Below, one piece after another: positions 1 through 49,572 of a stretch of DNA of 49,572 nt. The position numbers were made by a program, and so were the translations under genes. Origin of the DNA: Oscillospiraceae bacterium. GTDB taxonomy: Bacteria; Bacillota; Clostridia; Oscillospirales; Oscillospiraceae. The stretch is taken from NCBI GenBank assembly GCA_015067465.1, contig SVMK01000008.1:1-49572 (forward strand). Direction: 5' to 3'. Below the pieces are notes generated by a model, which saw only the letters and a list, made by a program, of their open reading frames with translations, was not told where the DNA came from and searched no databases. How positions within the stretch are numbered: position 1 is the first letter of the stretch; each line of letters starts with the position of its first letter.

Positions 1-35
1 TTTTATCATGTGTTATACCTCTTATTGGTTGATTT

Positions 36-1445
36 TTACGGGGTTTCCGAACTTTTTTCGATGTCTTTTTGAAGCTTATTATTCACGCTGCGATAAATCA
101 GCGTTGAAAAAATGACTGTAATGCCATCCGAGATCAGCTGCGCCGAAACAACGCCGTAAAGCTGAAAGAAGTGGTTCATAATGAAGATCGTCGGAATCGC
201 AACCAGCCCCTGTCTGCATACGCCGAGGATGAGCGATTCTTTGCCTTTTCCCATTGCCTGCAAGCAATAAATCTTTTGAAAATTGATAATGATAAACGGC
301 GCTGCAAGGCAAGCAATGCGAATGAACTTCGTACCGAACGCGATCGTTGCTTCGTCCTTAATAAACAGCCACACGATCTGCGGCGCAAGCAGCTCGAATG
401 TTGCAATGCACACACCTGCAACAATCATTCCGTAAGTCTGCGCCGTCTTGGCAAAGCTTTTCATCCGCGAATAGTTTTTTGAGGCGTAATTATACGCCAC
501 AAGCGGCATCATTCCCTGACAAAGCCCCATTGAAATATTCAGCGGAAGCATATCCACTTTCTGAACGATACCATAAGCCGCAAGCTCGATATCTCCATAG
601 CCGGATGTCAGATTGTATCGAATGATATGAGAAAGATTTGCAAGCATTCCGGTGAGCGACGACGGCAAACCAATCGCGAGGATTTCACCGATCAGCTTTC
701 TCTCTATGCGTATGTATTTCGGAGAAAGCGAAAGAATCGTTTTTCCGCGCAATTTATAATAGATGAAAAGAAAGTACAGCAAAGATATCACGTTCGACAG
801 CATTGTCGCCATCGCCGCACCGGTAACCTCATTTCCCGCGGGCAGGATTACAAACATAAACAGAGGGTCTAAAATAATATTTGCAACGCCGCCAAGGGCA
901 AGTCCAACGCCGGATTCCTTCGAATAACCTGCGCTGCGCAGCAAAAAAGCAATTGTCATCCCAACGGTAGAAGGAATCGCACCGACCACTACCACCCAAA
1001 ACAGATAGCTCACAGCATACCCGATTGTGTTGTCGGACGCGCCGAGCAATCTCGCAAGCGGCTCTGTAAACAAAAAGCATATAAGGGCATAGACAATGGC
1101 GAGCGCAAGCGCTCCGTAAACGCTGAAAACGCCGACGCGCTTGGCATCCTGCGCACGTTTTTCACCCAGCAATCGTGACATCAGGCTGCCGCCGCCAACG
1201 CCAAATAAATTGGATAGCGCCGTAAGAATAAAAAACAGAATGCTGACCACACTTGCCGCCGCAACCTTATAAGGATCGTTTGACAAACCGATGAAGAAGG
1301 TATCGGCAAGGTTATATATCATTGTGATCAATTGGCTGACAATGGTGGGCACCGCCATTGTCAAAAGCGCTTTGCCGACCGGCATCGTTTCAAACAACGC
1401 TGTTTTATCGTTTGCGCCTGCTGCTTTGGTTTTTGCTGTTTCCAC
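36..1445 (-). CDS. MATE family efflux transporter
   Basis: This 469-residue, very hydrophobic protein has about twelve predicted membrane segments and the N-terminal pattern of MATE exporters (GKALLTMAVPTIVSQLITMI at residues 24-43, then an ADTFFIG segment). MATE proteins expel drugs or metabolites across the cytoplasmic membrane using Na+ or H+ gradients. The start is GTG at 1443-1445, preceded by GGAG about ten bases upstream. The gene is transcribed away from the TetR-family gene at 1774, a common arrangement for regulated exporters. However, its own likely promoter (1536-1565) lies about 150 bp from the TetR operator, so direct repression is not obvious. Family assignment is firm; the substrate is unknown. 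Confidence 0.93.
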   Translation of the reverse strand: METAKTKAAGANDKTALFETMPVGKALLTMAVPTIVSQLITMIYNLADTFFIGLSNDPYKVAAASVVSILFFILTALSNLFGVGGGSLMSRLLGEKRAQDAKRVGVFSVYGALALAIVYALICFLFTEPLARLLGASDNTIGYAVSYLFWVVVVGAIPSTVGMTIAFLLRSAGYSKESGVGLALGGVANIILDPLFMFVILPAGNEVTGAAMATMLSNVISLLYFLFIYYKLRGKTILSLSPKYIRIERKLIGEILAIGLPSSLTGMLANLSHIIRYNLTSGYGDIELAAYGIVQKVDMLPLNISMGLCQGMMPLVAYNYASKNYSRMKSFAKTAQTYGMIVAGVCIATFELLAPQIVWLFIKDEATIAFGTKFIRIACLAAPFIIINFQKIYCLQAMGKGKESLILGVCRQGLVAIPTIFIMNHFFQLYGVVSAQLISDGITVIFSTLIYRSVNNKLQKDIEKSSETP

Positions 1446-1535
1446 GATTCGTTTTCTCCGCTCTCTCTTGTTTTTTCAACTGTGCTGCGCTACATTCAGC
1501 GGCTATTTTATCGGAGGATGCATTTCATATTGTCT

Positions 1536-1565
1536 ACTATATCCCTATTGCATTCATATCGTCAA
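1536..1565 (-). promoter_or_regulatory. Candidate sigma-A promoter of the MATE gene
   Basis: Read on the minus strand, TTGACG (1565-1560) is followed after 18 bases by TATAGT (1541-1536). This gives a leader of roughly 85 bases before the GTG start at 1445. It is a consensus match only. Confidence 0.5.
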
Positions 1566-1687
1566 TCGTCATTTCAATTTTATCAAATTCAAAACGATGA
1601 CGGAGCAGGTCCGTGCCGGCGGCCTTGTTTCATAGTGCCGTTGATCCGTCAAAGCCGGGGCTGCGCTTTGAATAAGAGAAAGGGCTG

Positions 1688-1716
1688 TTGACAAAGCGGC
1701 GCGTTGCTGATACAAT
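1688..1716 (+). promoter_or_regulatory. Sigma-A promoter of the TetR-family gene
   Basis: TTGACA (1688-1693) and TACAAT (1711-1716) are separated by exactly 17 bases, a near-perfect sigma-A promoter. The palindromic operator starts two bases downstream and covers the expected transcription start, so bound repressor would block the promoter. Confidence 0.75.
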
Positions 1717-1717
1717 G

Positions 1718-1761
1718 AACTATCGTTTCGAAACGCGCGTTTCGAAACGATAGTTTCGAAA
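1718..1761. promoter_or_regulatory. Triple TTTCGAAA operator, 38-bp perfect palindrome
   Basis: Positions 1718-1755 form a perfect 38-bp palindrome containing two TTTCGAAA boxes (1726-1733 and 1740-1747). A third box follows at 1754-1761, so the three boxes repeat every 14 bases. The array lies between the -10 box and the Shine-Dalgarno site of the TetR-family gene, the classic place for autorepression. The third box touches the ribosome-binding site. That the adjacent TetR protein binds here is inference. Confidence 0.75.
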
Positions 1762-1773
1762 GGAAGCGATGAT

Positions 1774-2424
1774 ATGCCCCCGAAGCCGAAGTATACGAGA
1801 GATGAGCTGATCGAAGCCGCGTTAGAGCTGGCCAGAGAGTGTGGAATCGATGCGGTGGTTGCAAGGAATTTGGGAAACAAACTGGGCGTGGCACCGTCTA
1901 CAATCTTTACGCATTTTGAAAGTGTAGAGGAGATCCGGCAGGCCGTACTGGAGGCGGCGCGCAGCTTATATAACGAATATGTAGAGGAAGGACTGCGGAT
2001 GACCCCGCCCATGAAAGGCTTTGGGGTGCAGTATATTCGCTTTGCCATGGAGGAGCACAACCTGTTTACGCTGCTGTTCATGCAGAAAAGAAACAGCTTC
2101 AAGGTGGTGGACTTTATTATAACCGAAGGACACTATGAAAGGGTTATCCGGGCAGCGCAGACAGACTTTTCTCTTTTGCGGGAGCAGGCAGAGCTTTTGT
2201 ACCACAACATGTTCACCTATGCGCACGGGATTGCAGCCATGTCCGCCACGGGCGTTTGCAGTTTTTCCATCGAGGAAATTGCGCAGATGCTGGGCATGAC
2301 CTGCCGGAGCATGTTAATCGGAATGAAGATGCCGCGAGACGAAAGAGAGAATACCATGCCGCAGATGGGACAAACGATGCCGGGCAGCGTTGCATCCTAT
2401 ATGATGGCGGATAAGAAAGTTTGA
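1774..2424 (+). CDS. TetR/AcrR family transcriptional regulator
   Basis: This 216-residue protein has an N-terminal TetR helix-turn-helix at about residues 8-55, including GVAPSTIFTHFESVEEIRQAV, followed by a helical ligand-binding region resembling the WHG-type C-terminal domain. TetR proteins are usually repressors released by a small ligand. The ATG at 1774 follows AAAGGAAG by about eight bases. The gene sits directly behind a strong promoter overlapped by a 38-bp palindrome, implying autoregulation. Only 32 bases separate it from the downstream sensor kinase gene, so the two may be cotranscribed. The divergent MATE exporter is a plausible second target. The last 30 residues are Met-rich and unlike the family core. 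Confidence 0.9.
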   Translation: MPPKPKYTRDELIEAALELARECGIDAVVARNLGNKLGVAPSTIFTHFESVEEIRQAVLEAARSLYNEYVEEGLRMTPPMKGFGVQYIRFAMEEHNLFTLLFMQKRNSFKVVDFIITEGHYERVIRAAQTDFSLLREQAELLYHNMFTYAHGIAAMSATGVCSFSIEEIAQMLGMTCRSMLIGMKMPRDERENTMPQMGQTMPGSVASYMMADKKV

Positions 2425-2456
2425 AACATATAAAGTATTCACCGCGAGGATAAAGT

Positions 2457-5400
2457 ATGAGTTTACGTGATATCGTTCTGGCAATGCAATGCATATGCAT
2501 CATAGGTGTGTTTGCAGAAAGCGTTGTCATTGTGAAAAGATGGAAAAACGAACTGCATTTGTATCTGCTTTTGAGCAGCATCGCGTTGCTGCTCAACGAG
2601 ATCGGAACGCTTTTGGAATTAACCGCCGAAACCGGCGGCGAGCTTATTACAGCGCTGAAGTTTGCCTACTTCGGTCGCGTTTGGTACGTTTTCTTCCTGT
2701 TTTTGTTCGTAGCGGAATTGACCAGGGTCAAAGTTCCGAAGGTTTTGAAGAATATTCTGATTCTGATTCATATGGCAACTTATGGCGTGATCCTGACGAT
2801 TCCGCACAACGGCCTGTATTATACCAACATCGAAATACAGACCGGCGGGATGTTTTTAAGGGTTGTGCACGGAAACGGGATTGCGCACCACATTCTGATG
2901 ACTTTGCAGATGCTGTATACTCTGGTCGGCATCTTTTTCCTGATTCGTGCATACCTGAAAGCGCGCGGCGGACGGTCCCGGATTCGCCTTTTAACCGTTT
3001 TTATTGCGATGCTGACAGAAAGCATTTTCTTTGCCGTTCAGCTGATCGGCATCCCGGGGCTGACGGAGTATTACGATGTGACGATGCTGGGATTTTTTAT
3101 CGGCACGATTCTAATGCTCGTTGCAATCTTTTCGCTTGATCTGCTCGGCACAATTGATATCGCAAAGGAATTCGTGATTGACAAGATCTCGGAAGGGATC
3201 ATCGCTGTAGACAATGACGGCAAAATTCAATATTTCAATGCGCCCGCGGCAAAGCTCTGGCCCGCACTCGGCTCGGAGGGTGCGGATACCGCGGCGCTGC
3301 TTGCCGATATCAAAACCAGCGTTGCGGAGGGAAGCACCCTCTCGATCGGAGGGCGTGTTTATACAACGAAAGAGAACGATCTGGTTTACGGCGGGGAAGC
3401 CCTTGGAAAACTCTATGCGCTGGTGGATGACACGGAGCATTATGCATATATGGAGGAGCTGGAAAAGCAAAAAGCGATTGCAGACAGCGCAAGCGAAGCC
3501 AAGAGCCTTTTCCTTGCAAACATGTCCCACGAAATCCGCACCCCGATCAATGCCGTGCTCGGCTTTGATGAGATGATTCTGCGCGAAACGCAGGAAAAAT
3601 CCATCCGCACTTACGCCGCGGACATTATGTCGGCGGGAAAAACGCTGCTTTCTCTCATTAATGATATTCTCGATTTTTCCAAGGTTGAGGCGGGAAAATT
3701 CGAGATCATCCCTGCGCAATACGAGCTGTCGTCCCTGATCAATGATTTGAACAATATGATAAAGGACGTGGCTGCCAAAAAGGGCTTGAAATTTATCTTG
3801 GATGTAGATGCGCAGACACCGCATCTTCTGGTCGGCGATGAAATCCGCATCCGTCAGTGCGTGATGAATCTGCTTACAAACGCGGTTAAATATACGGAAA
3901 CCGGCTCTGTCACAATGCGCGTTGGTTTTCATGATGTGAGCGCGGACGAGATCAACCTGCATTTTTCGGTCAAGGACACCGGTATCGGAATGAAGCAGGA
4001 GGACATGAAAGACCTCTTTTCTCCGTATAAGCGCATCGACGAAGCAAAAAACCGCTGGGTTCAGGGCACGGGCCTCGGAATGGGTATCACAAAGGAGCTA
4101 CTCAAGCTCATGGGGAGCAGCCTGGATGTGCAGAGCGAATACGGAAAAGGAACCACCTTTTCGTTTGCCGTGAAGCAGCAGGTTGTATCGCGCGACGAGA
4201 TCGGCGACTTTGCGCACCGGCTGGATGAGGCAAGCAGAGGGGAATCCGTTTACCGCGCGCTGTTTCAGGCGCCGAGCGCCCGCATCCTTGTTGTGGATGA
4301 TACGGAAATGAATTTGAGCGTCATCCAAAACCTGCTGAAGAAAACCAAAATCCGCATTGATACCGCGCTTTCCGGCAGAGATGCGATCGCGCTGGCTGCA
4401 TCAACCGAATATGACGCCGCCTTTTTCGATCACATGATGCCGGATATGGACGGAATTGAAACCCTGGCAGCATTTCGGAAAACGGAGAAAAACCAAAAAA
4501 CCCCCGCCGTGGCACTTACGGCAAACGCGATATCCGGTGCAAGACGGATGTATCTGAATGCAGGATTTACGGACTATCTGTCAAAGCCCGTAGACGGCAT
4601 CAAGCTGGAAAAAATGCTTCTCAGCCTGCTCCCGAAGGAAAAAATTGAAAAGCCCGGCGCGCCGGAAGCAGAGCCGAAGCATCGCCCGGGATCGGAAACT
4701 TCAAAAATTCTCGTCATTGATGATGACGAGGCCGTCGGCACATTGATTAAAACCGTATTGCAGCCGCTTTATGATATCAGCGTCAGCCTCACGGGCGCGG
4801 ATGCCGTGCGCCTGGCTCGCAGTATGTCTCCCGATCTGATCATGCTCGATATTCATCTTGCGGACAGCAACGGCTTTTCCGTGATGCAGGAGCTGAAAAA
4901 CGATCCGCAGACAGCGGACATCCCGGTGCTGCTTGTCACAGGCGACAACGATGCCTCAGCGGAAGAAAACGGTTTCCGCAGCGGCGCGTCGGACTATATT
5001 CGAAAGCCGTTCGTGCCGGACGTTTTGAAGCAGCGCGTAAAACGTATTGTCGATCTGTATCATTACCAGCAGTCAATCGAAAGGGAAGTTGAAAAGCAGA
5101 CCAGCCGGAGCAAGCGCCTTACCAGAGAAATGATGCTTGCGCTGTCCAAAGCGGTTGATACCAAAGATCACTATACCGACGGTCATTCCAGACGTGTCGC
5201 CGCTCTGTGCGCGGAAATCGGCAGACGGCTCGGCAAAAACGCCCATGAGCAGATCGAGCTTTATGAGATCGGCCTGCTTCATGACATCGGGAAAATCGGC
5301 GTGCATGAGGATATCATCCGCAAAAGCGCACGCCTGTCGGACGCTGAATTTGAAATCGTGAAATCGCACGCTGTGAACGGATACGAAATCCTGAAAGAGA

Positions 5401-6392
5401 TCACGGATATGCCGCGGCTTTGCGACGGTGCGCGATGGCACCACGAGCGATTTGACGGAACGGGATATCCCGACGGACTGAAAGGCGCGGAAATCCCCGA
5501 AGCCGCGCGAATTGTCTGCATTGCCGACTGCTACGACGCCATGGCAAGCACGCGAACCTATTCTTTGCCGAAAACGCAGTCGGAGATCCGGGCCGAAATC
5601 GTACGCTGCCGCGGAACCTGGTTTGACCCGCAGATTGCCGATGTGCTGCTTGCCATGATCGATGAAGACACCGCTTATCGCATGAACGAAAATGCCAACT
5701 GCGGCGATATCTGGAAAGAATATAACAGATTGTGGAACGATAACGGCGGCTCTGCATTGCACACGGAAGCCGCACAGCCGCCGGAATTGCCGGATTTCAT
5801 TTATGCACTTCCCGATGTGGACACAGAAGCGGGCATAAAAAACTGCGGCACGGCGGACGGGTACCTGTCCGTTCTGACCGTTTTTCATCAAACCGCAGAA
5901 GCAAAGGCGGCGGAAATTGACGCGCTGCACCGCGAGGGCAAAACAGAACTCTACACCATCAAGGTTCACGCCTTAAAAAGTTCTGCCCGAATCATCGGCG
6001 CGGGAAAGCTGTCTCAGCTGGCCGCGGCATTGGAAAATGCAGGAAAGAAAAACGAAGTTGATTTTATCCGGGAACATACGCCGCGGCTCCTTGCGATGTA
6101 CCGTTCTTTGGACCGCGAACTTGCTGCGCTTGATGCAGATCGGCAGGCCCTTCCGGATATCGGCCCGGACGCGCTGGAAGAAGCATATCAGACGATTGTT
6201 GAGATCGCCGGAAGCATGGATTACGGCCTGATGGCAGGCATATTGGACGAACTGAAAAATTACAGCAAACCCGCAGCCGACACGGAAAATTTCAAGAAGA
6301 TGGAGCGCATGCTGAACGAGCTCGATTGGGACGGCATCAGCGCAGCTGCAGCAAGCGCCATACGGAATACGGAGGATAGCGATGGAGAATAA
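2457..6392 (+). CDS. Hybrid sensor histidine kinase with two REC, HD-GYP and HPt domains
   Basis: This 1311-residue membrane protein joins a whole phosphorelay and a cyclic-di-GMP phosphodiesterase-type module. Visible in order: about seven N-terminal membrane helices (residues 5-225, like the histidine-kinase 7TM region); a PAS-like segment (about 235-330); a HisKA domain with phospho-acceptor His358 in MSHEIRTP; a HATPase domain with N box NLLTNAVKYT and G box DTGIGM; receiver 1 (Asp658); receiver 2 (Asp798); HD-GYP (H942-D943 in LHDIGKIG, then HHERFDGTGYP from 995); and an HPt domain (His1171 in HALKSS). HD-GYP domains normally hydrolyse c-di-GMP. All key residues look intact. The gene overlaps the next by 11 bases, and the response regulator there is the obvious partner. 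The signal sensed is unknown. Confidence 0.92.
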   Translation: MSLRDIVLAMQCICIIGVFAESVVIVKRWKNELHLYLLLSSIALLLNEIGTLLELTAETGGELITALKFAYFGRVWYVFFLFLFVAELTRVKVPKVLKNILILIHMATYGVILTIPHNGLYYTNIEIQTGGMFLRVVHGNGIAHHILMTLQMLYTLVGIFFLIRAYLKARGGRSRIRLLTVFIAMLTESIFFAVQLIGIPGLTEYYDVTMLGFFIGTILMLVAIFSLDLLGTIDIAKEFVIDKISEGIIAVDNDGKIQYFNAPAAKLWPALGSEGADTAALLADIKTSVAEGSTLSIGGRVYTTKENDLVYGGEALGKLYALVDDTEHYAYMEELEKQKAIADSASEAKSLFLANMSHEIRTPINAVLGFDEMILRETQEKSIRTYAADIMSAGKTLLSLINDILDFSKVEAGKFEIIPAQYELSSLINDLNNMIKDVAAKKGLKFILDVDAQTPHLLVGDEIRIRQCVMNLLTNAVKYTETGSVTMRVGFHDVSADEINLHFSVKDTGIGMKQEDMKDLFSPYKRIDEAKNRWVQGTGLGMGITKELLKLMGSSLDVQSEYGKGTTFSFAVKQQVVSRDEIGDFAHRLDEASRGESVYRALFQAPSARILVVDDTEMNLSVIQNLLKKTKIRIDTALSGRDAIALAASTEYDAAFFDHMMPDMDGIETLAAFRKTEKNQKTPAVALTANAISGARRMYLNAGFTDYLSKPVDGIKLEKMLLSLLPKEKIEKPGAPEAEPKHRPGSETSKILVIDDDEAVGTLIKTVLQPLYDISVSLTGADAVRLARSMSPDLIMLDIHLADSNGFSVMQELKNDPQTADIPVLLVTGDNDASAEENGFRSGASDYIRKPFVPDVLKQRVKRIVDLYHYQQSIEREVEKQTSRSKRLTREMMLALSKAVDTKDHYTDGHSRRVAALCAEIGRRLGKNAHEQIELYEIGLLHDIGKIGVHEDIIRKSARLSDAEFEIVKSHAVNGYEILKEITDMPRLCDGARWHHERFDGTGYPDGLKGAEIPEAARIVCIADCYDAMASTRTYSLPKTQSEIRAEIVRCRGTWFDPQIADVLLAMIDEDTAYRMNENANCGDIWKEYNRLWNDNGGSALHTEAAQPPELPDFIYALPDVDTEAGIKNCGTADGYLSVLTVFHQTAEAKAAEIDALHREGKTELYTIKVHALKSSARIIGAGKLSQLAAALENAGKKNEVDFIREHTPRLLAMYRSLDRELAALDADRQALPDIGPDALEEAYQTIVEIAGSMDYGLMAGILDELKNYSKPAADTENFKKMERMLNELDWDGISAAAASAIRNTEDSDGE

Positions 6393-7167
6393 TGCAAACG
6401 TCGGAAAGGTCGTAGTTATCAGCGCGAAGGACAGCTTTCTGGCCATGAGTATCATGAAAAAAATGGAGGAGATGAACATCAAATCCACATTCGCGCATAC
6501 CGACATCAAGGAAATCGCGGACTGTGCGGATGATGCGGAACTCCTGCTGCTTTTTCTGAGCGAAGAACTTGAGGAAATGCCGGATGTGCTTATCTACCTG
6601 AAAGATCTCGCGCAGGACAAGGAGCTGGGACTGATCCTTGTCGGCGAGCCTTCGCAATATGAACTTGCAACAAAGATGATCCCGGAGCAAATCGTAACGG
6701 AATGGTTTAAGCGCCCGATCGATATTGATCGCCTCATGAAACGCATCAGCACATATATCGACGAAAACACGGGGGAAAACCGCAAAAAGACCGTGTTGCT
6801 CGTGGATGATGACATTACATATATGCGAACGGTTTATGAATGGCTGAAAGACAAATATCATGTGGGAATGGCAGCCAACGGCGTGCAGGCGATCAGCTAT
6901 CTGGGCAGAAACAAGGTTGACCTGATCCTTCTTGACTATGAAATGCCCATAGCAAACGGCCCGCAGGTGCTTTCCATGCTGAAAAACGATTCCGAAACCG
7001 GGCGCATCCCCGTGATGTTTCTGACCGGACACGGAGACAGAGACTGCGTTATGTCCGTTGTGGGTTTGAGTCCTGTGGATTATCTGCTGAAAACGATCGG
7101 CAAAGAAGCCCTGCTTGAAAAGCTGAAGGAATTCTTCGCCAACCGGGAGAAGCTGTATCTGTTGTAA
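6382..7167 (+). CDS. Response regulator: degenerate plus canonical receiver domain
   Basis: This 261-residue protein is built of two receiver-like halves with no DNA-binding or enzymatic output domain. The C-terminal half (about 133-255) is a canonical receiver with DDD acidic residues near 142 and phospho-acceptor Asp185 in LLDYEMP. The N-terminal half (1-125) has the same alternating fold pattern, but a Ser/Glu stretch (LLLLFLSEELEE) stands where the Asp should be, so it is probably a pseudo-receiver. It overlaps the hybrid kinase gene by 11 bases, implying translational coupling and a shared phosphorelay, possibly taking phosphate from the HPt domain. It probably acts through protein contact. 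Confidence 0.88.
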   Translation: MENNANVGKVVVISAKDSFLAMSIMKKMEEMNIKSTFAHTDIKEIADCADDAELLLLFLSEELEEMPDVLIYLKDLAQDKELGLILVGEPSQYELATKMIPEQIVTEWFKRPIDIDRLMKRISTYIDENTGENRKKTVLLVDDDITYMRTVYEWLKDKYHVGMAANGVQAISYLGRNKVDLILLDYEMPIANGPQVLSMLKNDSETGRIPVMFLTGHGDRDCVMSVVGLSPVDYLLKTIGKEALLEKLKEFFANREKLYLL

Positions 7168-7233
7168 AATCATCATGGCGCAGCTTACTTCCGGCGCAGC
7201 GGCGCAGTTGTAAGCAAGCGTCGGCGTATATTG

Positions 7234-7273
7234 CATCTGTCGTTGCCGCGGTTGCAACGACAGATGTTTTATT
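7234..7273 (+). terminator. Rho-independent terminator after the kinase/regulator pair
   Basis: A perfect 13-bp stem (7234-7246 with 7254-7266) and a 7-base loop are followed by TTTTATT. It closes the two-component operon. Its right arm also contains the likely -35 box of the next gene. Confidence 0.88.
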
Positions 7274-7280
7274 ATACAAT
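7252..7280 (+). promoter_or_regulatory. Promoter of the Crp/Fnr gene, embedded in the upstream terminator
   Basis: TTGCAA (7252-7257) lies in the terminator stem, and TACAAT (7275-7280) follows after 17 bases. Transcription would start near 7287, which argues against GTG 7290 and for ATG 7299 as start codon. Confidence 0.6.
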
Positions 7281-7298
7281 GGCTTTGGGGTGATCAAA

Positions 7299-7955
7299 AT
7301 GACAGACATTGTGCGCAATCTCCGCTCGCCGCTGTTTTCCGGCATCTCGGATACCGACCGCGCCGCGATGCTCGACTGCCTGGGCTACCGCGTCGCCGCA
7401 TTCCGAAAGGGTGAGATCGTCGCCTTTGAAGCAGAAAACATCCGCCACGTCTGCATCGTGCTCTCCGGCGCGGTGGACATGATCAAGGAAGATCTCTGGG
7501 GCAACAAAACGATGCTGCTGCGCATGCATCGCGACGAGCTTTTCGGCGAAACCTTTGCCTGCGGCGATGACAACAGCTCCGTCGTAACCTTTCTGGTGTC
7601 CGAGGACGCCGAGATCCTCTTTCTGCAGTTTGACCGCGTGATGCGAAGCTGCACCACGGCCTGCGAATTTCACCACCGCCTGATCGAAAACATGGTGCAC
7701 ATCATCGCAAACAAAAACCGCGACCTGATGCGCAAGGTAGAAGTCATATCGAAGAAAACCCTGCGCGAGAAAATCCTCACCTACCTCTCCATCCACGCAC
7801 AAACGCAAAACTCCCGCTACTTTGAAATCCCGCTCGGGCGGGTGGAGTGGGCGGAATATCTCTGCGCCGACCGCAGCGCCCTCACACGGGAGCTGGTGAA
7901 AATGAAAGCCGACGGCTTGATCGACTACGACAAAAACTGCTTCCGGCTTCTGTAA
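7299..7955 (+). CDS. Crp/Fnr family transcriptional regulator
   Basis: This 218-residue protein has an N-terminal cyclic-nucleotide-binding-type beta barrel (about residues 15-125) and a C-terminal winged helix with recognition segment EYLCADRSALTRELVKMKADG (about 180-200), followed by a DYDKNCFRLL wing. In anaerobes such regulators often respond to redox or nitrosative signals. No N-terminal Fnr-type cysteine cluster is visible, so an iron-sulphur sensor is not supported. ATG 7299 is chosen because GGGGTGATC precedes it and the predicted transcript starts at about 7287; an in-frame GTG lies at 7290. The zinc-ribbon and ferredoxin-type genes downstream are probable targets. Confidence 0.9.
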   Translation: MTDIVRNLRSPLFSGISDTDRAAMLDCLGYRVAAFRKGEIVAFEAENIRHVCIVLSGAVDMIKEDLWGNKTMLLRMHRDELFGETFACGDDNSSVVTFLVSEDAEILFLQFDRVMRSCTTACEFHHRLIENMVHIIANKNRDLMRKVEVISKKTLREKILTYLSIHAQTQNSRYFEIPLGRVEWAEYLCADRSALTRELVKMKADGLIDYDKNCFRLL

Positions 7956-7961
7956 AATATG

Positions 7962-8012
7962 AAAAACCGCCCTTTCGGATGTGACCTGCGCAACATCTGA
8001 ACGGGCGGTTTT
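7962..8012 (+). terminator. Terminator hairpin after the Crp/Fnr gene
   Basis: A long, interrupted hairpin pairs AAAACCGCCC (from 7963) with GGGCGGTTTT (to 8012), with an inner GATGT/ACATC pairing. The T-run is short. The inner dyad may double as a regulator site. Confidence 0.7.
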
Positions 8013-8022
8013 CATGTATAAT
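7978..8022 (+). promoter_or_regulatory. Candidate Crp-type operator and promoter of the zinc-ribbon/ferredoxin pair
   Basis: TATAAT lies at 8017-8022 with no good -35 box, as expected for an activator-dependent promoter. The dyad GATGT-N10-ACATC (7978-7997) is centred at 7987.5, about 41.5 bases before the predicted start near 8029. That is the class II position for Crp-family activators. The dyad also belongs to the terminator stem, so it may be coincidental. Confidence 0.4.
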
Positions 8023-8068
8023 CATATTAGAAAGAGAACCAATACCATTTTCCAAGGAGGTGCTGACG

Positions 8069-8356
8069 ATGTCTATCATGTCCGGATGCCAAGGCAAACC
8101 CACAAGCCCTACCATTCACGAGAAAGTCTGTCCCCGGTGCGGCAACATCATCGAGATTTTTTCCATCGACACGCAGATCCCCTGCGACAATTGCGGCTTT
8201 GTGGCCTACAACGACACGCTCAGCTGCGTGCAGTGGTGCCAGTATGCGCGAAAATGCGTGGGCGACGAGATGTATGAGCATATGATGGAGATCGCCGCGC
8301 TGCAAAAGCAGAAAGCCGCCGAGGAACGGCAGCGGAAAGAGGAGGAGAACGCATGA
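8069..8356 (+). CDS. Small zinc-ribbon protein of unknown function
   Basis: This 95-residue protein carries CPRCG near residue 18 and CDNCG near residue 36, a typical zinc ribbon. Three further cysteines follow (CVQWCQYARKC), and the C-terminus is a charged helix rich in Gln, Lys and Glu. The extra cysteines could complete a metal or iron-sulphur site. ATG 8069 is preceded at ideal distance by AAGGAGG (8054-8060); an in-frame GTG at 8060 overlaps that site and is unlikely to be the start. Its stop overlaps the next start by four bases (ATGA), so it is translationally coupled to the ferredoxin-type protein and the two probably work together. I do not recognise a named function. Confidence 0.85.
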   Translation: MSIMSGCQGKPTSPTIHEKVCPRCGNIIEIFSIDTQIPCDNCGFVAYNDTLSCVQWCQYARKCVGDEMYEHMMEIAALQKQKAAEERQRKEEENA

Positions 8357-9018
8357 TCAGACGAATCATTACCATCGACGAAGCAAAATGCAACGGCTGC
8401 GGTCTTTGCGCGGACGCCTGCCATGAAGGCGCCATCGGCATCGTGGACGGCAAAGCGAAGCTGCTGCGCGAAGATTACTGCGACGGTCTCGGCGACTGTC
8501 TGCCCGCCTGCCCCATGAACGCCATCTCCTTTGAGGAACGGGAAGCTCCGGCCTACGACGAAGCCGCCGTGCTGGCTGCCAAAAAAGCCGGGGCAGCGTC
8601 GGCTTGCGCCTGTTCCGGCGCCGCATGCGAAAACGGCACGCCCGAGCGCGTTCCCGGCGAGCTTGCCAACTTCCCGGTGCAGATCAAGCTCGCACCGGTC
8701 ACCGCCCCGTTTTTCAACGGTGCGGATCTTCTGATCGCCGCCGACTGCACCGCCTATGCTTACGGCAGCTTCCACCGCGATTTTATCCGCGGTAAGATAA
8801 CGCTCATCGCCTGTCCCAAGCTCGACGGCGTGGATTATTCCGAAAAACTCACCGCCATTTTCGCAGACAACGACATCCGCTCCATCACCCTCGCGCGCAT
8901 GACCGTTCCCTGCTGCGGCGGCCTTGCCCACGCGGTAAAAACCGCCATTGAGCGCTGCGGCAAGTCGATCCCCCTGCAGATTACAACCATCAGCCCGGAC
9001 GGCGGAATCGTGACGTAA
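8353..9018 (+). CDS. 4Fe-4S ferredoxin-domain protein
   Basis: This 221-residue protein has an N-terminal two-cluster ferredoxin domain: CNGCGLCADAC (about residues 13-23) and the unusual spacing CDGLGDCLPACP (about 43-54). A linker with CACSGAAC follows, then a C-terminal domain of about 120 residues with CTAYAYGS, ACPKLD and MTVPCCGG motifs. It probably passes electrons to or from an unidentified partner in the cytoplasm. The C-terminal cysteines may bind a further metal. It is coupled to the upstream zinc-ribbon gene by a four-base overlap, and the Crp/Fnr gene precedes both, suggesting redox or stress control. Specific role unknown. Confidence 0.85.
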   Translation: MIRRIITIDEAKCNGCGLCADACHEGAIGIVDGKAKLLREDYCDGLGDCLPACPMNAISFEEREAPAYDEAAVLAAKKAGAASACACSGAACENGTPERVPGELANFPVQIKLAPVTAPFFNGADLLIAADCTAYAYGSFHRDFIRGKITLIACPKLDGVDYSEKLTAIFADNDIRSITLARMTVPCCGGLAHAVKTAIERCGKSIPLQITTISPDGGIVT

Positions 9019-9051
9019 CGCCCCACTTTTCCCGGCAACCGTACAGCCGTA

Positions 9052-9081
9052 TTGACAGCCCGGGCTTTTCCCGGTTATTAT
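9052..9081 (+). promoter_or_regulatory. Promoter of the DUF362 gene
   Basis: TTGACA (9052-9057) and TATTAT (9076-9081) are spaced by 18 bases. This indicates that the DUF362 gene is transcribed separately from the ferredoxin-type gene. Confidence 0.6.
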
Positions 9082-9126
9082 AGAAATGCATTAAATCCAA
9101 ACTGATCCAAACCGGAGGACCACACC

Positions 9127-10257
9127 ATGGACGCTGCAAAAGTTTATTTTTCCGATTTCAGAACCGGATACGGCGGAAAGAGCATTCCCGAAAAATTCCG
9201 CAAGCTGGCACTTGCTGCCGGCATCGACCAAATTGACATGAACGGCAAGTTTGTCGCCATCAAGCTGCACTTCGGCGAACTCGGCAACCTCGGCTTCCTT
9301 CGTCCGAACTACGCCAGAGTGATTGTCGATATTGTAAAAGCGCTTGGCGGCAAACCTTTCCTGACCGACTGCAGCACCATGTATGTCGGTTCGCGCAAAA
9401 ACGCCGTTGAGCATCTCTACTGCGCATGGGAAAACGGCTTCACCCCCATGACCGTCGGCTGCCCCATCATCATCGGCGACGGCCTGAAAGGCACGGATGA
9501 TGTTGCCGTTCCCCTCGAAGGCTGCGAATACACCAAAGAAGCCATGATCGGCCGCGCCGTGATGGATGCCGACATTGTGATCAGCCTGTCCCACTTCAAG
9601 GGCCATGAGCTTGCCGGCTTTGGCGGCGCGATCAAAAACCTCGGCATGGGCTGTGGCTCCCGTGCCGGCAAAAAGGACATGCACTCCTCCGGCAAGCCCG
9701 TGATTAACGCCGAGCTGTGCCGCGGCTGCAAGCTGTGCATGCGCGAGTGCGCCAACAACGGCCTTGTGTTCGACGAAGCCACCGGGAAAATGACAATCAA
9801 CGAAAGCGAATGCGTCGGCTGCGGCAGATGCCTCGGCGCATGCAACTTCGACGCTGTCGAATTCGCTCAGAATCAGGCCGCTTCCATCCTCAACGCCAAG
9901 ATGGCGGAATATTCCAAGGCCGTTGTGCAGGGCCGCCCCAACTTCCACCTTTCCGTGGTTGTGGACGTTTCCCCCTTCTGCGACTGCCACAGCGAAAACG
10001 ACGCTCCCATCCTGCCCGACATCGGCATGTTTGCATCGTTTGACCCCGTCGCCCTGGACCAGGCCTGCGCGGACGCCTGCCTGAAAGCAGAGCCTATCCG
10101 CAATTCCCTGCTCGGCGACCATATGCACGCCGACGGTTTTGTGGACCATCATGACCACTTCAAAAACACCACGCCGGAATCCGAGTGGGAATCCCAGCTC
10201 ATCCACGCCGAAAAGATCGGTCTCGGCACCCGCGCGTACGAACTGGTCACCATCTGA
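9127..10257 (+). CDS. DUF362 domain protein with two 4Fe-4S clusters
   Basis: This 376-residue cytoplasmic protein has a DUF362 domain (about residues 30-320) interrupted near 200-240 by a bacterial ferredoxin insert. The insert has two motifs, CRGCKLCMRECA and CVGCGRCLGACN, each typical of a [4Fe-4S] cluster. Segments such as SLSHFKGHELAGFGGAIKNL are characteristic of DUF362 proteins, which are widespread in anaerobes and have no settled biochemical role; redox or metallocofactor functions have been suggested. The start ATG follows CCGGAGG by seven bases. It stands alone between its own promoter and a strong terminator, next to other iron-sulphur genes. Confidence 0.9.
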   Translation: MDAAKVYFSDFRTGYGGKSIPEKFRKLALAAGIDQIDMNGKFVAIKLHFGELGNLGFLRPNYARVIVDIVKALGGKPFLTDCSTMYVGSRKNAVEHLYCAWENGFTPMTVGCPIIIGDGLKGTDDVAVPLEGCEYTKEAMIGRAVMDADIVISLSHFKGHELAGFGGAIKNLGMGCGSRAGKKDMHSSGKPVINAELCRGCKLCMRECANNGLVFDEATGKMTINESECVGCGRCLGACNFDAVEFAQNQAASILNAKMAEYSKAVVQGRPNFHLSVVVDVSPFCDCHSENDAPILPDIGMFASFDPVALDQACADACLKAEPIRNSLLGDHMHADGFVDHHDHFKNTTPESEWESQLIHAEKIGLGTRAYELVTI

Positions 10258-10292
10258 TCCCCTGCCGCGCGGCGCAAAAGCTCACATATATT

Positions 10293-10331
10293 AAAATACC
10301 CTGTAACCTCTTCGGTTACAGGGTATTTTTT
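10293..10331 (+). terminator. Strong terminator between the DUF362 and LysR genes
   Basis: A perfect 16-bp stem (10293-10308 with 10314-10329) with a 5-base loop ends in T-runs on both strands. It can terminate both convergent genes. Confidence 0.92.
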
Positions 10332-10344
10332 CATATCCGGATGC

Positions 10345-11328
10345 TCAGATCGTCTGGGCCGCGCAGATGGCAACCAGCTCTGCGTCGATCTTGCGCAGCA
10401 CCTCGGTGATCACGGTGCGGCTGCTCGCAATAAAGGCCTCCGCCTCCGTGGAAAGACTCTCCTTGCGATACACCATGCAGAAACCGGAAAGCTCGTCGAG
10501 ATCGTTCACGGGAAAAATCAAAACCTGCTCCGCACCCAGCTCGCGGCACAGCTTGCGGTGGAGCAGCTCGCGCGAGGCAAAGCAGCCGCACACGCCCGTT
10601 TTGCTCAGCTCAAACAAAACGTCGTGGTCTGCGGTTTCCAGCACCACGTTCGGGTGCTGGGAATGCTTGGAAAAGCGGCGCTCAAAGATGAGACGCAGCG
10701 TGCTGGTGGTGGGCGGCAGGGCAAGGGGAAATTCGCAGGCATCCTGCACGGAGATGCCGCCGCGATGCGCGCGCAGAAATGCTGCCGCGCCGTCCCCGAG
10801 CGTCCTTGTAAGGAGATTGCGCCCCACGACGAAATAGAGCTTGTCGCGATAAAGGATGTCCGCAGGCACGCGGGCGCGGATGTTGCTGGTCATGCCCGTA
10901 TACAGCTCCAGCTTCTCGAGCTGATACTGCTGCTCGATGTATTCATAGTTGCCCGAAACGATGGAGGGCACCACATTGGGAAAGCGCTTGCGGTATTCCG
11001 CGAAAATCCGCGGAAGAAACACGCTGCCGCGCGTGCTCGTCATGCCGATGCTCAGCCGGACGCGGTTGGCCTGAGCCTCGTCGCGCAGCGCAACATAGAG
11101 ATCGCGGTCGGCCTCCAGAATGCTGCGGGCATACGCCAGCATCCGCTCGCCCTGACTGGTGAGCGCAAGGCGCCCGCCGCGGGTGAAAAAAACCGCGTCG
11201 TGCTGCTTTTCCAGCTTGCGGATGTGCTCGCTGAGCGACTGCTGCGAGATAAACAGCTTGGCGGCCGCACGGGTGAAATTCAGTTCCTCCGCCGCCACGG
11301 TGAAGTAATAAAGACCGATATGGTTCAT
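10345..11328 (-). CDS. LysR family transcriptional regulator
   Basis: This 327-residue protein has an N-terminal winged HTH (FTVAAEELNFTRAAAKLFIS, then QQSLSEHIRKLE, residues 8-40) and a LysR effector-binding domain from about 90. The start at 11328 is supported by GGAGGG seven bases upstream; a longer open frame to 11397 lacks such a site and would add residues before the HTH. It is divergent from the first glycyl radical enzyme gene, with 186 bases between them containing a 7-bp-arm inverted repeat. LysR regulators commonly activate a divergent catabolic operon in response to its substrate, so it is the likely switch for the enzyme/transporter island. Confidence 0.93.
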   Translation of the reverse strand: MNHIGLYYFTVAAEELNFTRAAAKLFISQQSLSEHIRKLEKQHDAVFFTRGGRLALTSQGERMLAYARSILEADRDLYVALRDEAQANRVRLSIGMTSTRGSVFLPRIFAEYRKRFPNVVPSIVSGNYEYIEQQYQLEKLELYTGMTSNIRARVPADILYRDKLYFVVGRNLLTRTLGDGAAAFLRAHRGGISVQDACEFPLALPPTTSTLRLIFERRFSKHSQHPNVVLETADHDVLFELSKTGVCGCFASRELLHRKLCRELGAEQVLIFPVNDLDELSGFCMVYRKESLSTEAEAFIASSRTVITEVLRKIDAELVAICAAQTI

Positions 11329-11402
11329 GCCGCATCCCTCCGGCAACAGCATACCACGCCCGCAGGAAAAACGCAAGCGTTCACCGATGATAATCAAAAA
11401 AT

Positions 11403-11422
11403 CAACAGGCGTTTACCTGTTG
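11403..11422. promoter_or_regulatory. Inverted repeat, candidate LysR operator
   Basis: CAACAGG-N6-CCTGTTG is a perfect 7-bp-arm inverted repeat lying midway between the divergent lysR and GRE1 genes. It is about 20 bases upstream of the candidate GRE1 promoter. Position and symmetry suit a LysR recognition site; binding is inferred. Confidence 0.5.
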
Positions 11423-11443
11423 CTTTTTGTGCAGAAATCCTGT

Positions 11444-11472
11444 TTGTTTCCGCGGAATATCCGTGATAAACT
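11444..11472 (+). promoter_or_regulatory. Candidate promoter of the first glycyl radical enzyme
   Basis: A weak TTGTTT (11444-11449) is followed after 17 bases by TAAACT (11467-11472) with an extended TGA. An alternative -10, TATAGT, lies at 11476-11481. A poor -35 fits activator dependence. Confidence 0.35.
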
Positions 11473-11514
11473 GTGTATAGTTAATAAATTATCAACAGAG
11501 AGGAGCTGCTGAGA

Positions 11515-13911
11515 ATGACGGACAGAGTTGCACGCATGAAAGAACGCCTGAATGTGGATCGCTATCCAATCTGCGCGGAGAAGGCACGATACGTCATCGA
11601 GGCGTGGAAACAGCATGAGGGCCTGCCCTCTGTCCTGCAGCGCGCCTATGCCACGGCAAACTATCTTGACAAGCGAACCCTTTATGTCGACGACGACGAG
11701 CTGATCGTCGGCAACGTTGCCTCGAAGCCCATGGGTATGGAGGCCTCCACCTGGGGCCCCTTCTGGGAGGACGACGACCTTGACGGCATGGTTGGCGAGG
11801 GCGGCAAGTTTTCCATCACGCCGGAAGACCGCGCGGAGCTGCGCAGCTACGACAGTTTCTGGGCCGGTCAGGGCCGCCAGTTCTACGAGTGGCAGGGCCG
11901 CTTCTATGACGACTGGCACCTTTGGCCCTTCATCCGCTCCGGCATTCTCTGCCCGCCTTGGAAAGACCGCGAAAAAGGCCGCGGCGCCGGCGGCGCCGGC
12001 TTCGGCTGGGGCATGGGCATCGCGCTGAGCTTCTTCGTTCCCGACTATGCCAAAATTGTCACCGAGGGCGTCAGCAAAACCCTGCACGACGCCGAGGAGG
12101 AGCTGCGCCGCCTGACCTATCACGACGCCGAGAGCTTCGACAAAGCGCAGTATCTCAAGGCCGTTATCATTGCGCTCAGCGCGATGGTGCGCATGTATCA
12201 CCGCTACGGCGACGCCTGCCTTGCCAAAGCCGCCGAAACGGCGGACGCGCAGCGCAAGGCCGAGCTTGAGCGCATGGCGGACACCTGCCACTGGATCGCG
12301 GAAAACCCCAGCCGCAACTTCCGCGACGCACTGCAGAACTTCTATTTCTACTGGATGATGATCGCCCACGGCACCACGCCCGGCGGACGCTTCGACCAGT
12401 ATATGTATCCCTTCTACAAGCGCGATATCGAGTCCGGCGCCATCACCGACGACGAAGTGCTGGAGCTGCTGGAAATGCTGCGCGTGAAAATCATGCAGTT
12501 CAACTTTGTCAACGGCGGCGCGCAGCAGCGCGACAAGTGGGCCGGCATGGCACGCTGGCACAACTTCCTCATCGGCGGCGTGAAACCCGACGGCAGCGAC
12601 GCCACCAACGAGCTGAGCTATCTTGTCCTTCAGGCGGCCTATGAGGTTCGCATCCCGCAGTACACCATCACCGTCCGCGTTGCCAAAAGCACGCCGCAGA
12701 AGCTTTTGCTGAAGTCCGCGGAGCTGGTGCGCACCGGCATCGGCATGCCTGCCTTCGTTTCCGACGAAAGCTACATTGCCGGATTGGTGGAGCAGGGCAT
12801 CCCCATCGAGGAGGCCCGCGACTACGCGCTGGCCGGCTGCCTTGACCTGAATCTGCCCGGCAAAAGCCGCATCAACGCGCTCGGCATGTTCATCGTTCCG
12901 AAGGTGCTCGACATCACGATGCACAACGGCATCCTCACCCAGACCGGCGAGCAGCTCGGCCCGCAGACCGGCGAGATGAAGGACTTCCGGACCTTTGAGG
13001 ACTTCATGGCTGCGTTCCAAACCCAGCTGAAGCACTTCATGGGCCTTTACAATGAGGAGCACAACATTCTCATTCGCGTTTCGCGCGAAACCAACTGCGA
13101 CGTTGTCCACTCCGCGTTCACCCACGAGGGCATCTCCTCCGGGCGCGACATGTTTGACCGCAGGATGTTTTACGAAAACGCCTCCATGTTCAACCCCATC
13201 GGCATGATCAACGTTGCCAACTCCATGGCAAGCGTGAAAAAGCTGGTGTTCGACGAAAAGCGCTTCACCATGGAAACGCTCTACAACGCCATTGAGGCCA
13301 ACTGGGAAGGCTATGAGGACATCCGCGCCATGTGCGCCGCAGCGCCCAAATTCGGCAACAACGATCCCTATGTGGACGATCTCGCCGCGCAGCTTTACGA
13401 TTTCTGGATTCAGACAACGGCAAGTTTCCGCACCATCTACGGCGCGCCGCCCCGCCCCACCGGCGTTTCCATCACGGCGCACGCCCCCGGCGGCAGCTAC
13501 ACCTGCGCCACCCCGGACGGACGCTACAGCGGCGAAACGCTTTGCGACGGCGTGATGAGCCCCACGCAGGGCACGGACCGCGAAGGCCCGCTCCAGTCGC
13601 TGATGAGCGCCATGCGCATCAACCAGACGCCCTTCAACGCCGCGCTGCTCAACATGAAGATCGCCCCCGGCGCCATGAAGACCGATGCGGATCTGGAAAA
13701 ATTCGTCGCGCTGGTGAAGACCTATATGTTCAACGGCGGCAAGCACATCCAGTTCAACGTTGTTTCCAACGAAACGCTGCTCGCAGCACAGGCCGAGCCG
13801 CAAAAATACTCTGACCTGATCGTTCGCGTCGCGGGTTACAGCACTTACTTCACGCTGCTGACACCCGCCGTGCAGAACGAAATCATCAAGCGCACCGAAA
13901 ATCAGCTTTGA
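11515..13911 (+). CDS. Glycyl radical enzyme (PFL/dehydratase superfamily), GRE1
   Basis: This 798-residue enzyme has the usual glycyl radical enzyme length, with a PFL-type N-terminal domain, a barrel core and a C-terminal radical domain. The radical Gly774 lies in VRVAGYSTYF and the thiyl Cys442 in ALAGCLDLNLPGKS. The GGRFDQYMYPFYK segment (about 290) is typical of the family. Known dehydratases and lyases (CutC, glycerol dehydratase, HypD) have Cys-x-Glu at the active site; here it is Cys-Leu-Asp, and the residue two after the Tyr is Thr instead of the usual small residue. I therefore cannot assign a known substrate. It lies ahead of a tricarboxylate-type transporter, suggesting a carboxylate. 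The activating radical SAM enzyme is not in this window. Confidence 0.93.
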   Translation: MTDRVARMKERLNVDRYPICAEKARYVIEAWKQHEGLPSVLQRAYATANYLDKRTLYVDDDELIVGNVASKPMGMEASTWGPFWEDDDLDGMVGEGGKFSITPEDRAELRSYDSFWAGQGRQFYEWQGRFYDDWHLWPFIRSGILCPPWKDREKGRGAGGAGFGWGMGIALSFFVPDYAKIVTEGVSKTLHDAEEELRRLTYHDAESFDKAQYLKAVIIALSAMVRMYHRYGDACLAKAAETADAQRKAELERMADTCHWIAENPSRNFRDALQNFYFYWMMIAHGTTPGGRFDQYMYPFYKRDIESGAITDDEVLELLEMLRVKIMQFNFVNGGAQQRDKWAGMARWHNFLIGGVKPDGSDATNELSYLVLQAAYEVRIPQYTITVRVAKSTPQKLLLKSAELVRTGIGMPAFVSDESYIAGLVEQGIPIEEARDYALAGCLDLNLPGKSRINALGMFIVPKVLDITMHNGILTQTGEQLGPQTGEMKDFRTFEDFMAAFQTQLKHFMGLYNEEHNILIRVSRETNCDVVHSAFTHEGISSGRDMFDRRMFYENASMFNPIGMINVANSMASVKKLVFDEKRFTMETLYNAIEANWEGYEDIRAMCAAAPKFGNNDPYVDDLAAQLYDFWIQTTASFRTIYGAPPRPTGVSITAHAPGGSYTCATPDGRYSGETLCDGVMSPTQGTDREGPLQSLMSAMRINQTPFNAALLNMKIAPGAMKTDADLEKFVALVKTYMFNGGKHIQFNVVSNETLLAAQAEPQKYSDLIVRVAGYSTYFTLLTPAVQNEIIKRTENQL

Positions 13912-13923
13912 GCCTTTCAGCGC

Positions 13924-13952
13924 TTGCATTACACCTACTCCTGTGATAAAAT
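13924..13952 (+). promoter_or_regulatory. Promoter of the TctBAC transporter operon
   Basis: TTGCAT (13924-13929) and TAAAAT (13947-13952) are spaced by 17 bases with an extended TGA before the -10. It lies in the 102-base gap behind GRE1, so transporter expression need not depend on GRE1 read-through. Confidence 0.6.
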
Positions 13953-14013
13953 ATTTTTATAACCGACTTCGTTCAATTTCACGCAATATCATCTGATTAT
14001 TGGAGGCATGTCA

Positions 14014-14505
14014 ATGAACGCAAAAAAGAAAGACCGGCTTTTGGGCATTATCCTTCTGCTGATCTCCCTGTTCTTCTTCTATTTCACGATGCAGCAGGAT
14101 GCGGCCCGCTTTGAGGGTGACCCCGGTCCCAAAATGTTTCCGATCGTCGGCTGCGTCATCACTGCCGTGTGCGGCGTGCTGACGATCGTGAGTCCCTCCA
14201 AGACGGAGGGCAAAACCTACCTCAGCAAAGAGGAATTCAAGCGCGCAGCCAAGCTTTTCGGGCTTTATGCGTCTTTCCTTGTTCTGCTCTGGGGCCTCGG
14301 CTTCATGGTCACGGCGCCGCTGCTGCTGTTTTGCATCTCGGTTCTGTTCTCCTATGAGTCCCGTCCGGACGATTCCATCGGCAAGCGCCTGCTCCGCAGC
14401 GCCATTTATGCGGTCATCGTCGGCGGCGCGCTCTATCTGCTCTATGTCACCGTGCTGCAAACCCAGCTGCCCAAGGGCGCGCTGTGGCAACTTTTCAAAA
14501 AGTAA
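14014..14505 (+). CDS. tctB: Tripartite tricarboxylate transporter small subunit TctB
   Basis: This 163-residue protein has about four membrane helices, the size and hydrophobic pattern of TctB, the small membrane subunit of tripartite tricarboxylate (TTT) transporters. It starts LLGIILLLISLFFFYFTMQQ near residue 8, and the DPGPKMFP segment after helix 1 is characteristic. The start is ATG 14014, because TGGAGG (14001-14006) is seven bases upstream; the in-frame ATG at 14008 is too close to the ribosome-binding site. TctA follows after 15 bases. It works with TctA in the membrane and the TctC lipoprotein outside. Confidence 0.9.
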   Translation: MNAKKKDRLLGIILLLISLFFFYFTMQQDAARFEGDPGPKMFPIVGCVITAVCGVLTIVSPSKTEGKTYLSKEEFKRAAKLFGLYASFLVLLWGLGFMVTAPLLLFCISVLFSYESRPDDSIGKRLLRSAIYAVIVGGALYLLYVTVLQTQLPKGALWQLFKK

Positions 14506-14520
14506 AGGAGGTTCAACGAC

Positions 14521-16038
14521 ATGTGGGAATATATTCTTGATTCGCTCCAGGCGCTGGCCTCCGTCACCGGCGTGCTCTATATCCTGCTCGGCTCTCTCAT
14601 CGGCATGCTCTTCGGCTCCCTTCCCGGCCTTGCCGGCGGCACCGTCATGGTCATGCTGCTGCCCATCACCTACAAGATGAACCCCGTGCTGGCGCTGGCG
14701 CTGTTTGTTTCCATCCACATCGGCTCCACTTCCGGCGGCTGCATCGGCTCCATCCTGCTCGGCATCCCCGGCACCAGTTCCTCCATCGCAACGGTGTGGG
14801 ACGGCTATGAGTTCACCAAGAAGGGCGATCCCGTCCGCCCCCTCAGCGTGGCGGTTGTCTGCAACTTCCTGGGCACCATCCCCTCCATCATCATCGCCAT
14901 GCTCGCCGCGCGCGTGCTGGCGGACTGGGGCGTGAAGCTCGGTCCCTGGGAATATGCCGCAATGTGCTTCTGCGCCGTCGCCATGGTCGTCGGCCTGAGC
15001 GAGGGCAACCTCGTCAAGGGCATCGCCGGCGTCGGTCTTGCCATTCTGCTGTGCTCCATCGGCCCCGACCCCATCAGCGGCCGTATGCGCCTCACCTTCG
15101 GCAACATGTACCTCTACGACGGCTTCAACATCATCAACATCATGCTCGGCATGTTCGCCGCCAAGATCATTCTTCTGGAGTATGCCCGCCGCACCAAGGC
15201 GCAGGACGCTTCCAAGATCAAGGTGCGCGGCTTCAAGTGGCCGGGCAAGGACATTCTCGACAACCTCGGCAACCTCATCCGCTCGTTCCTCACCGGCGCT
15301 TTCATCGGCTTCCTGCCCGGTCTCGGTGCCCCGACCTCTACGGTCATCGCCTATTCCAACGAGCGCAACATGGATAAGAAAAACAAAGATCTCTGGGGCA
15401 AGGGCCACATCGGCGGCGTTATCGCCCCCGAAGTTGCAAACAACGCCGGCATCGGCGGCGCCATGATCCCCATGCTGGCCCTCGGCATCCCGGGCGACGC
15501 CATCATGGTGCAGTTTATGGCCGTTATGAGCATCCACGGCGTGCAGACCGGCCCCATGCTGATGACCACAAACCCCGAGATGGTCTACATGCTCTTCACC
15601 GCAGCCATCATCGCAGGTGTCTTCGTCCTTCTGGTGGAAGCCGCCGGCATGCCGCTGTTCCCGAAATTCATCTCCATGCCCTACCACTTCCTGTATCCGA
15701 CCATCATCGTCATCAGCTTCGTCGGCGCATACATGACCGCAGGCAACCTGCTCGGCGTGATCGTCACCCTCTGCGCCTGCCTGCTCGGCCTCGGCATGGA
15801 CTATTTCGGCGTTCCCACCACGCCCTTCATCATGATGTTCATCCTCAGCTCCCTGCTGGAAAAGAACATCCGCCAGGGTATGAACCGCTCGTTCAACGGC
15901 GTGGCAGACTTCTTCACCCGCCCCGTGTCCCTCGCGTTCATCGTCGTGGGCGTGGCCGTGCTGGTGCTCCACACCGTGCTCCCCGCAATCAAGGCCGCCA
16001 GAGCCAAAAAGGCCGCCGCACAGACCGCGGAGGAGTAA
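14521..16038 (+). CDS. tctA: Tripartite tricarboxylate transporter large permease TctA
   Basis: This 505-residue protein has eleven to twelve membrane helices. It shows the conserved TctA segments FGSLPGLAGGTVMVMLLPIT near residue 36 and its inverted-repeat partner GFLPGLGAPTSTVIAYSNER near 263, plus GIPGTSSS and GIPGDAIM. This is the channel-forming subunit that moves small carboxylates with a cation gradient. AAAGGAGG precedes the ATG. It lies between TctB and TctC in one operon. Placement between two glycyl radical enzymes suggests it imports their substrate. Family assignment is firm; substrate specificity cannot be read from sequence. Confidence 0.95.
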   Translation: MWEYILDSLQALASVTGVLYILLGSLIGMLFGSLPGLAGGTVMVMLLPITYKMNPVLALALFVSIHIGSTSGGCIGSILLGIPGTSSSIATVWDGYEFTKKGDPVRPLSVAVVCNFLGTIPSIIIAMLAARVLADWGVKLGPWEYAAMCFCAVAMVVGLSEGNLVKGIAGVGLAILLCSIGPDPISGRMRLTFGNMYLYDGFNIINIMLGMFAAKIILLEYARRTKAQDASKIKVRGFKWPGKDILDNLGNLIRSFLTGAFIGFLPGLGAPTSTVIAYSNERNMDKKNKDLWGKGHIGGVIAPEVANNAGIGGAMIPMLALGIPGDAIMVQFMAVMSIHGVQTGPMLMTTNPEMVYMLFTAAIIAGVFVLLVEAAGMPLFPKFISMPYHFLYPTIIVISFVGAYMTAGNLLGVIVTLCACLLGLGMDYFGVPTTPFIMMFILSSLLEKNIRQGMNRSFNGVADFFTRPVSLAFIVVGVAVLVLHTVLPAIKAARAKKAAAQTAEE

Positions 16039-16116
16039 ATCCCAAAACCGTATAAACGCGGGAAACCGTGCTTATAAATCGCAAAAACAATCAAAACAAA
16101 TTTTAGGAGGAACAAA

Positions 16117-17217
16117 ATGAAGAAAATCATCGCCCTTCTGCTGGCTGTCATTCTTGTTATGTCCCTTGCAGCCTGCGGCAGCAGCAAGCCCGCTGCCACC
16201 GAAACCCCCGCACCCGCAGCTCCCGAAGCCCCCGCACCCGCAGCTCCCGACTCCGCCGAGCCCGCTCCCGCTCCTGCGGTTGAATGGCCCACCGGCGACG
16301 TCACCATCCTGGTTCCCGCCGACGTCGGCGCTCCCCTGGATCTGGCAACCCGCGTTATGAAGGACTATCTGCAGGAAAAGACCGGCTTCAACATCATCGT
16401 TGAAAACGACGGCACCGGCGGCGGCGCCAAGCTCGGCGAGAAGCTTTACAACGCTCCCACCGACGGCAGCGTCCTGATGTATGCCGGCGGCGGCCAGGTG
16501 CCCCCCTACTACACCGGCTCCTGGGGCCACAACCTCTCCAACCCCGATGACTACACCATCGTTTCCTCCATGGTCGGCCTGGCAGTTCCCTCCGGCGCCG
16601 TCGTGGTCACCCAGCCCGATGCTCCCTACGACAGCTGGGAAGCTCTGGTGCAGTATGTCAAGGACAACCCCAACACCATCATCGCCGGCGCTGCCAACGG
16701 CACGCCCCACGAAGTCCGTCTGAAGCTCCTGCTTCGCGAAGAGGGCATTCTGGATAAGGTCCGCTGGATCTCCGGCACCAACAACGACATCTCCACCGGT
16801 CTGCTCGGCGGCAGCATCAACGTCGGCATGCTGACCGAGACTGCCGGCCCGCAGTTCATGGTTGAAGGCAAGCTCAAGGGCCTGCTTTACAGCAACGTCA
16901 CCCGCAACTACGCCGGTGCACCCGAAGTGGTCGCCGCGCTCGACGCCATCCCCACCGTTGCCGACATCTACGGCGACGAGAAGGCTCCCGATCTGACCTG
17001 CGCATGGCCCATGGCTCTGGCCGGCCCTGCAGGCATGGACGAGGCACTGGCCGACAAGATCTGCGAAGTTGTCAACACCATCGTCGACAGCCCCGAGTAT
17101 ATGGAGCGCGTCAAGGCTCTTGGCGGCACCAACACCTTCCAGGACTTCTCCCGCGACGAAATGCGCGAGATGATGGATCGCGTTGACGCGCAGTGCCAGA
17201 GCTTCTTCGCCGGCTGA
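16117..17217 (+). CDS. tctC: TctC substrate-binding lipoprotein of the TTT transporter
   Basis: This 366-residue extracytoplasmic binding protein has a lipoprotein signal peptide ending in SLAAC with lipidated Cys20. A Pro/Ala-rich spacer (residues 25-54) follows, then a TctC/Bug-type binding fold. Typical family features are the GGGAKLGEKLYNAPTDGSVL region near 107 and repeated GAANGTPHEV and GLLYSN segments. TTAGGAGG lies just upstream of the ATG. The spacer contains a 24-base tandem duplication at DNA level. It captures the substrate outside the membrane and hands it to TctAB. Its terminator at 17252 separates it from GRE2. Confidence 0.94.
   Translation: MKKIIALLLAVILVMSLAACGSSKPAATETPAPAAPEAPAPAAPDSAEPAPAPAVEWPTGDVTILVPADVGAPLDLATRVMKDYLQEKTGFNIIVENDGTGGGAKLGEKLYNAPTDGSVLMYAGGGQVPPYYTGSWGHNLSNPDDYTIVSSMVGLAVPSGAVVVTQPDAPYDSWEALVQYVKDNPNTIIAGAANGTPHEVRLKLLLREEGILDKVRWISGTNNDISTGLLGGSINVGMLTETAGPQFMVEGKLKGLLYSNVTRNYAGAPEVVAALDAIPTVADIYGDEKAPDLTCAWPMALAGPAGMDEALADKICEVVNTIVDSPEYMERVKALGGTNTFQDFSRDEMREMMDRVDAQCQSFFAG
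16205..16250 (+). repeat. 24-base tandem duplication in the TctC spacer
   Basis: The 22-base block at 16205-16226 recurs exactly at 16229-16250, giving two copies of an eight-codon Pro/Ala unit behind the lipidated cysteine. It lengthens the flexible tether and may vary in copy number between strains. Confidence 0.8.
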
Positions 17218-17251
17218 TGCAAGCAACAAAATTCAACTGAAATCAAAAGCG

Positions 17252-17280
17252 GCGGGAGCCCAAACCGGGCTCCCGCTTTC
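17252..17280 (+). terminator. Terminator after tctC
   Basis: A perfect 10-bp GC-rich stem (17252-17261 with 17267-17276) is followed by TTTC. A weak -10-like TATGAT (17316-17321) lies downstream and may start GRE2 transcription; no good -35 is seen. Confidence 0.75.
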
Positions 17281-17335
17281 TAAAAACCGACGCAAACAGA
17301 GTCTTTTTTATTGAGTATGATAAGGGGTGCAAGGC

Positions 17336-19735
17336 ATGAACACTGAACGCATTGAACGCATCAAAAAGACCGTCATGGTCGATCACTACCCCATCTGCAT
17401 CGAAAAATTCCGCATCACCCTGGACGTGCGCGAGGAAACGCGCAACGACAGCGTTATCATCCAGCGCGGCAAAATTTTGAAAGCCTGCGCAGAGCGTATG
17501 CCCATCGCCATCGGCGACGATGAGCTGATCGTCGGCATCGCATCCAGCAAACACATGGGCCTTGAGATCGACCCGGACTACGGCATTTGGCCGCAAAACG
17601 AGATCGACAGCCTGAAGGCTGACGGTTTCATTGTTGACCCGCAGGACGAGCGTGACCTGCAGGAACTGAACAAGCGCTACACACCCAACACCCTCATCGG
17701 GCAGATGGGCAACATTTTCTACGACAACGAACGATTGATCAACATGCTGCGCGCAGGTCTGATCCTTCCGCCCTGGAAGCCGAAGGAAACCGAGCGCGGC
17801 GTCGGCGGCGGCTATGCCCAGAGCGGTCTGGGCCTTGGGCCTTCGCTGGTGCTGCTGTGCGTGGAGTATGACAAAATCCTGAAATACGGCACGAACGAGC
17901 TTATCCGTCAGGCCAGAGAATGCCAAAGCAAGATCCGCTTCACCGATATGGAGGCACTGGACAAGCACCGCTACTACGACAGCGTTGTGATGGCCTTTGA
18001 GGCGATGAACACCCTCGCCGCGCGCTATGCCGCGCTGGCCGACGAAATGGCGCAGAAGGAATCCCGACCGGAACGCAAAGCAGAGCTGGAGCAGATCGCA
18101 GCCATCTGCCGCACCGTACCGCAGAATCCTGCAAAATCCTTCCGCGAAGCCATCCAGGCCTTCTGGTTCCAGATTCTCTTCCTCAGCCCCTCCACCACGC
18201 TGCCCGGCGGTCGCTTCGACCAGTATATGTATCCCTACTACAAGGCCGATCTGGACGCAGGAAAGATTACCGCTGACGAGGCGCTGGAGCTTTTGTGCAT
18301 GCTGCGCCTGAAGGACATGGAGCTTGGCCGCACCTCCGGCAGCGAGCTGCGCAAGAAAAACTCCGGCATGGCCAAATGGCACAACTACACCATCGGCGGC
18401 GTGGACCCCATCACCGGGGAGGACGCCACCAACGACCTGACCTATCTGCTCATCGACGCCGCCATGGCGACGAAAACGCCGCACAACACCCTGACGCTGC
18501 GCGTTCATGAAAAAACGCCGCCCGCGCTGATGAAGCGCGCGCTGGAATGCGTGCGCCTCGGCCTCGGTATGCCCGCCTTCGTCAGCGACGGCAGTTACAC
18601 TGCAACCTTCGCCTCCCGCGGCTGCCCGATTGAGTACGCTCGCGACTTTGTCATGACCGGCTGCCTGGACGGCAACCTGCCCGGCAAGAGCCGCACCGGC
18701 CCCGTTCCGATGGTCACTTTCCCGCTCATCTTCGACATCTTCCGCCACAACGGCATCGACATCAAAACCGGCCTGCAGGCAGGCATCGACGTCGGCAACT
18801 TCGCGGACTTTGAAACCTATGAGGAGATGTTTGCCGCCCTCAGCCGCGAAATCGACTATCTCCTCCGCCTGATCGGCGAGAAAAACAACGTGGAGCTTGC
18901 CATCACGCAGGAGCTGCTGTTTGACCCGCTGCGCAGCGCGCTGATGTTTGAAGGCATCGAGTCCGGCAAGGACACCTGGAAGCGTGTGATGCCCTTTGAA
19001 AACTGCGCCGTGGTCAACCCCATCGGCATGGTCAACCTCGGCGACTCACTGGCCGCCGTCAAGAAGCTCTGCTTCGACGACAAGAAGTATACGCTTGCGG
19101 AGCTTGGCAAAGCCCTCGACGCCGACTGGGTTGGCTATGAGGACATGCAGCGCGACTTTGAAGCCGCGCCGAAGTACGGCAACGACATCGACTATGTGGA
19201 CAACATTGTTGCCGACTGCTATAAACTCCTCAACGACACGGTGGCAACCATCCCGAACATTCTCGGTCACCCCACCATCGCAACCGGCATCTCCATCACC
19301 TCCCACCAGCCCGGCGGTCAGCTCACCGGCGCAACGCCGGACGGACGCAAGGCCGGCAGCATCCTCGCCGACGGCACCACCTCTCCCATGCACGGCATGG
19401 ACCGCTGCGGCCCCACGGCAGTGTTCAAGAGCGCGATGAAGATCGACCAGGATCCCATGCAGGCAACGCTGCTGAACATGAAGTTCCCGCCCTCCGTTCT
19501 GAAAACGGACGCGGACCTCGCCAAGCTCGGCGCCCTGATTCAGACCTATCTGACCAACGGCGGCAAGCAGGTGCAGTTCAACGTCGTCGACCAGAAAACG
19601 CTTCTGGCCGCGCAGGAATCGCCGAAGGAATACCGCGACCTCGTCGTGCGTGTTGCCGGCTACAGCACCTATTTTGTGACGCTCTCCCGCTCCATGCAGG
19701 ATGAGGTCATCGACCGCACCAGCCAGGATCTGTAA
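17336..19735 (+). CDS. Glycyl radical enzyme paralogue, GRE2
   Basis: This 799-residue enzyme shares GRE1's length and its start (RIKKTVMVDHYPICIEK), barrel motifs (GGRFDQYMYPYYKAD) and signature sites. Radical Gly775 is in VRVAGYSTYF and thiyl Cys443 in MTGCLDGNLPGKS. Both paralogues share the unusual Cys-Leu-Asp and GYST, so they form one subfamily, but they diverge widely elsewhere, which argues for different substrates or steps. ATG 17336 is preferred: AGGGG lies about eight bases upstream, and the alternative GTG at 17327 overlaps that site. A terminator on each side makes it its own transcription unit. It needs an activase encoded elsewhere. The reaction is unknown. Confidence 0.92.
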   Translation: MNTERIERIKKTVMVDHYPICIEKFRITLDVREETRNDSVIIQRGKILKACAERMPIAIGDDELIVGIASSKHMGLEIDPDYGIWPQNEIDSLKADGFIVDPQDERDLQELNKRYTPNTLIGQMGNIFYDNERLINMLRAGLILPPWKPKETERGVGGGYAQSGLGLGPSLVLLCVEYDKILKYGTNELIRQARECQSKIRFTDMEALDKHRYYDSVVMAFEAMNTLAARYAALADEMAQKESRPERKAELEQIAAICRTVPQNPAKSFREAIQAFWFQILFLSPSTTLPGGRFDQYMYPYYKADLDAGKITADEALELLCMLRLKDMELGRTSGSELRKKNSGMAKWHNYTIGGVDPITGEDATNDLTYLLIDAAMATKTPHNTLTLRVHEKTPPALMKRALECVRLGLGMPAFVSDGSYTATFASRGCPIEYARDFVMTGCLDGNLPGKSRTGPVPMVTFPLIFDIFRHNGIDIKTGLQAGIDVGNFADFETYEEMFAALSREIDYLLRLIGEKNNVELAITQELLFDPLRSALMFEGIESGKDTWKRVMPFENCAVVNPIGMVNLGDSLAAVKKLCFDDKKYTLAELGKALDADWVGYEDMQRDFEAAPKYGNDIDYVDNIVADCYKLLNDTVATIPNILGHPTIATGISITSHQPGGQLTGATPDGRKAGSILADGTTSPMHGMDRCGPTAVFKSAMKIDQDPMQATLLNMKFPPSVLKTDADLAKLGALIQTYLTNGGKQVQFNVVDQKTLLAAQESPKEYRDLVVRVAGYSTYFVTLSRSMQDEVIDRTSQDL

Positions 19736-19753
19736 CCCCTATACGTAAGCACC

Positions 19754-19798
19754 CACCGCCCGGCAGCCGCTTTGGCTGCAGGGCGGTGTTATTTTTTG
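19754..19798 (+). terminator. Terminator after GRE2
   Basis: CACCGCCC (19754-19761) pairs with GGGCGGTG (19781-19788) around an inner GCAGCC/GGCTGC hairpin, and ATTTTTT follows. It closes the catabolic island. Confidence 0.88.
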
Positions 19799-19832
19799 AT
19801 ATGCGCCGCACGCGGCACATGCCGCAGGACGC

Positions 19833-19873
19833 AAAAAAAAACGGAGCAAGCGAAAAAAACGCTTGCTCCGTTT
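19833..19873 (-). terminator. Original tRNA-Ser terminator, now displaced
   Basis: On the minus strand a perfect 14-bp stem (19860-19873 with 19839-19852) and a 7-base loop are followed by eight T. It directly abuts the attL copy of the tRNA 3' end. It therefore looks like the terminator of the tRNA-Ser gene before the element was inserted; the intact tRNA is now 11.4 kb away. Confidence 0.8.
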
Positions 19874-19895
19874 GGCGGAGAAGGAGGGATTCGAA
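19873..19895. repeat. attL: 23-base copy of the tRNA-Ser 3' end
   Basis: Identical to 31298-31320. Beyond 19895 the sequence no longer matches a tRNA, so this is a fragment left by integration and not a gene. Confidence 0.92.
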
Positions 19896-20014
19896 TTGGT
19901 GGGGCTACATCCCGGCCAGTGTTATCAAATCCCCGAAAGCACTGATATTTCAATGCTTTCCGCCGTTTGCTGTTTGTATCTAAGTTTATCAAATCACGCC
20001 TTATTTTAAGCTGT

Positions 20015-20037
20015 AAAGGGTAAAAATAAGGGTAAAC
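20015..20037. repeat. Left integrase arm-type repeats
   Basis: AAAGGGTAAA (20015-20024) and AAGGGTAAAC (20028-20037) match the tandem repeats next to attR in the same orientation. Paired short repeats inside both ends are typical arm sites of tyrosine integrases. Confidence 0.65.
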
Positions 20038-20111
20038 TTTTGCGCAGAATATATCCACATGGTCATGCTCCCCCATGCTATCGCAAACACGTTGCCAACA
20101 TAGATTTAAGC

Positions 20112-21176
20112 TTATCTCAATGTAGCTAAGTTTTCCTGTGGCCTATCTTGCAAACGGTCAAGTAGTTCTTCATTTTTCTTTCGCTTTTCATCAACCTTGG
20201 ATTTCTCGGATTTCAATATTTCATCAACATAAAACATATCATAGCCAACGGGAATGTGGATTTGGTTGAATACTTTGTTCATTTCATCACTAGATGCGCA
20301 AAGCTTTTCCAGCAATGTAACAATTTGATCCTCTTCCGTATCTATAATTGCATCCCAATTCAGTCTATTGTACTCCGCCTCATCATGCATAAAGTAGACA
20401 AGATGATGCCCCTGATCAGATAGTAACCAGTTTTTTAATCTTATAATCCACGAATAGTCTGACCGTCCCAATGACATACCATATATGCAAATAATGTCAC
20501 TGTTATCAATGGCTCTCTCGGCTTTTATCAGCCGTGCATTGTCAAACGATTTATTAAACTCCGGCTTAATAAATGCGCGCGCAAATCTTTTTGTCGTTTC
20601 ATATGGCAAATCTGCAACTTGCCCTATATTGTCTGCTCCCAAAACTACATCAGCATCTAATTTCCCGTGGATATGTATTATTTCATGGCTTGAGTACAGC
20701 AGGCTATCAAATACATCTGTGTAGTTGAACGATATAAAGCTGTAATGGGGATTATCCTGTACTCCTAATGCCATAAACTCATTTATTACATTTGGAATTA
20801 ATCCCGTATAAAAATTATGAATAGACTCCCATGTTTCGTTAATGCAAAGAGTGCGAGCGTTAAAACTTACGGACATTCTTTTGTCGAAGTCAGCCTGTTC
20901 TCTTTCAAGGTATGCCGCCATATACACTTTGAAGTCACGAAGACATTCAATGAAAGCTGTTTCGTCTTCAAACTCCTTTGCCGCTTGCGCCATTGCCATT
21001 TCAAAATCACCCCATGTTTCATATTTGGGGGCGTCGTTCTTTAACATTTCCTTGTATTCTTTGATAGCGTCAGATTTGGATGGTGTCGCTATATATTCTT
21101 CGTACATATCGGCGAATCTCGTCTTCATCCCGAGGCGAAGATCAAACCCATTTCCAATCAAAAAAGTGATATTCAT
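20112..21176 (-). CDS. AbiH family phage abortive infection protein
   Basis: This protein of about 354 residues begins MNITFLIGNGFDLRLGMKTR, the hallmark N-terminus of AbiH proteins, with later conserved blocks YSFISFNYTDVFDS and IIHIHGKLD. AbiH family members abort phage infection; the mechanism is not settled. The glycine-rich start resembles a nucleotide-binding loop. I chose the Met at 21176 because it begins the conserved core. GAGGAG lies 13 bases upstream, rather far, so a start at 21197 or 21206 remains possible. It is the first cargo gene inside the left end, on the minus strand, and A+T-rich like the rest of the cargo. Confidence 0.85.
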   Translation of the reverse strand: MNITFLIGNGFDLRLGMKTRFADMYEEYIATPSKSDAIKEYKEMLKNDAPKYETWGDFEMAMAQAAKEFEDETAFIECLRDFKVYMAAYLEREQADFDKRMSVSFNARTLCINETWESIHNFYTGLIPNVINEFMALGVQDNPHYSFISFNYTDVFDSLLYSSHEIIHIHGKLDADVVLGADNIGQVADLPYETTKRFARAFIKPEFNKSFDNARLIKAERAIDNSDIICIYGMSLGRSDYSWIIRLKNWLLSDQGHHLVYFMHDEAEYNRLNWDAIIDTEEDQIVTLLEKLCASSDEMNKVFNQIHIPVGYDMFYVDEILKSEKSKVDEKRKKNEELLDRLQDRPQENLATLR

Positions 21177-21257
21177 ATTTCTATACTCACTCCTCATTAG
21201 TTGCATCCATTATATGCAATATACGTATGGTTTTCAAATAACCCCGCAATATAGTGC

Positions 21258-21309
21258 GCCCCCGGAGCGTCACAACTCCGAGGGCATTTTGTATGTGCAC
21301 TTTCAGACC
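21258..21309 (-). repeat. 52-base repeat, copy 1, containing the fic terminator
   Basis: This block matches 23073-23124 at 47 of 52 positions. On the minus strand it holds a 10-bp stem with one mismatch (21258-21267 with 21276-21285) and can end the fic transcript. It also preserves what looks like the last codon and stop of another gene. Confidence 0.75.
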
Positions 21310-21340
21310 GGAGAAAAGTCTTCTCTTGCAAATTGATCAG

Positions 21341-22624
21341 CTATTCACTATCTTCCAGCAGCTCTCTTTGTAAAAGAATTCCGTCAAGAACTGATAAATC
21401 AATCTGATAGTATTTTACTTTGCCCTTCTGCTCAGACACCAACATTTCAGCTCTGATTTTCCCCAGTATTTTCTTTATCATGTAATAGCTCTCATGAAAA
21501 CCGTTTATCAGCTCTTCTGTTGAAATCCCTTTTTCGCTAAATAAGGCAGCTTGAATTAAGTAGCTATACATTTTGCGAACGCTTTCTTCCTCTGCTTCCG
21601 AAAAAGAGGCAATAAGTAATTCATATTTGTCCCAACTTGCCAGTTTTTTTCTCAACGAGTCTTCCAAATCTTTTAAGGCTGTGTTAATCATATTAAGAAG
21701 CATAATTAGGAATGGCGTCAAATCGCCTAAATTATGCGGATCATTGCATGAAGCAAACGCTTTATAGTATTCGTTGATGTTTTCTTTAATCGTTTCGGAT
21801 ATCCGATATGAAAGCAACGGCTCCAAATTTTCAGATAGACAATAACTAAGAATAAAGCGCCCCAACCGTCCATTTCCGTCATAAAAGGGGTGAATGTATT
21901 CGATCAAATAATGAAACACACAGATCCGAAACAGATGTTCAATCGAGTCATTCCCTAAAAAGACCAGTGCTTTTTCCACAGCATCTATAATTTTGCTTTC
22001 TGGATATAGTCCTTTATGAATGACTTTGCCTGTTTCATTATAGACTTCTGTAATGTCTTTTCTAAATATTTTCCCGTCAGGCGCATGGCGAGAATCTTCT
22101 GCAATAACCTCTTCCAGAAAAACTTCGTCATATATATTCCGAATATCTTGGCAAGTCTTCAGAGGAACTTCTTCGCCGGTGAGTAATTTGAAGTATTTGT
22201 TCACTAGGCTTACAAAACGGTAATGCTTTCCTTTTTCTCCAGATTGTTTCTCCAGAATATCTAATGCCTCACCAATTTCTTTTCTGTTGCTGTGGACTCC
22301 TTCAATCTTATTTGTCAAAACGATTTCGTCTATAAGGCACTTTTTTGAGTACTGCTCTTTTGCCACCCCCGGCAATGCAGCACTTAATTTTGATACCGAT
22401 TTGTCCAATTTCGCAATGTCATAAGCCAACCGCATTACTTCTGCATTTTGAACAAAAAAAGCCTGCTTGCCAGAAACAAAAAAATCAAGCTTTACTGCAT
22501 CCGGCGACTGAAACCGCGACTCATATGTATGGACATAAATGTCTTTATCTCCGTAATATAGTTTTCCAAGCGACTTGTACGTCATATAATCACTTCCAAA
22601 ATTCAACCTTCTATGATTTTTCAT
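21341..22624 (-). CDS. Fic family protein, class II with N-terminal inhibitory motif
   Basis: This 427-residue protein contains the full Fic active-site motif HPFYDGNGRLGR (His245 to Arg256), including catalytic His245, Asp249, Asn251 and Arg253. Fic enzymes transfer AMP (or related groups) from a nucleotide to hydroxyl side chains of target proteins. A TNKIEG segment (Thr104, Glu108, Gly109) matches the [S/T]xxxE[G/N] inhibitory helix and lies before the Fic domain, defining class II, so the enzyme is probably autoinhibited. A C-terminal region (about 330-420) looks like a winged helix. AGGTGA precedes the ATG. It sits beside abiH on the element. Toxin-like, defensive or regulatory roles are all possible. 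Confidence 0.93.
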   Translation of the reverse strand: MKNHRRLNFGSDYMTYKSLGKLYYGDKDIYVHTYESRFQSPDAVKLDFFVSGKQAFFVQNAEVMRLAYDIAKLDKSVSKLSAALPGVAKEQYSKKCLIDEIVLTNKIEGVHSNRKEIGEALDILEKQSGEKGKHYRFVSLVNKYFKLLTGEEVPLKTCQDIRNIYDEVFLEEVIAEDSRHAPDGKIFRKDITEVYNETGKVIHKGLYPESKIIDAVEKALVFLGNDSIEHLFRICVFHYLIEYIHPFYDGNGRLGRFILSYCLSENLEPLLSYRISETIKENINEYYKAFASCNDPHNLGDLTPFLIMLLNMINTALKDLEDSLRKKLASWDKYELLIASFSEAEEESVRKMYSYLIQAALFSEKGISTEELINGFHESYYMIKKILGKIRAEMLVSEQKGKVKYYQIDLSVLDGILLQRELLEDSE

Positions 22625-23072
22625 TTATCATATCACCTCTCGATTTAAAAATCAATACGCTTTTTCAATCGTTTCTCTCTTTTGGCTCGTTTGATTTAAA
22701 AAATTAACACCATTTTTAATCAACCGTCCGATAATCGAAATACGATTGCAAATTTCCCCTTATTTTTAACCCATTAGATATAAAAAACCGCTTCCGCAAA
22801 ATCATATATCTATAATGGCGTAAAACTACACTAGTTTTGTCGGTTTGAACTCAACCGTTCTAAATCAAAAAGAAACTTCATAACTATCATCTCCACATCG
22901 TTGCACTATCAATCAAAAAAACTGTATGTTATTTTAATCATTTCTTCCGTTCTGATTGTTCGATTCAAAAAACAGCTCATCTTTTAAATCGTTTTTTAGT
23001 TTTAAGCATCTTGCAATAATCAAAACACGCTTTTAATTTATTACACCTTTATTCCAAAATATAAAAACATCA
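22625..23072. other. A+T-rich noncoding region with dispersed imperfect palindromes
   Basis: No credible gene occupies this roughly 450-base stretch. It contains several loosely related units in which GATT-AAAAA is followed after 8-12 bases by TTTTTAATC or a variant: near 22645, 22691, 22908, 22960 and 23018. Spacing is irregular. It may be the promoter/operator region of fic, a small-RNA locus, or decayed sequence. It is too irregular for CRISPR and has no ToxN-like partner. Confidence 0.5.
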
Positions 23073-23124
23073 GCCCCCGGAGCTTCACAACTCCAAGGGC
23101 TTTTTGTATCTGCACTTTCAAACC
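23073..23124 (-). repeat. 52-base repeat, copy 2, containing the sprT-like gene terminator
   Basis: Copy of 21258-21309 with five mismatches. Its stem (23073-23082 with 23091-23100) ends the SprT-like transcript on the minus strand. The repeat includes the last codon and stop of that gene. Confidence 0.75.
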
Positions 23125-23765
23125 TCAATCATCTGCTGCATACAATCCATACACATTATGCGTACAGTTTTTGTGGCTCTGACGGAGTTACCGCAGCAAG
23201 GGCATTGCAGCTTTCTTGTGCTGCTCGGTCTTTTACCGCCGTCGATTACTATTGCTCCGTTCTGGCTCGTTCCCATACCTCCGGTGCGGATAGGCTGATA
23301 ACCGGTATTGCGTCCGATACGTATCTCATTCCAATCTTTTGAAAGTGCATATTCAACGAGATTGTCACCGGCTTTTGTGTTCCATCCGTATTGACCGCAC
23401 TGATAACAAATAAGCCCTCTTTTCTCGGCTTCAGCCTTAAACTTGCCGTTGTGGTATTTACCACCGCGGCTTGTTTCTTTTATGCCGTTCTCTCTGCAAT
23501 ACAGATGCACCATTTCATGAATCATAGTATCGAGCGTTTCTTCTATCGGGTAATTCAAAACCTCGGCTGCTATGTTGAGCTCGTATGTATTTCCGTCCGG
23601 ACGCTGCCATACCTTTGCCACTGTGCAATGACCATAAGTACCCGGCTTGCTCTGTACGGTGATAATAGGAATTGGCAGTGCACTTTCAAAAAAGTCTTCA
23701 TTGAGGTGAAAGTAAATCTTCTCAAGCATACCCACTGCACGGCTCATTTTAGTTGTCTGTTTCAT
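23118..23765 (-). CDS. SprT-like zinc metallopeptidase domain protein
   Basis: This 215-residue protein has the SprT-type metal site MIHEMVHLYC (His83, Glu84, His87), with a third ligand likely in the following GGKYHNGKF segment. A CYQCG element lies near 130, and a C-terminal zinc ribbon (CPCCGN, CMDC) closes the protein. SprT/Spartan domains are proteases acting on DNA-bound proteins; in mobile elements they are common but little studied. The start at 23765 has GGGAGGATC upstream. The longer open frame to 23861 lacks a site and family similarity. The 210 bases between it and the WG-repeat gene hold its leader and that gene's terminator. Confidence 0.85.
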   Translation of the reverse strand: MKQTTKMSRAVGMLEKIYFHLNEDFFESALPIPIITVQSKPGTYGHCTVAKVWQRPDGNTYELNIAAEVLNYPIEETLDTMIHEMVHLYCRENGIKETSRGGKYHNGKFKAEAEKRGLICYQCGQYGWNTKAGDNLVEYALSKDWNEIRIGRNTGYQPIRTGGMGTSQNGAIVIDGGKRPSSTRKLQCPCCGNSVRATKTVRIMCMDCMQQMIEV

Positions 23766-23936
23766 GGTGTGATCCTCCCAAAATAAAAGTTTGCTGCTCG
23801 GCGGCACGGCCTCGCCTCGCCGCCTTGCCTGCAAGGAGAATCGCACGAACAAAACTGTCAATATGACCGTGGAATAAAAGCTAAAGCGATTATGCCGCGA
23901 AAGCGTATTTACGGCTTTGGGAGGAGAAATAGAAAG

Positions 23937-23963
23937 ACGGTCAGAGCATATCGCCCTGACCGT
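23937..23963 (-). terminator. Terminator after the WG-repeat gene
   Basis: An 8-bp stem, ACGGTCAG with CTGACCGT (23937-23944, 23956-23963), is followed on the minus strand by CTTTCTATTTC, just after the gene's stop at 23976. Confidence 0.7.
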
Positions 23964-23975
23964 TGGTTGCGTTAT

Positions 23976-25766
23976 TTAATTCTCGCTGTACCCCTTCGAC
24001 GTATCAATAGAGATGACTTTATTGACGCCGTCCCACGAAACATCAAAGTTGAAGGTTGTTCCGATGTCGCGCAGCTTGAAATAGTTGTTGCCGTTGATAT
24101 TATACGCCGTCAGGGTGACAGGCTTGCCGTTGATATAAATCGCGGAATTACAGGCAAGGGCGGTTTTGGAAACGCCGTCGCCCGCTGCAAGCTCCGCGCC
24201 GACTGCGGTGTACGCCTTGCCGGGGATCAGCCCGATCGCATTTGCCTTGCCATCCCAGGTGACTTCAAACTGCTTTTGGGTGCCGTTGAGCACATACGCA
24301 AGATCGCGCAGCTTGAAGTAGTTGTTGCCGTTGATGTTGTATGCGTCAAACGATACCTCAGCGCCGTTTACCAAAACCTTGGAAGTCGTGGGGAGGGCGT
24401 TGGCGGATTCGCGGTAGAGGGGATTTTTCAATATTGCTCCTGTTTCGTCCAATCTGTCCAAGCCAATGACTCCATTAGTACTTTCCGTAAATCCTCCTTG
24501 GATTTTTTCTTGTTTGGTACATATTTCATTGCCAAGCGAGTCAATAAATGCATACACGGGAGGATAGGGCGACTTGTATCCCCCAACACCAAATTCCTCA
24601 TAGGTGTTTTTTCCCACTATGGCTATTCCCTCAGAAAAATTTGTGGCGTAATCATATTTATTAGGTTCAACAATGACGTTGCCTTTTGTATCGATAAACC
24701 CATAGAAAAACGCCAATGGAGAAGGAATCTTTGTATTTCTAATACCAATACACGCAAGTCCTTCTGAAAAAGATTCCGCAGCATCATATATCATTGGAAC
24801 AACAAGCTCACCAGAATAGTTTATATATCCGTATTTGTACCTTGCGTCGGGGCCTACACGCTGTCCGACATAGCAAAGTCCCTCGCTAAACTGACCAACT
24901 ACGTCATATTTCGGAGCTGCAATAATGTTACCCTTGGCATCGATGACCCCGTACTTTATCACACCGCTGCCGCTTTCTTCGTATTTGCCTACCACGGCAA
25001 AGCCGCTACTGTCAAAATCCATTGCTCTGTCATATATGCAAGGGATGACAATCTTCCCGTTTGCATCAACGTATCCAAATTGGGGATCACCGTTGACCGA
25101 TTTCCAAGTATAAGCCAATCCGTTACTAAACTCGCCCATACCGTTGTAGCTAAAAGGAACTACTGTTTTGCCGGTTTTGTCGATCGCGCCCCATTTGTCA
25201 TTCTTTTGCACGATGACTTTGCCTTCCGAAAAGTCACCAATTACACCATCATATTCGCAAGGTATAACCATTTTGCCGGTCTTGTCTAAAAATCCTATTT
25301 TGCTTTCAATAACAAGTACTTGCCCCAGGTACTCCATTTCTTCGTAATACTCGCGCACTTGATAAACAGCAGCCAGACCTTCGGAAAAATCACCCAAGTA
25401 GTCATACTCAACGGGAAGCACGACTTCTCCGTTTGTATTAATTGCGCCGTATTTATCAATGCCACTATTTTTATATCCCGTGTTCCAGTCGCCATCCACA
25501 TTAAGGCCCACTATAATTATTCCTTCGGAGGGTGAACTCATATAATTATAATAGGGTTCAACAATGATATTGCCTTTTGTATCAACAAGACCATATTTGA
25601 ATGGACGAGATTGCGTATCTGCGATTATTGCAATTCCATCGTGAACACTTTGAACAGGAAGCAGATTATCTGCAATCACAAGTTCATTATACGTGTACGC
25701 ACTTGCGGGAACGAATGTGCCGCATACCAAAATGCAAACCAGTATGAGAGTAATCAGTTTTTTCAT
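23976..25766 (-). CDS. Secreted WG-repeat protein with copper-amine-oxidase-like C-terminal repeats
   Basis: This 596-residue protein has a signal peptide (MKKLITLILVCILVCGTFVPASA). Eight WG-type repeats follow, each a (W/Y)G-(x)IDxxGxxV-P-YD unit, between about residues 55 and 400, with a degenerate ninth. The last 150 residues hold two copies of an AYNINGNNYFKLRD motif, found in copper-amine-oxidase N-terminal-like domains of Clostridia surface proteins. It is probably exported and surface-associated; ligand unknown. AGAGG lies eight bases before the ATG. It overlaps the upstream small gene by four bases, so they form an operon. The C-terminal part looks more GC-rich than the WG part, hinting at a composite origin. 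A secreted protein is unusual cargo for so small an element. Confidence 0.88.
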   Translation of the reverse strand: MKKLITLILVCILVCGTFVPASAYTYNELVIADNLLPVQSVHDGIAIIADTQSRPFKYGLVDTKGNIIVEPYYNYMSSPSEGIIIVGLNVDGDWNTGYKNSGIDKYGAINTNGEVVLPVEYDYLGDFSEGLAAVYQVREYYEEMEYLGQVLVIESKIGFLDKTGKMVIPCEYDGVIGDFSEGKVIVQKNDKWGAIDKTGKTVVPFSYNGMGEFSNGLAYTWKSVNGDPQFGYVDANGKIVIPCIYDRAMDFDSSGFAVVGKYEESGSGVIKYGVIDAKGNIIAAPKYDVVGQFSEGLCYVGQRVGPDARYKYGYINYSGELVVPMIYDAAESFSEGLACIGIRNTKIPSPLAFFYGFIDTKGNVIVEPNKYDYATNFSEGIAIVGKNTYEEFGVGGYKSPYPPVYAFIDSLGNEICTKQEKIQGGFTESTNGVIGLDRLDETGAILKNPLYRESANALPTTSKVLVNGAEVSFDAYNINGNNYFKLRDLAYVLNGTQKQFEVTWDGKANAIGLIPGKAYTAVGAELAAGDGVSKTALACNSAIYINGKPVTLTAYNINGNNYFKLRDIGTTFNFDVSWDGVNKVISIDTSKGYSEN

Positions 25767-26257
25767 ATTTTTGCCTCTTTTCTTTGTATGTCGTTGTTTA
25801 TAAATTCGAGGAATTGTTCAACTACCGTCTTGGGGCAATAGTCAGGGTCGCCTATGTAGGTGGGTTTATTACACGGTTGAGCACTTTTTTCCGGAATAAG
25901 AAACCATCTAAGCTGACGATTAATAATCGCTTCTCCATTGGGCGTTTTTCCGTTAACATCGCGCCAAAACTGAATGCGTCCAAATTGAGTATGAATATTC
26001 CCGGTGCCTGTGTCTACCTCATTGTAGAAGAGCGTGAGCCAGTACTTTTTATCCTCAATCATGACGCTTATCCAATAATACTCCGCGCGATCGTTCATTT
26101 TTGTGGTAATTCCGTGACACGCTCTGCCGTTTCCCTTGACAAGAGAATTCGGGTTATCCTTAAAATGTTCGTCTAACTTCTGATATAATACTTGTCGCGC
26201 AGCAGATAAACATGTTCGCATATCCGAACGAATTTGATTAAATTTCAGTTGATTCAC
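25763..26257 (-). CDS. Hypothetical protein, cotranscribed with the WG-repeat gene
   Basis: I do not recognise this 164-residue protein. It has no signal peptide or membrane helix and carries several aromatic and charged blocks (EYYWISVMIEDKKYWLTLFYNE, then FGRIQFWRD), suggesting a compact beta-rich soluble domain. GTG 26257 is taken as start because GGAGGGTG lies just upstream; the open frame to 26332 would run back across the promoter. Its stop overlaps the WG-repeat start by four bases. A strong promoter (26332-26304) faces it from the regulatory region shared with the divergent XRE gene. It may be an immunity, chaperone or regulatory partner of the secreted protein, which is speculation. 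Confidence 0.7.
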   Translation of the reverse strand: MNQLKFNQIRSDMRTCLSAARQVLYQKLDEHFKDNPNSLVKGNGRACHGITTKMNDRAEYYWISVMIEDKKYWLTLFYNEVDTGTGNIHTQFGRIQFWRDVNGKTPNGEAIINRQLRWFLIPEKSAQPCNKPTYIGDPDYCPKTVVEQFLEFINNDIQRKEAKI

Positions 26258-26303
26258 AAAACACCCTCCCCTATTTAAGTTCCCAGTATATTTGGTAAGT
26301 AAA

Positions 26304-26354
26304 AGTATAATAATTTCCTTACAGGTTGTCAACCGTTAGCATCTTTGTGATAAT
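26304..26354. promoter_or_regulatory. Overlapping divergent promoters with a palindromic operator
   Basis: On the plus strand, TTGTCA (26326-26331), 17 bases, then GATAAT (26349-26354) with extended TG drives the XRE gene. On the minus strand, TTGACA (26332-26327), 17 bases, then TATACT (26309-26304) drives the unknown/WG-repeat operon. The two -35 boxes occupy the same bases inside the palindrome GGTTG-T-CAACC (26324-26334), so one bound protein, probably the XRE regulator, could control both. Confidence 0.72.
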
Positions 26355-26400
26355 GCAATATCACCCGGCCTGCTTTACTATTCTTTTGAGGGGTGATAAC

Positions 26401-26691
26401 ATGGTCTCTGAAAGAATTAAGCGACTTCGTGAGCAGAAAAAAATGACGCAGGCCGAACTTGCCAAACGGCTTGGCATTACACGATCGAGCGTTAATGCCT
26501 GGGAACTCGGCATATCTGTGCCGTCAACACAGTATATTGTCGAACTTGCGCTACTGTTTTCCACCTCCACCGACTATTTGCTTGGCGTAAACGATTCTGC
26601 CAGTTTGCCCGTCGCCGGATTGACGGAAGATGATATAAATGTTGTGTATCAGTTGATTGAGCATCTAAGACTCAAAAACGGGATGGAATAA
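26401..26691 (+). CDS. XRE family HTH regulator
   Basis: This 96-residue protein has a Cro/C1-type HTH over residues 4-58 (RIKRLREQKKMTQAELAKRL, then GITRSSVNAWE). A short C-terminal tail of about 30 residues may mediate dimerisation. GAGGGGTG precedes ATG 26401; upstream in-frame starts fall in the promoter. It is divergent from the WG-repeat operon with shared, overlapping -35 boxes, suggesting it represses both directions. Such regulators typically keep a mobile element quiet or control cargo. Confidence 0.9.
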   Translation: MVSERIKRLREQKKMTQAELAKRLGITRSSVNAWELGISVPSTQYIVELALLFSTSTDYLLGVNDSASLPVAGLTEDDINVVYQLIEHLRLKNGME

Positions 26692-26742
26692 GCGATAATC
26701 ATAAAAGCTGAAACAAATGAAGATGCAATGTGAATAAAGGTA

Positions 26743-26774
26743 AAGAGGCGACCACTTAACCGTGGTCGCCTCTT
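26743..26774. terminator. Bidirectional terminator between convergent regulators
   Basis: A perfect 13-bp stem (26743-26755 with 26762-26774) has a 6-base loop that contains the stop codon of the minus-strand HTH gene, so the last codons of that gene form one arm. T-rich tails follow on both strands. Confidence 0.82.
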
Positions 26775-27379
26775 GTAATTTCTTTTAAGAAGTCATCTGC
26801 TTCCTTAATTTGTTCTTCTGTAGGATTCGCAAACTCGGTTCCGCTATTTTCTTCATTAACATAAGGGATTTCTTCTTTTCCAAATCTAATCATGGTAAAG
26901 AACTCGGAGATAGGAATCTCGCACTTGCAAACAACGGATTTAGAATTGGCCAAGTATTCTGCTTCAAGGCTTTTTATGCCTCGCTTTTTTTCGTGTGGCA
27001 AAAAGTCTGATTCATTTATTGTTTTTGTTTCCTTGAGATATTCCCAATAATAATCCGGTATTGAAAAGACAATAGATTCACCAGCGATCGAAACAAAATC
27101 TCGTATATCAACATTAAACTTGTTGAAAGCGGGCTTTTGATAAAAATCTAAATAAATCTGATCTAAAGAATAATTCCATTTATTATGAATAAGCATTGCT
27201 TTTTCAATCGGTAACGAGTAACGAGGTTCCAACGCTTCGTAGTTCTGTATTGCACGATCAGTGACACCAAGAAATTGGCCTAACTCTTTCTGAGTTAACC
27301 CTAGTTCTGCGCGGATTTCACAGGTGTTCGATCTAACTACTTCCTTTATTCTATCTGGAGTTTTAGATTCTCGACGCAT
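26756..27379 (-). CDS. HTH-domain regulator of the element
   Basis: This 207-residue protein has an N-terminal helix-turn-helix (ELGLTQKELGQFLGVTDRAI, about residues 26-45, then QNYEAL) and a C-terminal domain of about 150 residues that I do not recognise. The C-terminal part is acidic near the end. The start at 27379 is supported by GAGGAGG nine bases upstream; the frame to 27409 begins inside the palindrome there. It is convergent with the XRE gene and divergent from the replication/transfer module, so it is placed to control that module. No peptidase motif is seen, so an ImmA-like or LexA-like mechanism is not indicated. Confidence 0.82.
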   Translation of the reverse strand: MRRESKTPDRIKEVVRSNTCEIRAELGLTQKELGQFLGVTDRAIQNYEALEPRYSLPIEKAMLIHNKWNYSLDQIYLDFYQKPAFNKFNVDIRDFVSIAGESIVFSIPDYYWEYLKETKTINESDFLPHEKKRGIKSLEAEYLANSKSVVCKCEIPISEFFTMIRFGKEEIPYVNEENSGTEFANPTEEQIKEADDFLKEITRGDHG

Positions 27380-27398
27380 AATAAATACCTCCTCAACC

Positions 27399-27482
27399 AC
27401 CCGAAGCAATGCTTCGGGTTATTTCGTAAGTGATTGTAACAAAAATTCGTTGTAAAGTCAAGGTGTATCAAGGAACTTGACT
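27399..27482. promoter_or_regulatory. Dyads in the divergent control region of the transfer module
   Basis: A 21-base palindrome (ACCCGAAGCA-A-TGCTTCGGGT, 27399-27419) lies just upstream of the HTH gene's Shine-Dalgarno site. A second inverted repeat, AGTCAAG-N13-CTTGACT (27456-27482), lies further toward the plus-strand module. Both are candidate operators. I could not identify a convincing promoter for the gene at 27560. Confidence 0.45.
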
Positions 27483-27559
27483 ACATGATAGAGCAAAACG
27501 GTGGCCACCACATGCTTCACAAACCAAAAAATCATAACAAGAAAGGATAATAATAAATC

Positions 27560-27829
27560 ATGCAGATTACTGTACAAGGATTAGAGCGCCGCACAGGCGA
27601 GTACCAAGGCTATGCATACGACAACACCAACATTCACGCAACTTATGAAAGCCGCAACGTCATTGGCAACCGCGTAGACCGCATTAAAGTAAAAACTGCA
27701 GTGCTCAACGATGCCCTTAAGCGTTATGGCTGCAACGGCAAAGACCTAATCGGTCAAACATTAGATATTTCCTTTGACCGCTGGAACACGGTCGAATATC
27801 TCGACCTTGTTCCAGCTCCCGGAAAGTAA
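27560..27829 (+). CDS. Small unknown protein at the head of the replication/transfer module
   Basis: I do not recognise this 89-residue protein. It is polar, with no membrane helix, and appears beta-rich (MQITVQGLERRTGEYQGYAY, then DISFDRWNTVEYLDLVP), possibly an OB-like or nucleic-acid-binding fold. AAGAAAGGAT lies upstream of the ATG. It precedes the origin hairpins and rep, the position where ICEs and related elements carry small accessory proteins of unknown role. Its stop is about ten bases from the first hairpin. Confidence 0.75.
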   Translation: MQITVQGLERRTGEYQGYAYDNTNIHATYESRNVIGNRVDRIKVKTAVLNDALKRYGCNGKDLIGQTLDISFDRWNTVEYLDLVPAPGK

Positions 27830-27839
27830 ACTCTACAAG

Positions 27840-27907
27840 CTCCCCACCGTCCTCAAGACGGTGGGGAGGGATTTGCATCGGCGGGCTACGTCCACCGATG
27901 CAAATCC
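27840..27907 (+). other. Candidate rolling-circle double-strand origin (nick hairpin)
   Basis: Two adjacent strong hairpins lie just upstream of rep. The first has a 12-bp stem (27840-27851 with 27857-27868). The second has a 13-bp stem (27869-27881 with 27895-27907), with a few more inner pairs that leave CTACG (27886-27890) as the loop. In pMV158-family plasmids the Rep nick site ends in TACTACG and is exposed in a hairpin loop; this Rep has the same HUH type. Short CCAAATCC-like direct repeats at 27901-27921 may be Rep-binding sites. Confidence 0.65.
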
Positions 27908-27935
27908 AATTCCAAATCCAAAAGAGGTGACCGTT

Positions 27936-28535
27936 ATGGCCTATCCCGGCCCCAAAATCAAGGCTGCTCAATGCATGCTTACACTTTACCCGGACAGCCA
28001 GCAAGAAGTCATAGAATACATAATCAACAATTTCAGCTGCGCTTACGCGCTGCACGATATGGATATTTGGACGCAGGAGGAAATAGATGAGAAAACCGCC
28101 CTTAATCCCGAAACGCCATTTCCATACACCGCAGGAGAATTGAAAAAGCCACATTACCATTTTATCTTAACGTTTTCCGGTTCCGGGCGATACTTTCATG
28201 CAATAGCAAATGAGCTGGGCGTGCCAATGAACACCATCTGCCGTTGCAATTCCCTGCGCCGGGCGTATGAATACCTTTGGCACAAGAACAACCCCGAAAA
28301 GTACCAATACAGCCCCGACATTGTGCAAACCCATGACTTTGAGATTCCCAGCGAGTCAAGCATCGGCAGAGAGGAAGAAGAACAGGTGCGCATCTTGCTT
28401 GAAATGCCCGCTTTTGAAACTACCTATGAATGCGCACGCTGGGCTTGGGAAAACAAAGTGTGGGCTGCGTTTCGCCGAGGCTACGCTATTTGGCGCGACA
28501 TTCGAAACGAAACTCACGAAAGGAACTACCACTGA
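27936..28535 (+). CDS. HUH rolling-circle replication initiator/relaxase, Rep_2-like
   Basis: This 199-residue protein has the three motifs of the pMV158-type Rep group: ALHDMD (motif I, about 41-46), the metal-binding HUH motif PHYHF (His73, His75) and a catalytic-tyrosine motif RAYEYLWHKN (Tyr111/Tyr113). It should nick a hairpin origin and start rolling-circle replication; related proteins act as relaxases in integrative mobilizable elements. The start at 27936 has AAAGAGGTGA upstream, and the open frame further upstream runs across the origin hairpins. It overlaps the FtsK-like gene by one base (TGATG), implying coupling. The candidate nick site is 30-50 bases ahead of the gene. Confidence 0.86.
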   Translation: MAYPGPKIKAAQCMLTLYPDSQQEVIEYIINNFSCAYALHDMDIWTQEEIDEKTALNPETPFPYTAGELKKPHYHFILTFSGSGRYFHAIANELGVPMNTICRCNSLRRAYEYLWHKNNPEKYQYSPDIVQTHDFEIPSESSIGREEEEQVRILLEMPAFETTYECARWAWENKVWAAFRRGYAIWRDIRNETHERNYH

Positions 28536-29770
28536 TGGATGACTCTCGCTTACACAAATTAACCACGTGGTTGAAATACCACTATCCAACGTTACTTAAA
28601 ACCATATCCCTTGCTGCATACCTTGCATTTGCAGGATGGCTCCTGCTCTTTTCTCTCCGCTATGAAAACTACATTACATACGGCATAGCTGTAGTGGCCT
28701 GTGTTGGCCTTGTTGCGCTCCTCTTGCGCTTTCGTCGCCCCTTCAACAAGTACTCCGTCACAGAGCAACTTATAACCATCGGCTTCACTAACCATATCGG
28801 CGAAGCCCCGGAACTGCTACGCAAGTACAGAGATCGCGAACGCCCGCAAATACTTGTATTTGAGTTCCGCAATCCGAGCATAGCTCTGAGCCAATGGGAA
28901 AAGTCTCAGGAGATATTGGAGGCCGCATTGAACGTCAGTATTATTGACATCTCCTACCATGTGGACAAGCGCAGGGTTGTCATCCGTACTGTCCCGGCAA
29001 AAAGCAGCATCCCCGCCCGCCTTAATTGGAGCGATAAATTGCTGACTTCCGACGAATTCACACTTGTTCTCGGTCAAAGTGCACTTTGCCCGGTGACTGT
29101 CGATCTCACGCATATCCCTCATATACTATTAGGAGGCTCAACAGGCAGCGGCAAAACGGCTTTACTCAGACTTTTACTTATGCAGGCACTCAAAAAGCAT
29201 GCCAGCGTCATCATTTCAGATTTCAAAGGGGGAGTCGATTTTCCCCGAATCTGGCATGAACACTGCACGATGTGTTTTGACGAGCAATCATTGCTTGAGC
29301 AGTTGGATTTTCTCGCTGCCACCTTAGAAGAACGCCGCGGCCTTTTGGTAGATTCCGAATGCCGCAATCTGGAGGAATACAATTCGAAATCCGAATTTCC
29401 ATTACCCCGCTACATACTCGCTTGCGATGAGGTTGCTGAAGTACTAGATAATACAGGTCGTTCAAAAGAGCAAAAGGAAGTTCTGAGCCAGATTGAAGCT
29501 CGTCTTTCGCTCATAGCAAGGCAAGGACGTGCTTTTGGAATACACCTCATTCTCTCAACGCAGCGTCCTTCTGCCGACCTTATACCCGGGCAAATCCGTA
29601 CAAACCTTGGGTTTAGAGTCTGTGGGCGAGCCGATGCTATACTGTCGCAAATCATATTGGACAATACTGCAGCAGAGCAAATTCCCAAGAATGCGAGAGG
29701 CCGCTTTATGTTGAGTGACGGCACAACATTTCAGGCATACTGGTTTAACGAGGAGGATTTTGAACTATGA
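28535..29770 (+). CDS. FtsK/SpoIIIE-type DNA translocase (TcpA-like coupling protein)
   Basis: This 411-residue protein has two N-terminal membrane helices (about residues 20-65) and an FtsK/SpoIIIE motor domain with Walker A GGSTGSGKT (200-208, Lys207) and Walker B-like YILACDEVAEV. LILSTQRPSADLIPGQIRTN is the usual FtsK-type sensor segment. It is shorter than cell-division FtsK and lacks the gamma DNA-reading domain, matching coupling proteins of ICEs and mobilizable elements that pump DNA to a secretion channel. The start overlaps rep by one base, and its end overlaps the excisionase by four, so rep, ftsK and xis form one operon. Confidence 0.88.
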   Translation: MDDSRLHKLTTWLKYHYPTLLKTISLAAYLAFAGWLLLFSLRYENYITYGIAVVACVGLVALLLRFRRPFNKYSVTEQLITIGFTNHIGEAPELLRKYRDRERPQILVFEFRNPSIALSQWEKSQEILEAALNVSIIDISYHVDKRRVVIRTVPAKSSIPARLNWSDKLLTSDEFTLVLGQSALCPVTVDLTHIPHILLGGSTGSGKTALLRLLLMQALKKHASVIISDFKGGVDFPRIWHEHCTMCFDEQSLLEQLDFLAATLEERRGLLVDSECRNLEEYNSKSEFPLPRYILACDEVAEVLDNTGRSKEQKEVLSQIEARLSLIARQGRAFGIHLILSTQRPSADLIPGQIRTNLGFRVCGRADAILSQIILDNTAAEQIPKNARGRFMLSDGTTFQAYWFNEEDFEL

Positions 29771-29949
29771 GCACTGAAGACTTACCTTTAGCATTAACCG
29801 TAGAAGATGTTGCTAAAATTCTAGGAATAGGGCGAAATTCCGCCTACAGCCTCATACATAGCGGAGCCATCAGATTCGTCAGAATTGGCCGCCAGCTCCG
29901 CATTCCAAAGAGTGCAATTCTAGAGTATCTAGGTATACCGACGCCTTGA
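29767..29949 (+). CDS. Excisionase / MerR-like HTH DNA-binding protein
   Basis: This 60-residue protein is a single HTH_17-type domain: LTVEDVAKILGIGRNSAYSL, then IHSGAIRFVRIGRQLRIPKS, and ends shortly after. Proteins of this form directly upstream of a tyrosine integrase act as excisionases (Xis), bending DNA near the att sites and favouring excision. It overlaps the FtsK-like gene by four bases, and the integrase start lies 68 bases downstream. Confidence 0.88.
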   Translation: MSTEDLPLALTVEDVAKILGIGRNSAYSLIHSGAIRFVRIGRQLRIPKSAILEYLGIPTP

Positions 29950-30017
29950 CCTTTGAGCGGCGCAGAGTTAGAATTGCTTTGATATATTCTGCGCTGCACT
30001 TTGAAAGGAGGCATATG

Positions 30018-31220
30018 ATGCCGCGCAGTAAAAGCACTCGTGCCGCTCAAGGCACTGGAACAATTCGTAAGCGAACCGTCATGCGCAAGGGAAGGGAATA
30101 CACCTACTGGGAAGCGCGTGTTACCATTGGGCGAGATCCCGGAACCGGAAAGCAGATTCAAAAGACGTTTACAGGAAAAACGCAAAAAGAAGTTCGCGAA
30201 AAAATGCAATCCGTTGCAGCCGAGGTTAATGATAACTGCTATCGAGAACCCACAAAAATGACGGTTGGTGAGTGGCTGGATATTTGGAAAGATACATATC
30301 TTGTGAATGTCAAACCGTTTACTGTTCGCTCGTATTCAGATCATATCAGAAATCATCTGAAGCCTGCCTTCGGTGCGCTGAGATTGGACGCACTGGAAAC
30401 TCACACCATACAAAAGTTTTATAATGACTTGGGGAAACCAAAAGGCAATAAACCGGGGCTTTCCGCCAAGACAATCAAAAACGTGCACGGCGTTTTGCAT
30501 GCTGCGCTTAATAAAGCGGTTATGCTCGGATATATTCGCTATAATCCTACGGCTGCCTGTACGCTACCTCGCGTAGAGAAAAAGCAAATGCACCCACTCG
30601 ATGAGGATGGAATCAGAGATTTCCTGCAAGCCGTACAAGGGCATAGATTTGAGGAAATTTTCAGGTTTACGTTGTTTACAGGCGTAAGAGAGGGCGAAGC
30701 GCTAGGCCTCAAATGGGAGTGTGTAGACTTCAATAGCGGCACGATTCTGATAGACAAGCAACTACAGCGCGAAAAGGTAAAAAACGGCAAATATCGTTTT
30801 GCACCGCTAAAAAACGATAAGTTCCGCAAAATTTCCCCTGCGCCTTGGGTAATGCAAAGATTGTGGAGCCATAAGGCCAGACAATTTGCGCAGCGCACGG
30901 AGGTTGCGGAACTTTGGGAAAACAGTGGGCTTGTATTTACAAATGCTGTTGGCGGACATATAGCCATCCACACATTGTACAAAGACTTCAAAGCTGTTGT
31001 TGCGTCTATCGGCAGACCGGAAGTAAGATTTCACGATTTAAGACACAGTTATGCGGTTGCTTCCATAAGAGCCGGTGACGATATTAAAACCGTTCAGGGC
31101 AATCTCGGACACGCAACGGCTGCGTTTACGCTTGATGTTTATGGACATGTCACCGACCAAATGAAGCAAGAAAGCGCGAGACGCATGGACAACTACATCA
31201 AATCAGTTCTAAACCTCTAA
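30018..31220 (+). CDS. int: Tyrosine site-specific integrase
   Basis: This 400-residue integrase has an AP2-like N-terminal arm-binding domain (about 15-60), a SAM-like core-binding domain (about 80-175) and a catalytic domain with Arg224 (TGVREGE), His339 and Arg342 (HDLRHSYA), His365 (LGH) and nucleophile Tyr375 (DVYGH). All catalytic residues are present, so the enzyme is probably active. ATG 30018 follows AAAGGAGG by six bases; the adjacent ATG 30015 is possible. The stop lies at the edge of the tandem arm-type repeats and 80 bases from attR at tRNA-Ser, so this enzyme almost certainly integrated the element. Confidence 0.95.
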   Translation: MPRSKSTRAAQGTGTIRKRTVMRKGREYTYWEARVTIGRDPGTGKQIQKTFTGKTQKEVREKMQSVAAEVNDNCYREPTKMTVGEWLDIWKDTYLVNVKPFTVRSYSDHIRNHLKPAFGALRLDALETHTIQKFYNDLGKPKGNKPGLSAKTIKNVHGVLHAALNKAVMLGYIRYNPTAACTLPRVEKKQMHPLDEDGIRDFLQAVQGHRFEEIFRFTLFTGVREGEALGLKWECVDFNSGTILIDKQLQREKVKNGKYRFAPLKNDKFRKISPAPWVMQRLWSHKARQFAQRTEVAELWENSGLVFTNAVGGHIAIHTLYKDFKAVVASIGRPEVRFHDLRHSYAVASIRAGDDIKTVQGNLGHATAAFTLDVYGHVTDQMKQESARRMDNYIKSVLNL

Positions 31221-31258
31221 AGGGTAAACTAAAGGGTAAACTTTAAAAAAGGGCAAAA
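31219..31258. repeat. Right integrase arm-type repeats
   Basis: AAAGGGTAAACT occurs twice in perfect tandem (31219-31230, 31231-31242). A degenerate third copy, AAAGGGCAAAA, lies at 31248-31258. The motif recurs near attL at 20015-20037. Confidence 0.7.
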
Positions 31259-31292
31259 AGAAAACCCTGTAACCATTGAGATTACAGGGTTT
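31255..31292 (-). terminator. Element-borne terminator serving tRNA-Ser
   Basis: An 11-bp stem (31262-31272 with 31282-31292) is followed on the minus strand by TCTTTTT, just after the CCA end of tRNA-Ser. It replaces the displaced original terminator at 19833-19873. Confidence 0.75.
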
Positions 31293-31297
31293 CTATG

Positions 31298-31320
31298 TGG
31301 CGGAGAAGGAGGGATTCGAA
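31298..31320. repeat. attR: 23-base repeat at the 3' end of tRNA-Ser
   Basis: Identical to attL at 19873-19895. It spans the T-loop through the encoded CCA, so integration regenerated a complete tRNA. Confidence 0.92.
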
Positions 31321-31390
31321 CCCTCGAACGGCTTTTGACCGTTACACGATTTCCAATCGTGCGCGCTCGACCGGGCTACGCGACTTCTCC
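31298..31390 (-). tRNA. tRNA-Ser (anticodon GGA)
   Basis: The minus strand gives a 93-base class II tRNA including encoded CCA. The acceptor GGAGAAG pairs with CTTCTCC. The anticodon arm is CACGA-TTGGAAA-TCGTG with GGA in the loop, reading UCC/UCU serine codons. A long variable arm typical of tRNA-Ser is present, and the T arm is GAGGGTTCGAATCCCTC. Its 3' end doubles as the attachment site of the element. The tRNA is complete and should be functional. Confidence 0.96.
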
Positions 31391-31500
31391 ATAGCCTGCT
31401 CAAACAAATTTATTTATAAAATTGTCAGCTTGTGTATTATAATGCATCCGCGCAGCAAAGTCAAGACCAAAAGCGCAAATCTTAAAATCTCTTTTAAAAT

Positions 31501-31549
31501 ACCACGGTCGGTGTCCGGAACGCTCCGGGAAACCGGCCGTGGTTTCGTT
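31501..31549 (-). terminator. Terminator hairpin after dnaE
   Basis: A long stem begins ACCACGGTCGGT (31501-31512) and closes with ACCGGCCGTGGT (31532-31543), with an inner CCGGA/TCCGG pairing. T-rich tails follow on both strands, better on the plus strand (TTCGTTTTTTC). Confidence 0.75.
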
Positions 31550-31554
31550 TTTTC

Positions 31555-34500
31555 TTATTTCACAACAACATTGTCCTCGCCCAGCAGCTCCTTCAGTTCC
31601 TTCAGGAGCGCGGGATGGATCAGGCAGGAGGTGCTGCGCTGCTTTCCGATATCGGAAAAATACTGCACCATCGTGTCCTCGCCGATAAACATCTGCAGCA
31701 GCAGGTCAATGCGGCGCAGCATCGCCGCGTCCGTGCTGGAAAGGCGCAGATACAGCCGCTTCGCCGGCGTTTCCGGGCGGTCCTGCCCCGGCGCGGGGTC
31801 AAGGTCGCTGAGGGGGCGGATGGAGTCCACCATAATCTGCGGCTCTTTCTCGTCGCGCACGGAGATGCGGCCTTTCACCAGAATGGCGGCATTGTCGCGG
31901 ATATAGGCGCCGCCGCTGTCCAGCGCGCGCTGAAACACCACCAGTTCCAGATCGCCGCTGTCGTCCTCCAGCGTAACGTAGGCCATCATGCTGTTGTTTT
32001 TTGTTGCGCGGGTTTTGTGACTGCCCACAATGCCCGCCACGGTAACGCTCTGCCCGTCGGCAAATTTTTCCGGCCCGGCTTCCCCGGCAAAATCGCTCAT
32101 GATCGCGCCGATGGGCGTTGCGCCAACGCGGCGCACCATGTCGCGATAATCGTCCATCGGGTGCCCGCTGAGATACAGACCCGTCATCTCGCGCTCCATG
32201 CTCATCAGCTCCGCGCGCGTGAATTCTTCCACGTTGGGCATCTTCAGCGCCGTCTCCTCCGCGCCGCCGTCGGCCTCATCCATGCCAAACAGATCCAGCT
32301 GTCCGGCAACATTTTTGCGGCCCGCCGCGGCAAGGTCGTCCAAAACGCTGTCCATCACCTGCAAAAGTGCGCGGCGGCGGTAACCCAGCGAATCGAATGC
32401 ACCGGCGCGGATCAGGCTCTCGATCGCGCGGCGGTTTACATCCTGCCCGTACATTCTGCGGCAGAATTCGTCAAAGGCGGTAAAGCGGCCGTTTTGCGCA
32501 CGCTCGTTCATCAGCGTCCTGACAAAACCGCGGCCGACATTTTTCACCGCAGCCATACCGAAGCGCAAATTATCCCCCGCCACGCTGAAGTCCGCGTCGG
32601 ACTCGTTGATGTCCGGCGGCAGCAGGCGGATGCCGAGGTCTTTGCACTCTGCGATATATTCCGCAACTTTTGCGCTGTTGTCCAGCACGCTGGTGATGAG
32701 CGCCGCCATATATTCGCGGGGATAGTGCAGCTTCATATACGCCGTGCGGTAAGCCACAATGGCATAGGACACCGCGTGCGCCTTGTTGAAAGCGTAGTTT
32801 GCAAAATCGAGGATTTCGTCGTAGATGCTGCCTGCAACATCTTCCGGAACGCCGTTTGCAACCGCGCCGGGAATGCCGCGCTCCGGATCGCCGTAAATGA
32901 AGGTTTTGCGCTCGCGGACGATTTCCGCTTCCTTCTTTTTGCTCATGGCACGGCGGATCATATCCGCCTGACCGAGGGAGAAGCCCGCCAGACGGCGGCA
33001 GATCTCGATCACCTGCTCCTGATAGACGATGCAGCCGTAAGTGACCGAGAGAATCTCCTCCAGGATGGGGTGCTTGTAGCTGATTTTCTCCGGATGCGCG
33101 GAGCACTCGATAAAGCGGGGAATCGAGTCCATCGGGCCGGGACGGTAGAGCGCGATGATTGCCGTGATGTCTTCAATGCTTTTGGGCTTGAGTCCGACGC
33201 AAACGCCGGTCATGCCGCTCGATTCCAACTGAAACACGCCGCCGGTTTTTCCCTGCTGCAGCATGGCAAACACACCCGGATCGTCCTCCGGCGCAGTTTC
33301 CACGGAAAAGTCCGGCTCGCGCTTGCGCACCAGCGCAACCGCGTCTTCCAGCACGGTCAGGTTGCGCAAACCGAGAAAGTCCATCTTCAGCAGACCGAGT
33401 TCCTCCAGCGTGGTCATCTGATACTGGCACACAACGCTCTCGTCGTTCATCGCCAGCGGAACATAGCTGTAAACGGGGTCTTTCGTGATCACAACACCGG
33501 CGGCGTGGGTGGATGCATGGCGGGGCATACCCTCCAGCGCGCGGGCGGTGTCGATCATCTTTTTGGTCATGGGATCGCCGTCATACATTTCGCGCAGCGG
33601 CTTCGACAGGCGCAGCGATTCCTCAAGCGTGATGTGCAGCGCATTGGGCACCTGTTTGGCGCAGGCGTCCGTTTCCGCGTAGGATACGCCAAGCACACGG
33701 CCAACATCGCGGATGGCGTTTTTCGCCGCCATGGTGCCGAATGTGACAATCTGCGCCACATGGTCCTCGCCGTATTTCCGCGCAACATAGTCGATCACCT
33801 CGCCGCGGCGGCGGATGCAGAAGTCGATATCAATATCGGGCATGGTAACGCGCTCGGGATTGAGAAACCGCTCGAAATAGAGGTTATATTTGATGGGGTC
33901 CACGTCCGTGATATACAGGCAGTAGCTTACAACGCTGCCCGCCGCGCTGCCGCGCCCGGGACCGACGGGTATGCCGTGGCGCTTGGCGTAGCCGACAAAA
34001 TCGGAAACGATCAGGAAATAGTCCACAAAGCCCATGCGCGCGATCATCTCCAGCTCGTAATCGAGCTGCGCGTGCACCTCCGGCGACGCGGGATAGCGCT
34101 GCGCAAAGCCCTGCTCGCAGAGCTTTTTCAGATAGGCATAGCTGTCCGTTTCGCCATCCGGCAGCTTGAATTCCGGCAGGTGATAGTGACCGAATTCAAA
34201 ATCGAAGCAGCATTTTTCCGCAATCAGCGCCGTATTTTCCAACGCGTCCGGCCGCTCGGGCAGCAGCGCGCGCATTTCTTCCTCGCTCTTGAGGTAAAAT
34301 TCCTCGCCCTCAAAGCGCATGCGGTTTGGCTCATCCACGTTTTTGCCCGTCTGGATGCAGAGCAAAACGTCCTGCACAGGCGCATCGTCGCGGCTAAGAT
34401 AGTGCGCGTCGTTGGTCAGCGCGAGGGGGATATCGGTTTCCTCCGCAATGCGCAAAATGCCGTTGAGCGCGCGTTTTTCGTCCATGATGCCATGGTCCTG

Positions 34501-35019
34501 CACTTCGAGGTAAAAGTCCTCACCAAACAGCTCGCGCAGCTCCAGCGCCTTGGCCTTCGCCGCTTCGTAATCGTTGTTCACAATGCGCTGGGCAATATAG
34601 CCCGCAAGGCAGCCGGACAGGCAAACAAGCCCCTCCGCGTGGCTGTGGAGCAGCTCCCAGTCGATGCGGGGCTTGATATAGAATCCCTCCGTGAATCCCG
34701 CGCTGACGAGATAGCAGAGGTTTTTGTAGCCGGTTTCGTTTTTGCACAACAGAATCAGATGGGTATAGTCCCCGTCCAGGCCGTGCTCCTTATCCGTGCG
34801 CCGACGCGGCGCAACATACACTTCGCAGCCGATGATCGGCTTCACGCCCGCTTTCCTGCAGGCTTTGTAAAACGCCACCGCGCCGTACATCACGCCGTGG
34901 TCGGTGATGGCAAGCGCCGTCTGCCCCAGTTCCTTCGCCTTCTGCGGCATCGCCTCGATGCGGCACGCACCGTCCAGAAGCGAATATTCGCTGTGGTTAT
35001 GCAGATGTACAAAGCTCAT
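31555..35019 (-). CDS. dnaE: DNA polymerase III alpha subunit
   Basis: This 1154-residue replicative polymerase has an N-terminal PHP domain starting FVHLHNHSEYSLLDGA and a polymerase core with catalytic aspartates in PDIDIDF (about 393-399). The palm and fingers follow (VGPGRGSAAGSVVSYCL, ASTHAAGVVI), then a helix-hairpin-helix region and an OB fold near the C-terminus. Length and motifs fit the DnaE (not PolC) type. AAAGGAG lies ten bases before the ATG. It is the last gene of the hprK-to-dnaE run on the minus strand and has its own terminator. Confidence 0.97.
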   Translation of the reverse strand: MSFVHLHNHSEYSLLDGACRIEAMPQKAKELGQTALAITDHGVMYGAVAFYKACRKAGVKPIIGCEVYVAPRRRTDKEHGLDGDYTHLILLCKNETGYKNLCYLVSAGFTEGFYIKPRIDWELLHSHAEGLVCLSGCLAGYIAQRIVNNDYEAAKAKALELRELFGEDFYLEVQDHGIMDEKRALNGILRIAEETDIPLALTNDAHYLSRDDAPVQDVLLCIQTGKNVDEPNRMRFEGEEFYLKSEEEMRALLPERPDALENTALIAEKCCFDFEFGHYHLPEFKLPDGETDSYAYLKKLCEQGFAQRYPASPEVHAQLDYELEMIARMGFVDYFLIVSDFVGYAKRHGIPVGPGRGSAAGSVVSYCLYITDVDPIKYNLYFERFLNPERVTMPDIDIDFCIRRRGEVIDYVARKYGEDHVAQIVTFGTMAAKNAIRDVGRVLGVSYAETDACAKQVPNALHITLEESLRLSKPLREMYDGDPMTKKMIDTARALEGMPRHASTHAAGVVITKDPVYSYVPLAMNDESVVCQYQMTTLEELGLLKMDFLGLRNLTVLEDAVALVRKREPDFSVETAPEDDPGVFAMLQQGKTGGVFQLESSGMTGVCVGLKPKSIEDITAIIALYRPGPMDSIPRFIECSAHPEKISYKHPILEEILSVTYGCIVYQEQVIEICRRLAGFSLGQADMIRRAMSKKKEAEIVRERKTFIYGDPERGIPGAVANGVPEDVAGSIYDEILDFANYAFNKAHAVSYAIVAYRTAYMKLHYPREYMAALITSVLDNSAKVAEYIAECKDLGIRLLPPDINESDADFSVAGDNLRFGMAAVKNVGRGFVRTLMNERAQNGRFTAFDEFCRRMYGQDVNRRAIESLIRAGAFDSLGYRRRALLQVMDSVLDDLAAAGRKNVAGQLDLFGMDEADGGAEETALKMPNVEEFTRAELMSMEREMTGLYLSGHPMDDYRDMVRRVGATPIGAIMSDFAGEAGPEKFADGQSVTVAGIVGSHKTRATKNNSMMAYVTLEDDSGDLELVVFQRALDSGGAYIRDNAAILVKGRISVRDEKEPQIMVDSIRPLSDLDPAPGQDRPETPAKRLYLRLSSTDAAMLRRIDLLLQMFIGEDTMVQYFSDIGKQRSTSCLIHPALLKELKELLGEDNVVVK

Positions 35020-35057
35020 GCGCTCAGCGCTCCTTTCGCGTTTTCTGATTCAGTATC

Positions 35058-35089
35058 CACCGCCCGCTCCGTGTCGGAAGCGGGCGGTG
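35058..35089 (-). terminator. GC-rich hairpin between whiA and dnaE
   Basis: A perfect 11-bp stem (35058-35068 with 35079-35089) immediately follows the whiA stop. No T-run follows on either strand, so it may attenuate or stabilise RNA and not terminate fully. Confidence 0.45.
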
Positions 35090-35092
35090 CGG

Positions 35093-35989
35093 TCAGTTGA
35101 TCGGATAGCTCATCAGCTTGCGCAGCCGATGGTTGATGCAGCTTTTTGTGGTGGGCGGATCCGAGAGGATCGCAAGGTCGGAAATGCTCGCCGCCGGGTT
35201 TGCCACGCGCAAGAACGCAAGCTTCTCCAGTTCTTCCGGCAGATTCTCCAACCCCACTTCGCGTTCGAGCAGGCGAATACGGTCCAGCTGCGCCTGGGCA
35301 GCGGAAACAATCTTGTCGGCATTGGCGCTGTCGCAGTTTACGCGGCGGTTGATGGCGTTGCGCATATCTTTCTCCACTTTTGCGGACATGATCTCCATGG
35401 CAGCCGAGGGCGCGCCAAGCGTTGTGAGAAAATCCTCGATCGCTTCGGACTGCTTGAAATATGTCACATAGCGGCTTGCGCGAACGGTGTCTTTCGGGGC
35501 AAAGCCCAGCTCCAGCAGCAGCGCAAAGGTCTCGCCGGAAACGCTTTTGTGGTCGGTGACCAGCTCAAGATGATAGCGCTTTTCCGGGTCGGTTATGCTG
35601 CCGCCCGCGAGAAACGCGCCGCGCACAAAGGCCGCACGGCAGCAGTCCTCTTCCAGAATGCTCAGATTCACATGGTGGGCAAGCAAACTCTCGGCCTCAT
35701 AGCCGTAGCGCTCAAACACTGCGCTGATGCGCGCTTTGTCCGTGATTTGAAAAACGCTCTTGCCGCGGCCGTTCGTCTCCGCAACGCTGTCAAACCCGAA
35801 GCCGAACGCTTTCTTAAACAGCTTCGGCAGCCGCTGGGCAAATTCCACGCATCCGGTTATGATGCGGATTTCCTGCGGGGAGAACGTGTTTGCATAGAGC
35901 AAAACGCCGTAAGCCTCCGCCGCAGCACAGCACCGGCGCGACAGCGGCGCACGGCAAAGCTCCGCCTTTGCCTCGGCAGAAAACGACAT
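35093..35989 (-). CDS. whiA: DNA-binding protein WhiA
   Basis: This 298-residue protein has the WhiA layout: a degenerate LAGLIDADG homing-endonuclease-like fold (about 1-200, with CCRAAFVRGAFLAGGSITDP near 115-134) and a C-terminal HTH (LAFLRVANPAASISDLAILS). WhiA regulates cell division and sporulation-related functions in Gram-positive bacteria. ATG 35989 is chosen because GGGGGAG lies just upstream and MSFSAEAKAEL is the conserved start; the frame to 36037 is an extension. rapZ ends 51 bases upstream, and yvcK, usually between them, is absent. Confidence 0.95.
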   Translation of the reverse strand: MSFSAEAKAELCRAPLSRRCCAAAEAYGVLLYANTFSPQEIRIITGCVEFAQRLPKLFKKAFGFGFDSVAETNGRGKSVFQITDKARISAVFERYGYEAESLLAHHVNLSILEEDCCRAAFVRGAFLAGGSITDPEKRYHLELVTDHKSVSGETFALLLELGFAPKDTVRASRYVTYFKQSEAIEDFLTTLGAPSAAMEIMSAKVEKDMRNAINRRVNCDSANADKIVSAAQAQLDRIRLLEREVGLENLPEELEKLAFLRVANPAASISDLAILSDPPTTKSCINHRLRKLMSYPIN

Positions 35990-36040
35990 GGATTTGCTCC
36001 CCCTTTCCGCATCACGCCGCATCTGCGGCGCGTGCACGCA

Positions 36041-36898
36041 TTATTTGTCAAAATCGCGGTTTACCAGCTCCGCGGTGTAGCCAAGGCGCTCCACGCTGTC
36101 TTTCAGCGCACGCGCAACCGCCACGCTGCGGTGACGTCCGCCGGTGCAGCCCACCGCAACGGTGAGGTTGTGCTTGCCTTCTTCGATATACTGCGGAATC
36201 AAAAAGGCCATCATGTCCTCCAGTTTCCGCAAAAACTCCTTCGCCGCTTCATGCTCAAACACAAAGTCGTAAACATCGCCGTCCATACCGGTTTTCTCGC
36301 GCAGGGCGGTAACGTAGTAAGGGTTCGGCAGAAAACGAACATCCAGCACCATGTCGGCTTCCAGCGGAATGCCGTACTTAAAGCCGAACGACAGCACATT
36401 GATGAGCAGCTCGCGGCGCATACCCTCCACGGAAAACAGCTTGAAAATCTTCGACTGCAGCTGCCCCAGCGTCAGACGGCTGGTGTCGATCACATAATCC
36501 GCCCGCTCGCGCAGCGGCGCAAGGCAGCGCGTTTCCATCTCAACCGCCGCCTGAATGCCGCTCACCTCGCCCTGCAGCGGATGCGGGCGGCGCGACTCCT
36601 TGTAGCGCTTGATGATCGTGGGCATATCCGCCTCGATATAGAGAATCTCATATTCGCAGCCAAGCTCCACCAGCTTGTCCAGCGCCTCAAAAATGGCGTC
36701 CACACCGCCGGCGTCGCGGATATCGGTGACAAGGGCAACCTTTTCGTAGCGTCCGCCCATGCCCATGCAGAATTCCGCCAGCTTTGGCAGAAGCGCTGCG
36801 GGCATATTGTCCACGCAGTAGTAGTCCATATCCTCCAGAATGTCCGCTGCGCGTGTTTTTCCCGCACCGGCCATGCCGGAAATAATGAGAAATTTCAT
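36041..36898 (-). CDS. rapZ: RapZ/YvcJ family nucleotide-binding protein
   Basis: This 285-residue P-loop protein has Walker A GMAGAGKT (residues 8-15) and the conserved family C-terminus with GCTGGRHRSVAVA near 246-258. In enteric bacteria RapZ guides an RNase to a small RNA; in Bacillus YvcJ binds GTP and affects competence. The role in Clostridia is less clear. MKFLIISGM at 36898 is preceded by GAGGAGAG. The open frame runs on to 37000 without a ribosome-binding site. It lies between murB and whiA in the usual order. Confidence 0.95.
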   Translation of the reverse strand: MKFLIISGMAGAGKTRAADILEDMDYYCVDNMPAALLPKLAEFCMGMGGRYEKVALVTDIRDAGGVDAIFEALDKLVELGCEYEILYIEADMPTIIKRYKESRRPHPLQGEVSGIQAAVEMETRCLAPLRERADYVIDTSRLTLGQLQSKIFKLFSVEGMRRELLINVLSFGFKYGIPLEADMVLDVRFLPNPYYVTALREKTGMDGDVYDFVFEHEAAKEFLRKLEDMMAFLIPQYIEEGKHNLTVAVGCTGGRHRSVAVARALKDSVERLGYTAELVNRDFDK

Positions 36899-37053
36899 GG
36901 CTCTCTCCTCGGTTTTGCAGCCCGCGCTGCGGCGCATATGCCGCATTTCGGAAATTCCCGCAGGCTGCAACGTGTTTTTTTCTGTATGTATCCTCGGCAC
37001 CGGGCAACCTCAGCGCCCGTGCGCGCCCGTACCGTTTCCGGCCCGGGGGACGC

Positions 37054-37956
37054 TCAGCCGAGCAGCCGGACCTCCGGTTCCAGACGAACGCCGGAGTTTT
37101 CGTAAACGGCCCTTTTCACCTGCTCCATCAGTTCAAGCACATCGGCGCAGGTCGCGCCGCCGGTGTTTACAATGAAACCGGAATGCTTTTCGCTCACCTG
37201 CGCGCCGCCCACGGCGAGGCCCTTCAGTCCCGCCTGCTCGATCAGCGCGGCGGCAAAACCGCCCACCGGACGCTTGAAGGTGCTGCCCGCAGACGGCATA
37301 TCCAGCGGCTGGCTGGCGCTGCGCTTTGCCCACAGTTCCATCATGCGCGCATGGATAGCGGACGGATCGTCCTCGCGCAGCTCCATACAGGCGCCCAGAA
37401 TGATATCCCCGCTGCCGGAAAAGCGGCTCTTGCGATAAGCAAAGCCGGGATCGTCCGTTTCCGCGGTGTTGCCGAACTCGTTCATATAGCGAACGCTTTT
37501 CACAACATCTTTCATCTCGCCGCCGTAGGCGCCCGCGTTCATCATAATCGCGCCGCCGAGCGTGCCCGGAATGCCGTGGGCAAACTCAAGCCCCGCAAGG
37601 CCGTGTTCCTTCGCAAAAACGGCCAGCCGCGCCAGCGGCACACCCGCCTCGGCATAAATTCGCGTTCCCTCCGCGCGCAGGCTGCCGAAACGCTCGCCCA
37701 GCCGGATCACAACGCCGGGAATGCCCTCATCCCGCACAAGAAGGTTGCTGCCGTTGCCGATCACCGTGGGACGCACACCGCGTTCGCGCAGAAAGCGGCA
37801 CAGCGCGGCAAGCTCCATCTCAAATTCCGGCTCGGCAAACACTGCGGCCGGTCCGCCGATGCGGAACGCGCAATGTGCGCGCATCGGCTCGTTTTCCAGC
37901 ACGGTTAAATTCGGAAAGCAGCTTCTGATCTCGTATGCAAGGGAGATTTCTTCCAT
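37054..37956 (-). CDS. murB: UDP-N-acetylenolpyruvoylglucosamine reductase
   Basis: This 300-residue flavoenzyme reduces UDP-GlcNAc-enolpyruvate to UDP-MurNAc in peptidoglycan synthesis. Visible are the FAD-binding segments RIGGPAAVF and NGSNLLVRDEG, EFAHGIPGTLGGAIMMNAGA in the core, and the catalytic region PSAGSTFKRP with the catalytic Ser. Absence of the longer loop and the short length suit type IIb MurB. The start follows hprK by 29 bases with only a weak AAAGG site, suggesting coupling to hprK. Confidence 0.96.
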   Translation of the reverse strand: MEEISLAYEIRSCFPNLTVLENEPMRAHCAFRIGGPAAVFAEPEFEMELAALCRFLRERGVRPTVIGNGSNLLVRDEGIPGVVIRLGERFGSLRAEGTRIYAEAGVPLARLAVFAKEHGLAGLEFAHGIPGTLGGAIMMNAGAYGGEMKDVVKSVRYMNEFGNTAETDDPGFAYRKSRFSGSGDIILGACMELREDDPSAIHARMMELWAKRSASQPLDMPSAGSTFKRPVGGFAAALIEQAGLKGLAVGGAQVSEKHSGFIVNTGGATCADVLELMEQVKRAVYENSGVRLEPEVRLLG

Positions 37957-37985
37957 TATTTTTTACACGCCTTTCAGATAAATGC

Positions 37986-38936
37986 TCATTCTCCAAAGCC
38001 CACGCCGCTGTCGATGCTGTCGTCATGGCGGCGCAGAAATTCCTTCGCGGCGTTGTAGCCCAGCTTTTTCTCGCGGTGGTTCATCGCGGCAACTTCCAGA
38101 ATGATCGCAAGGTTTCGCGCCGGCGCAACCGGCACCGTGATCTGCGGCACGCTCACGCCAAGGAAGGTTGTGGTTTCTTCCTCCAGGCCGAGACGGTCAT
38201 AGTTTGCATTCTCGTCCCAGTGGACAAAGTTAACAACAAGGTCCACGTCGCACGAGGGCAAAACCGAGCCGACACCGTAGATTCTGCGAACGTCGATGAT
38301 GCCGAGGCCGCGCAATTCCATCAGATACCGGATCATCTTCGGCGCGCTGCCTGTCAGGCGGCGGCGCTCCATTCTGCGCAGCTCCACCGCATCGTCGGCA
38401 ACCAGACGGTGGCCGCGCTTGATCAGCTCCAGCGCAACTTCGCTCTTGCCGATGCCGCTTTCGCCGCGGATCAGCAAACCTTCGCCGTGCACCTGAACCA
38501 GAACGCCGTGCTCCGTGGTGCGCGGGGCAAGGTGGGTGCGCAGCGTGTTGATCAGCTGGGCAAGGAATTCGCTCGTTTCCAGATCGGTGGACAAAAGCGT
38601 AACGTCGTAGCGGCGCGCCGCTTCAACGATCAGCGCATCGGGCACAACGCGGTGGCACACCACCAGCGCGGGAATCTTGCGCGAAAACAAACCGTCGATC
38701 ATCTTCTCGCGCTCCAGTTCATCCAGCGTGCGCAGGTATGCCGCCTCCGCCCGTCCCATGATCTGGATTCTGTCGGTGTTGAAATAATCGTAAAACCCGA
38801 TAAACTGCAGGGACGGACGGGAAATATTGTAGCTGTGGATCTCGATTGATTCAAAATCCGAGGATTCGTAAAGCTTGATCAGGCTGTGACTTTCCACAAT
38901 ATTACTGAGCTTGATGGAATATTTCTGCTGTACCAT
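37986..38936 (-). CDS. hprK: HPr kinase/phosphorylase
   Basis: This 316-residue bifunctional enzyme phosphorylates and dephosphorylates Ser46 of HPr, the hub of carbon catabolite repression in Firmicutes. The Walker A loop GESGIGKSE (158-166, Lys164), catalytic His143 in TEHGVLVQVHGEG, acidic DD at 181-182, and the C-terminal signature GVSVPQITVPVAPARNLAIILEVAA are all present. AAAGGAGG precedes the ATG. It heads the hprK-murB-rapZ-whiA-dnaE run. Confidence 0.97.
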   Translation of the reverse strand: MVQQKYSIKLSNIVESHSLIKLYESSDFESIEIHSYNISRPSLQFIGFYDYFNTDRIQIMGRAEAAYLRTLDELEREKMIDGLFSRKIPALVVCHRVVPDALIVEAARRYDVTLLSTDLETSEFLAQLINTLRTHLAPRTTEHGVLVQVHGEGLLIRGESGIGKSEVALELIKRGHRLVADDAVELRRMERRRLTGSAPKMIRYLMELRGLGIIDVRRIYGVGSVLPSCDVDLVVNFVHWDENANYDRLGLEEETTTFLGVSVPQITVPVAPARNLAIILEVAAMNHREKKLGYNAAKEFLRRHDDSIDSGVGFGE

Positions 38937-39011
38937 TTGGCTCCTCCTTTTCCTGTGTCGGGTTTCTGCCGCGACCGCACACGCGGGGCGGTTGTTATAG
39001 TGTATTTATAT

Positions 39012-39040
39012 ATTTTATATGTTTTCCCGCCGTTTGGCAA
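39012..39040 (-). promoter_or_regulatory. Candidate promoter of the hprK run
   Basis: On the minus strand TTGCCA (39040-39035) and TAAAAT (39017-39012) are separated by 17 bases, giving a leader of about 70 bases. The rest of the 348-base hprK-rpmB gap holds the rpmB promoter and no gene that I can see. Confidence 0.5.
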
Positions 39041-39204
39041 TCATTTTGTGTCGCCCCGCGGCGTCGGCGCCGGATTTCTTTTCCGCACCGTACCAAACGC
39101 TCTGCGGCAATCGCTAAATATTGTGGTGGCTTCGCAGCGCGGCCACATTGTCGGCAATTTCGGGGGCGTTTCTGAAAAAAGTATTGAAAAATCAAAAATT
39201 CTTC

Positions 39205-39233
39205 TTGCATTTTTGGATTGTCTTTGCTATTAT
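39205..39233 (+). promoter_or_regulatory. Promoter of rpmB
   Basis: TTGCAT (39205-39210), 17 bases, then TATTAT (39228-39233) with an extended TGC element. This is strong, as expected for a ribosomal protein gene. Confidence 0.7.
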
Positions 39234-39284
39234 TAATAAGCTGTTTATCTGTAATTACATTCAAGCGAGGAGGTGCAGCATAAG

Positions 39285-39473
39285 ATGGCAAAGTGTGAAT
39301 TTTGCGATAAGGGTGTTGCTTTCGGCATCCAGGTGAGCCACTCTCACAGACGTTCCAACCGTACGTGGAAGCCTAACGTCAAGCGCGTTAAGGTGATCGT
39401 TGACGGTACCCCCAAGCATGCCTACGCATGCACCCGTTGTCTGCGCAGCGGCAAGGTTACCCGCGCGATCTGA
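39285..39473 (+). CDS. rpmB: 50S ribosomal protein L28, zinc-binding form
   Basis: This 62-residue L28 begins MAKCEFCDKGVAFGIQVSHS. Two CxxC pairs (CEFC near 4-7 and CTRC near 53-56) identify the zinc-ribbon (C+) form, which in many bacteria is replaced by a cysteine-free copy under zinc shortage. RSNRTWKPNVKRV is the conserved rRNA-binding core. GAGGAGGTG precedes ATG 39285; the in-frame start at 39273 lies within the ribosome-binding site. It is transcribed alone, with its own promoter and terminator. Confidence 0.97.
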   Translation: MAKCEFCDKGVAFGIQVSHSHRRSNRTWKPNVKRVKVIVDGTPKHAYACTRCLRSGKVTRAI

Positions 39474-39487
39474 TTTGGAATGAGAAG

Positions 39488-39517
39488 TAAAGCCCGCCTT
39501 TTCCGGCGGGCTTTTTT
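39488..39517 (+). terminator. Terminator after rpmB
   Basis: AAGCCCGCC (39490-39498) pairs with GGCGGGCTT across a short loop and is followed by a run of T. Confidence 0.92.
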
Positions 39518-39586
39518 CGTTCCGTTCCCTCCGCGCCGCGCGCAGCCGCGGCGGGGTGTCCCCGCTTTGGGCGCACAACACCAATA

Positions 39587-39615
39587 TTGACTCTCCCTTT
39601 GGTATATGGTATATT
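39587..39615 (+). promoter_or_regulatory. Promoter of the CNNM/CorC pair
   Basis: TTGACT (39587-39592), 17 bases, then TATATT (39610-39615). The predicted start near 39622 rules out the longest open frame and supports ATG 39662. Confidence 0.65.
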
Positions 39616-39661
39616 AAAAAATCGATATATATTTTACAGTTTGGAGTGTGATCTTTCCATT

Positions 39662-40939
39662 ATGGATGAGGGCAGTATATTGTCCATACTTATCATTGCC
39701 GTGCTTTTGCTCTGCTCCGGTTATTTTTCCATGAGCGAAACGGCATACGCTTCCGTCAGCCGTGTCAGACTGAAAACCTCGGCGGACAGAGGCGACTCCC
39801 GCGCGAAAAAAGCTGTTTTTATCGCGGACAATTTTGAAAAAGCAATCACTGCCATTCTGATCGGCAATAATATCGTCAACCTTTCCGCAGCCGCATATGT
39901 CACCGTTCTCGTAACGGACACATGGGGCATTGCGTTTGTACCTGTTTCCACGGTTGTTTCCACGATCGTGGTGTTTTTCGTTGGCGAGCTTCTGCCGAAA
40001 AGTCTCGGAAAGAAATACAGCGAGCACCTGGCGCTTGCCACTGCGGGGTCGCTGTGCTTTTTTATGCGCATTTTCGCCCCCCTTTCCAGACTGCTCACCC
40101 TCATCGGCAACGCCGCCGCCTCGCTCACGAAGGGCGACAGCGCCGTTACCGTTACGGAAGATGAGCTTTACGACATCATCGAAACCATGACCGATGAAGG
40201 CGACCTCGACGAGGAGCAGGGCGAGCTTGTGAACAATGCACTGTCGTTTGCCGACGTTACGGTTGAGAGCATCCTCACCGCGCGCGTGGACCTCTCCGCG
40301 CTGGACGTTGACTCCACGCCCGCGGAAACCGTGGCCTATATCAAAAGCCGCCGCCACAGCCGCATCCCCGTTTATGAGGGCAGCATCGACAATATCATCG
40401 GCATTCTGCAAATCCGCAAGTATATCCGCGCCTACATCGAAAACAGCGAAGTTGACATGCGCTCGCTGCTCGATGAGCCGCTTTTTATCCATCAGAGCAC
40501 CAACATCGACGAACTGCTCCCCGCGCTCAGCCGCCGCAAGGCAAACATGGCCGTTGTCACCGACAACTACGGCGGAACGCTCGGCATCGTCACGGTGGAG
40601 GATATTCTGGAAGAGCTGGTGGGCGAAATTTGGGACGAGGACGATGTGGTTGCCGAACCCTGCCGCAAAAACGCGGACGGCAGCTTTTCGTTCGACGCAA
40701 GCGTTCCCGTGGAGGACGCGTTTGAGTTCATGGATTATGAAGACCCCGACGAGTTCGATTTTGAGCACAAGCTGCTTGGCGAATGGGCATACGAACAGTT
40801 TGACTTTATCCCCTCCGAGGGCGAAAGCTTTGTTTACGGCGCGCTGCGCATAACCGTGGAGCAAACCGTGACCCACCGCATCATGACGCTGCGCATTGAG
40901 CCGGTTGTTCCGGAATCGGAAGGCGGTGAGGAGCAATGA
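39662..40939 (+). CDS. CNNM/CorC (hemolysin C-like) family membrane protein, copy 1
   Basis: This 425-residue protein has an N-terminal DUF21/CNNM transmembrane domain (about 1-150, with SGYFSMSETAYASVSRVRLK), a pair of CBS domains (about 205-330) and a C-terminal CorC/HlyC domain. Family members are linked to Mg2+ or Co2+ export and to nucleotide sensing by the CBS pair. ATG 39662 is the first start after the predicted transcription start; GGAG lies 15 bases upstream, which is long. It overlaps its paralogue by four bases. Confidence 0.92.
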   Translation: MDEGSILSILIIAVLLLCSGYFSMSETAYASVSRVRLKTSADRGDSRAKKAVFIADNFEKAITAILIGNNIVNLSAAAYVTVLVTDTWGIAFVPVSTVVSTIVVFFVGELLPKSLGKKYSEHLALATAGSLCFFMRIFAPLSRLLTLIGNAAASLTKGDSAVTVTEDELYDIIETMTDEGDLDEEQGELVNNALSFADVTVESILTARVDLSALDVDSTPAETVAYIKSRRHSRIPVYEGSIDNIIGILQIRKYIRAYIENSEVDMRSLLDEPLFIHQSTNIDELLPALSRRKANMAVVTDNYGGTLGIVTVEDILEELVGEIWDEDDVVAEPCRKNADGSFSFDASVPVEDAFEFMDYEDPDEFDFEHKLLGEWAYEQFDFIPSEGESFVYGALRITVEQTVTHRIMTLRIEPVVPESEGGEEQ

Positions 40940-42192
40940 CGGTATATATCGTTTTGGCCTTTGTCTGCCTGGTGCTGTCGGCTTTCTTCTCCGCAACCGA
41001 AATGGCCTATTCTTCCTCCAACCGGATTCGCCTTGAAAACCTGGCCGATGACGGAAACCGTGCCGCCGCCCGCGCCGTCCGGATTCTGGACAAATTCGAC
41101 GATGCGCTCTCCACGCTGCTCATCGGCAACAATTTTGTCAACATCGCACTTTCCTCTCTCGCTTCGATCATCGCCATCACCGCTTTCGGCGAGGAATACA
41201 CCTGGGTTGCCACGGTGATCGTCACCGTTTCCGTCATCATCTTCGGCGAAACCATTCCCAAGATCATGGCAAAGAAAAACGCAAACACCCTTTCCCTGCG
41301 CACCAGCGGCATCCTGCGCGCGCTCACCGTGCTGTTCCGTCCGCTTGTGTGGGTCAGCGTCGGCTTCATCAATCTGGTCACCGCGCCGCTGCGCGGCGAA
41401 GCTGCCGACGATGAGCAGGACGCCGCCGTGGAGGAGCTGCAGTCCATCATCGAAACCGCCGAGGACGAGGACGTTCTCGACGAGGACAGAAGCGAGCTGC
41501 TGCAGGCCGCGCTTGACTTTAACGACATCAGCGCCTTTGAAGTGATGACCGCGCGCGTTGATATGCTTGCCATCGACATCAAGGACGACTGGGAAGACAT
41601 TCTCGAAACACTCAAGTCCTCCCCCTACTCCCGCATCCCCGTTTATGAGGGCAGCATCGACAATATCATCGGCGTTTTGTATCTCAACCACTTCTTCAAA
41701 GAGCTTGTGGACCGGCGCGTTGTGGATATCCGCGCGCTTTTGATGGAGCCCAGTTTTGTTTATAAAACCGTAAAGCTCCCCGCGGTTCTTTCCCTGCTCA
41801 AGAGCGCCAAGCGCCACCTCGCCATCGTCACGGACGAATACGGCGGCGTAACCGGTTTGATCACGATGGAAGATGTTCTCGAGCAGCTTGTCGGCGACAT
41901 TTGGGACGAAACGGACGAAATCGAGCCTGAAGTGATCGAGCATGCCGACGGTGTTTTCGAGCTGGACGGCGACATGGTCATGAGCGACTTTTTTGAGCTG
42001 CTCGGCCGCGAAGAGGACCTGTTTGAAACCGAATCCTCCACCGTCGGCGGCTGGACGCTCGAAATTTTCGGCGGTTTTCCCTCTGTTGGCGACACTTTCC
42101 GCTGGGAAGACTACAGCGTAACCGTTCTGGGTATGGACGGTTTGCGCGTTGAAAAAATTCTCATCAAGCCTCTGGCGCAGGAAGAAAAATAA
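40936..42192 (+). CDS. CNNM/CorC family membrane protein, copy 2
   Basis: This 418-residue tandem paralogue has the same DUF21 (SAFFSATEMAYSSSNRIRLE), CBS-CBS and CorC C-terminal layout. Its start overlaps the stop of copy 1 by four bases, so the two are translationally coupled and may form a hetero-oligomer, as both carry complete domains. A 43-base stretch in the first CBS domain (about 41631-41673) is identical at DNA level to copy 1, while most of the rest has diverged. Confidence 0.92.
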   Translation: MTVYIVLAFVCLVLSAFFSATEMAYSSSNRIRLENLADDGNRAAARAVRILDKFDDALSTLLIGNNFVNIALSSLASIIAITAFGEEYTWVATVIVTVSVIIFGETIPKIMAKKNANTLSLRTSGILRALTVLFRPLVWVSVGFINLVTAPLRGEAADDEQDAAVEELQSIIETAEDEDVLDEDRSELLQAALDFNDISAFEVMTARVDMLAIDIKDDWEDILETLKSSPYSRIPVYEGSIDNIIGVLYLNHFFKELVDRRVVDIRALLMEPSFVYKTVKLPAVLSLLKSAKRHLAIVTDEYGGVTGLITMEDVLEQLVGDIWDETDEIEPEVIEHADGVFELDGDMVMSDFFELLGREEDLFETESSTVGGWTLEIFGGFPSVGDTFRWEDYSVTVLGMDGLRVEKILIKPLAQEEK

Positions 42193-42223
42193 TCCGCCGC
42201 CGGCTTTTCCGTATGTATCCTGC

Positions 42224-42258
42224 AAGCGCTGTCCCGATTTTGGGACAGCGCTTTTTTT
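42224..42258 (+). terminator. Terminator after the CNNM/CorC pair
   Basis: A perfect 12-bp stem (42224-42235 with 42242-42253) and a 6-base loop run into seven T. Confidence 0.92.
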
Positions 42259-42372
42259 ATACTGCCATTATGCCCCGCACCGCGCGGCGCAACATTTTCT
42301 GTTGCCGCAAGTGCAGCAAGGGGCTATAATATTCTCAATGAACAAACCCCCACCGGAAAAGGAGCCATCGCC

Positions 42373-45300
42373 ATGCTCAAGCTCATTTTAGGCCGCGCAA
42401 AATCGGGAAAAACCGCCGCGATCATGGACGCTGTTCGCAGCCGCGTGCAGCAGGGCCTTGACCGCACCGTGCTGCTCATTCCCGAGCAATACAGCCACGA
42501 AGCGGAATCGGAGTTGCTTCGCGTCTGCGGCGACAAACTGTGCCTTTACGCCGAGGTTTTGTCCTTCACGCGGCTGGCCGCGCGGGTGGACGCGGAAACA
42601 GGCTGCGCAGCGCGCAGCGTTCTGGATAAAGGCGGCAGACTTTTGTGCCTTGTCCGCGCGCTGGATGCCGTCGGCTCGCGCCTGCGCGTTTGCGCCGGTG
42701 CAAGGCGGCAGCCGGAGCTGCAGCAGTTGCTTCTGCAGGCCATAGACGAATGCAAAAGCGCCTGCATCACCCCAGACACGCTTGCCGACTATGCCGAGGG
42801 ACGCGCGGGCGATCTCCTGCCCGGCCGCACGGACGCGCTGCGCGAAAAGCTTGGCGATCTCGCGCTGGTTTACGGCGCATACGAAGCCATCGCCGCGCAA
42901 AGCGGGCTTGACCCCATGGACAAACTCTCCCTTCTGGCGGAGCGTCTGCCCGCGAGCGCGTATGCACGCGGCTGCTTTTTCATCGACGGTTTCACCGACT
43001 TCACCGCGCAGGAATCGCAGGTGATCGCCACGCTCTTGCGCACGGGCGCGGACGTTACCATTTGCCTGACCACGGACGGATTGGAAGAAAGCCACGAAAT
43101 CTTCGAGCCGAGCCGCCGTGCCGCGCTGAAGCTGCTGCGCCTTGCCGAAAGTCTTGGCTGCGAGGCAAAAACGGAAATCATGCCCGTGCGCGGCGGCGAT
43201 TCGCCCATGGATGTTTTGGAGCGCGAACTGTTTGCCTTCGGCAGCGCAAGCTGCAACGCACAGGGAAACATCTCGCTGCTGTGTGCCCCGGACATCACCT
43301 CCGAATGCGAAGCCGCAGCGGCAAAATGCCTTGCGCTGGTGCGCGAAACCGGCTGCCGCTGGCGCGACATTGCCGTTGCCGCGCGAAGTTACGACACTTA
43401 CCGCGCCGCGCTCGAGAGCATATTTCCCCACTACGGTATCCCGCTGTTTTCCGCGCGCAACAGCGACCTCACCGAAAAACCGCTCATCTCGCTCATCCGC
43501 TCCGCTTACGACATCATCGGCGGCGGCTGGGACTTGGACGATATTCTCACCTATCTCAAAACCGGGCTGGCCGGGCTCAGCCGCGAAGAATGCGACGAGC
43601 TGGAAAACTATGCCTATCTCTGGTCGCTCCACGGCAGCGCATGGACAAAAGCGGAAAACTGGACGCTGCATCCGGACGGCTTTACCGGCGAATACACCGA
43701 GCAAACGCGCGAGAAGCTCCAGCGCGTCAATGCGCTGCGCCGCAGAGTTTGCGCACCCCTGACCGCGCTGGCGGAAGCCGGTGGCGCGGCCGACACCGCC
43801 ACCGGACAGGCACAGGCGCTCGCCGCATTTTTCGATACGCTGCGTCTGCCGGAGCTGCTCGACACCCACGCCCGCGCGCTGCGGCGCAGCGGCATGGCAA
43901 ACCGCGCCGCGGAATATGCCCAGCTCTGGGAAATCATCGTCGGCGCGCTTGAGCAAAGCGCCGCCATCCTCGGCGACACACCCATGGACACGGAAACTTT
44001 CGGCAAACTCTTTTGCACCATGCTCAGCGCCTATGATATCGGCAGCATCCCCATGTCGCTCGACCGCGTTTCCGCCGGCGACATGAACCGTATGCGCCGC
44101 CGCAACATCCGTCATCTCATCGTGCTCGGCTGCGACAGCGCCAACCTGCCCCTTGCAGGGGAAAGCGCCGCCATCTTCTCCGACGCCGACCGCGAAACGC
44201 TGCTCAGCGCCGGTCTGGAGCTCGGCAGCACCGGCGGCGACCGCCTCAACCGCGAATTTTCCCTCATCTACAACTGCCTCACCCTGCCCGAGGAAACGCT
44301 GCACCTGAGCTGGTGCGCTTCCGGCGGCGAGGGCGGCAAAGCAATCCCCGCTTTTGTGGTAAGCCGCGCACAGGCCGTTTTCGGCCTGCAAATCGAAACG
44401 CCCGACACGGACGACTGCCGCTCCCATGCACCCGCACCCGCCTTTGAGCTGGCTGCCGCCGCCGTGGACCGCAGCGACGCCTCTCCCCTGCGCGTCGCTG
44501 CACTGGATTATTTCCGTGCGCAAAATCGCGAAGAGGAGCTCCGTCGCCTTTTCAGCGCCGCCCACCTCTCGCGCGGCAGTCTCTCCCGCAGCGCCGTTCG
44601 CGCCCTCTACGGCGACACGCTGCGCCTTTCCGCCTCGCGTCTGGAAAAATTCGCCGGCTGCCGCTTCGCGTATTTTCTGCAATACGGCCTGAAAGCCAAG
44701 CCCCGCGCAAAGCTGGAGTTCACCGCGCCGGAATACGGCACATTTCTCCACTACATTCTCGAACACGTTGCGCGCGACATCGCGGAAAGCGGCGGTTTTG
44801 CCGCAGCTGCGCCCGAAACCGTTGACGCGCTGTGCGACCGCTATGTAACCGCCTATGTGCATGAAAAGCTCAACGATTTCAGCGAAAAATCTCCGCGCTT
44901 CATCTACCTGTTCAAGCGTCTGACAAAATCCGTGCGCGCGGTGGTTGGCGATATGGCGGCGGAGCTCGCCAAGAGCGACTTTGTCCCGCTGGATTTCGAG
45001 CTGGATTTCGGCGCAAAAGAAAATTTCCCGCCCCTGCGCCTCGGCGAGGGGGAGGACAGCCTTGTGCTCACCGGCGTTGCCGACCGCGTGGACGGCTATG
45101 TGCACAACGGGCGGCTGTATGTCCGCGTGATGGACTACAAAACCGGGCGAAAATCCTTCTCTCTGTCCGACGTTTGGTACGGCATGGGCCTGCAGATGCT
45201 TCTGTATCTCTTCGCGCTGCAGCGCAGCGGCAGTGAGCGCTACGGGCATGAGATCGTGCCTGCGGGCGTGCTGTATGTTCCCGCGCGCGATGTGCTGGTT

Positions 45301-45732
45301 TCGGCGCGCGCAGACATCAGCGCGGAAGAAATCCTTGCGGAAAAGGCCAAAGCCCGCCGCCGCAGCGGTCTGCTGCTTGCCGACGAGGAAATTCTGCACG
45401 CAATGGAGCACGGCGAAACGCCGCAGTATCTCCCCGTGAAGCTCAACCGCGACGGCGCATTCCGCGACGACAGTCTTGCCACGGCAGAGCGGCTGGGCCT
45501 GCTCTCGCGCCATATCGACGAAACGCTGCAGGCGCTGGCGAAGCAGCTGCGCGGCGGCTCCATCGCCGCAGATCCGTGGGCGCGCGGACAATCGGCGCGT
45601 GCCTGCGACCTTTGCGACTATCGCGGCGCGTGCCATTTTGACGAAAACACAGATCAGATCCGCTATCTTGCCAAGCTGAAAGACGACGAGGTCTGGTCGC
45701 GGCTGGAAGCCGGAAAGGAGGCGCGCTCATGA
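42373..45732 (+). CDS. addB: AddB subunit of the AddAB helicase-nuclease
   Basis: This 1119-residue protein has an N-terminal P-loop (GRAKSGKT, residues 7-14), an inactivated-helicase-like middle, and a C-terminal RecB-type nuclease with VMDYKTGRKSF and a downstream Gln-Tyr (GMGLQMLLYLFAL). Cysteines in FAGCRFAYF and in ACDLCDYRGAC fit the iron-sulphur cluster of AddB. With AddA it resects double-strand breaks for recombination and degrades foreign linear DNA. AAAAGGAG precedes the ATG. It overlaps addA by four bases. Confidence 0.95.
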   Translation: MLKLILGRAKSGKTAAIMDAVRSRVQQGLDRTVLLIPEQYSHEAESELLRVCGDKLCLYAEVLSFTRLAARVDAETGCAARSVLDKGGRLLCLVRALDAVGSRLRVCAGARRQPELQQLLLQAIDECKSACITPDTLADYAEGRAGDLLPGRTDALREKLGDLALVYGAYEAIAAQSGLDPMDKLSLLAERLPASAYARGCFFIDGFTDFTAQESQVIATLLRTGADVTICLTTDGLEESHEIFEPSRRAALKLLRLAESLGCEAKTEIMPVRGGDSPMDVLERELFAFGSASCNAQGNISLLCAPDITSECEAAAAKCLALVRETGCRWRDIAVAARSYDTYRAALESIFPHYGIPLFSARNSDLTEKPLISLIRSAYDIIGGGWDLDDILTYLKTGLAGLSREECDELENYAYLWSLHGSAWTKAENWTLHPDGFTGEYTEQTREKLQRVNALRRRVCAPLTALAEAGGAADTATGQAQALAAFFDTLRLPELLDTHARALRRSGMANRAAEYAQLWEIIVGALEQSAAILGDTPMDTETFGKLFCTMLSAYDIGSIPMSLDRVSAGDMNRMRRRNIRHLIVLGCDSANLPLAGESAAIFSDADRETLLSAGLELGSTGGDRLNREFSLIYNCLTLPEETLHLSWCASGGEGGKAIPAFVVSRAQAVFGLQIETPDTDDCRSHAPAPAFELAAAAVDRSDASPLRVAALDYFRAQNREEELRRLFSAAHLSRGSLSRSAVRALYGDTLRLSASRLEKFAGCRFAYFLQYGLKAKPRAKLEFTAPEYGTFLHYILEHVARDIAESGGFAAAAPETVDALCDRYVTAYVHEKLNDFSEKSPRFIYLFKRLTKSVRAVVGDMAAELAKSDFVPLDFELDFGAKENFPPLRLGEGEDSLVLTGVADRVDGYVHNGRLYVRVMDYKTGRKSFSLSDVWYGMGLQMLLYLFALQRSGSERYGHEIVPAGVLYVPARDVLVSARADISAEEILAEKAKARRRSGLLLADEEILHAMEHGETPQYLPVKLNRDGAFRDDSLATAERLGLLSRHIDETLQALAKQLRGGSIAADPWARGQSARACDLCDYRGACHFDENTDQIRYLAKLKDDEVWSRLEAGKEARS

Positions 45733-48700
45733 GCTTTGAATACACCGCAGGGCAGCGCCTTGCCATCGAAAGCCGCGGCAGCGCCGTGCTGGTTTCCGCC
45801 GCCGCGGGCAGCGGAAAAACCCGCGTTTTAACCGAGCGTCTGCTGCGCTATGTGTCCGACGCATCCGCCCCTGCGGACATCGACCGCTTCCTTGTCATCA
45901 CCTATACCCGCGCCGCAGCCGCCGAGCTGCGCGCACGCATCATGGACGCGCTTGCCGAGCGCAGCGCAGCCAGCCCCAACAACGCCCACCTGCGCCGCCA
46001 GCAAACTTTGTGCTACCGCGCACCCATCGGCACCATCCACAGCTTTTGCACCGCCGTTTTGCGCGAATACTGCCAGCTTCTGGAGCTTTCGCCCGCCTTT
46101 TCCGTTCTGGAGGAAGAGCGTTCGCAGCAGCTCAAGCGAACGATCGCCTCGCGGCTGCTGGACAAGCGCTATGAAAGCATCGAAACCGACGCTGACTTCC
46201 GTCTGCTCGCCGACACCGTGGGCGCCGGGCGCGAGGACAGGCGCTTGGAGGAAACGCTGCTGGACCTTTACGAAAAGCTGCGCAGCCACCCTTACCCCGA
46301 GGACTGGGCCGCGCAGCAGAAATCCGCGCTCGCCGCGCACGGCATCACCGACATCGGCGAAACCGTCTGGGGCCGGGAAGTGCTGGAAAGCGCAGCGCAG
46401 CGCGCGCAGTATTGGGCCGACGCCATGGATGCCGCCGTGCAGGAAATCACAGCCGCGCCCGATGGCGGCAAGCTCGCCAAAGCCTACGGCGCATCCTTTG
46501 CCGCAAGCGCCGAGGCGCTGCGCGATTTCTGCCGTGCGCTGCGCTTTGGCTGGGACCGCGCACGCAAAAGCGCGCACATTGAGTTTCCGCGGTTGGGCGT
46601 GCTGCGCGCGTACGGGGACGAAGCGCTGCAGTCGCGCCTGAAAGCCACGCGTGACCAGTGCAAGGAGGCCTGCAAAAAGCTCGAAGCGCTTTTTGCGCAG
46701 GATTCCGAAACGCTGCTGCGCGATCTGCGCACCGCAGCCCCCGCCATGAACGCCCTGCTTGATCTCGCGCTGGACTTTGACCGCGCCTATGCCGCAGAAA
46801 AAAAGCGCCGCGGCGTGCTGGATTTTTCCGATCTGGAGCACTATGCCGCCCGTCTGCTGGTGGACAAGGCCACCGGCGCGCCCACATGGGTTGCCGCCGA
46901 GCTTTCCCAGCGCTACACGGAGATCATGGTGGACGAATATCAGGATGTAAACGCCGTGCAGGAGCTCATATTCCGCGCCGTTTCTCGCAACGGCAGCAAC
47001 CTCTTCATGGTTGGCGACGTGAAGCAGAGCATCTACCGCTTCCGCCTTGCCGACCCCGGCCTGTTTCTTGAAAAATACCGCAGCTTCGTCCCGGCGGAGC
47101 GCGCGCAGCCGGGTGAGGCACGCCGCATCCTGCTGCAGGAGAATTTCCGTTCCCGCCGCAGCGTGCTGGACGCGGCAAACCATGTGTTTTCCAACATCAT
47201 GTCCGTTTCGCTCGGCGAGCTGGACTACGACGATGACGCCGCGCTGAAATTCGGCGCGCAGGGCTACAACTGCGCGGACGACATGCCCGTGGAGCTTCAC
47301 CTCATCGACACCGCCGCCACCGACAGCGACGACGAACCGCCCGAAGCCGCCGAGGCCGAGGCACGCTTTGTTGCCGAAACCATTCTGTCCATGGTGCGCG
47401 AGGGCGCGCCCGTAGCGGAAAACGGCGCTGTCCGCCCCTGCACATGGGGGGATTTTGTGCTGCTGATGCGCACCCCCGGCGGCAAGGGCCATATCTTCCA
47501 CCGCATTCTTTCGCAGTACGGCATCCCCGTTGAAAGCCAGCAGGGCGGCGGATTTTTCAGCAGTCTGGAAGTTGCCGTCACGGTGAATCTCCTCTCCGTG
47601 ATCGATAACCCCCATACCGACATTCCGCTCATCAGCGTTTTGCGCTCCCCTGCGTTCGGCTTCACCGCCGATGAGCTCAGCGCCATCCGCGCTGCCGACC
47701 GCAGCGGAGATTTCTACACCGCGCTGTGCGCCGCGGCGGAAAGCGGCAATGCGCGATGCGCCGCGTTTCTCTCCCGGCTCGGCCAATGGCGCACCCTCGC
47801 CCCGGAAATCGGGCTGGACGAGCTGGTGTGGCGCCTTTGCAGCGAAACGGGACTGTTTGCCATCTGCGCCGCCATGCGCGACGGCGAGCTGCGCAGGCGC
47901 AACCTGATGCATCTTTTCGAGTATGCCCGCAGCTTCGGCGAAAGCGGCTACCGCGGCGTTTTCCGCTTCGTGCAGTGGCTGCGCCGACTGGAGGAAAAGG
48001 GCATGGAGCCGCAAACCGTATCCGTCGGGCAAGCCGTTCGCATTATGAGCATCCACAAGAGCAAAGGGCTGGAATTCCCCTTCGTGTTTCTGTGCGACCT
48101 TGCCCATCGCTTCAATCTCAGCGACGCGCGCGTGTGCGTTCCCGTGCATTCCGCGCTGGGGCTCGGGCCCAAGCGCGTGGACACCGAGCGCGGCGTGGAA
48201 TACCCCACCATCGCCCGCCGCGCCATTGAGCAGCGTCTCAAAACGGAAACACTCAGCGAAGAGATGCGCGTGCTGTATGTCGGCATGACGCGCGCGAAAG
48301 AGCGGCTGTTTCTCAGCTGCGTGCAGGCCGATCCGGAACGGGCGCTGGAAAAGCACCGCACCGCCCTGCGCACGCCCCTGCCGCCGGAACTGCTGCGCGG
48401 CGCAAGCTCGTTTGCCCCCTGGCTGATGCTCACCGCGCTGCTCGCGCCCGACAAGTTGCCCATCTGCATCCATTCCGCGCCCGACGCGGTTGACGCAGCG
48501 GCCCCCGCCCAGGCCCCGACGGAAGTCCGGACGCCGCAAGCGGCTGCGGACAGCGCAGCGGAACTGCTGCGCGGCAGGCTGGATTTCGTCTATCCCCGGT
48601 CCGCCGCCGTTGATCTCCCCTCCAAGCTCACGGCCACCGAGCTGAAAAACGCCCTGCGCGAGCAGGACGATCCCGACTGCGTTTCCGTTGCGCCGAGCGT

Positions 48701-49277
48701 GGCTGCGCCCGACACCTTCCGCCGCGCAGAGCCGGGGAAGGCACGCAAAACGCTCAGCGCCGCTCAGCGCGGCAGCGCAGCGCACGCATTTTTGGAGCAT
48801 GTTTCGCTTGATCGCACCGACACCCCGCAGGCGCTGCGCGACGAGGCGCAGCGGCTTTGCAGCCGCGGCCTGCTGCGGCCCGAGGAGCTTGACGCGCTGG
48901 ATTTCGGCGCACTGGAGCGCCTGTTTTCCTCACCGCTCGGCAAGCGCATCCGCAGCGCTGCCTCGCTGCGGCGCGAGTTTCGCTTTCTGCTGCTTTGCAG
49001 CGCGTCGGACTATTTCGACGCACCCGCGGATGACCGCGTGCTGCTGCAGGGCGTTGTGGACTGCTGCTTTGAGGAAAACGGCGGCATCACCGTGGTGGAC
49101 TACAAAACCGACCGCGTTTCCCCCGCAGAGGTTCCCGCGCGCGCAGAGCTCTATCGCGTTCAGCTGCGCACCTATGCGCAGGCGCTCGAGCGCATCTTCG
49201 GCTTGCCGGTGAACCACTGCATCTTGTGGTTTCTCCATTCCGGAACGGAATATGAGCTAAATCTTGCAAACGATTGA
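45729..49277 (+). CDS. addA: AddA subunit of the AddAB helicase-nuclease
   Basis: This 1182-residue protein is a UvrD/RecB-type 3'-5' helicase joined to a C-terminal nuclease. Helicase motifs are visible in order: SAAAGSGKTRVL (about 25), FSDLEHYAARLL, VDEYQDVNAVQ (about 400), VGDVKQSIYRFR, IMSIHKSKGLEFPF (about 775) and EEMRVLYVGMTRAKERL (about 845). The nuclease motif VVDYKTDRVS lies near 1120. All catalytic residues seem intact. Translation is coupled to addB. No Chi site is inferable. Confidence 0.96.
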   Translation: MSFEYTAGQRLAIESRGSAVLVSAAAGSGKTRVLTERLLRYVSDASAPADIDRFLVITYTRAAAAELRARIMDALAERSAASPNNAHLRRQQTLCYRAPIGTIHSFCTAVLREYCQLLELSPAFSVLEEERSQQLKRTIASRLLDKRYESIETDADFRLLADTVGAGREDRRLEETLLDLYEKLRSHPYPEDWAAQQKSALAAHGITDIGETVWGREVLESAAQRAQYWADAMDAAVQEITAAPDGGKLAKAYGASFAASAEALRDFCRALRFGWDRARKSAHIEFPRLGVLRAYGDEALQSRLKATRDQCKEACKKLEALFAQDSETLLRDLRTAAPAMNALLDLALDFDRAYAAEKKRRGVLDFSDLEHYAARLLVDKATGAPTWVAAELSQRYTEIMVDEYQDVNAVQELIFRAVSRNGSNLFMVGDVKQSIYRFRLADPGLFLEKYRSFVPAERAQPGEARRILLQENFRSRRSVLDAANHVFSNIMSVSLGELDYDDDAALKFGAQGYNCADDMPVELHLIDTAATDSDDEPPEAAEAEARFVAETILSMVREGAPVAENGAVRPCTWGDFVLLMRTPGGKGHIFHRILSQYGIPVESQQGGGFFSSLEVAVTVNLLSVIDNPHTDIPLISVLRSPAFGFTADELSAIRAADRSGDFYTALCAAAESGNARCAAFLSRLGQWRTLAPEIGLDELVWRLCSETGLFAICAAMRDGELRRRNLMHLFEYARSFGESGYRGVFRFVQWLRRLEEKGMEPQTVSVGQAVRIMSIHKSKGLEFPFVFLCDLAHRFNLSDARVCVPVHSALGLGPKRVDTERGVEYPTIARRAIEQRLKTETLSEEMRVLYVGMTRAKERLFLSCVQADPERALEKHRTALRTPLPPELLRGASSFAPWLMLTALLAPDKLPICIHSAPDAVDAAAPAQAPTEVRTPQAAADSAAELLRGRLDFVYPRSAAVDLPSKLTATELKNALREQDDPDCVSVAPSVAAPDTFRRAEPGKARKTLSAAQRGSAAHAFLEHVSLDRTDTPQALRDEAQRLCSRGLLRPEELDALDFGALERLFSSPLGKRIRSAASLRREFRFLLLCSASDYFDAPADDRVLLQGVVDCCFEENGGITVVDYKTDRVSPAEVPARAELYRVQLRTYAQALERIFGLPVNHCILWFLHSGTEYELNLAND

Positions 49278-49295
49278 AAAATCAGGAAAAAATGC

Positions 49296-49324
49296 TTGCA
49301 ATCCGCAGGCGGCTCTGATATAAT
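49296..49324 (+). promoter_or_regulatory. Promoter of rpmE
   Basis: TTGCAA (49296-49301), 17 bases, then a consensus TATAAT (49319-49324) with an extended TGA element. Confidence 0.8.
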
Positions 49325-49331
49325 ACGGTTT

Positions 49332-49370
49332 GCGTCTTGTAACGGCGTTTATTTTTGCGCACTCAAGACA
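49332..49370 (+). promoter_or_regulatory. Possible L31 leader hairpin
   Basis: GTCTTG (49334-49339) can pair with CAAGAC (49364-49369) in the rpmE leader, enclosing a smaller GGCG/TGCGC pairing and ending about ten bases before the Shine-Dalgarno site. L31 leaders that bind L31 are known in several bacterial groups. The match here is structural only. Confidence 0.35.
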
Positions 49371-49396
49371 GCCTTTGAATTTAGGAGATTACAAGT

Positions 49397-49572
49397 ATGA
49401 AGTCCGGAATCCATCCCGATTACCAGCCCACCACCATCCGCTGCGCCTGCGGTGCCGTTATTGAAACCGGCAGCACCAAGCAGAACATCACCGTTGAAAT
49501 CTGCTCCAAGTGCCACCCCTTCTACACCGGCAAGCAGAAGCTCGTTGACACCAGCGGCCGCGTTGACAAGTT
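49397..49572 (+). CDS. rpmE: 50S ribosomal protein L31, zinc-binding form (partial)
   Basis: The first 58 codons of L31 are present ([20 protein letters not shown]); the window ends before the stop. CAC near 16-18 and CSKC near 36-39 mark the zinc-binding type A form. [13 protein letters not shown] is the conserved C-terminal segment, so only a few residues are missing. TAGGAG lies upstream of the ATG. Intact in the genome as far as can be seen. Confidence 0.95.

Follow-up and report, generated by a model that had tools for sequence, protein, structure and literature searches.

Which reaction might two different oxygen-sensitive glycyl radical enzymes (GREs) carry out when they flank a carboxylate importer, and how would they be activated with no activase gene beside them? 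We studied such an island in the genome of a gut-type Oscillospiraceae bacterium, within a window comprising the whole stretch of 49,572 nucleotides that was analysed. Many abundant gut GREs have no known function, according to one report (PMC11574389). Clade membership, sequence motif, GRE pairing, importer association and activase relationship were all computed in the analysis. The reading we prefer, with a probability of roughly 0.6, is that of a LysR-controlled locus for the anaerobic use of di- or tricarboxylates, whose two GREs share one activase supplied in trans.

ORF calling and Pfam searches confirmed the order LysR (negative strand), GRE1, TctB, TctA, TctC and GRE2 at the positions listed in Table 1, with terminator-like hairpins on both sides, in agreement with a previous sequence-only reading that had described a self-contained island bounded by terminators. 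The hairpin next to the LysR gene was found by reading the sequence directly and is absent from the output of the terminator scan, which returned 26 terminator-like sites in the window versus 12.2 in shuffled sequences; any single site is therefore weak evidence. Because a further hairpin lies between TctC and GRE2, GRE2 may be transcribed separately and not as part of a single five-gene transcript. LysR genes adjoining GRE1 (53-74% identity) were present in loci L019, L020, L021, L022 and L038, and an alignment of the LysR-GRE1 intergenic region with five relatives, judged by eye, revealed no clear operator. No dedicated downstream enzyme was found in the island. Microcompartment shell genes, already noted as missing, gave no PF00936 matches in the 85%-complete genome (the control search was positive in E. 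coli and Synechococcus).

Table 1 Features of the island and its borders, numbered by position in the window
Feature	Position	Strand	Details
Hairpin	10293-10329	both strands T-rich	gap between DUF362 gene (+) and LysR gene (-); 16-bp stem, 5-nt loop; terminator-like, bidirectional
LysR-type regulator	10345-11397	-	PF00126 and PF03466; start likely ~11328; divergent from GRE1
LysR/GRE1 divergent intergenic region	11398-11514		inverted repeat 11403-11422
GRE1	11515-13911	+	798 aa; PF02901 524.9 bits, PF01228 99.7
GRE1 Cys442-Leu443-Asp444	12838-12846		
GRE1 Gly774	13834-13836		
TctB	14008-14505	+	small membrane subunit of tripartite tricarboxylate transporter; PF07331 62.5 bits, cut-off 29.1
TctA	14521-16038	+	large membrane subunit; PF01970 395.5 bits, cut-off 28.9
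TctC	16117-17217	+	solute-binding subunit; PF03401 48.2 bits, cut-off 27
Perfect hairpin	17252-17276		TctC/GRE2 gap; terminator-like
GRE2	17336-19735	+	799 aa; PF02901 478.6 bits, PF01228 104.6
GRE2 Cys443-Leu-Asp445	18662-18670		
GRE2 Gly775	19658-19660		
Hairpin 3' of GRE2	19766-19787	+	terminator-like
Second hairpin beyond GRE2	19839-19873		terminator-like

The importer is a complete tripartite tricarboxylate transporter (TTT), all three subunits scoring above their Pfam gathering thresholds. The nearest solved relative of TctC was BugD (2f5x, E 2.5e-11), at low similarity, and homology gave no readable ligand for TctC. Of 45 loci of the GRE clade described below, 15 had a carboxylate importer (TTT or MatC/CitMHS) no farther than 8 kb away, against none of 39 control GRE regions (p 2.5e-5). 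The 45 are every retrieved locus with a clade GRE after removal of six copies, and they are not phylogenetically independent; a fortieth control region coincided with a locus already in the set (L095) and was excluded. The importer was absent from view in 30 of the 45, partly owing to contig ends, and locus L024 carries a GRE pair with no TTT. Genes of the MmgE/PrpD family, whose substrates are di- and tricarboxylates, were found near the GRE in eight clade loci and in no control locus. The probable substrate class is narrowed to carboxylates. Two other neighbourhood clues were discarded: URO-D proteins (7/45 clade versus 4/39 control loci, p 0.53, not significant), and CoA-transferase III with 2-hydroxyacyl-CoA dehydratase genes, which lie near a clade GRE in the single locus L020.

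GRE1 and GRE2 are 43-44% identical to each other, and the view that two different GREs surround the importer is supported. Among 200 genomes of the family, 11 hold GRE1 or GRE2 and nine of these hold both (Fisher 8e-14 by genome, 4e-7 by genus), which places the neighbourhood beyond a single strain; a second clade GRE was present on the same stretch in 10 of 21 named GRE1 loci (19 assemblies), one of them from a Spirochaetales MAG. Alternatively, the paralogues could work in parallel, each on its own isomer of one substrate, and not in sequence; we consider this less likely than not. The identity level, the identical motif and the 12 fixed differences that separate GRE1 from GRE2-4 (two examples are H285, replaced by P in the GRE2-4 alignment column, and H532, replaced by R) suit it, and a precedent exists in structures 8id1 and 8iof, by their titles N-methyl-cis-4-hydroxy-L- and -D-proline dehydratases. 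The near-complete overlap of GRE1 and GRE2 among genomes, however, fits consecutive steps at least equally well.

Both proteins match the PFL-like and Gly_radical domains and have an intact catalytic Cys and glycine loop (RVAGYS in both), which places them in the GRE superfamily. With two paralogous groups they formed a single clade (GRE1-4), which is a variant inside that known superfamily. GRE1-4 and one Novosphingobium relative grouped at SH-aLRT 99 and 100 in two trees, and support for the Cys-X-Asp rows excluding Novosphingobium was just 48 and 42. In the alignment, Cys-X-Asp-X-Asn occupied the place of the eliminase CXE motif in 57 of 57 clade frames, near-copies and partial frames included, and Asp stood at the position of the CXE Glu in none of 69 other GREs examined. 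Arg339 and Trp348 (GRE1 numbering) were present in all 57 frames and Arg452 in 56 (Lys in one). Among the 69 others, the first two were combined in the Novosphingobium row only, and, counted separately, Trp348 was found in eight and Arg339 in two; at the Trp348 position, Phe is present in the CutC used for comparison and Tyr in rows of the YbiW type. Together with the motif and this Arg339/Trp348/Arg452 combination, an insert rich in glycine and a substrate loop of reduced length mark a coherent clade that can now be identified by its sequence signature. Titles and abstract openings of the open-licence papers found, mostly without full text, did not name it.

The GRE eliminases (glycerol/propanediol dehydratase, CutC, HypD and IslA) share with the clade a common fold (Z 35-43), Cys loop and Gly loop; in contrast to them, the clade has Cys-X-Asp for CXE, the glycine-rich insert at 147-169 and a substrate loop 3-5 residues shorter. 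In the HypD paper (PMC7077986), the CXE Glu is described as conserved among GRE eliminases and generally believed to be their catalytic base. GRE1 and GRE2 read CLD and so lack it, which weakens the radical dehydration that had been suggested for them. This conserved change at the believed catalytic base points to different chemistry or substrate geometry.

Arylacetate decarboxylase (AAD; 7e7l, Olsenella) is likewise a GRE without the CXE Glu and acts on a carboxylate, and in the first tree AAD rows and the clade formed a joint branch at SH-aLRT 100 that excluded the remaining GREs. Together with the importer association, these likenesses speak for an AAD-like radical chemistry in which GRE1 and GRE2, instead of being eliminases, would decarboxylate aliphatic carboxylates or split a C-C bond in them; we nevertheless consider this unlikely. 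In a second tree, to which rows of 4-hydroxyphenylacetate decarboxylase (HPAD) were added and from which PflD, one CVE row, L067 and the truncated GRE3 of L003 were omitted as long or partial, the clade was separate from AAD, HPAD and 16 other GREs, and its placement relative to AAD and the others was no longer settled; decarboxylation as deduced from the first tree was dropped once the AAD relation had loosened in this way. AAD rows form a separate clade at 100, read CVL or CVI and have neither an acid at the motif nor Arg452 nor the insert, whereas the clade retains its Asp throughout; neither GRE1 nor GRE2 carries CVL/CVI or falls within the AAD clade. HPAD, also a GRE acting on a carboxylate, belongs to a distant clade, and GRE1 and GRE2 score about one third of its cut-off (376.9 and 351.3 versus 1150). 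To our knowledge, the known GRE decarboxylases have arylacetates as substrates, which counts against this alternative.

The curated NCBIfam cut-offs for named GREs were reached by neither protein, placing both outside the characterised clusters: GRE1 scored 460.7 for CutC (cut-off 1050) and 476.7 for HypD (1100), and the indoleacetate decarboxylase scores were 462 for GRE1 and 409.5 for GRE2 (1100). The broad TIGR01774 cut-off was also missed by seven of ten other GREs of the family, so missing it is no hallmark of the Cys-X-Asp clade, and none of the ten reached an equivalog cut-off. That the two are a misread choline lyase, diol dehydratase, hydroxyproline dehydratase or HPAD is very improbable: the fold is shared and the best structural matches were to diol dehydratase (Z 43.4) and glycerol dehydratase (Z 43.3), but the equivalog scores fall far under the cut-offs, the CXE Glu is missing and the clade is separate. 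X-succinate synthase structures aligned at Z 32-39, and the trees contained no sequence of that family. The aminoacyl radical enzymes (PMC11528403) are likewise an uncharacterised branch of GRE homologues and swap the radical Gly, which GRE1 and GRE2 retain.

The lack of an activase held within the window but not genome-wide: the search for GRE activases yielded one non-PFL activase, on another contig (G000:C100:4450-5385), with the CX3CX2C motif and ferredoxin-type Cys runs. In the tree it belonged to a clade of 12, made up of itself and 11 activases encoded no more than 2.6 kb from a GRE of the clade, and it was 75% identical to the activase directly 3' of GRE1 in L020. Of 17 activases from clade stretches, four grouped with the 12 at a support of just 90 and two, both from L111, grouped among control activases. 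Matches to the C100 activase (identity at least 49%) were found in 10 of the 11 genomes having GRE1 or GRE2, and no second match at 1e-30 was found in its own genome. Its locus also carries a TTT transporter. These relationships favour the proposed activation in trans, and GRE1 and GRE2 are both probably activated by this enzyme. A matching activase, which any GRE assay requires, has thus been located. It is highly improbable that the island is non-functional, its GREs never activated after activase loss: the window holds no activase and adjoining activases are rarer for clade GREs (18/45) than for controls (29/39), but the C100 enzyme is of the right clade with its motif present, both GRE frames are intact and they are 92% and 94% identical to the copies in a genome of the same genus (G129).

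For the preferred carboxylate-use reading, we infer as follows which class of substrate is used, what the Asp and Arg residues do, how the steps are ordered and what type of reaction takes place. LysR would control anaerobic organic-acid utilisation and TctBAC would take up an organic di- or tricarboxylate. Once activated in trans by the C100 activase, encoded at a second locus, GRE1 and GRE2 would pass the radical from Gly to Cys442 and Cys443, respectively, and the thiyl radical would abstract hydrogen from the bound carboxylate, whose carboxylate groups may be held by the conserved Arg residues. The AlphaFold model of GRE1 had confidence below 50 around the active site (332-346, 444-448, 651-686 and 772-780) and was therefore not used there, so the Arg proposal is without structural support. 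The two enzymes would either act on successive intermediates or each take a different isomer within one acid class, and beta-elimination from a hydroxy- or amino-carboxylate is slightly favoured over decarboxylation. More tentatively, and at somewhat less than even odds, the Cys-X-Asp GREs may be functionally a new class that uses radical chemistry on aliphatic di- or tricarboxylates. Their acid/base and substrate pocket would differ from those of the compared eliminases and arylacetate decarboxylases, and two paralogues would work as a pair on a single imported acid, with one activase shared between them. A class-wide search, which considered no more than two candidates in each genome and hence gives a lower bound, found the clade in at least 2 of 391 genomes, the present one included.

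ORFs and domain matches agreed with the gene order proposed in a sequence-only reading of the window, i.e., LysR in the negative strand followed by GRE1, TctB, TctA, TctC and GRE2 in the positive strand, and two hairpins flank this set, in keeping with the terminator-bounded island also proposed there. A further, perfect hairpin parts TctC from GRE2, so GRE2 may be transcribed separately from the upstream genes. The window corresponds to contig C21 of a 1.82 Mb genome in 101 contigs, 85% complete, in which four glycyl radical enzymes (GREs) were found: a PFL-like one on contig C17, GRE1, GRE2 and another that the end of contig C51 truncates. GRE1 and GRE2 both presented PFL-like and Gly_radical domains and the glycyl loop RVAGYS. 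No NCBIfam GRE model reached its cut-off with either, the broad TIGR01774 included (505.3 for GRE1 and 501.9 for GRE2, cut-off 678.2); this alone is not distinctive, because among 10 further GREs of this bacterial family, seven also missed TIGR01774 and none reached an equivalog cut-off. The AlphaFold model of GRE1 (pTM 0.85, mean pLDDT 79.9) aligned best, over ~750 residues, with diol (Z 43.4, rmsd 2.4) and glycerol (Z 43.3, rmsd 2.3) dehydratases, a match between a predicted structure and known ones that informs on the fold only.

Features of the window and of related loci
Feature	Location	Strand
Hairpin before the island	10293-10329	
GRE1	11515-13911	+
Hairpin between TctC and GRE2	17252-17276	
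GRE2	17336-19735	+
Hairpin after the island	19766-19787	
Probable integrated element	19873-31320	
23-bp direct repeat of tRNA end	19873-19895	
AbiH-like protein	20112-21206	
SoFic-like Fic protein	21341-22624	
FtsK-like protein	28430-29770	
Phage-type integrase	29946-31220	
tRNA-Ser(GGA)	31298-31390	
DUF4125 gene	L019:4710-5387	
DUF4125 gene	L033:1651-2328	
CapA-family protein	L039:5946-7148	
Three consecutive GREs and activase	L112:4937-13262	
Novosphingobium GRE	L126:11914-14409	
HPAD-type GRE (L138)	G326:C16:63235-65862	

The superfamily and the transporter type are known; the active-site signature is new. In two trees, of 50 and 49 rows, GRE1, GRE2, the C51 type (GRE3), a fourth type (GRE4) and one Novosphingobium plasmid protein clustered with support of 99 and 100, respectively, and in the second tree the arylacetate decarboxylase (AAD)-type rows, three 4-hydroxyphenylacetate decarboxylase (HPAD)-type rows and 16 other GREs all fell outside this clade. 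The AAD-type row L064 matched 7e7l at 1204.5 bits. The signature was counted in an alignment of 126 distinct GRE frames, 57 from the clade and 69 others, the Novosphingobium row being placed among the others. All 57 clade rows carried Cys-X-Asp-X-Asn together with Arg339 and Trp348 (GRE1 numbering), and 56 had Arg452, with Lys in the remaining partial row. The Asp was found in none of the 69 non-clade GREs, 50 of which presented Glu there. Leaving aside the Novosphingobium row, which shares the Asn, both Arg and the Trp with the clade, Trp348 occurred in eight non-clade GREs and Arg339 in two, never both in one row, and Arg452 in none. The clade is further marked by an insert rich in glycine (147-169) and by a substrate loop that is 3-5 residues shorter. 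According to PMC7077986, Cys-X-Glu (CXE) is conserved among GRE eliminases, and the Glu in it is generally regarded as the catalytic base; since the clade carries Cys-X-Asp (CXD) instead, its sequences do not allow it to be classed with the eliminases, although it may still work in an eliminase-like manner. Searches on GREs in an open-licence library yielded no description of the clade.

Three single loci deserve mention. The Novosphingobium sp. PP1Y megaplasmid (NC_015583.1) encodes an alphaproteobacterial relative of the clade (39% to GRE1) with Cys-X-Gly in place of Cys-X-Asp and the glycyl loop RIGGCS. L138, above the HPAD cut-off (1314 vs 1150), has Cys-X-Ala where the two other HPAD rows carry Cys-X-Glu, and L112 presented three consecutive same-strand GREs, two with CXE and one with CXD, and then a single activase.

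Among 200 genomes of the family, GRE1 (72% or more) and GRE2 (68% or more) each occurred in 10 and both in nine (Fisher 8e-14); by genus, both were present in five of the seven genera holding either, out of 106 (4e-7). GRE1 was in two pieces in genomes G040 and G063, with an internal stop in one G063 piece. Of the 21 named GRE1 loci (19 assemblies), which by their titles come from Clostridia-type MAGs and isolates and one Spirochaetales MAG, 10 also encoded another clade GRE within the stretch. The neighbourhood, whose conservation the earlier reading had left to be checked, recurred: TctBAC accompanied GRE1 and GRE2 in the window, in the same-genus genome G129, in G040 and in the relative loci L021 and L022, the last two with GRE1 reversed. 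Other loci had a MatC/CitMHS carrier instead of the tripartite tricarboxylate transporter (TTT), often adjoining MmgE/PrpD. In two same-genus genomes a DUF4125 gene, absent from this position in the window, lies between GRE1 and TctB.

We compared neighbours within 8 kb in all 45 non-duplicate fetched clade-GRE loci and in 39 other-GRE loci of the same family; most proteins used as references derived from clade loci, a mild bias toward the clade, related genomes are not independent, and the clade stretches were not longer than the control ones (median 14.0 vs 17.9 kb). TTT or MatC was found in 15/45 clade and 0/39 control loci (p 2.5e-5; TTT in eight, MatC in eight, one locus with both). MmgE/PrpD and CapA were each present in 8/45 vs 0/39, PucR regulators in 17/45 vs 1/39, MATE in 8/45 vs 1/39, DUF4125 in 5/45 vs 0/39 (p 0.058) and URO-D in 7/45 vs 4/39 (p 0.53), whereas a nearby activase was rarer in clade loci (18/45 vs 29/39). 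One CapA-family protein, in L039, weakly matched the lasso-peptide epimerase MslH (56.9 bits, cut-off 700), with which an epimerase role would fit.

The reported lack of an activase held for the window, not for the genome, where two exceeded the family cut-off: one adjoining PFL on C17 and one on contig C100. In the activase tree the latter fell inside a group of 12 whose other 11 members all came from clade-GRE stretches, at most 2.6 kb from a clade GRE. The activase adjoins GRE1 in L020 (75% identity to the C100 protein), L030 and L031 and follows GRE2 in L021 and L022; in the other loci GRE3 or GRE4 is close by. As counter-evidence, four more activases from clade stretches joined this group only at support 90, and both L111 activases grouped with control activases, one of them adjoining a non-clade GRE. 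Ten of the 11 genomes holding GRE1 or GRE2 had an activase match of at least 49% identity, the exception being G083 (43%; genome 67% complete); in five of the 10, ours included, a single match was obtained at 1e-30. A second locus of G129 runs activase, N-acetyltransferase-like gene, TctC, TctA, TctB, URO-D, MmgE/PrpD, CapA, MATE and GRE3, the activase and GRE3 thus occupying opposite ends. C100 carries the first six genes in this order, and by analogy with G129 we infer that C100 and C51 are adjacent. The clade-linked grouping of the C100 activase, together with the G129 gene order, suggests that a single activase from the GRE3 locus probably serves GRE1, GRE2 and GRE3.

In the proposed mechanism, an organic di- or tricarboxylate would be imported under LysR control, and the two paralogous GREs would then perform radical chemistry on it. 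The clade Asp may act as an acid/base with a shorter side chain and the two conserved Arg may hold the substrate carboxylates, in loops where the AlphaFold model is unreliable. Fixed differences between GRE1 and the other clade types, among them Pro in place of His285 and Arg in place of His532, suggest that they differ in substrate or stereochemistry. As the candidate reaction, elimination from a hydroxy- or amino-acid is slightly favoured over decarboxylation.

Directly after GRE2 lies a direct repeat of the tRNA-Ser(GGA) end, and the integrase, FtsK-like, AbiH-like and Fic genes are located between the repeat copies. This ~11.4 kb region is probably an integrated element that carries candidate defence genes.

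Follow-up and report, generated by a model that had tools for sequence, protein, structure and literature searches.

A Cys-x-Asp branch of the glycyl radical enzymes encoded beside tricarboxylate transporter genes in a gut Oscillospiraceae bacterium

Glycyl radical enzymes (GREs) follow a standard scheme in which an activase generates a radical on a glycine residue, the radical is passed to a cysteine to give a thiyl radical, and hydrogen is then abstracted from the substrate. The closest described systems to the proteins analyzed here are the B12-independent glycerol and 1,2-propanediol dehydratases (GD and PD; structures 1r8w, 5i2g, and 9rco), in which the residue two after the thiyl cysteine is glutamate (Cys-x-Glu, CxE); in GD its partner is the histidine of a GxGH motif. 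The X-succinate synthases (BSS and MASS), which carry out fumarate addition, have small Fe-S accessory subunits encoded nearby. The arylacetate decarboxylase of Olsenella scatoligenes (7e7l) cleaves a carboxylate and has leucine two after the thiyl cysteine (GCVLHQVPGKQ), so that one decarboxylase is already known to lack the glutamate. The trans-4-hydroxy-L-proline dehydratase, HypD, has an acid substrate and, at homologous positions, a CxE/His/Asp network. Isethionate sulfite-lyase (IslA/IseG) and HpsG are GREs fitted to a negatively charged substrate; IslA binds the anion through Arg189, Gln193, and Arg678, retains CxE, and is the sole GRE eliminase reported with tryptophan at its Trp374 position (PMC8473560). 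In the aminoacyl radical enzymes (AAREs), which are unassigned GRE-family enzymes of anaerobes that are in part encoded side by side, the radical glycine is replaced by Ala, Ser, or Thr (PMC11528403).

The window, that is, the whole 49,572-nucleotide stretch of Oscillospiraceae DNA analyzed, encodes a GRE of 798 amino acids (GRE1; 11515..13911, forward strand) that matches the Pfam PFL-like (525 bits) and Gly_radical (100 bits) families. In-frame translation of 12823-12864 gives YALAGCLDLNLPGK, and the Cys loop, AGCLDLNLPGKS (12832..12867), carries Cys442-Leu443-Asp444 at 12838-12846, with Cys442 encoded by the codon at 12838-12840. Together with this mid-protein cysteine, GRE1 has a glycyl fingerprint of the superfamily form RVxG[FWY], namely RVAGYS, which places the radical residue at Gly774. 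HMMER alignments to solved structures put Cys442 on the Cys loop of GD, PD, CutC, and HpsG with Asp444 opposite the glutamate and no gap, and Asp444 also lies, again without gaps, opposite the Cys-x-Glu glutamate of HypD. A MAFFT alignment of 178 GREs has cysteine in the Cys442 column in 107/107 full-length members of the clade described below and in 64/64 other GREs. The alignments thus agree on Cys442, which rules out a wrong choice of thiyl cysteine and bears out the original prediction that this residue is the thiyl cysteine and that aspartate replaces the CxE glutamate in GRE1. A sequencing error behind the aspartate was ruled out by the presence of three Cys-x-Asp (CxD) GREs in the source genome and of more than 100 relatives. 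Two further points of that prediction needed revision: the NLPGKS stretch after the motif is not specific to the family in full, as GD and PD share a PGK-like stretch in the HMMER alignments, and the part of general base given to the glutamate is not universal, as a different role has been proposed for it in HypD (PMC7077986).

An AF2 model of GRE1 (pLDDT 94.2, pTM 0.93), for which the alignment was built without plasmid-derived rows, has the 10-stranded GRE barrel and aligns along its whole length with GRE structures, all top fold matches being GREs. The best match was GD 1r8w (Z 46.9, rmsd 1.7), and the glycerol/1,2-propanediol dehydratases together gave Z values of 46-47 at rmsd 1.7 and 32% identity; they are also alike in the Cys loop, the Gly loop, and radical-SAM activation. 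The X-succinate synthases scored lower against the model (Z 37-43), and no small accessory subunit like theirs was noticed among the genes of the window. Because nearly all GREs score alike, such fold searches do not discriminate GRE subfamilies or reactions. The arylacetate decarboxylase 7e7l was the third-best match by sequence among solved structures (411 bits, 32% identity). None of the NCBIfam equivalogs (CutC, HypD, HpsG, HpfG, indoleacetate decarboxylase, HPAD, and PFL) scored above its cut-off, all reaching about half of it or less; the best score for GRE1 was 512 bits against a cut-off of 1000 for a sulfopropanediol dehydratase model, and the HypD model gave 477 against 1100.

Relatives were collected by whole-genome searches and one scan of genome contigs (77 loci), and further GREs were added from records of Clostridia and of plasmids. 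From the 178 aligned GREs, 113 (GRE1, a second GRE of the window termed GRE2, a third GRE of the source genome, and 110 relatives) formed a group with scores clearly apart from the remainder. In both a FastTree (88 rows) and an IQ-TREE (59 rows) phylogeny, computed with column 444 excluded, a single, fully supported branch (100) separated this group from all other sequences, so that the phylogeny called for by the original prediction places the CxD members in one clade. Clade members are found in records of Bacillota, Chloroflexota, Spirochaetota, Acidobacteriota, Pseudomonadota, Myxococcota, and Actinomycetota, mostly metagenome-assembled genomes, and the lowest identity between members is ~ 40%, across six or more phyla. 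Cultured carriers include Clostridium sp. chh4-2 and Geosporobacter ferrireducens. The clade is rare: genomes over threshold numbered 2/197 in the order, 2/391 in the class, and 2/398 in the phylum, the source genome being one of each pair. Every member covering the position keeps the radical glycine, in which the clade differs from the AAREs. A search of the open-licence literature found no CxD GRE and no GRE tied to MmgE/PrpD, tricarballylate, or TTT carriers. The GRE1 motif marks a separate GRE subfamily, unnamed by curated models, and not one odd enzyme.

Residue 444 is aspartate in 100 of the 107 full-length clade members, the others having Glu (5), Ala (1), or Gly (1), while the 64 other GREs have Glu (55), Val (3), Gln (3), or His (3) and in no case Asp; in keeping with the original prediction, none of the assigned subfamilies examined has aspartate there. 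These counts may be biased, as one of the two search patterns contained ‘GC[LV]D’ and with it the aspartate. Among the 55 clade members that the remainder of that pattern shuts out, 49 have Asp, five Glu, and one Ala, and the relatives from protein searches are likewise CxD, which rules out the aspartate as an artefact of the search.

Further changes accompany the aspartate. The GxGH histidine, which partners the glutamate in GD and HypD, occurs in 50/64 outsiders and is Leu or Phe in 101/107 clade members, although its presence is not universal even elsewhere, CutC having Asp there. Column 286 is Glu in 57/64 outsiders and Ser or Gly in 96/107 clade members, and equivalents of HypD His160 and Glu436 are missing from the clade. 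Arg339, Trp348, and Lys743 are present in 107/107 clade members, including all those with Glu, Ala, or Gly at position 444, and are not invariant among the other GREs. In comparison with the glycerol/1,2-propanediol dehydratases, the clade therefore has CxD in place of CxE, no GxGH histidine, an additional invariant Arg/Trp/Lys set, and acid carriers encoded nearby; in comparison with IslA, it lacks CxE, and Trp348 probably corresponds to IslA Trp374. By homology, Arg339 and residue 342 would lie in a short helix with substrate-contacting residues such as Ser334 of HypD (PMC7077986).

The different substrate geometry or chemistry that had been proposed from the aspartate is made likelier by the loss of the GxGH histidine and the invariance of Arg339, Trp348, and Lys743; the aspartate by itself is indecisive, given that 5/107 members have Glu and two more Ala or Gly, and, as Glu recurs, the change could be a conservative one. 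With Glu present in five members that retain the other clade residues intact, Asp444 is most reasonably regarded as one part of a remodelled pocket and not as its sole determinant. The surrounding residues, the pairing of GRE types, and the gene context constitute stronger evidence than the aspartate itself. The T1-type members with Cys-Leu-Glu inside the Asp clade (L067, L068, L069, L076, and L096) provide natural variants on which the part played by the acid can be tested.

GRE2 (17327..19735, forward strand; 802 amino acids; Pfam PFL-like and Gly_radical) is 43% identical to GRE1 and has Cys446-Leu-Asp448 in TGCLDGNLPGKS, with Gly778 as the radical glycine. The third GRE of the source genome, on contig C51, has the Cys loop GCVDGNVPARS and is likewise CxD; the end of contig C45 overlaps C51 by 28 bases and completes this gene. 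The GRE1 type (T1) forms a well-supported subclade, and the GRE2 type (T2) is not certainly monophyletic in the IQ-TREE phylogeny. The two types occur together in 28 of the 30 loci that have more than one clade member, and these paired loci span Bacillota, Chloroflexota, Spirochaetota, Myxococcota, and Pseudomonadota. All of the ~ 17 T1-bearing genomes contain T2-like genes and several genomes contain T2-like genes only, the typing by identity to GRE1 being approximate; where a T1 gene is alone on its contig, T2-like genes are found elsewhere in the same genome. Position 342, equivalent to Phe333 of GD, is Trp in 49/49 T1 and Asn in 48/56 T2 proteins, which suggests that the two types have different substrates or catalyze different steps.

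The genes for GRE1 and GRE2 flank those of a tripartite tricarboxylate transporter, all on the forward strand: TctB, the small membrane subunit (14008..14505; Pfam TctB), TctA, the large membrane subunit (14521..16038; Pfam TctA), and TctC, the lipoprotein solute-binding protein (16117..17217; Pfam TctC). The T1/Tct/T2 set recurs in L025, L026, L029, and L030, and TctB adjoins clade GREs in seven loci, window included. A LysR-type regulator (10345..11397, reverse strand; Pfam HTH_1 and LysR_substrate; neighbour cluster 31) is divergent from GRE1 and is kept at the same place in L025, L027, L029, and L030. Upstream, and outside the parts claimed for the locus, are genes for a 4Fe-4S protein (8353-9018) and a DUF362 protein (9127-10257). 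No activase is encoded within the window, and a clade-type radical-SAM activase (508 bits; L163, 4423-5385) was identified on contig C100 of the source genome, together with a URO-D gene and a second TctABC set; this genome has only two TctA genes, one between GRE1 and GRE2 and the other near that activase. Its sole MmgE/PrpD gene is on C45, along with CapA and a fragment of URO-D. The split URO-D gene suggests that C45 and C100 are adjacent and goes no further than that, because no sequence overlap was found between the two contigs.

Neighbours in the 76 scanned loci included activase (33), MmgE/PrpD (20), CapA-like PGA_cap (18), MatC (17), and URO-D-like (13) genes, and more rarely TctA (6), CoA-transferase III (5), and HGD-type dehydratase (5). 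Acid carriers, counted as MatC, TctA, or DctM, were present in 27/76 loci; in some loci, peptide-type ABC transporters take their place. A polycarboxylic acid substrate is proposed mainly because the conserved carriers nearest the GREs belong to acid-transporting families; that all members share one substrate is uncertain, because transporter and neighbour families vary between loci. CapA-like PGA_cap proteins are usually linked to capsule synthesis, and in 18/76 loci (L047, L055, L056, L058, L062, L067-L069, and others) they stand beside catabolic GRE genes.

The favoured interpretation of these data, put forward tentatively and as slightly short of evenly balanced, is that GRE1 and GRE2 are functional GREs of the CxD subfamily that degrade an imported polycarboxylic acid by a cleavage other than diol dehydration in a remodelled site. 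The intact cysteine, glycine, and GRE fold of GRE1 support this reading, while the nearest solved structures, being those of ordinary CxE dehydratases, count against it. TctABC would import the acid, and the activase encoded on C100 would generate a radical on Gly774 that passes to Cys442, whose thiyl radical would take hydrogen from the substrate. By homology, the carboxylates may be held by Arg339 and Lys743 together with Trp348, giving a site fitted, as those of IslA and HpsG are, to negative charge. Asp444, lacking a histidine partner, could position or deprotonate the substrate in a different geometry, and the conserved residues suggest that the subfamily probably does not use the classic Glu/His dehydratase mechanism. 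The outcome would most likely be radical C-C or decarboxylative cleavage, or else elimination from a hydroxy-polycarboxylate, with products passing to MmgE/PrpD, CoA transfer, and 2-hydroxyacyl-CoA dehydratase steps. Within the same catabolism, T1 and T2 would act as separate enzymes whose pockets differ (Trp and Asn, respectively, at the position of GD Phe333). A bolder proposal is that T1 and T2 use an Asp-based site to decarboxylate aliphatic polycarboxylic acids, or to cleave their C-C bonds, by a radical reaction new for GREs, and so supply MmgE/PrpD and CoA-dependent degradation in anaerobes of the gut and the subsurface; this is possible but rather doubtful.

It is quite possible, if on the unlikely side, that these proteins are conventional GRE eliminases in which a slightly shifted Asp444 does the work of the CxE glutamate in the dehydration or 1,2-elimination of a hydroxy-acid. 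The nearest folds are those of the glycerol/propanediol dehydratases (Z ~ 46-47, rmsd 1.7), Asp and Glu interchange within the clade, and IslA provides the example of a GRE eliminase that binds an anion by means of added arginines (PMC8473560); against this, the partner histidine of GD and HypD is gone in 101/107 members, as is the column-286 glutamate, and in two members the acid itself is replaced by Ala or Gly. The occurrence of Glu, Ala, and Gly within the clade, with the other clade residues kept, could also be taken to mean that the aspartate is a neutral lineage marker that leaves the chemistry unaffected. That appears unlikely, as it has been kept in > 90% of a clade with ~ 40% minimum identity and six or more phyla, and goes with loss of the glutamate's partner histidine.

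Carboxylate cleavage on aromatic acids, in the manner of arylacetate decarboxylase, is suggested by the high rank of 7e7l, itself without the glutamate, and by downstream CoA-transferase III and HGD-type dehydratase genes that recall aromatic-acid fermentation. However, identity to 7e7l is only 32%, its fold is no nearer than those of the dehydratases, and the indoleacetate-decarboxylase and HPAD models score far under their cut-offs. The neighbouring carriers are moreover of the tricarboxylate/dicarboxylate type, which to our knowledge are not known for monocarboxylic arylacetates, and we know of no TctABC, MatC, or PrpD context for 7e7l; this assignment is accordingly improbable. Nor is it probable that GRE1 and GRE2 form one heteromeric enzyme, an idea that would explain why T1 and T2 are paired in five phyla and why T1-bearing genomes each have T2-like genes, even though some genomes have the latter only. 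Both GRE1 and GRE2 retain the cysteine and glycine, the two types are often on different contigs, and IslA and other characterized GRE eliminases are described as single-chain-type dimers (PMC8473560). In L041, T1 and T2 each have their own PucR, MatC, and MmgE/PrpD genes, and these separate modules favour parallel enzymes over a heteromer.

The reading of GRE1 and GRE2 as polycarboxylate-degrading GREs concerns a gut bacterium with two oxygen-sensitive GREs of the CxD branch next to genes for organic-acid import. A branch in which the CxE glutamate is replaced, the histidine lost, and Arg/Trp/Lys fixed represents a distinct active site, and its residues provide a simple sequence test for annotating genes that curated family models leave unnamed. 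The linked transporter offers a direct route to the substrate through the ligand of TctC (16117-17217). Should the acids come from the diet or the host, gut and rumen communities would be credited with a new anaerobic pathway, and genes of the same clade also occur in subsurface Chloroflexota and other groups.

Several minor observations were made. Adjoining clade GREs, a separate long-branched GRE group has Cys-x-His (L088, 205-2625 and 5383-7842; L064, 3545-5731), for which no near solved relative was found. A clade GRE with Cys-Leu-Gly is encoded on a plasmid of Novosphingobium sp. PP1Y (L152, 14001-16385), a strain with generally aerobic relatives, and no clade-type activase was found within 14 kb of this gene. 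In the window, downstream of the GRE genes at 28430-31220, an ORF for an FtsK-like ATPase is followed by one that resembles a tyrosine recombinase/integrase by the impression of its sequence, which suggests an integrated mobile element. Finally, a 1.9 Mb Bacillota metagenome-assembled genome from goat omasum (G578; L059, L087, and L096) contains 13 CxD-clade matches, mostly on one contig and several of them consecutive, an unusual expansion of one GRE family.
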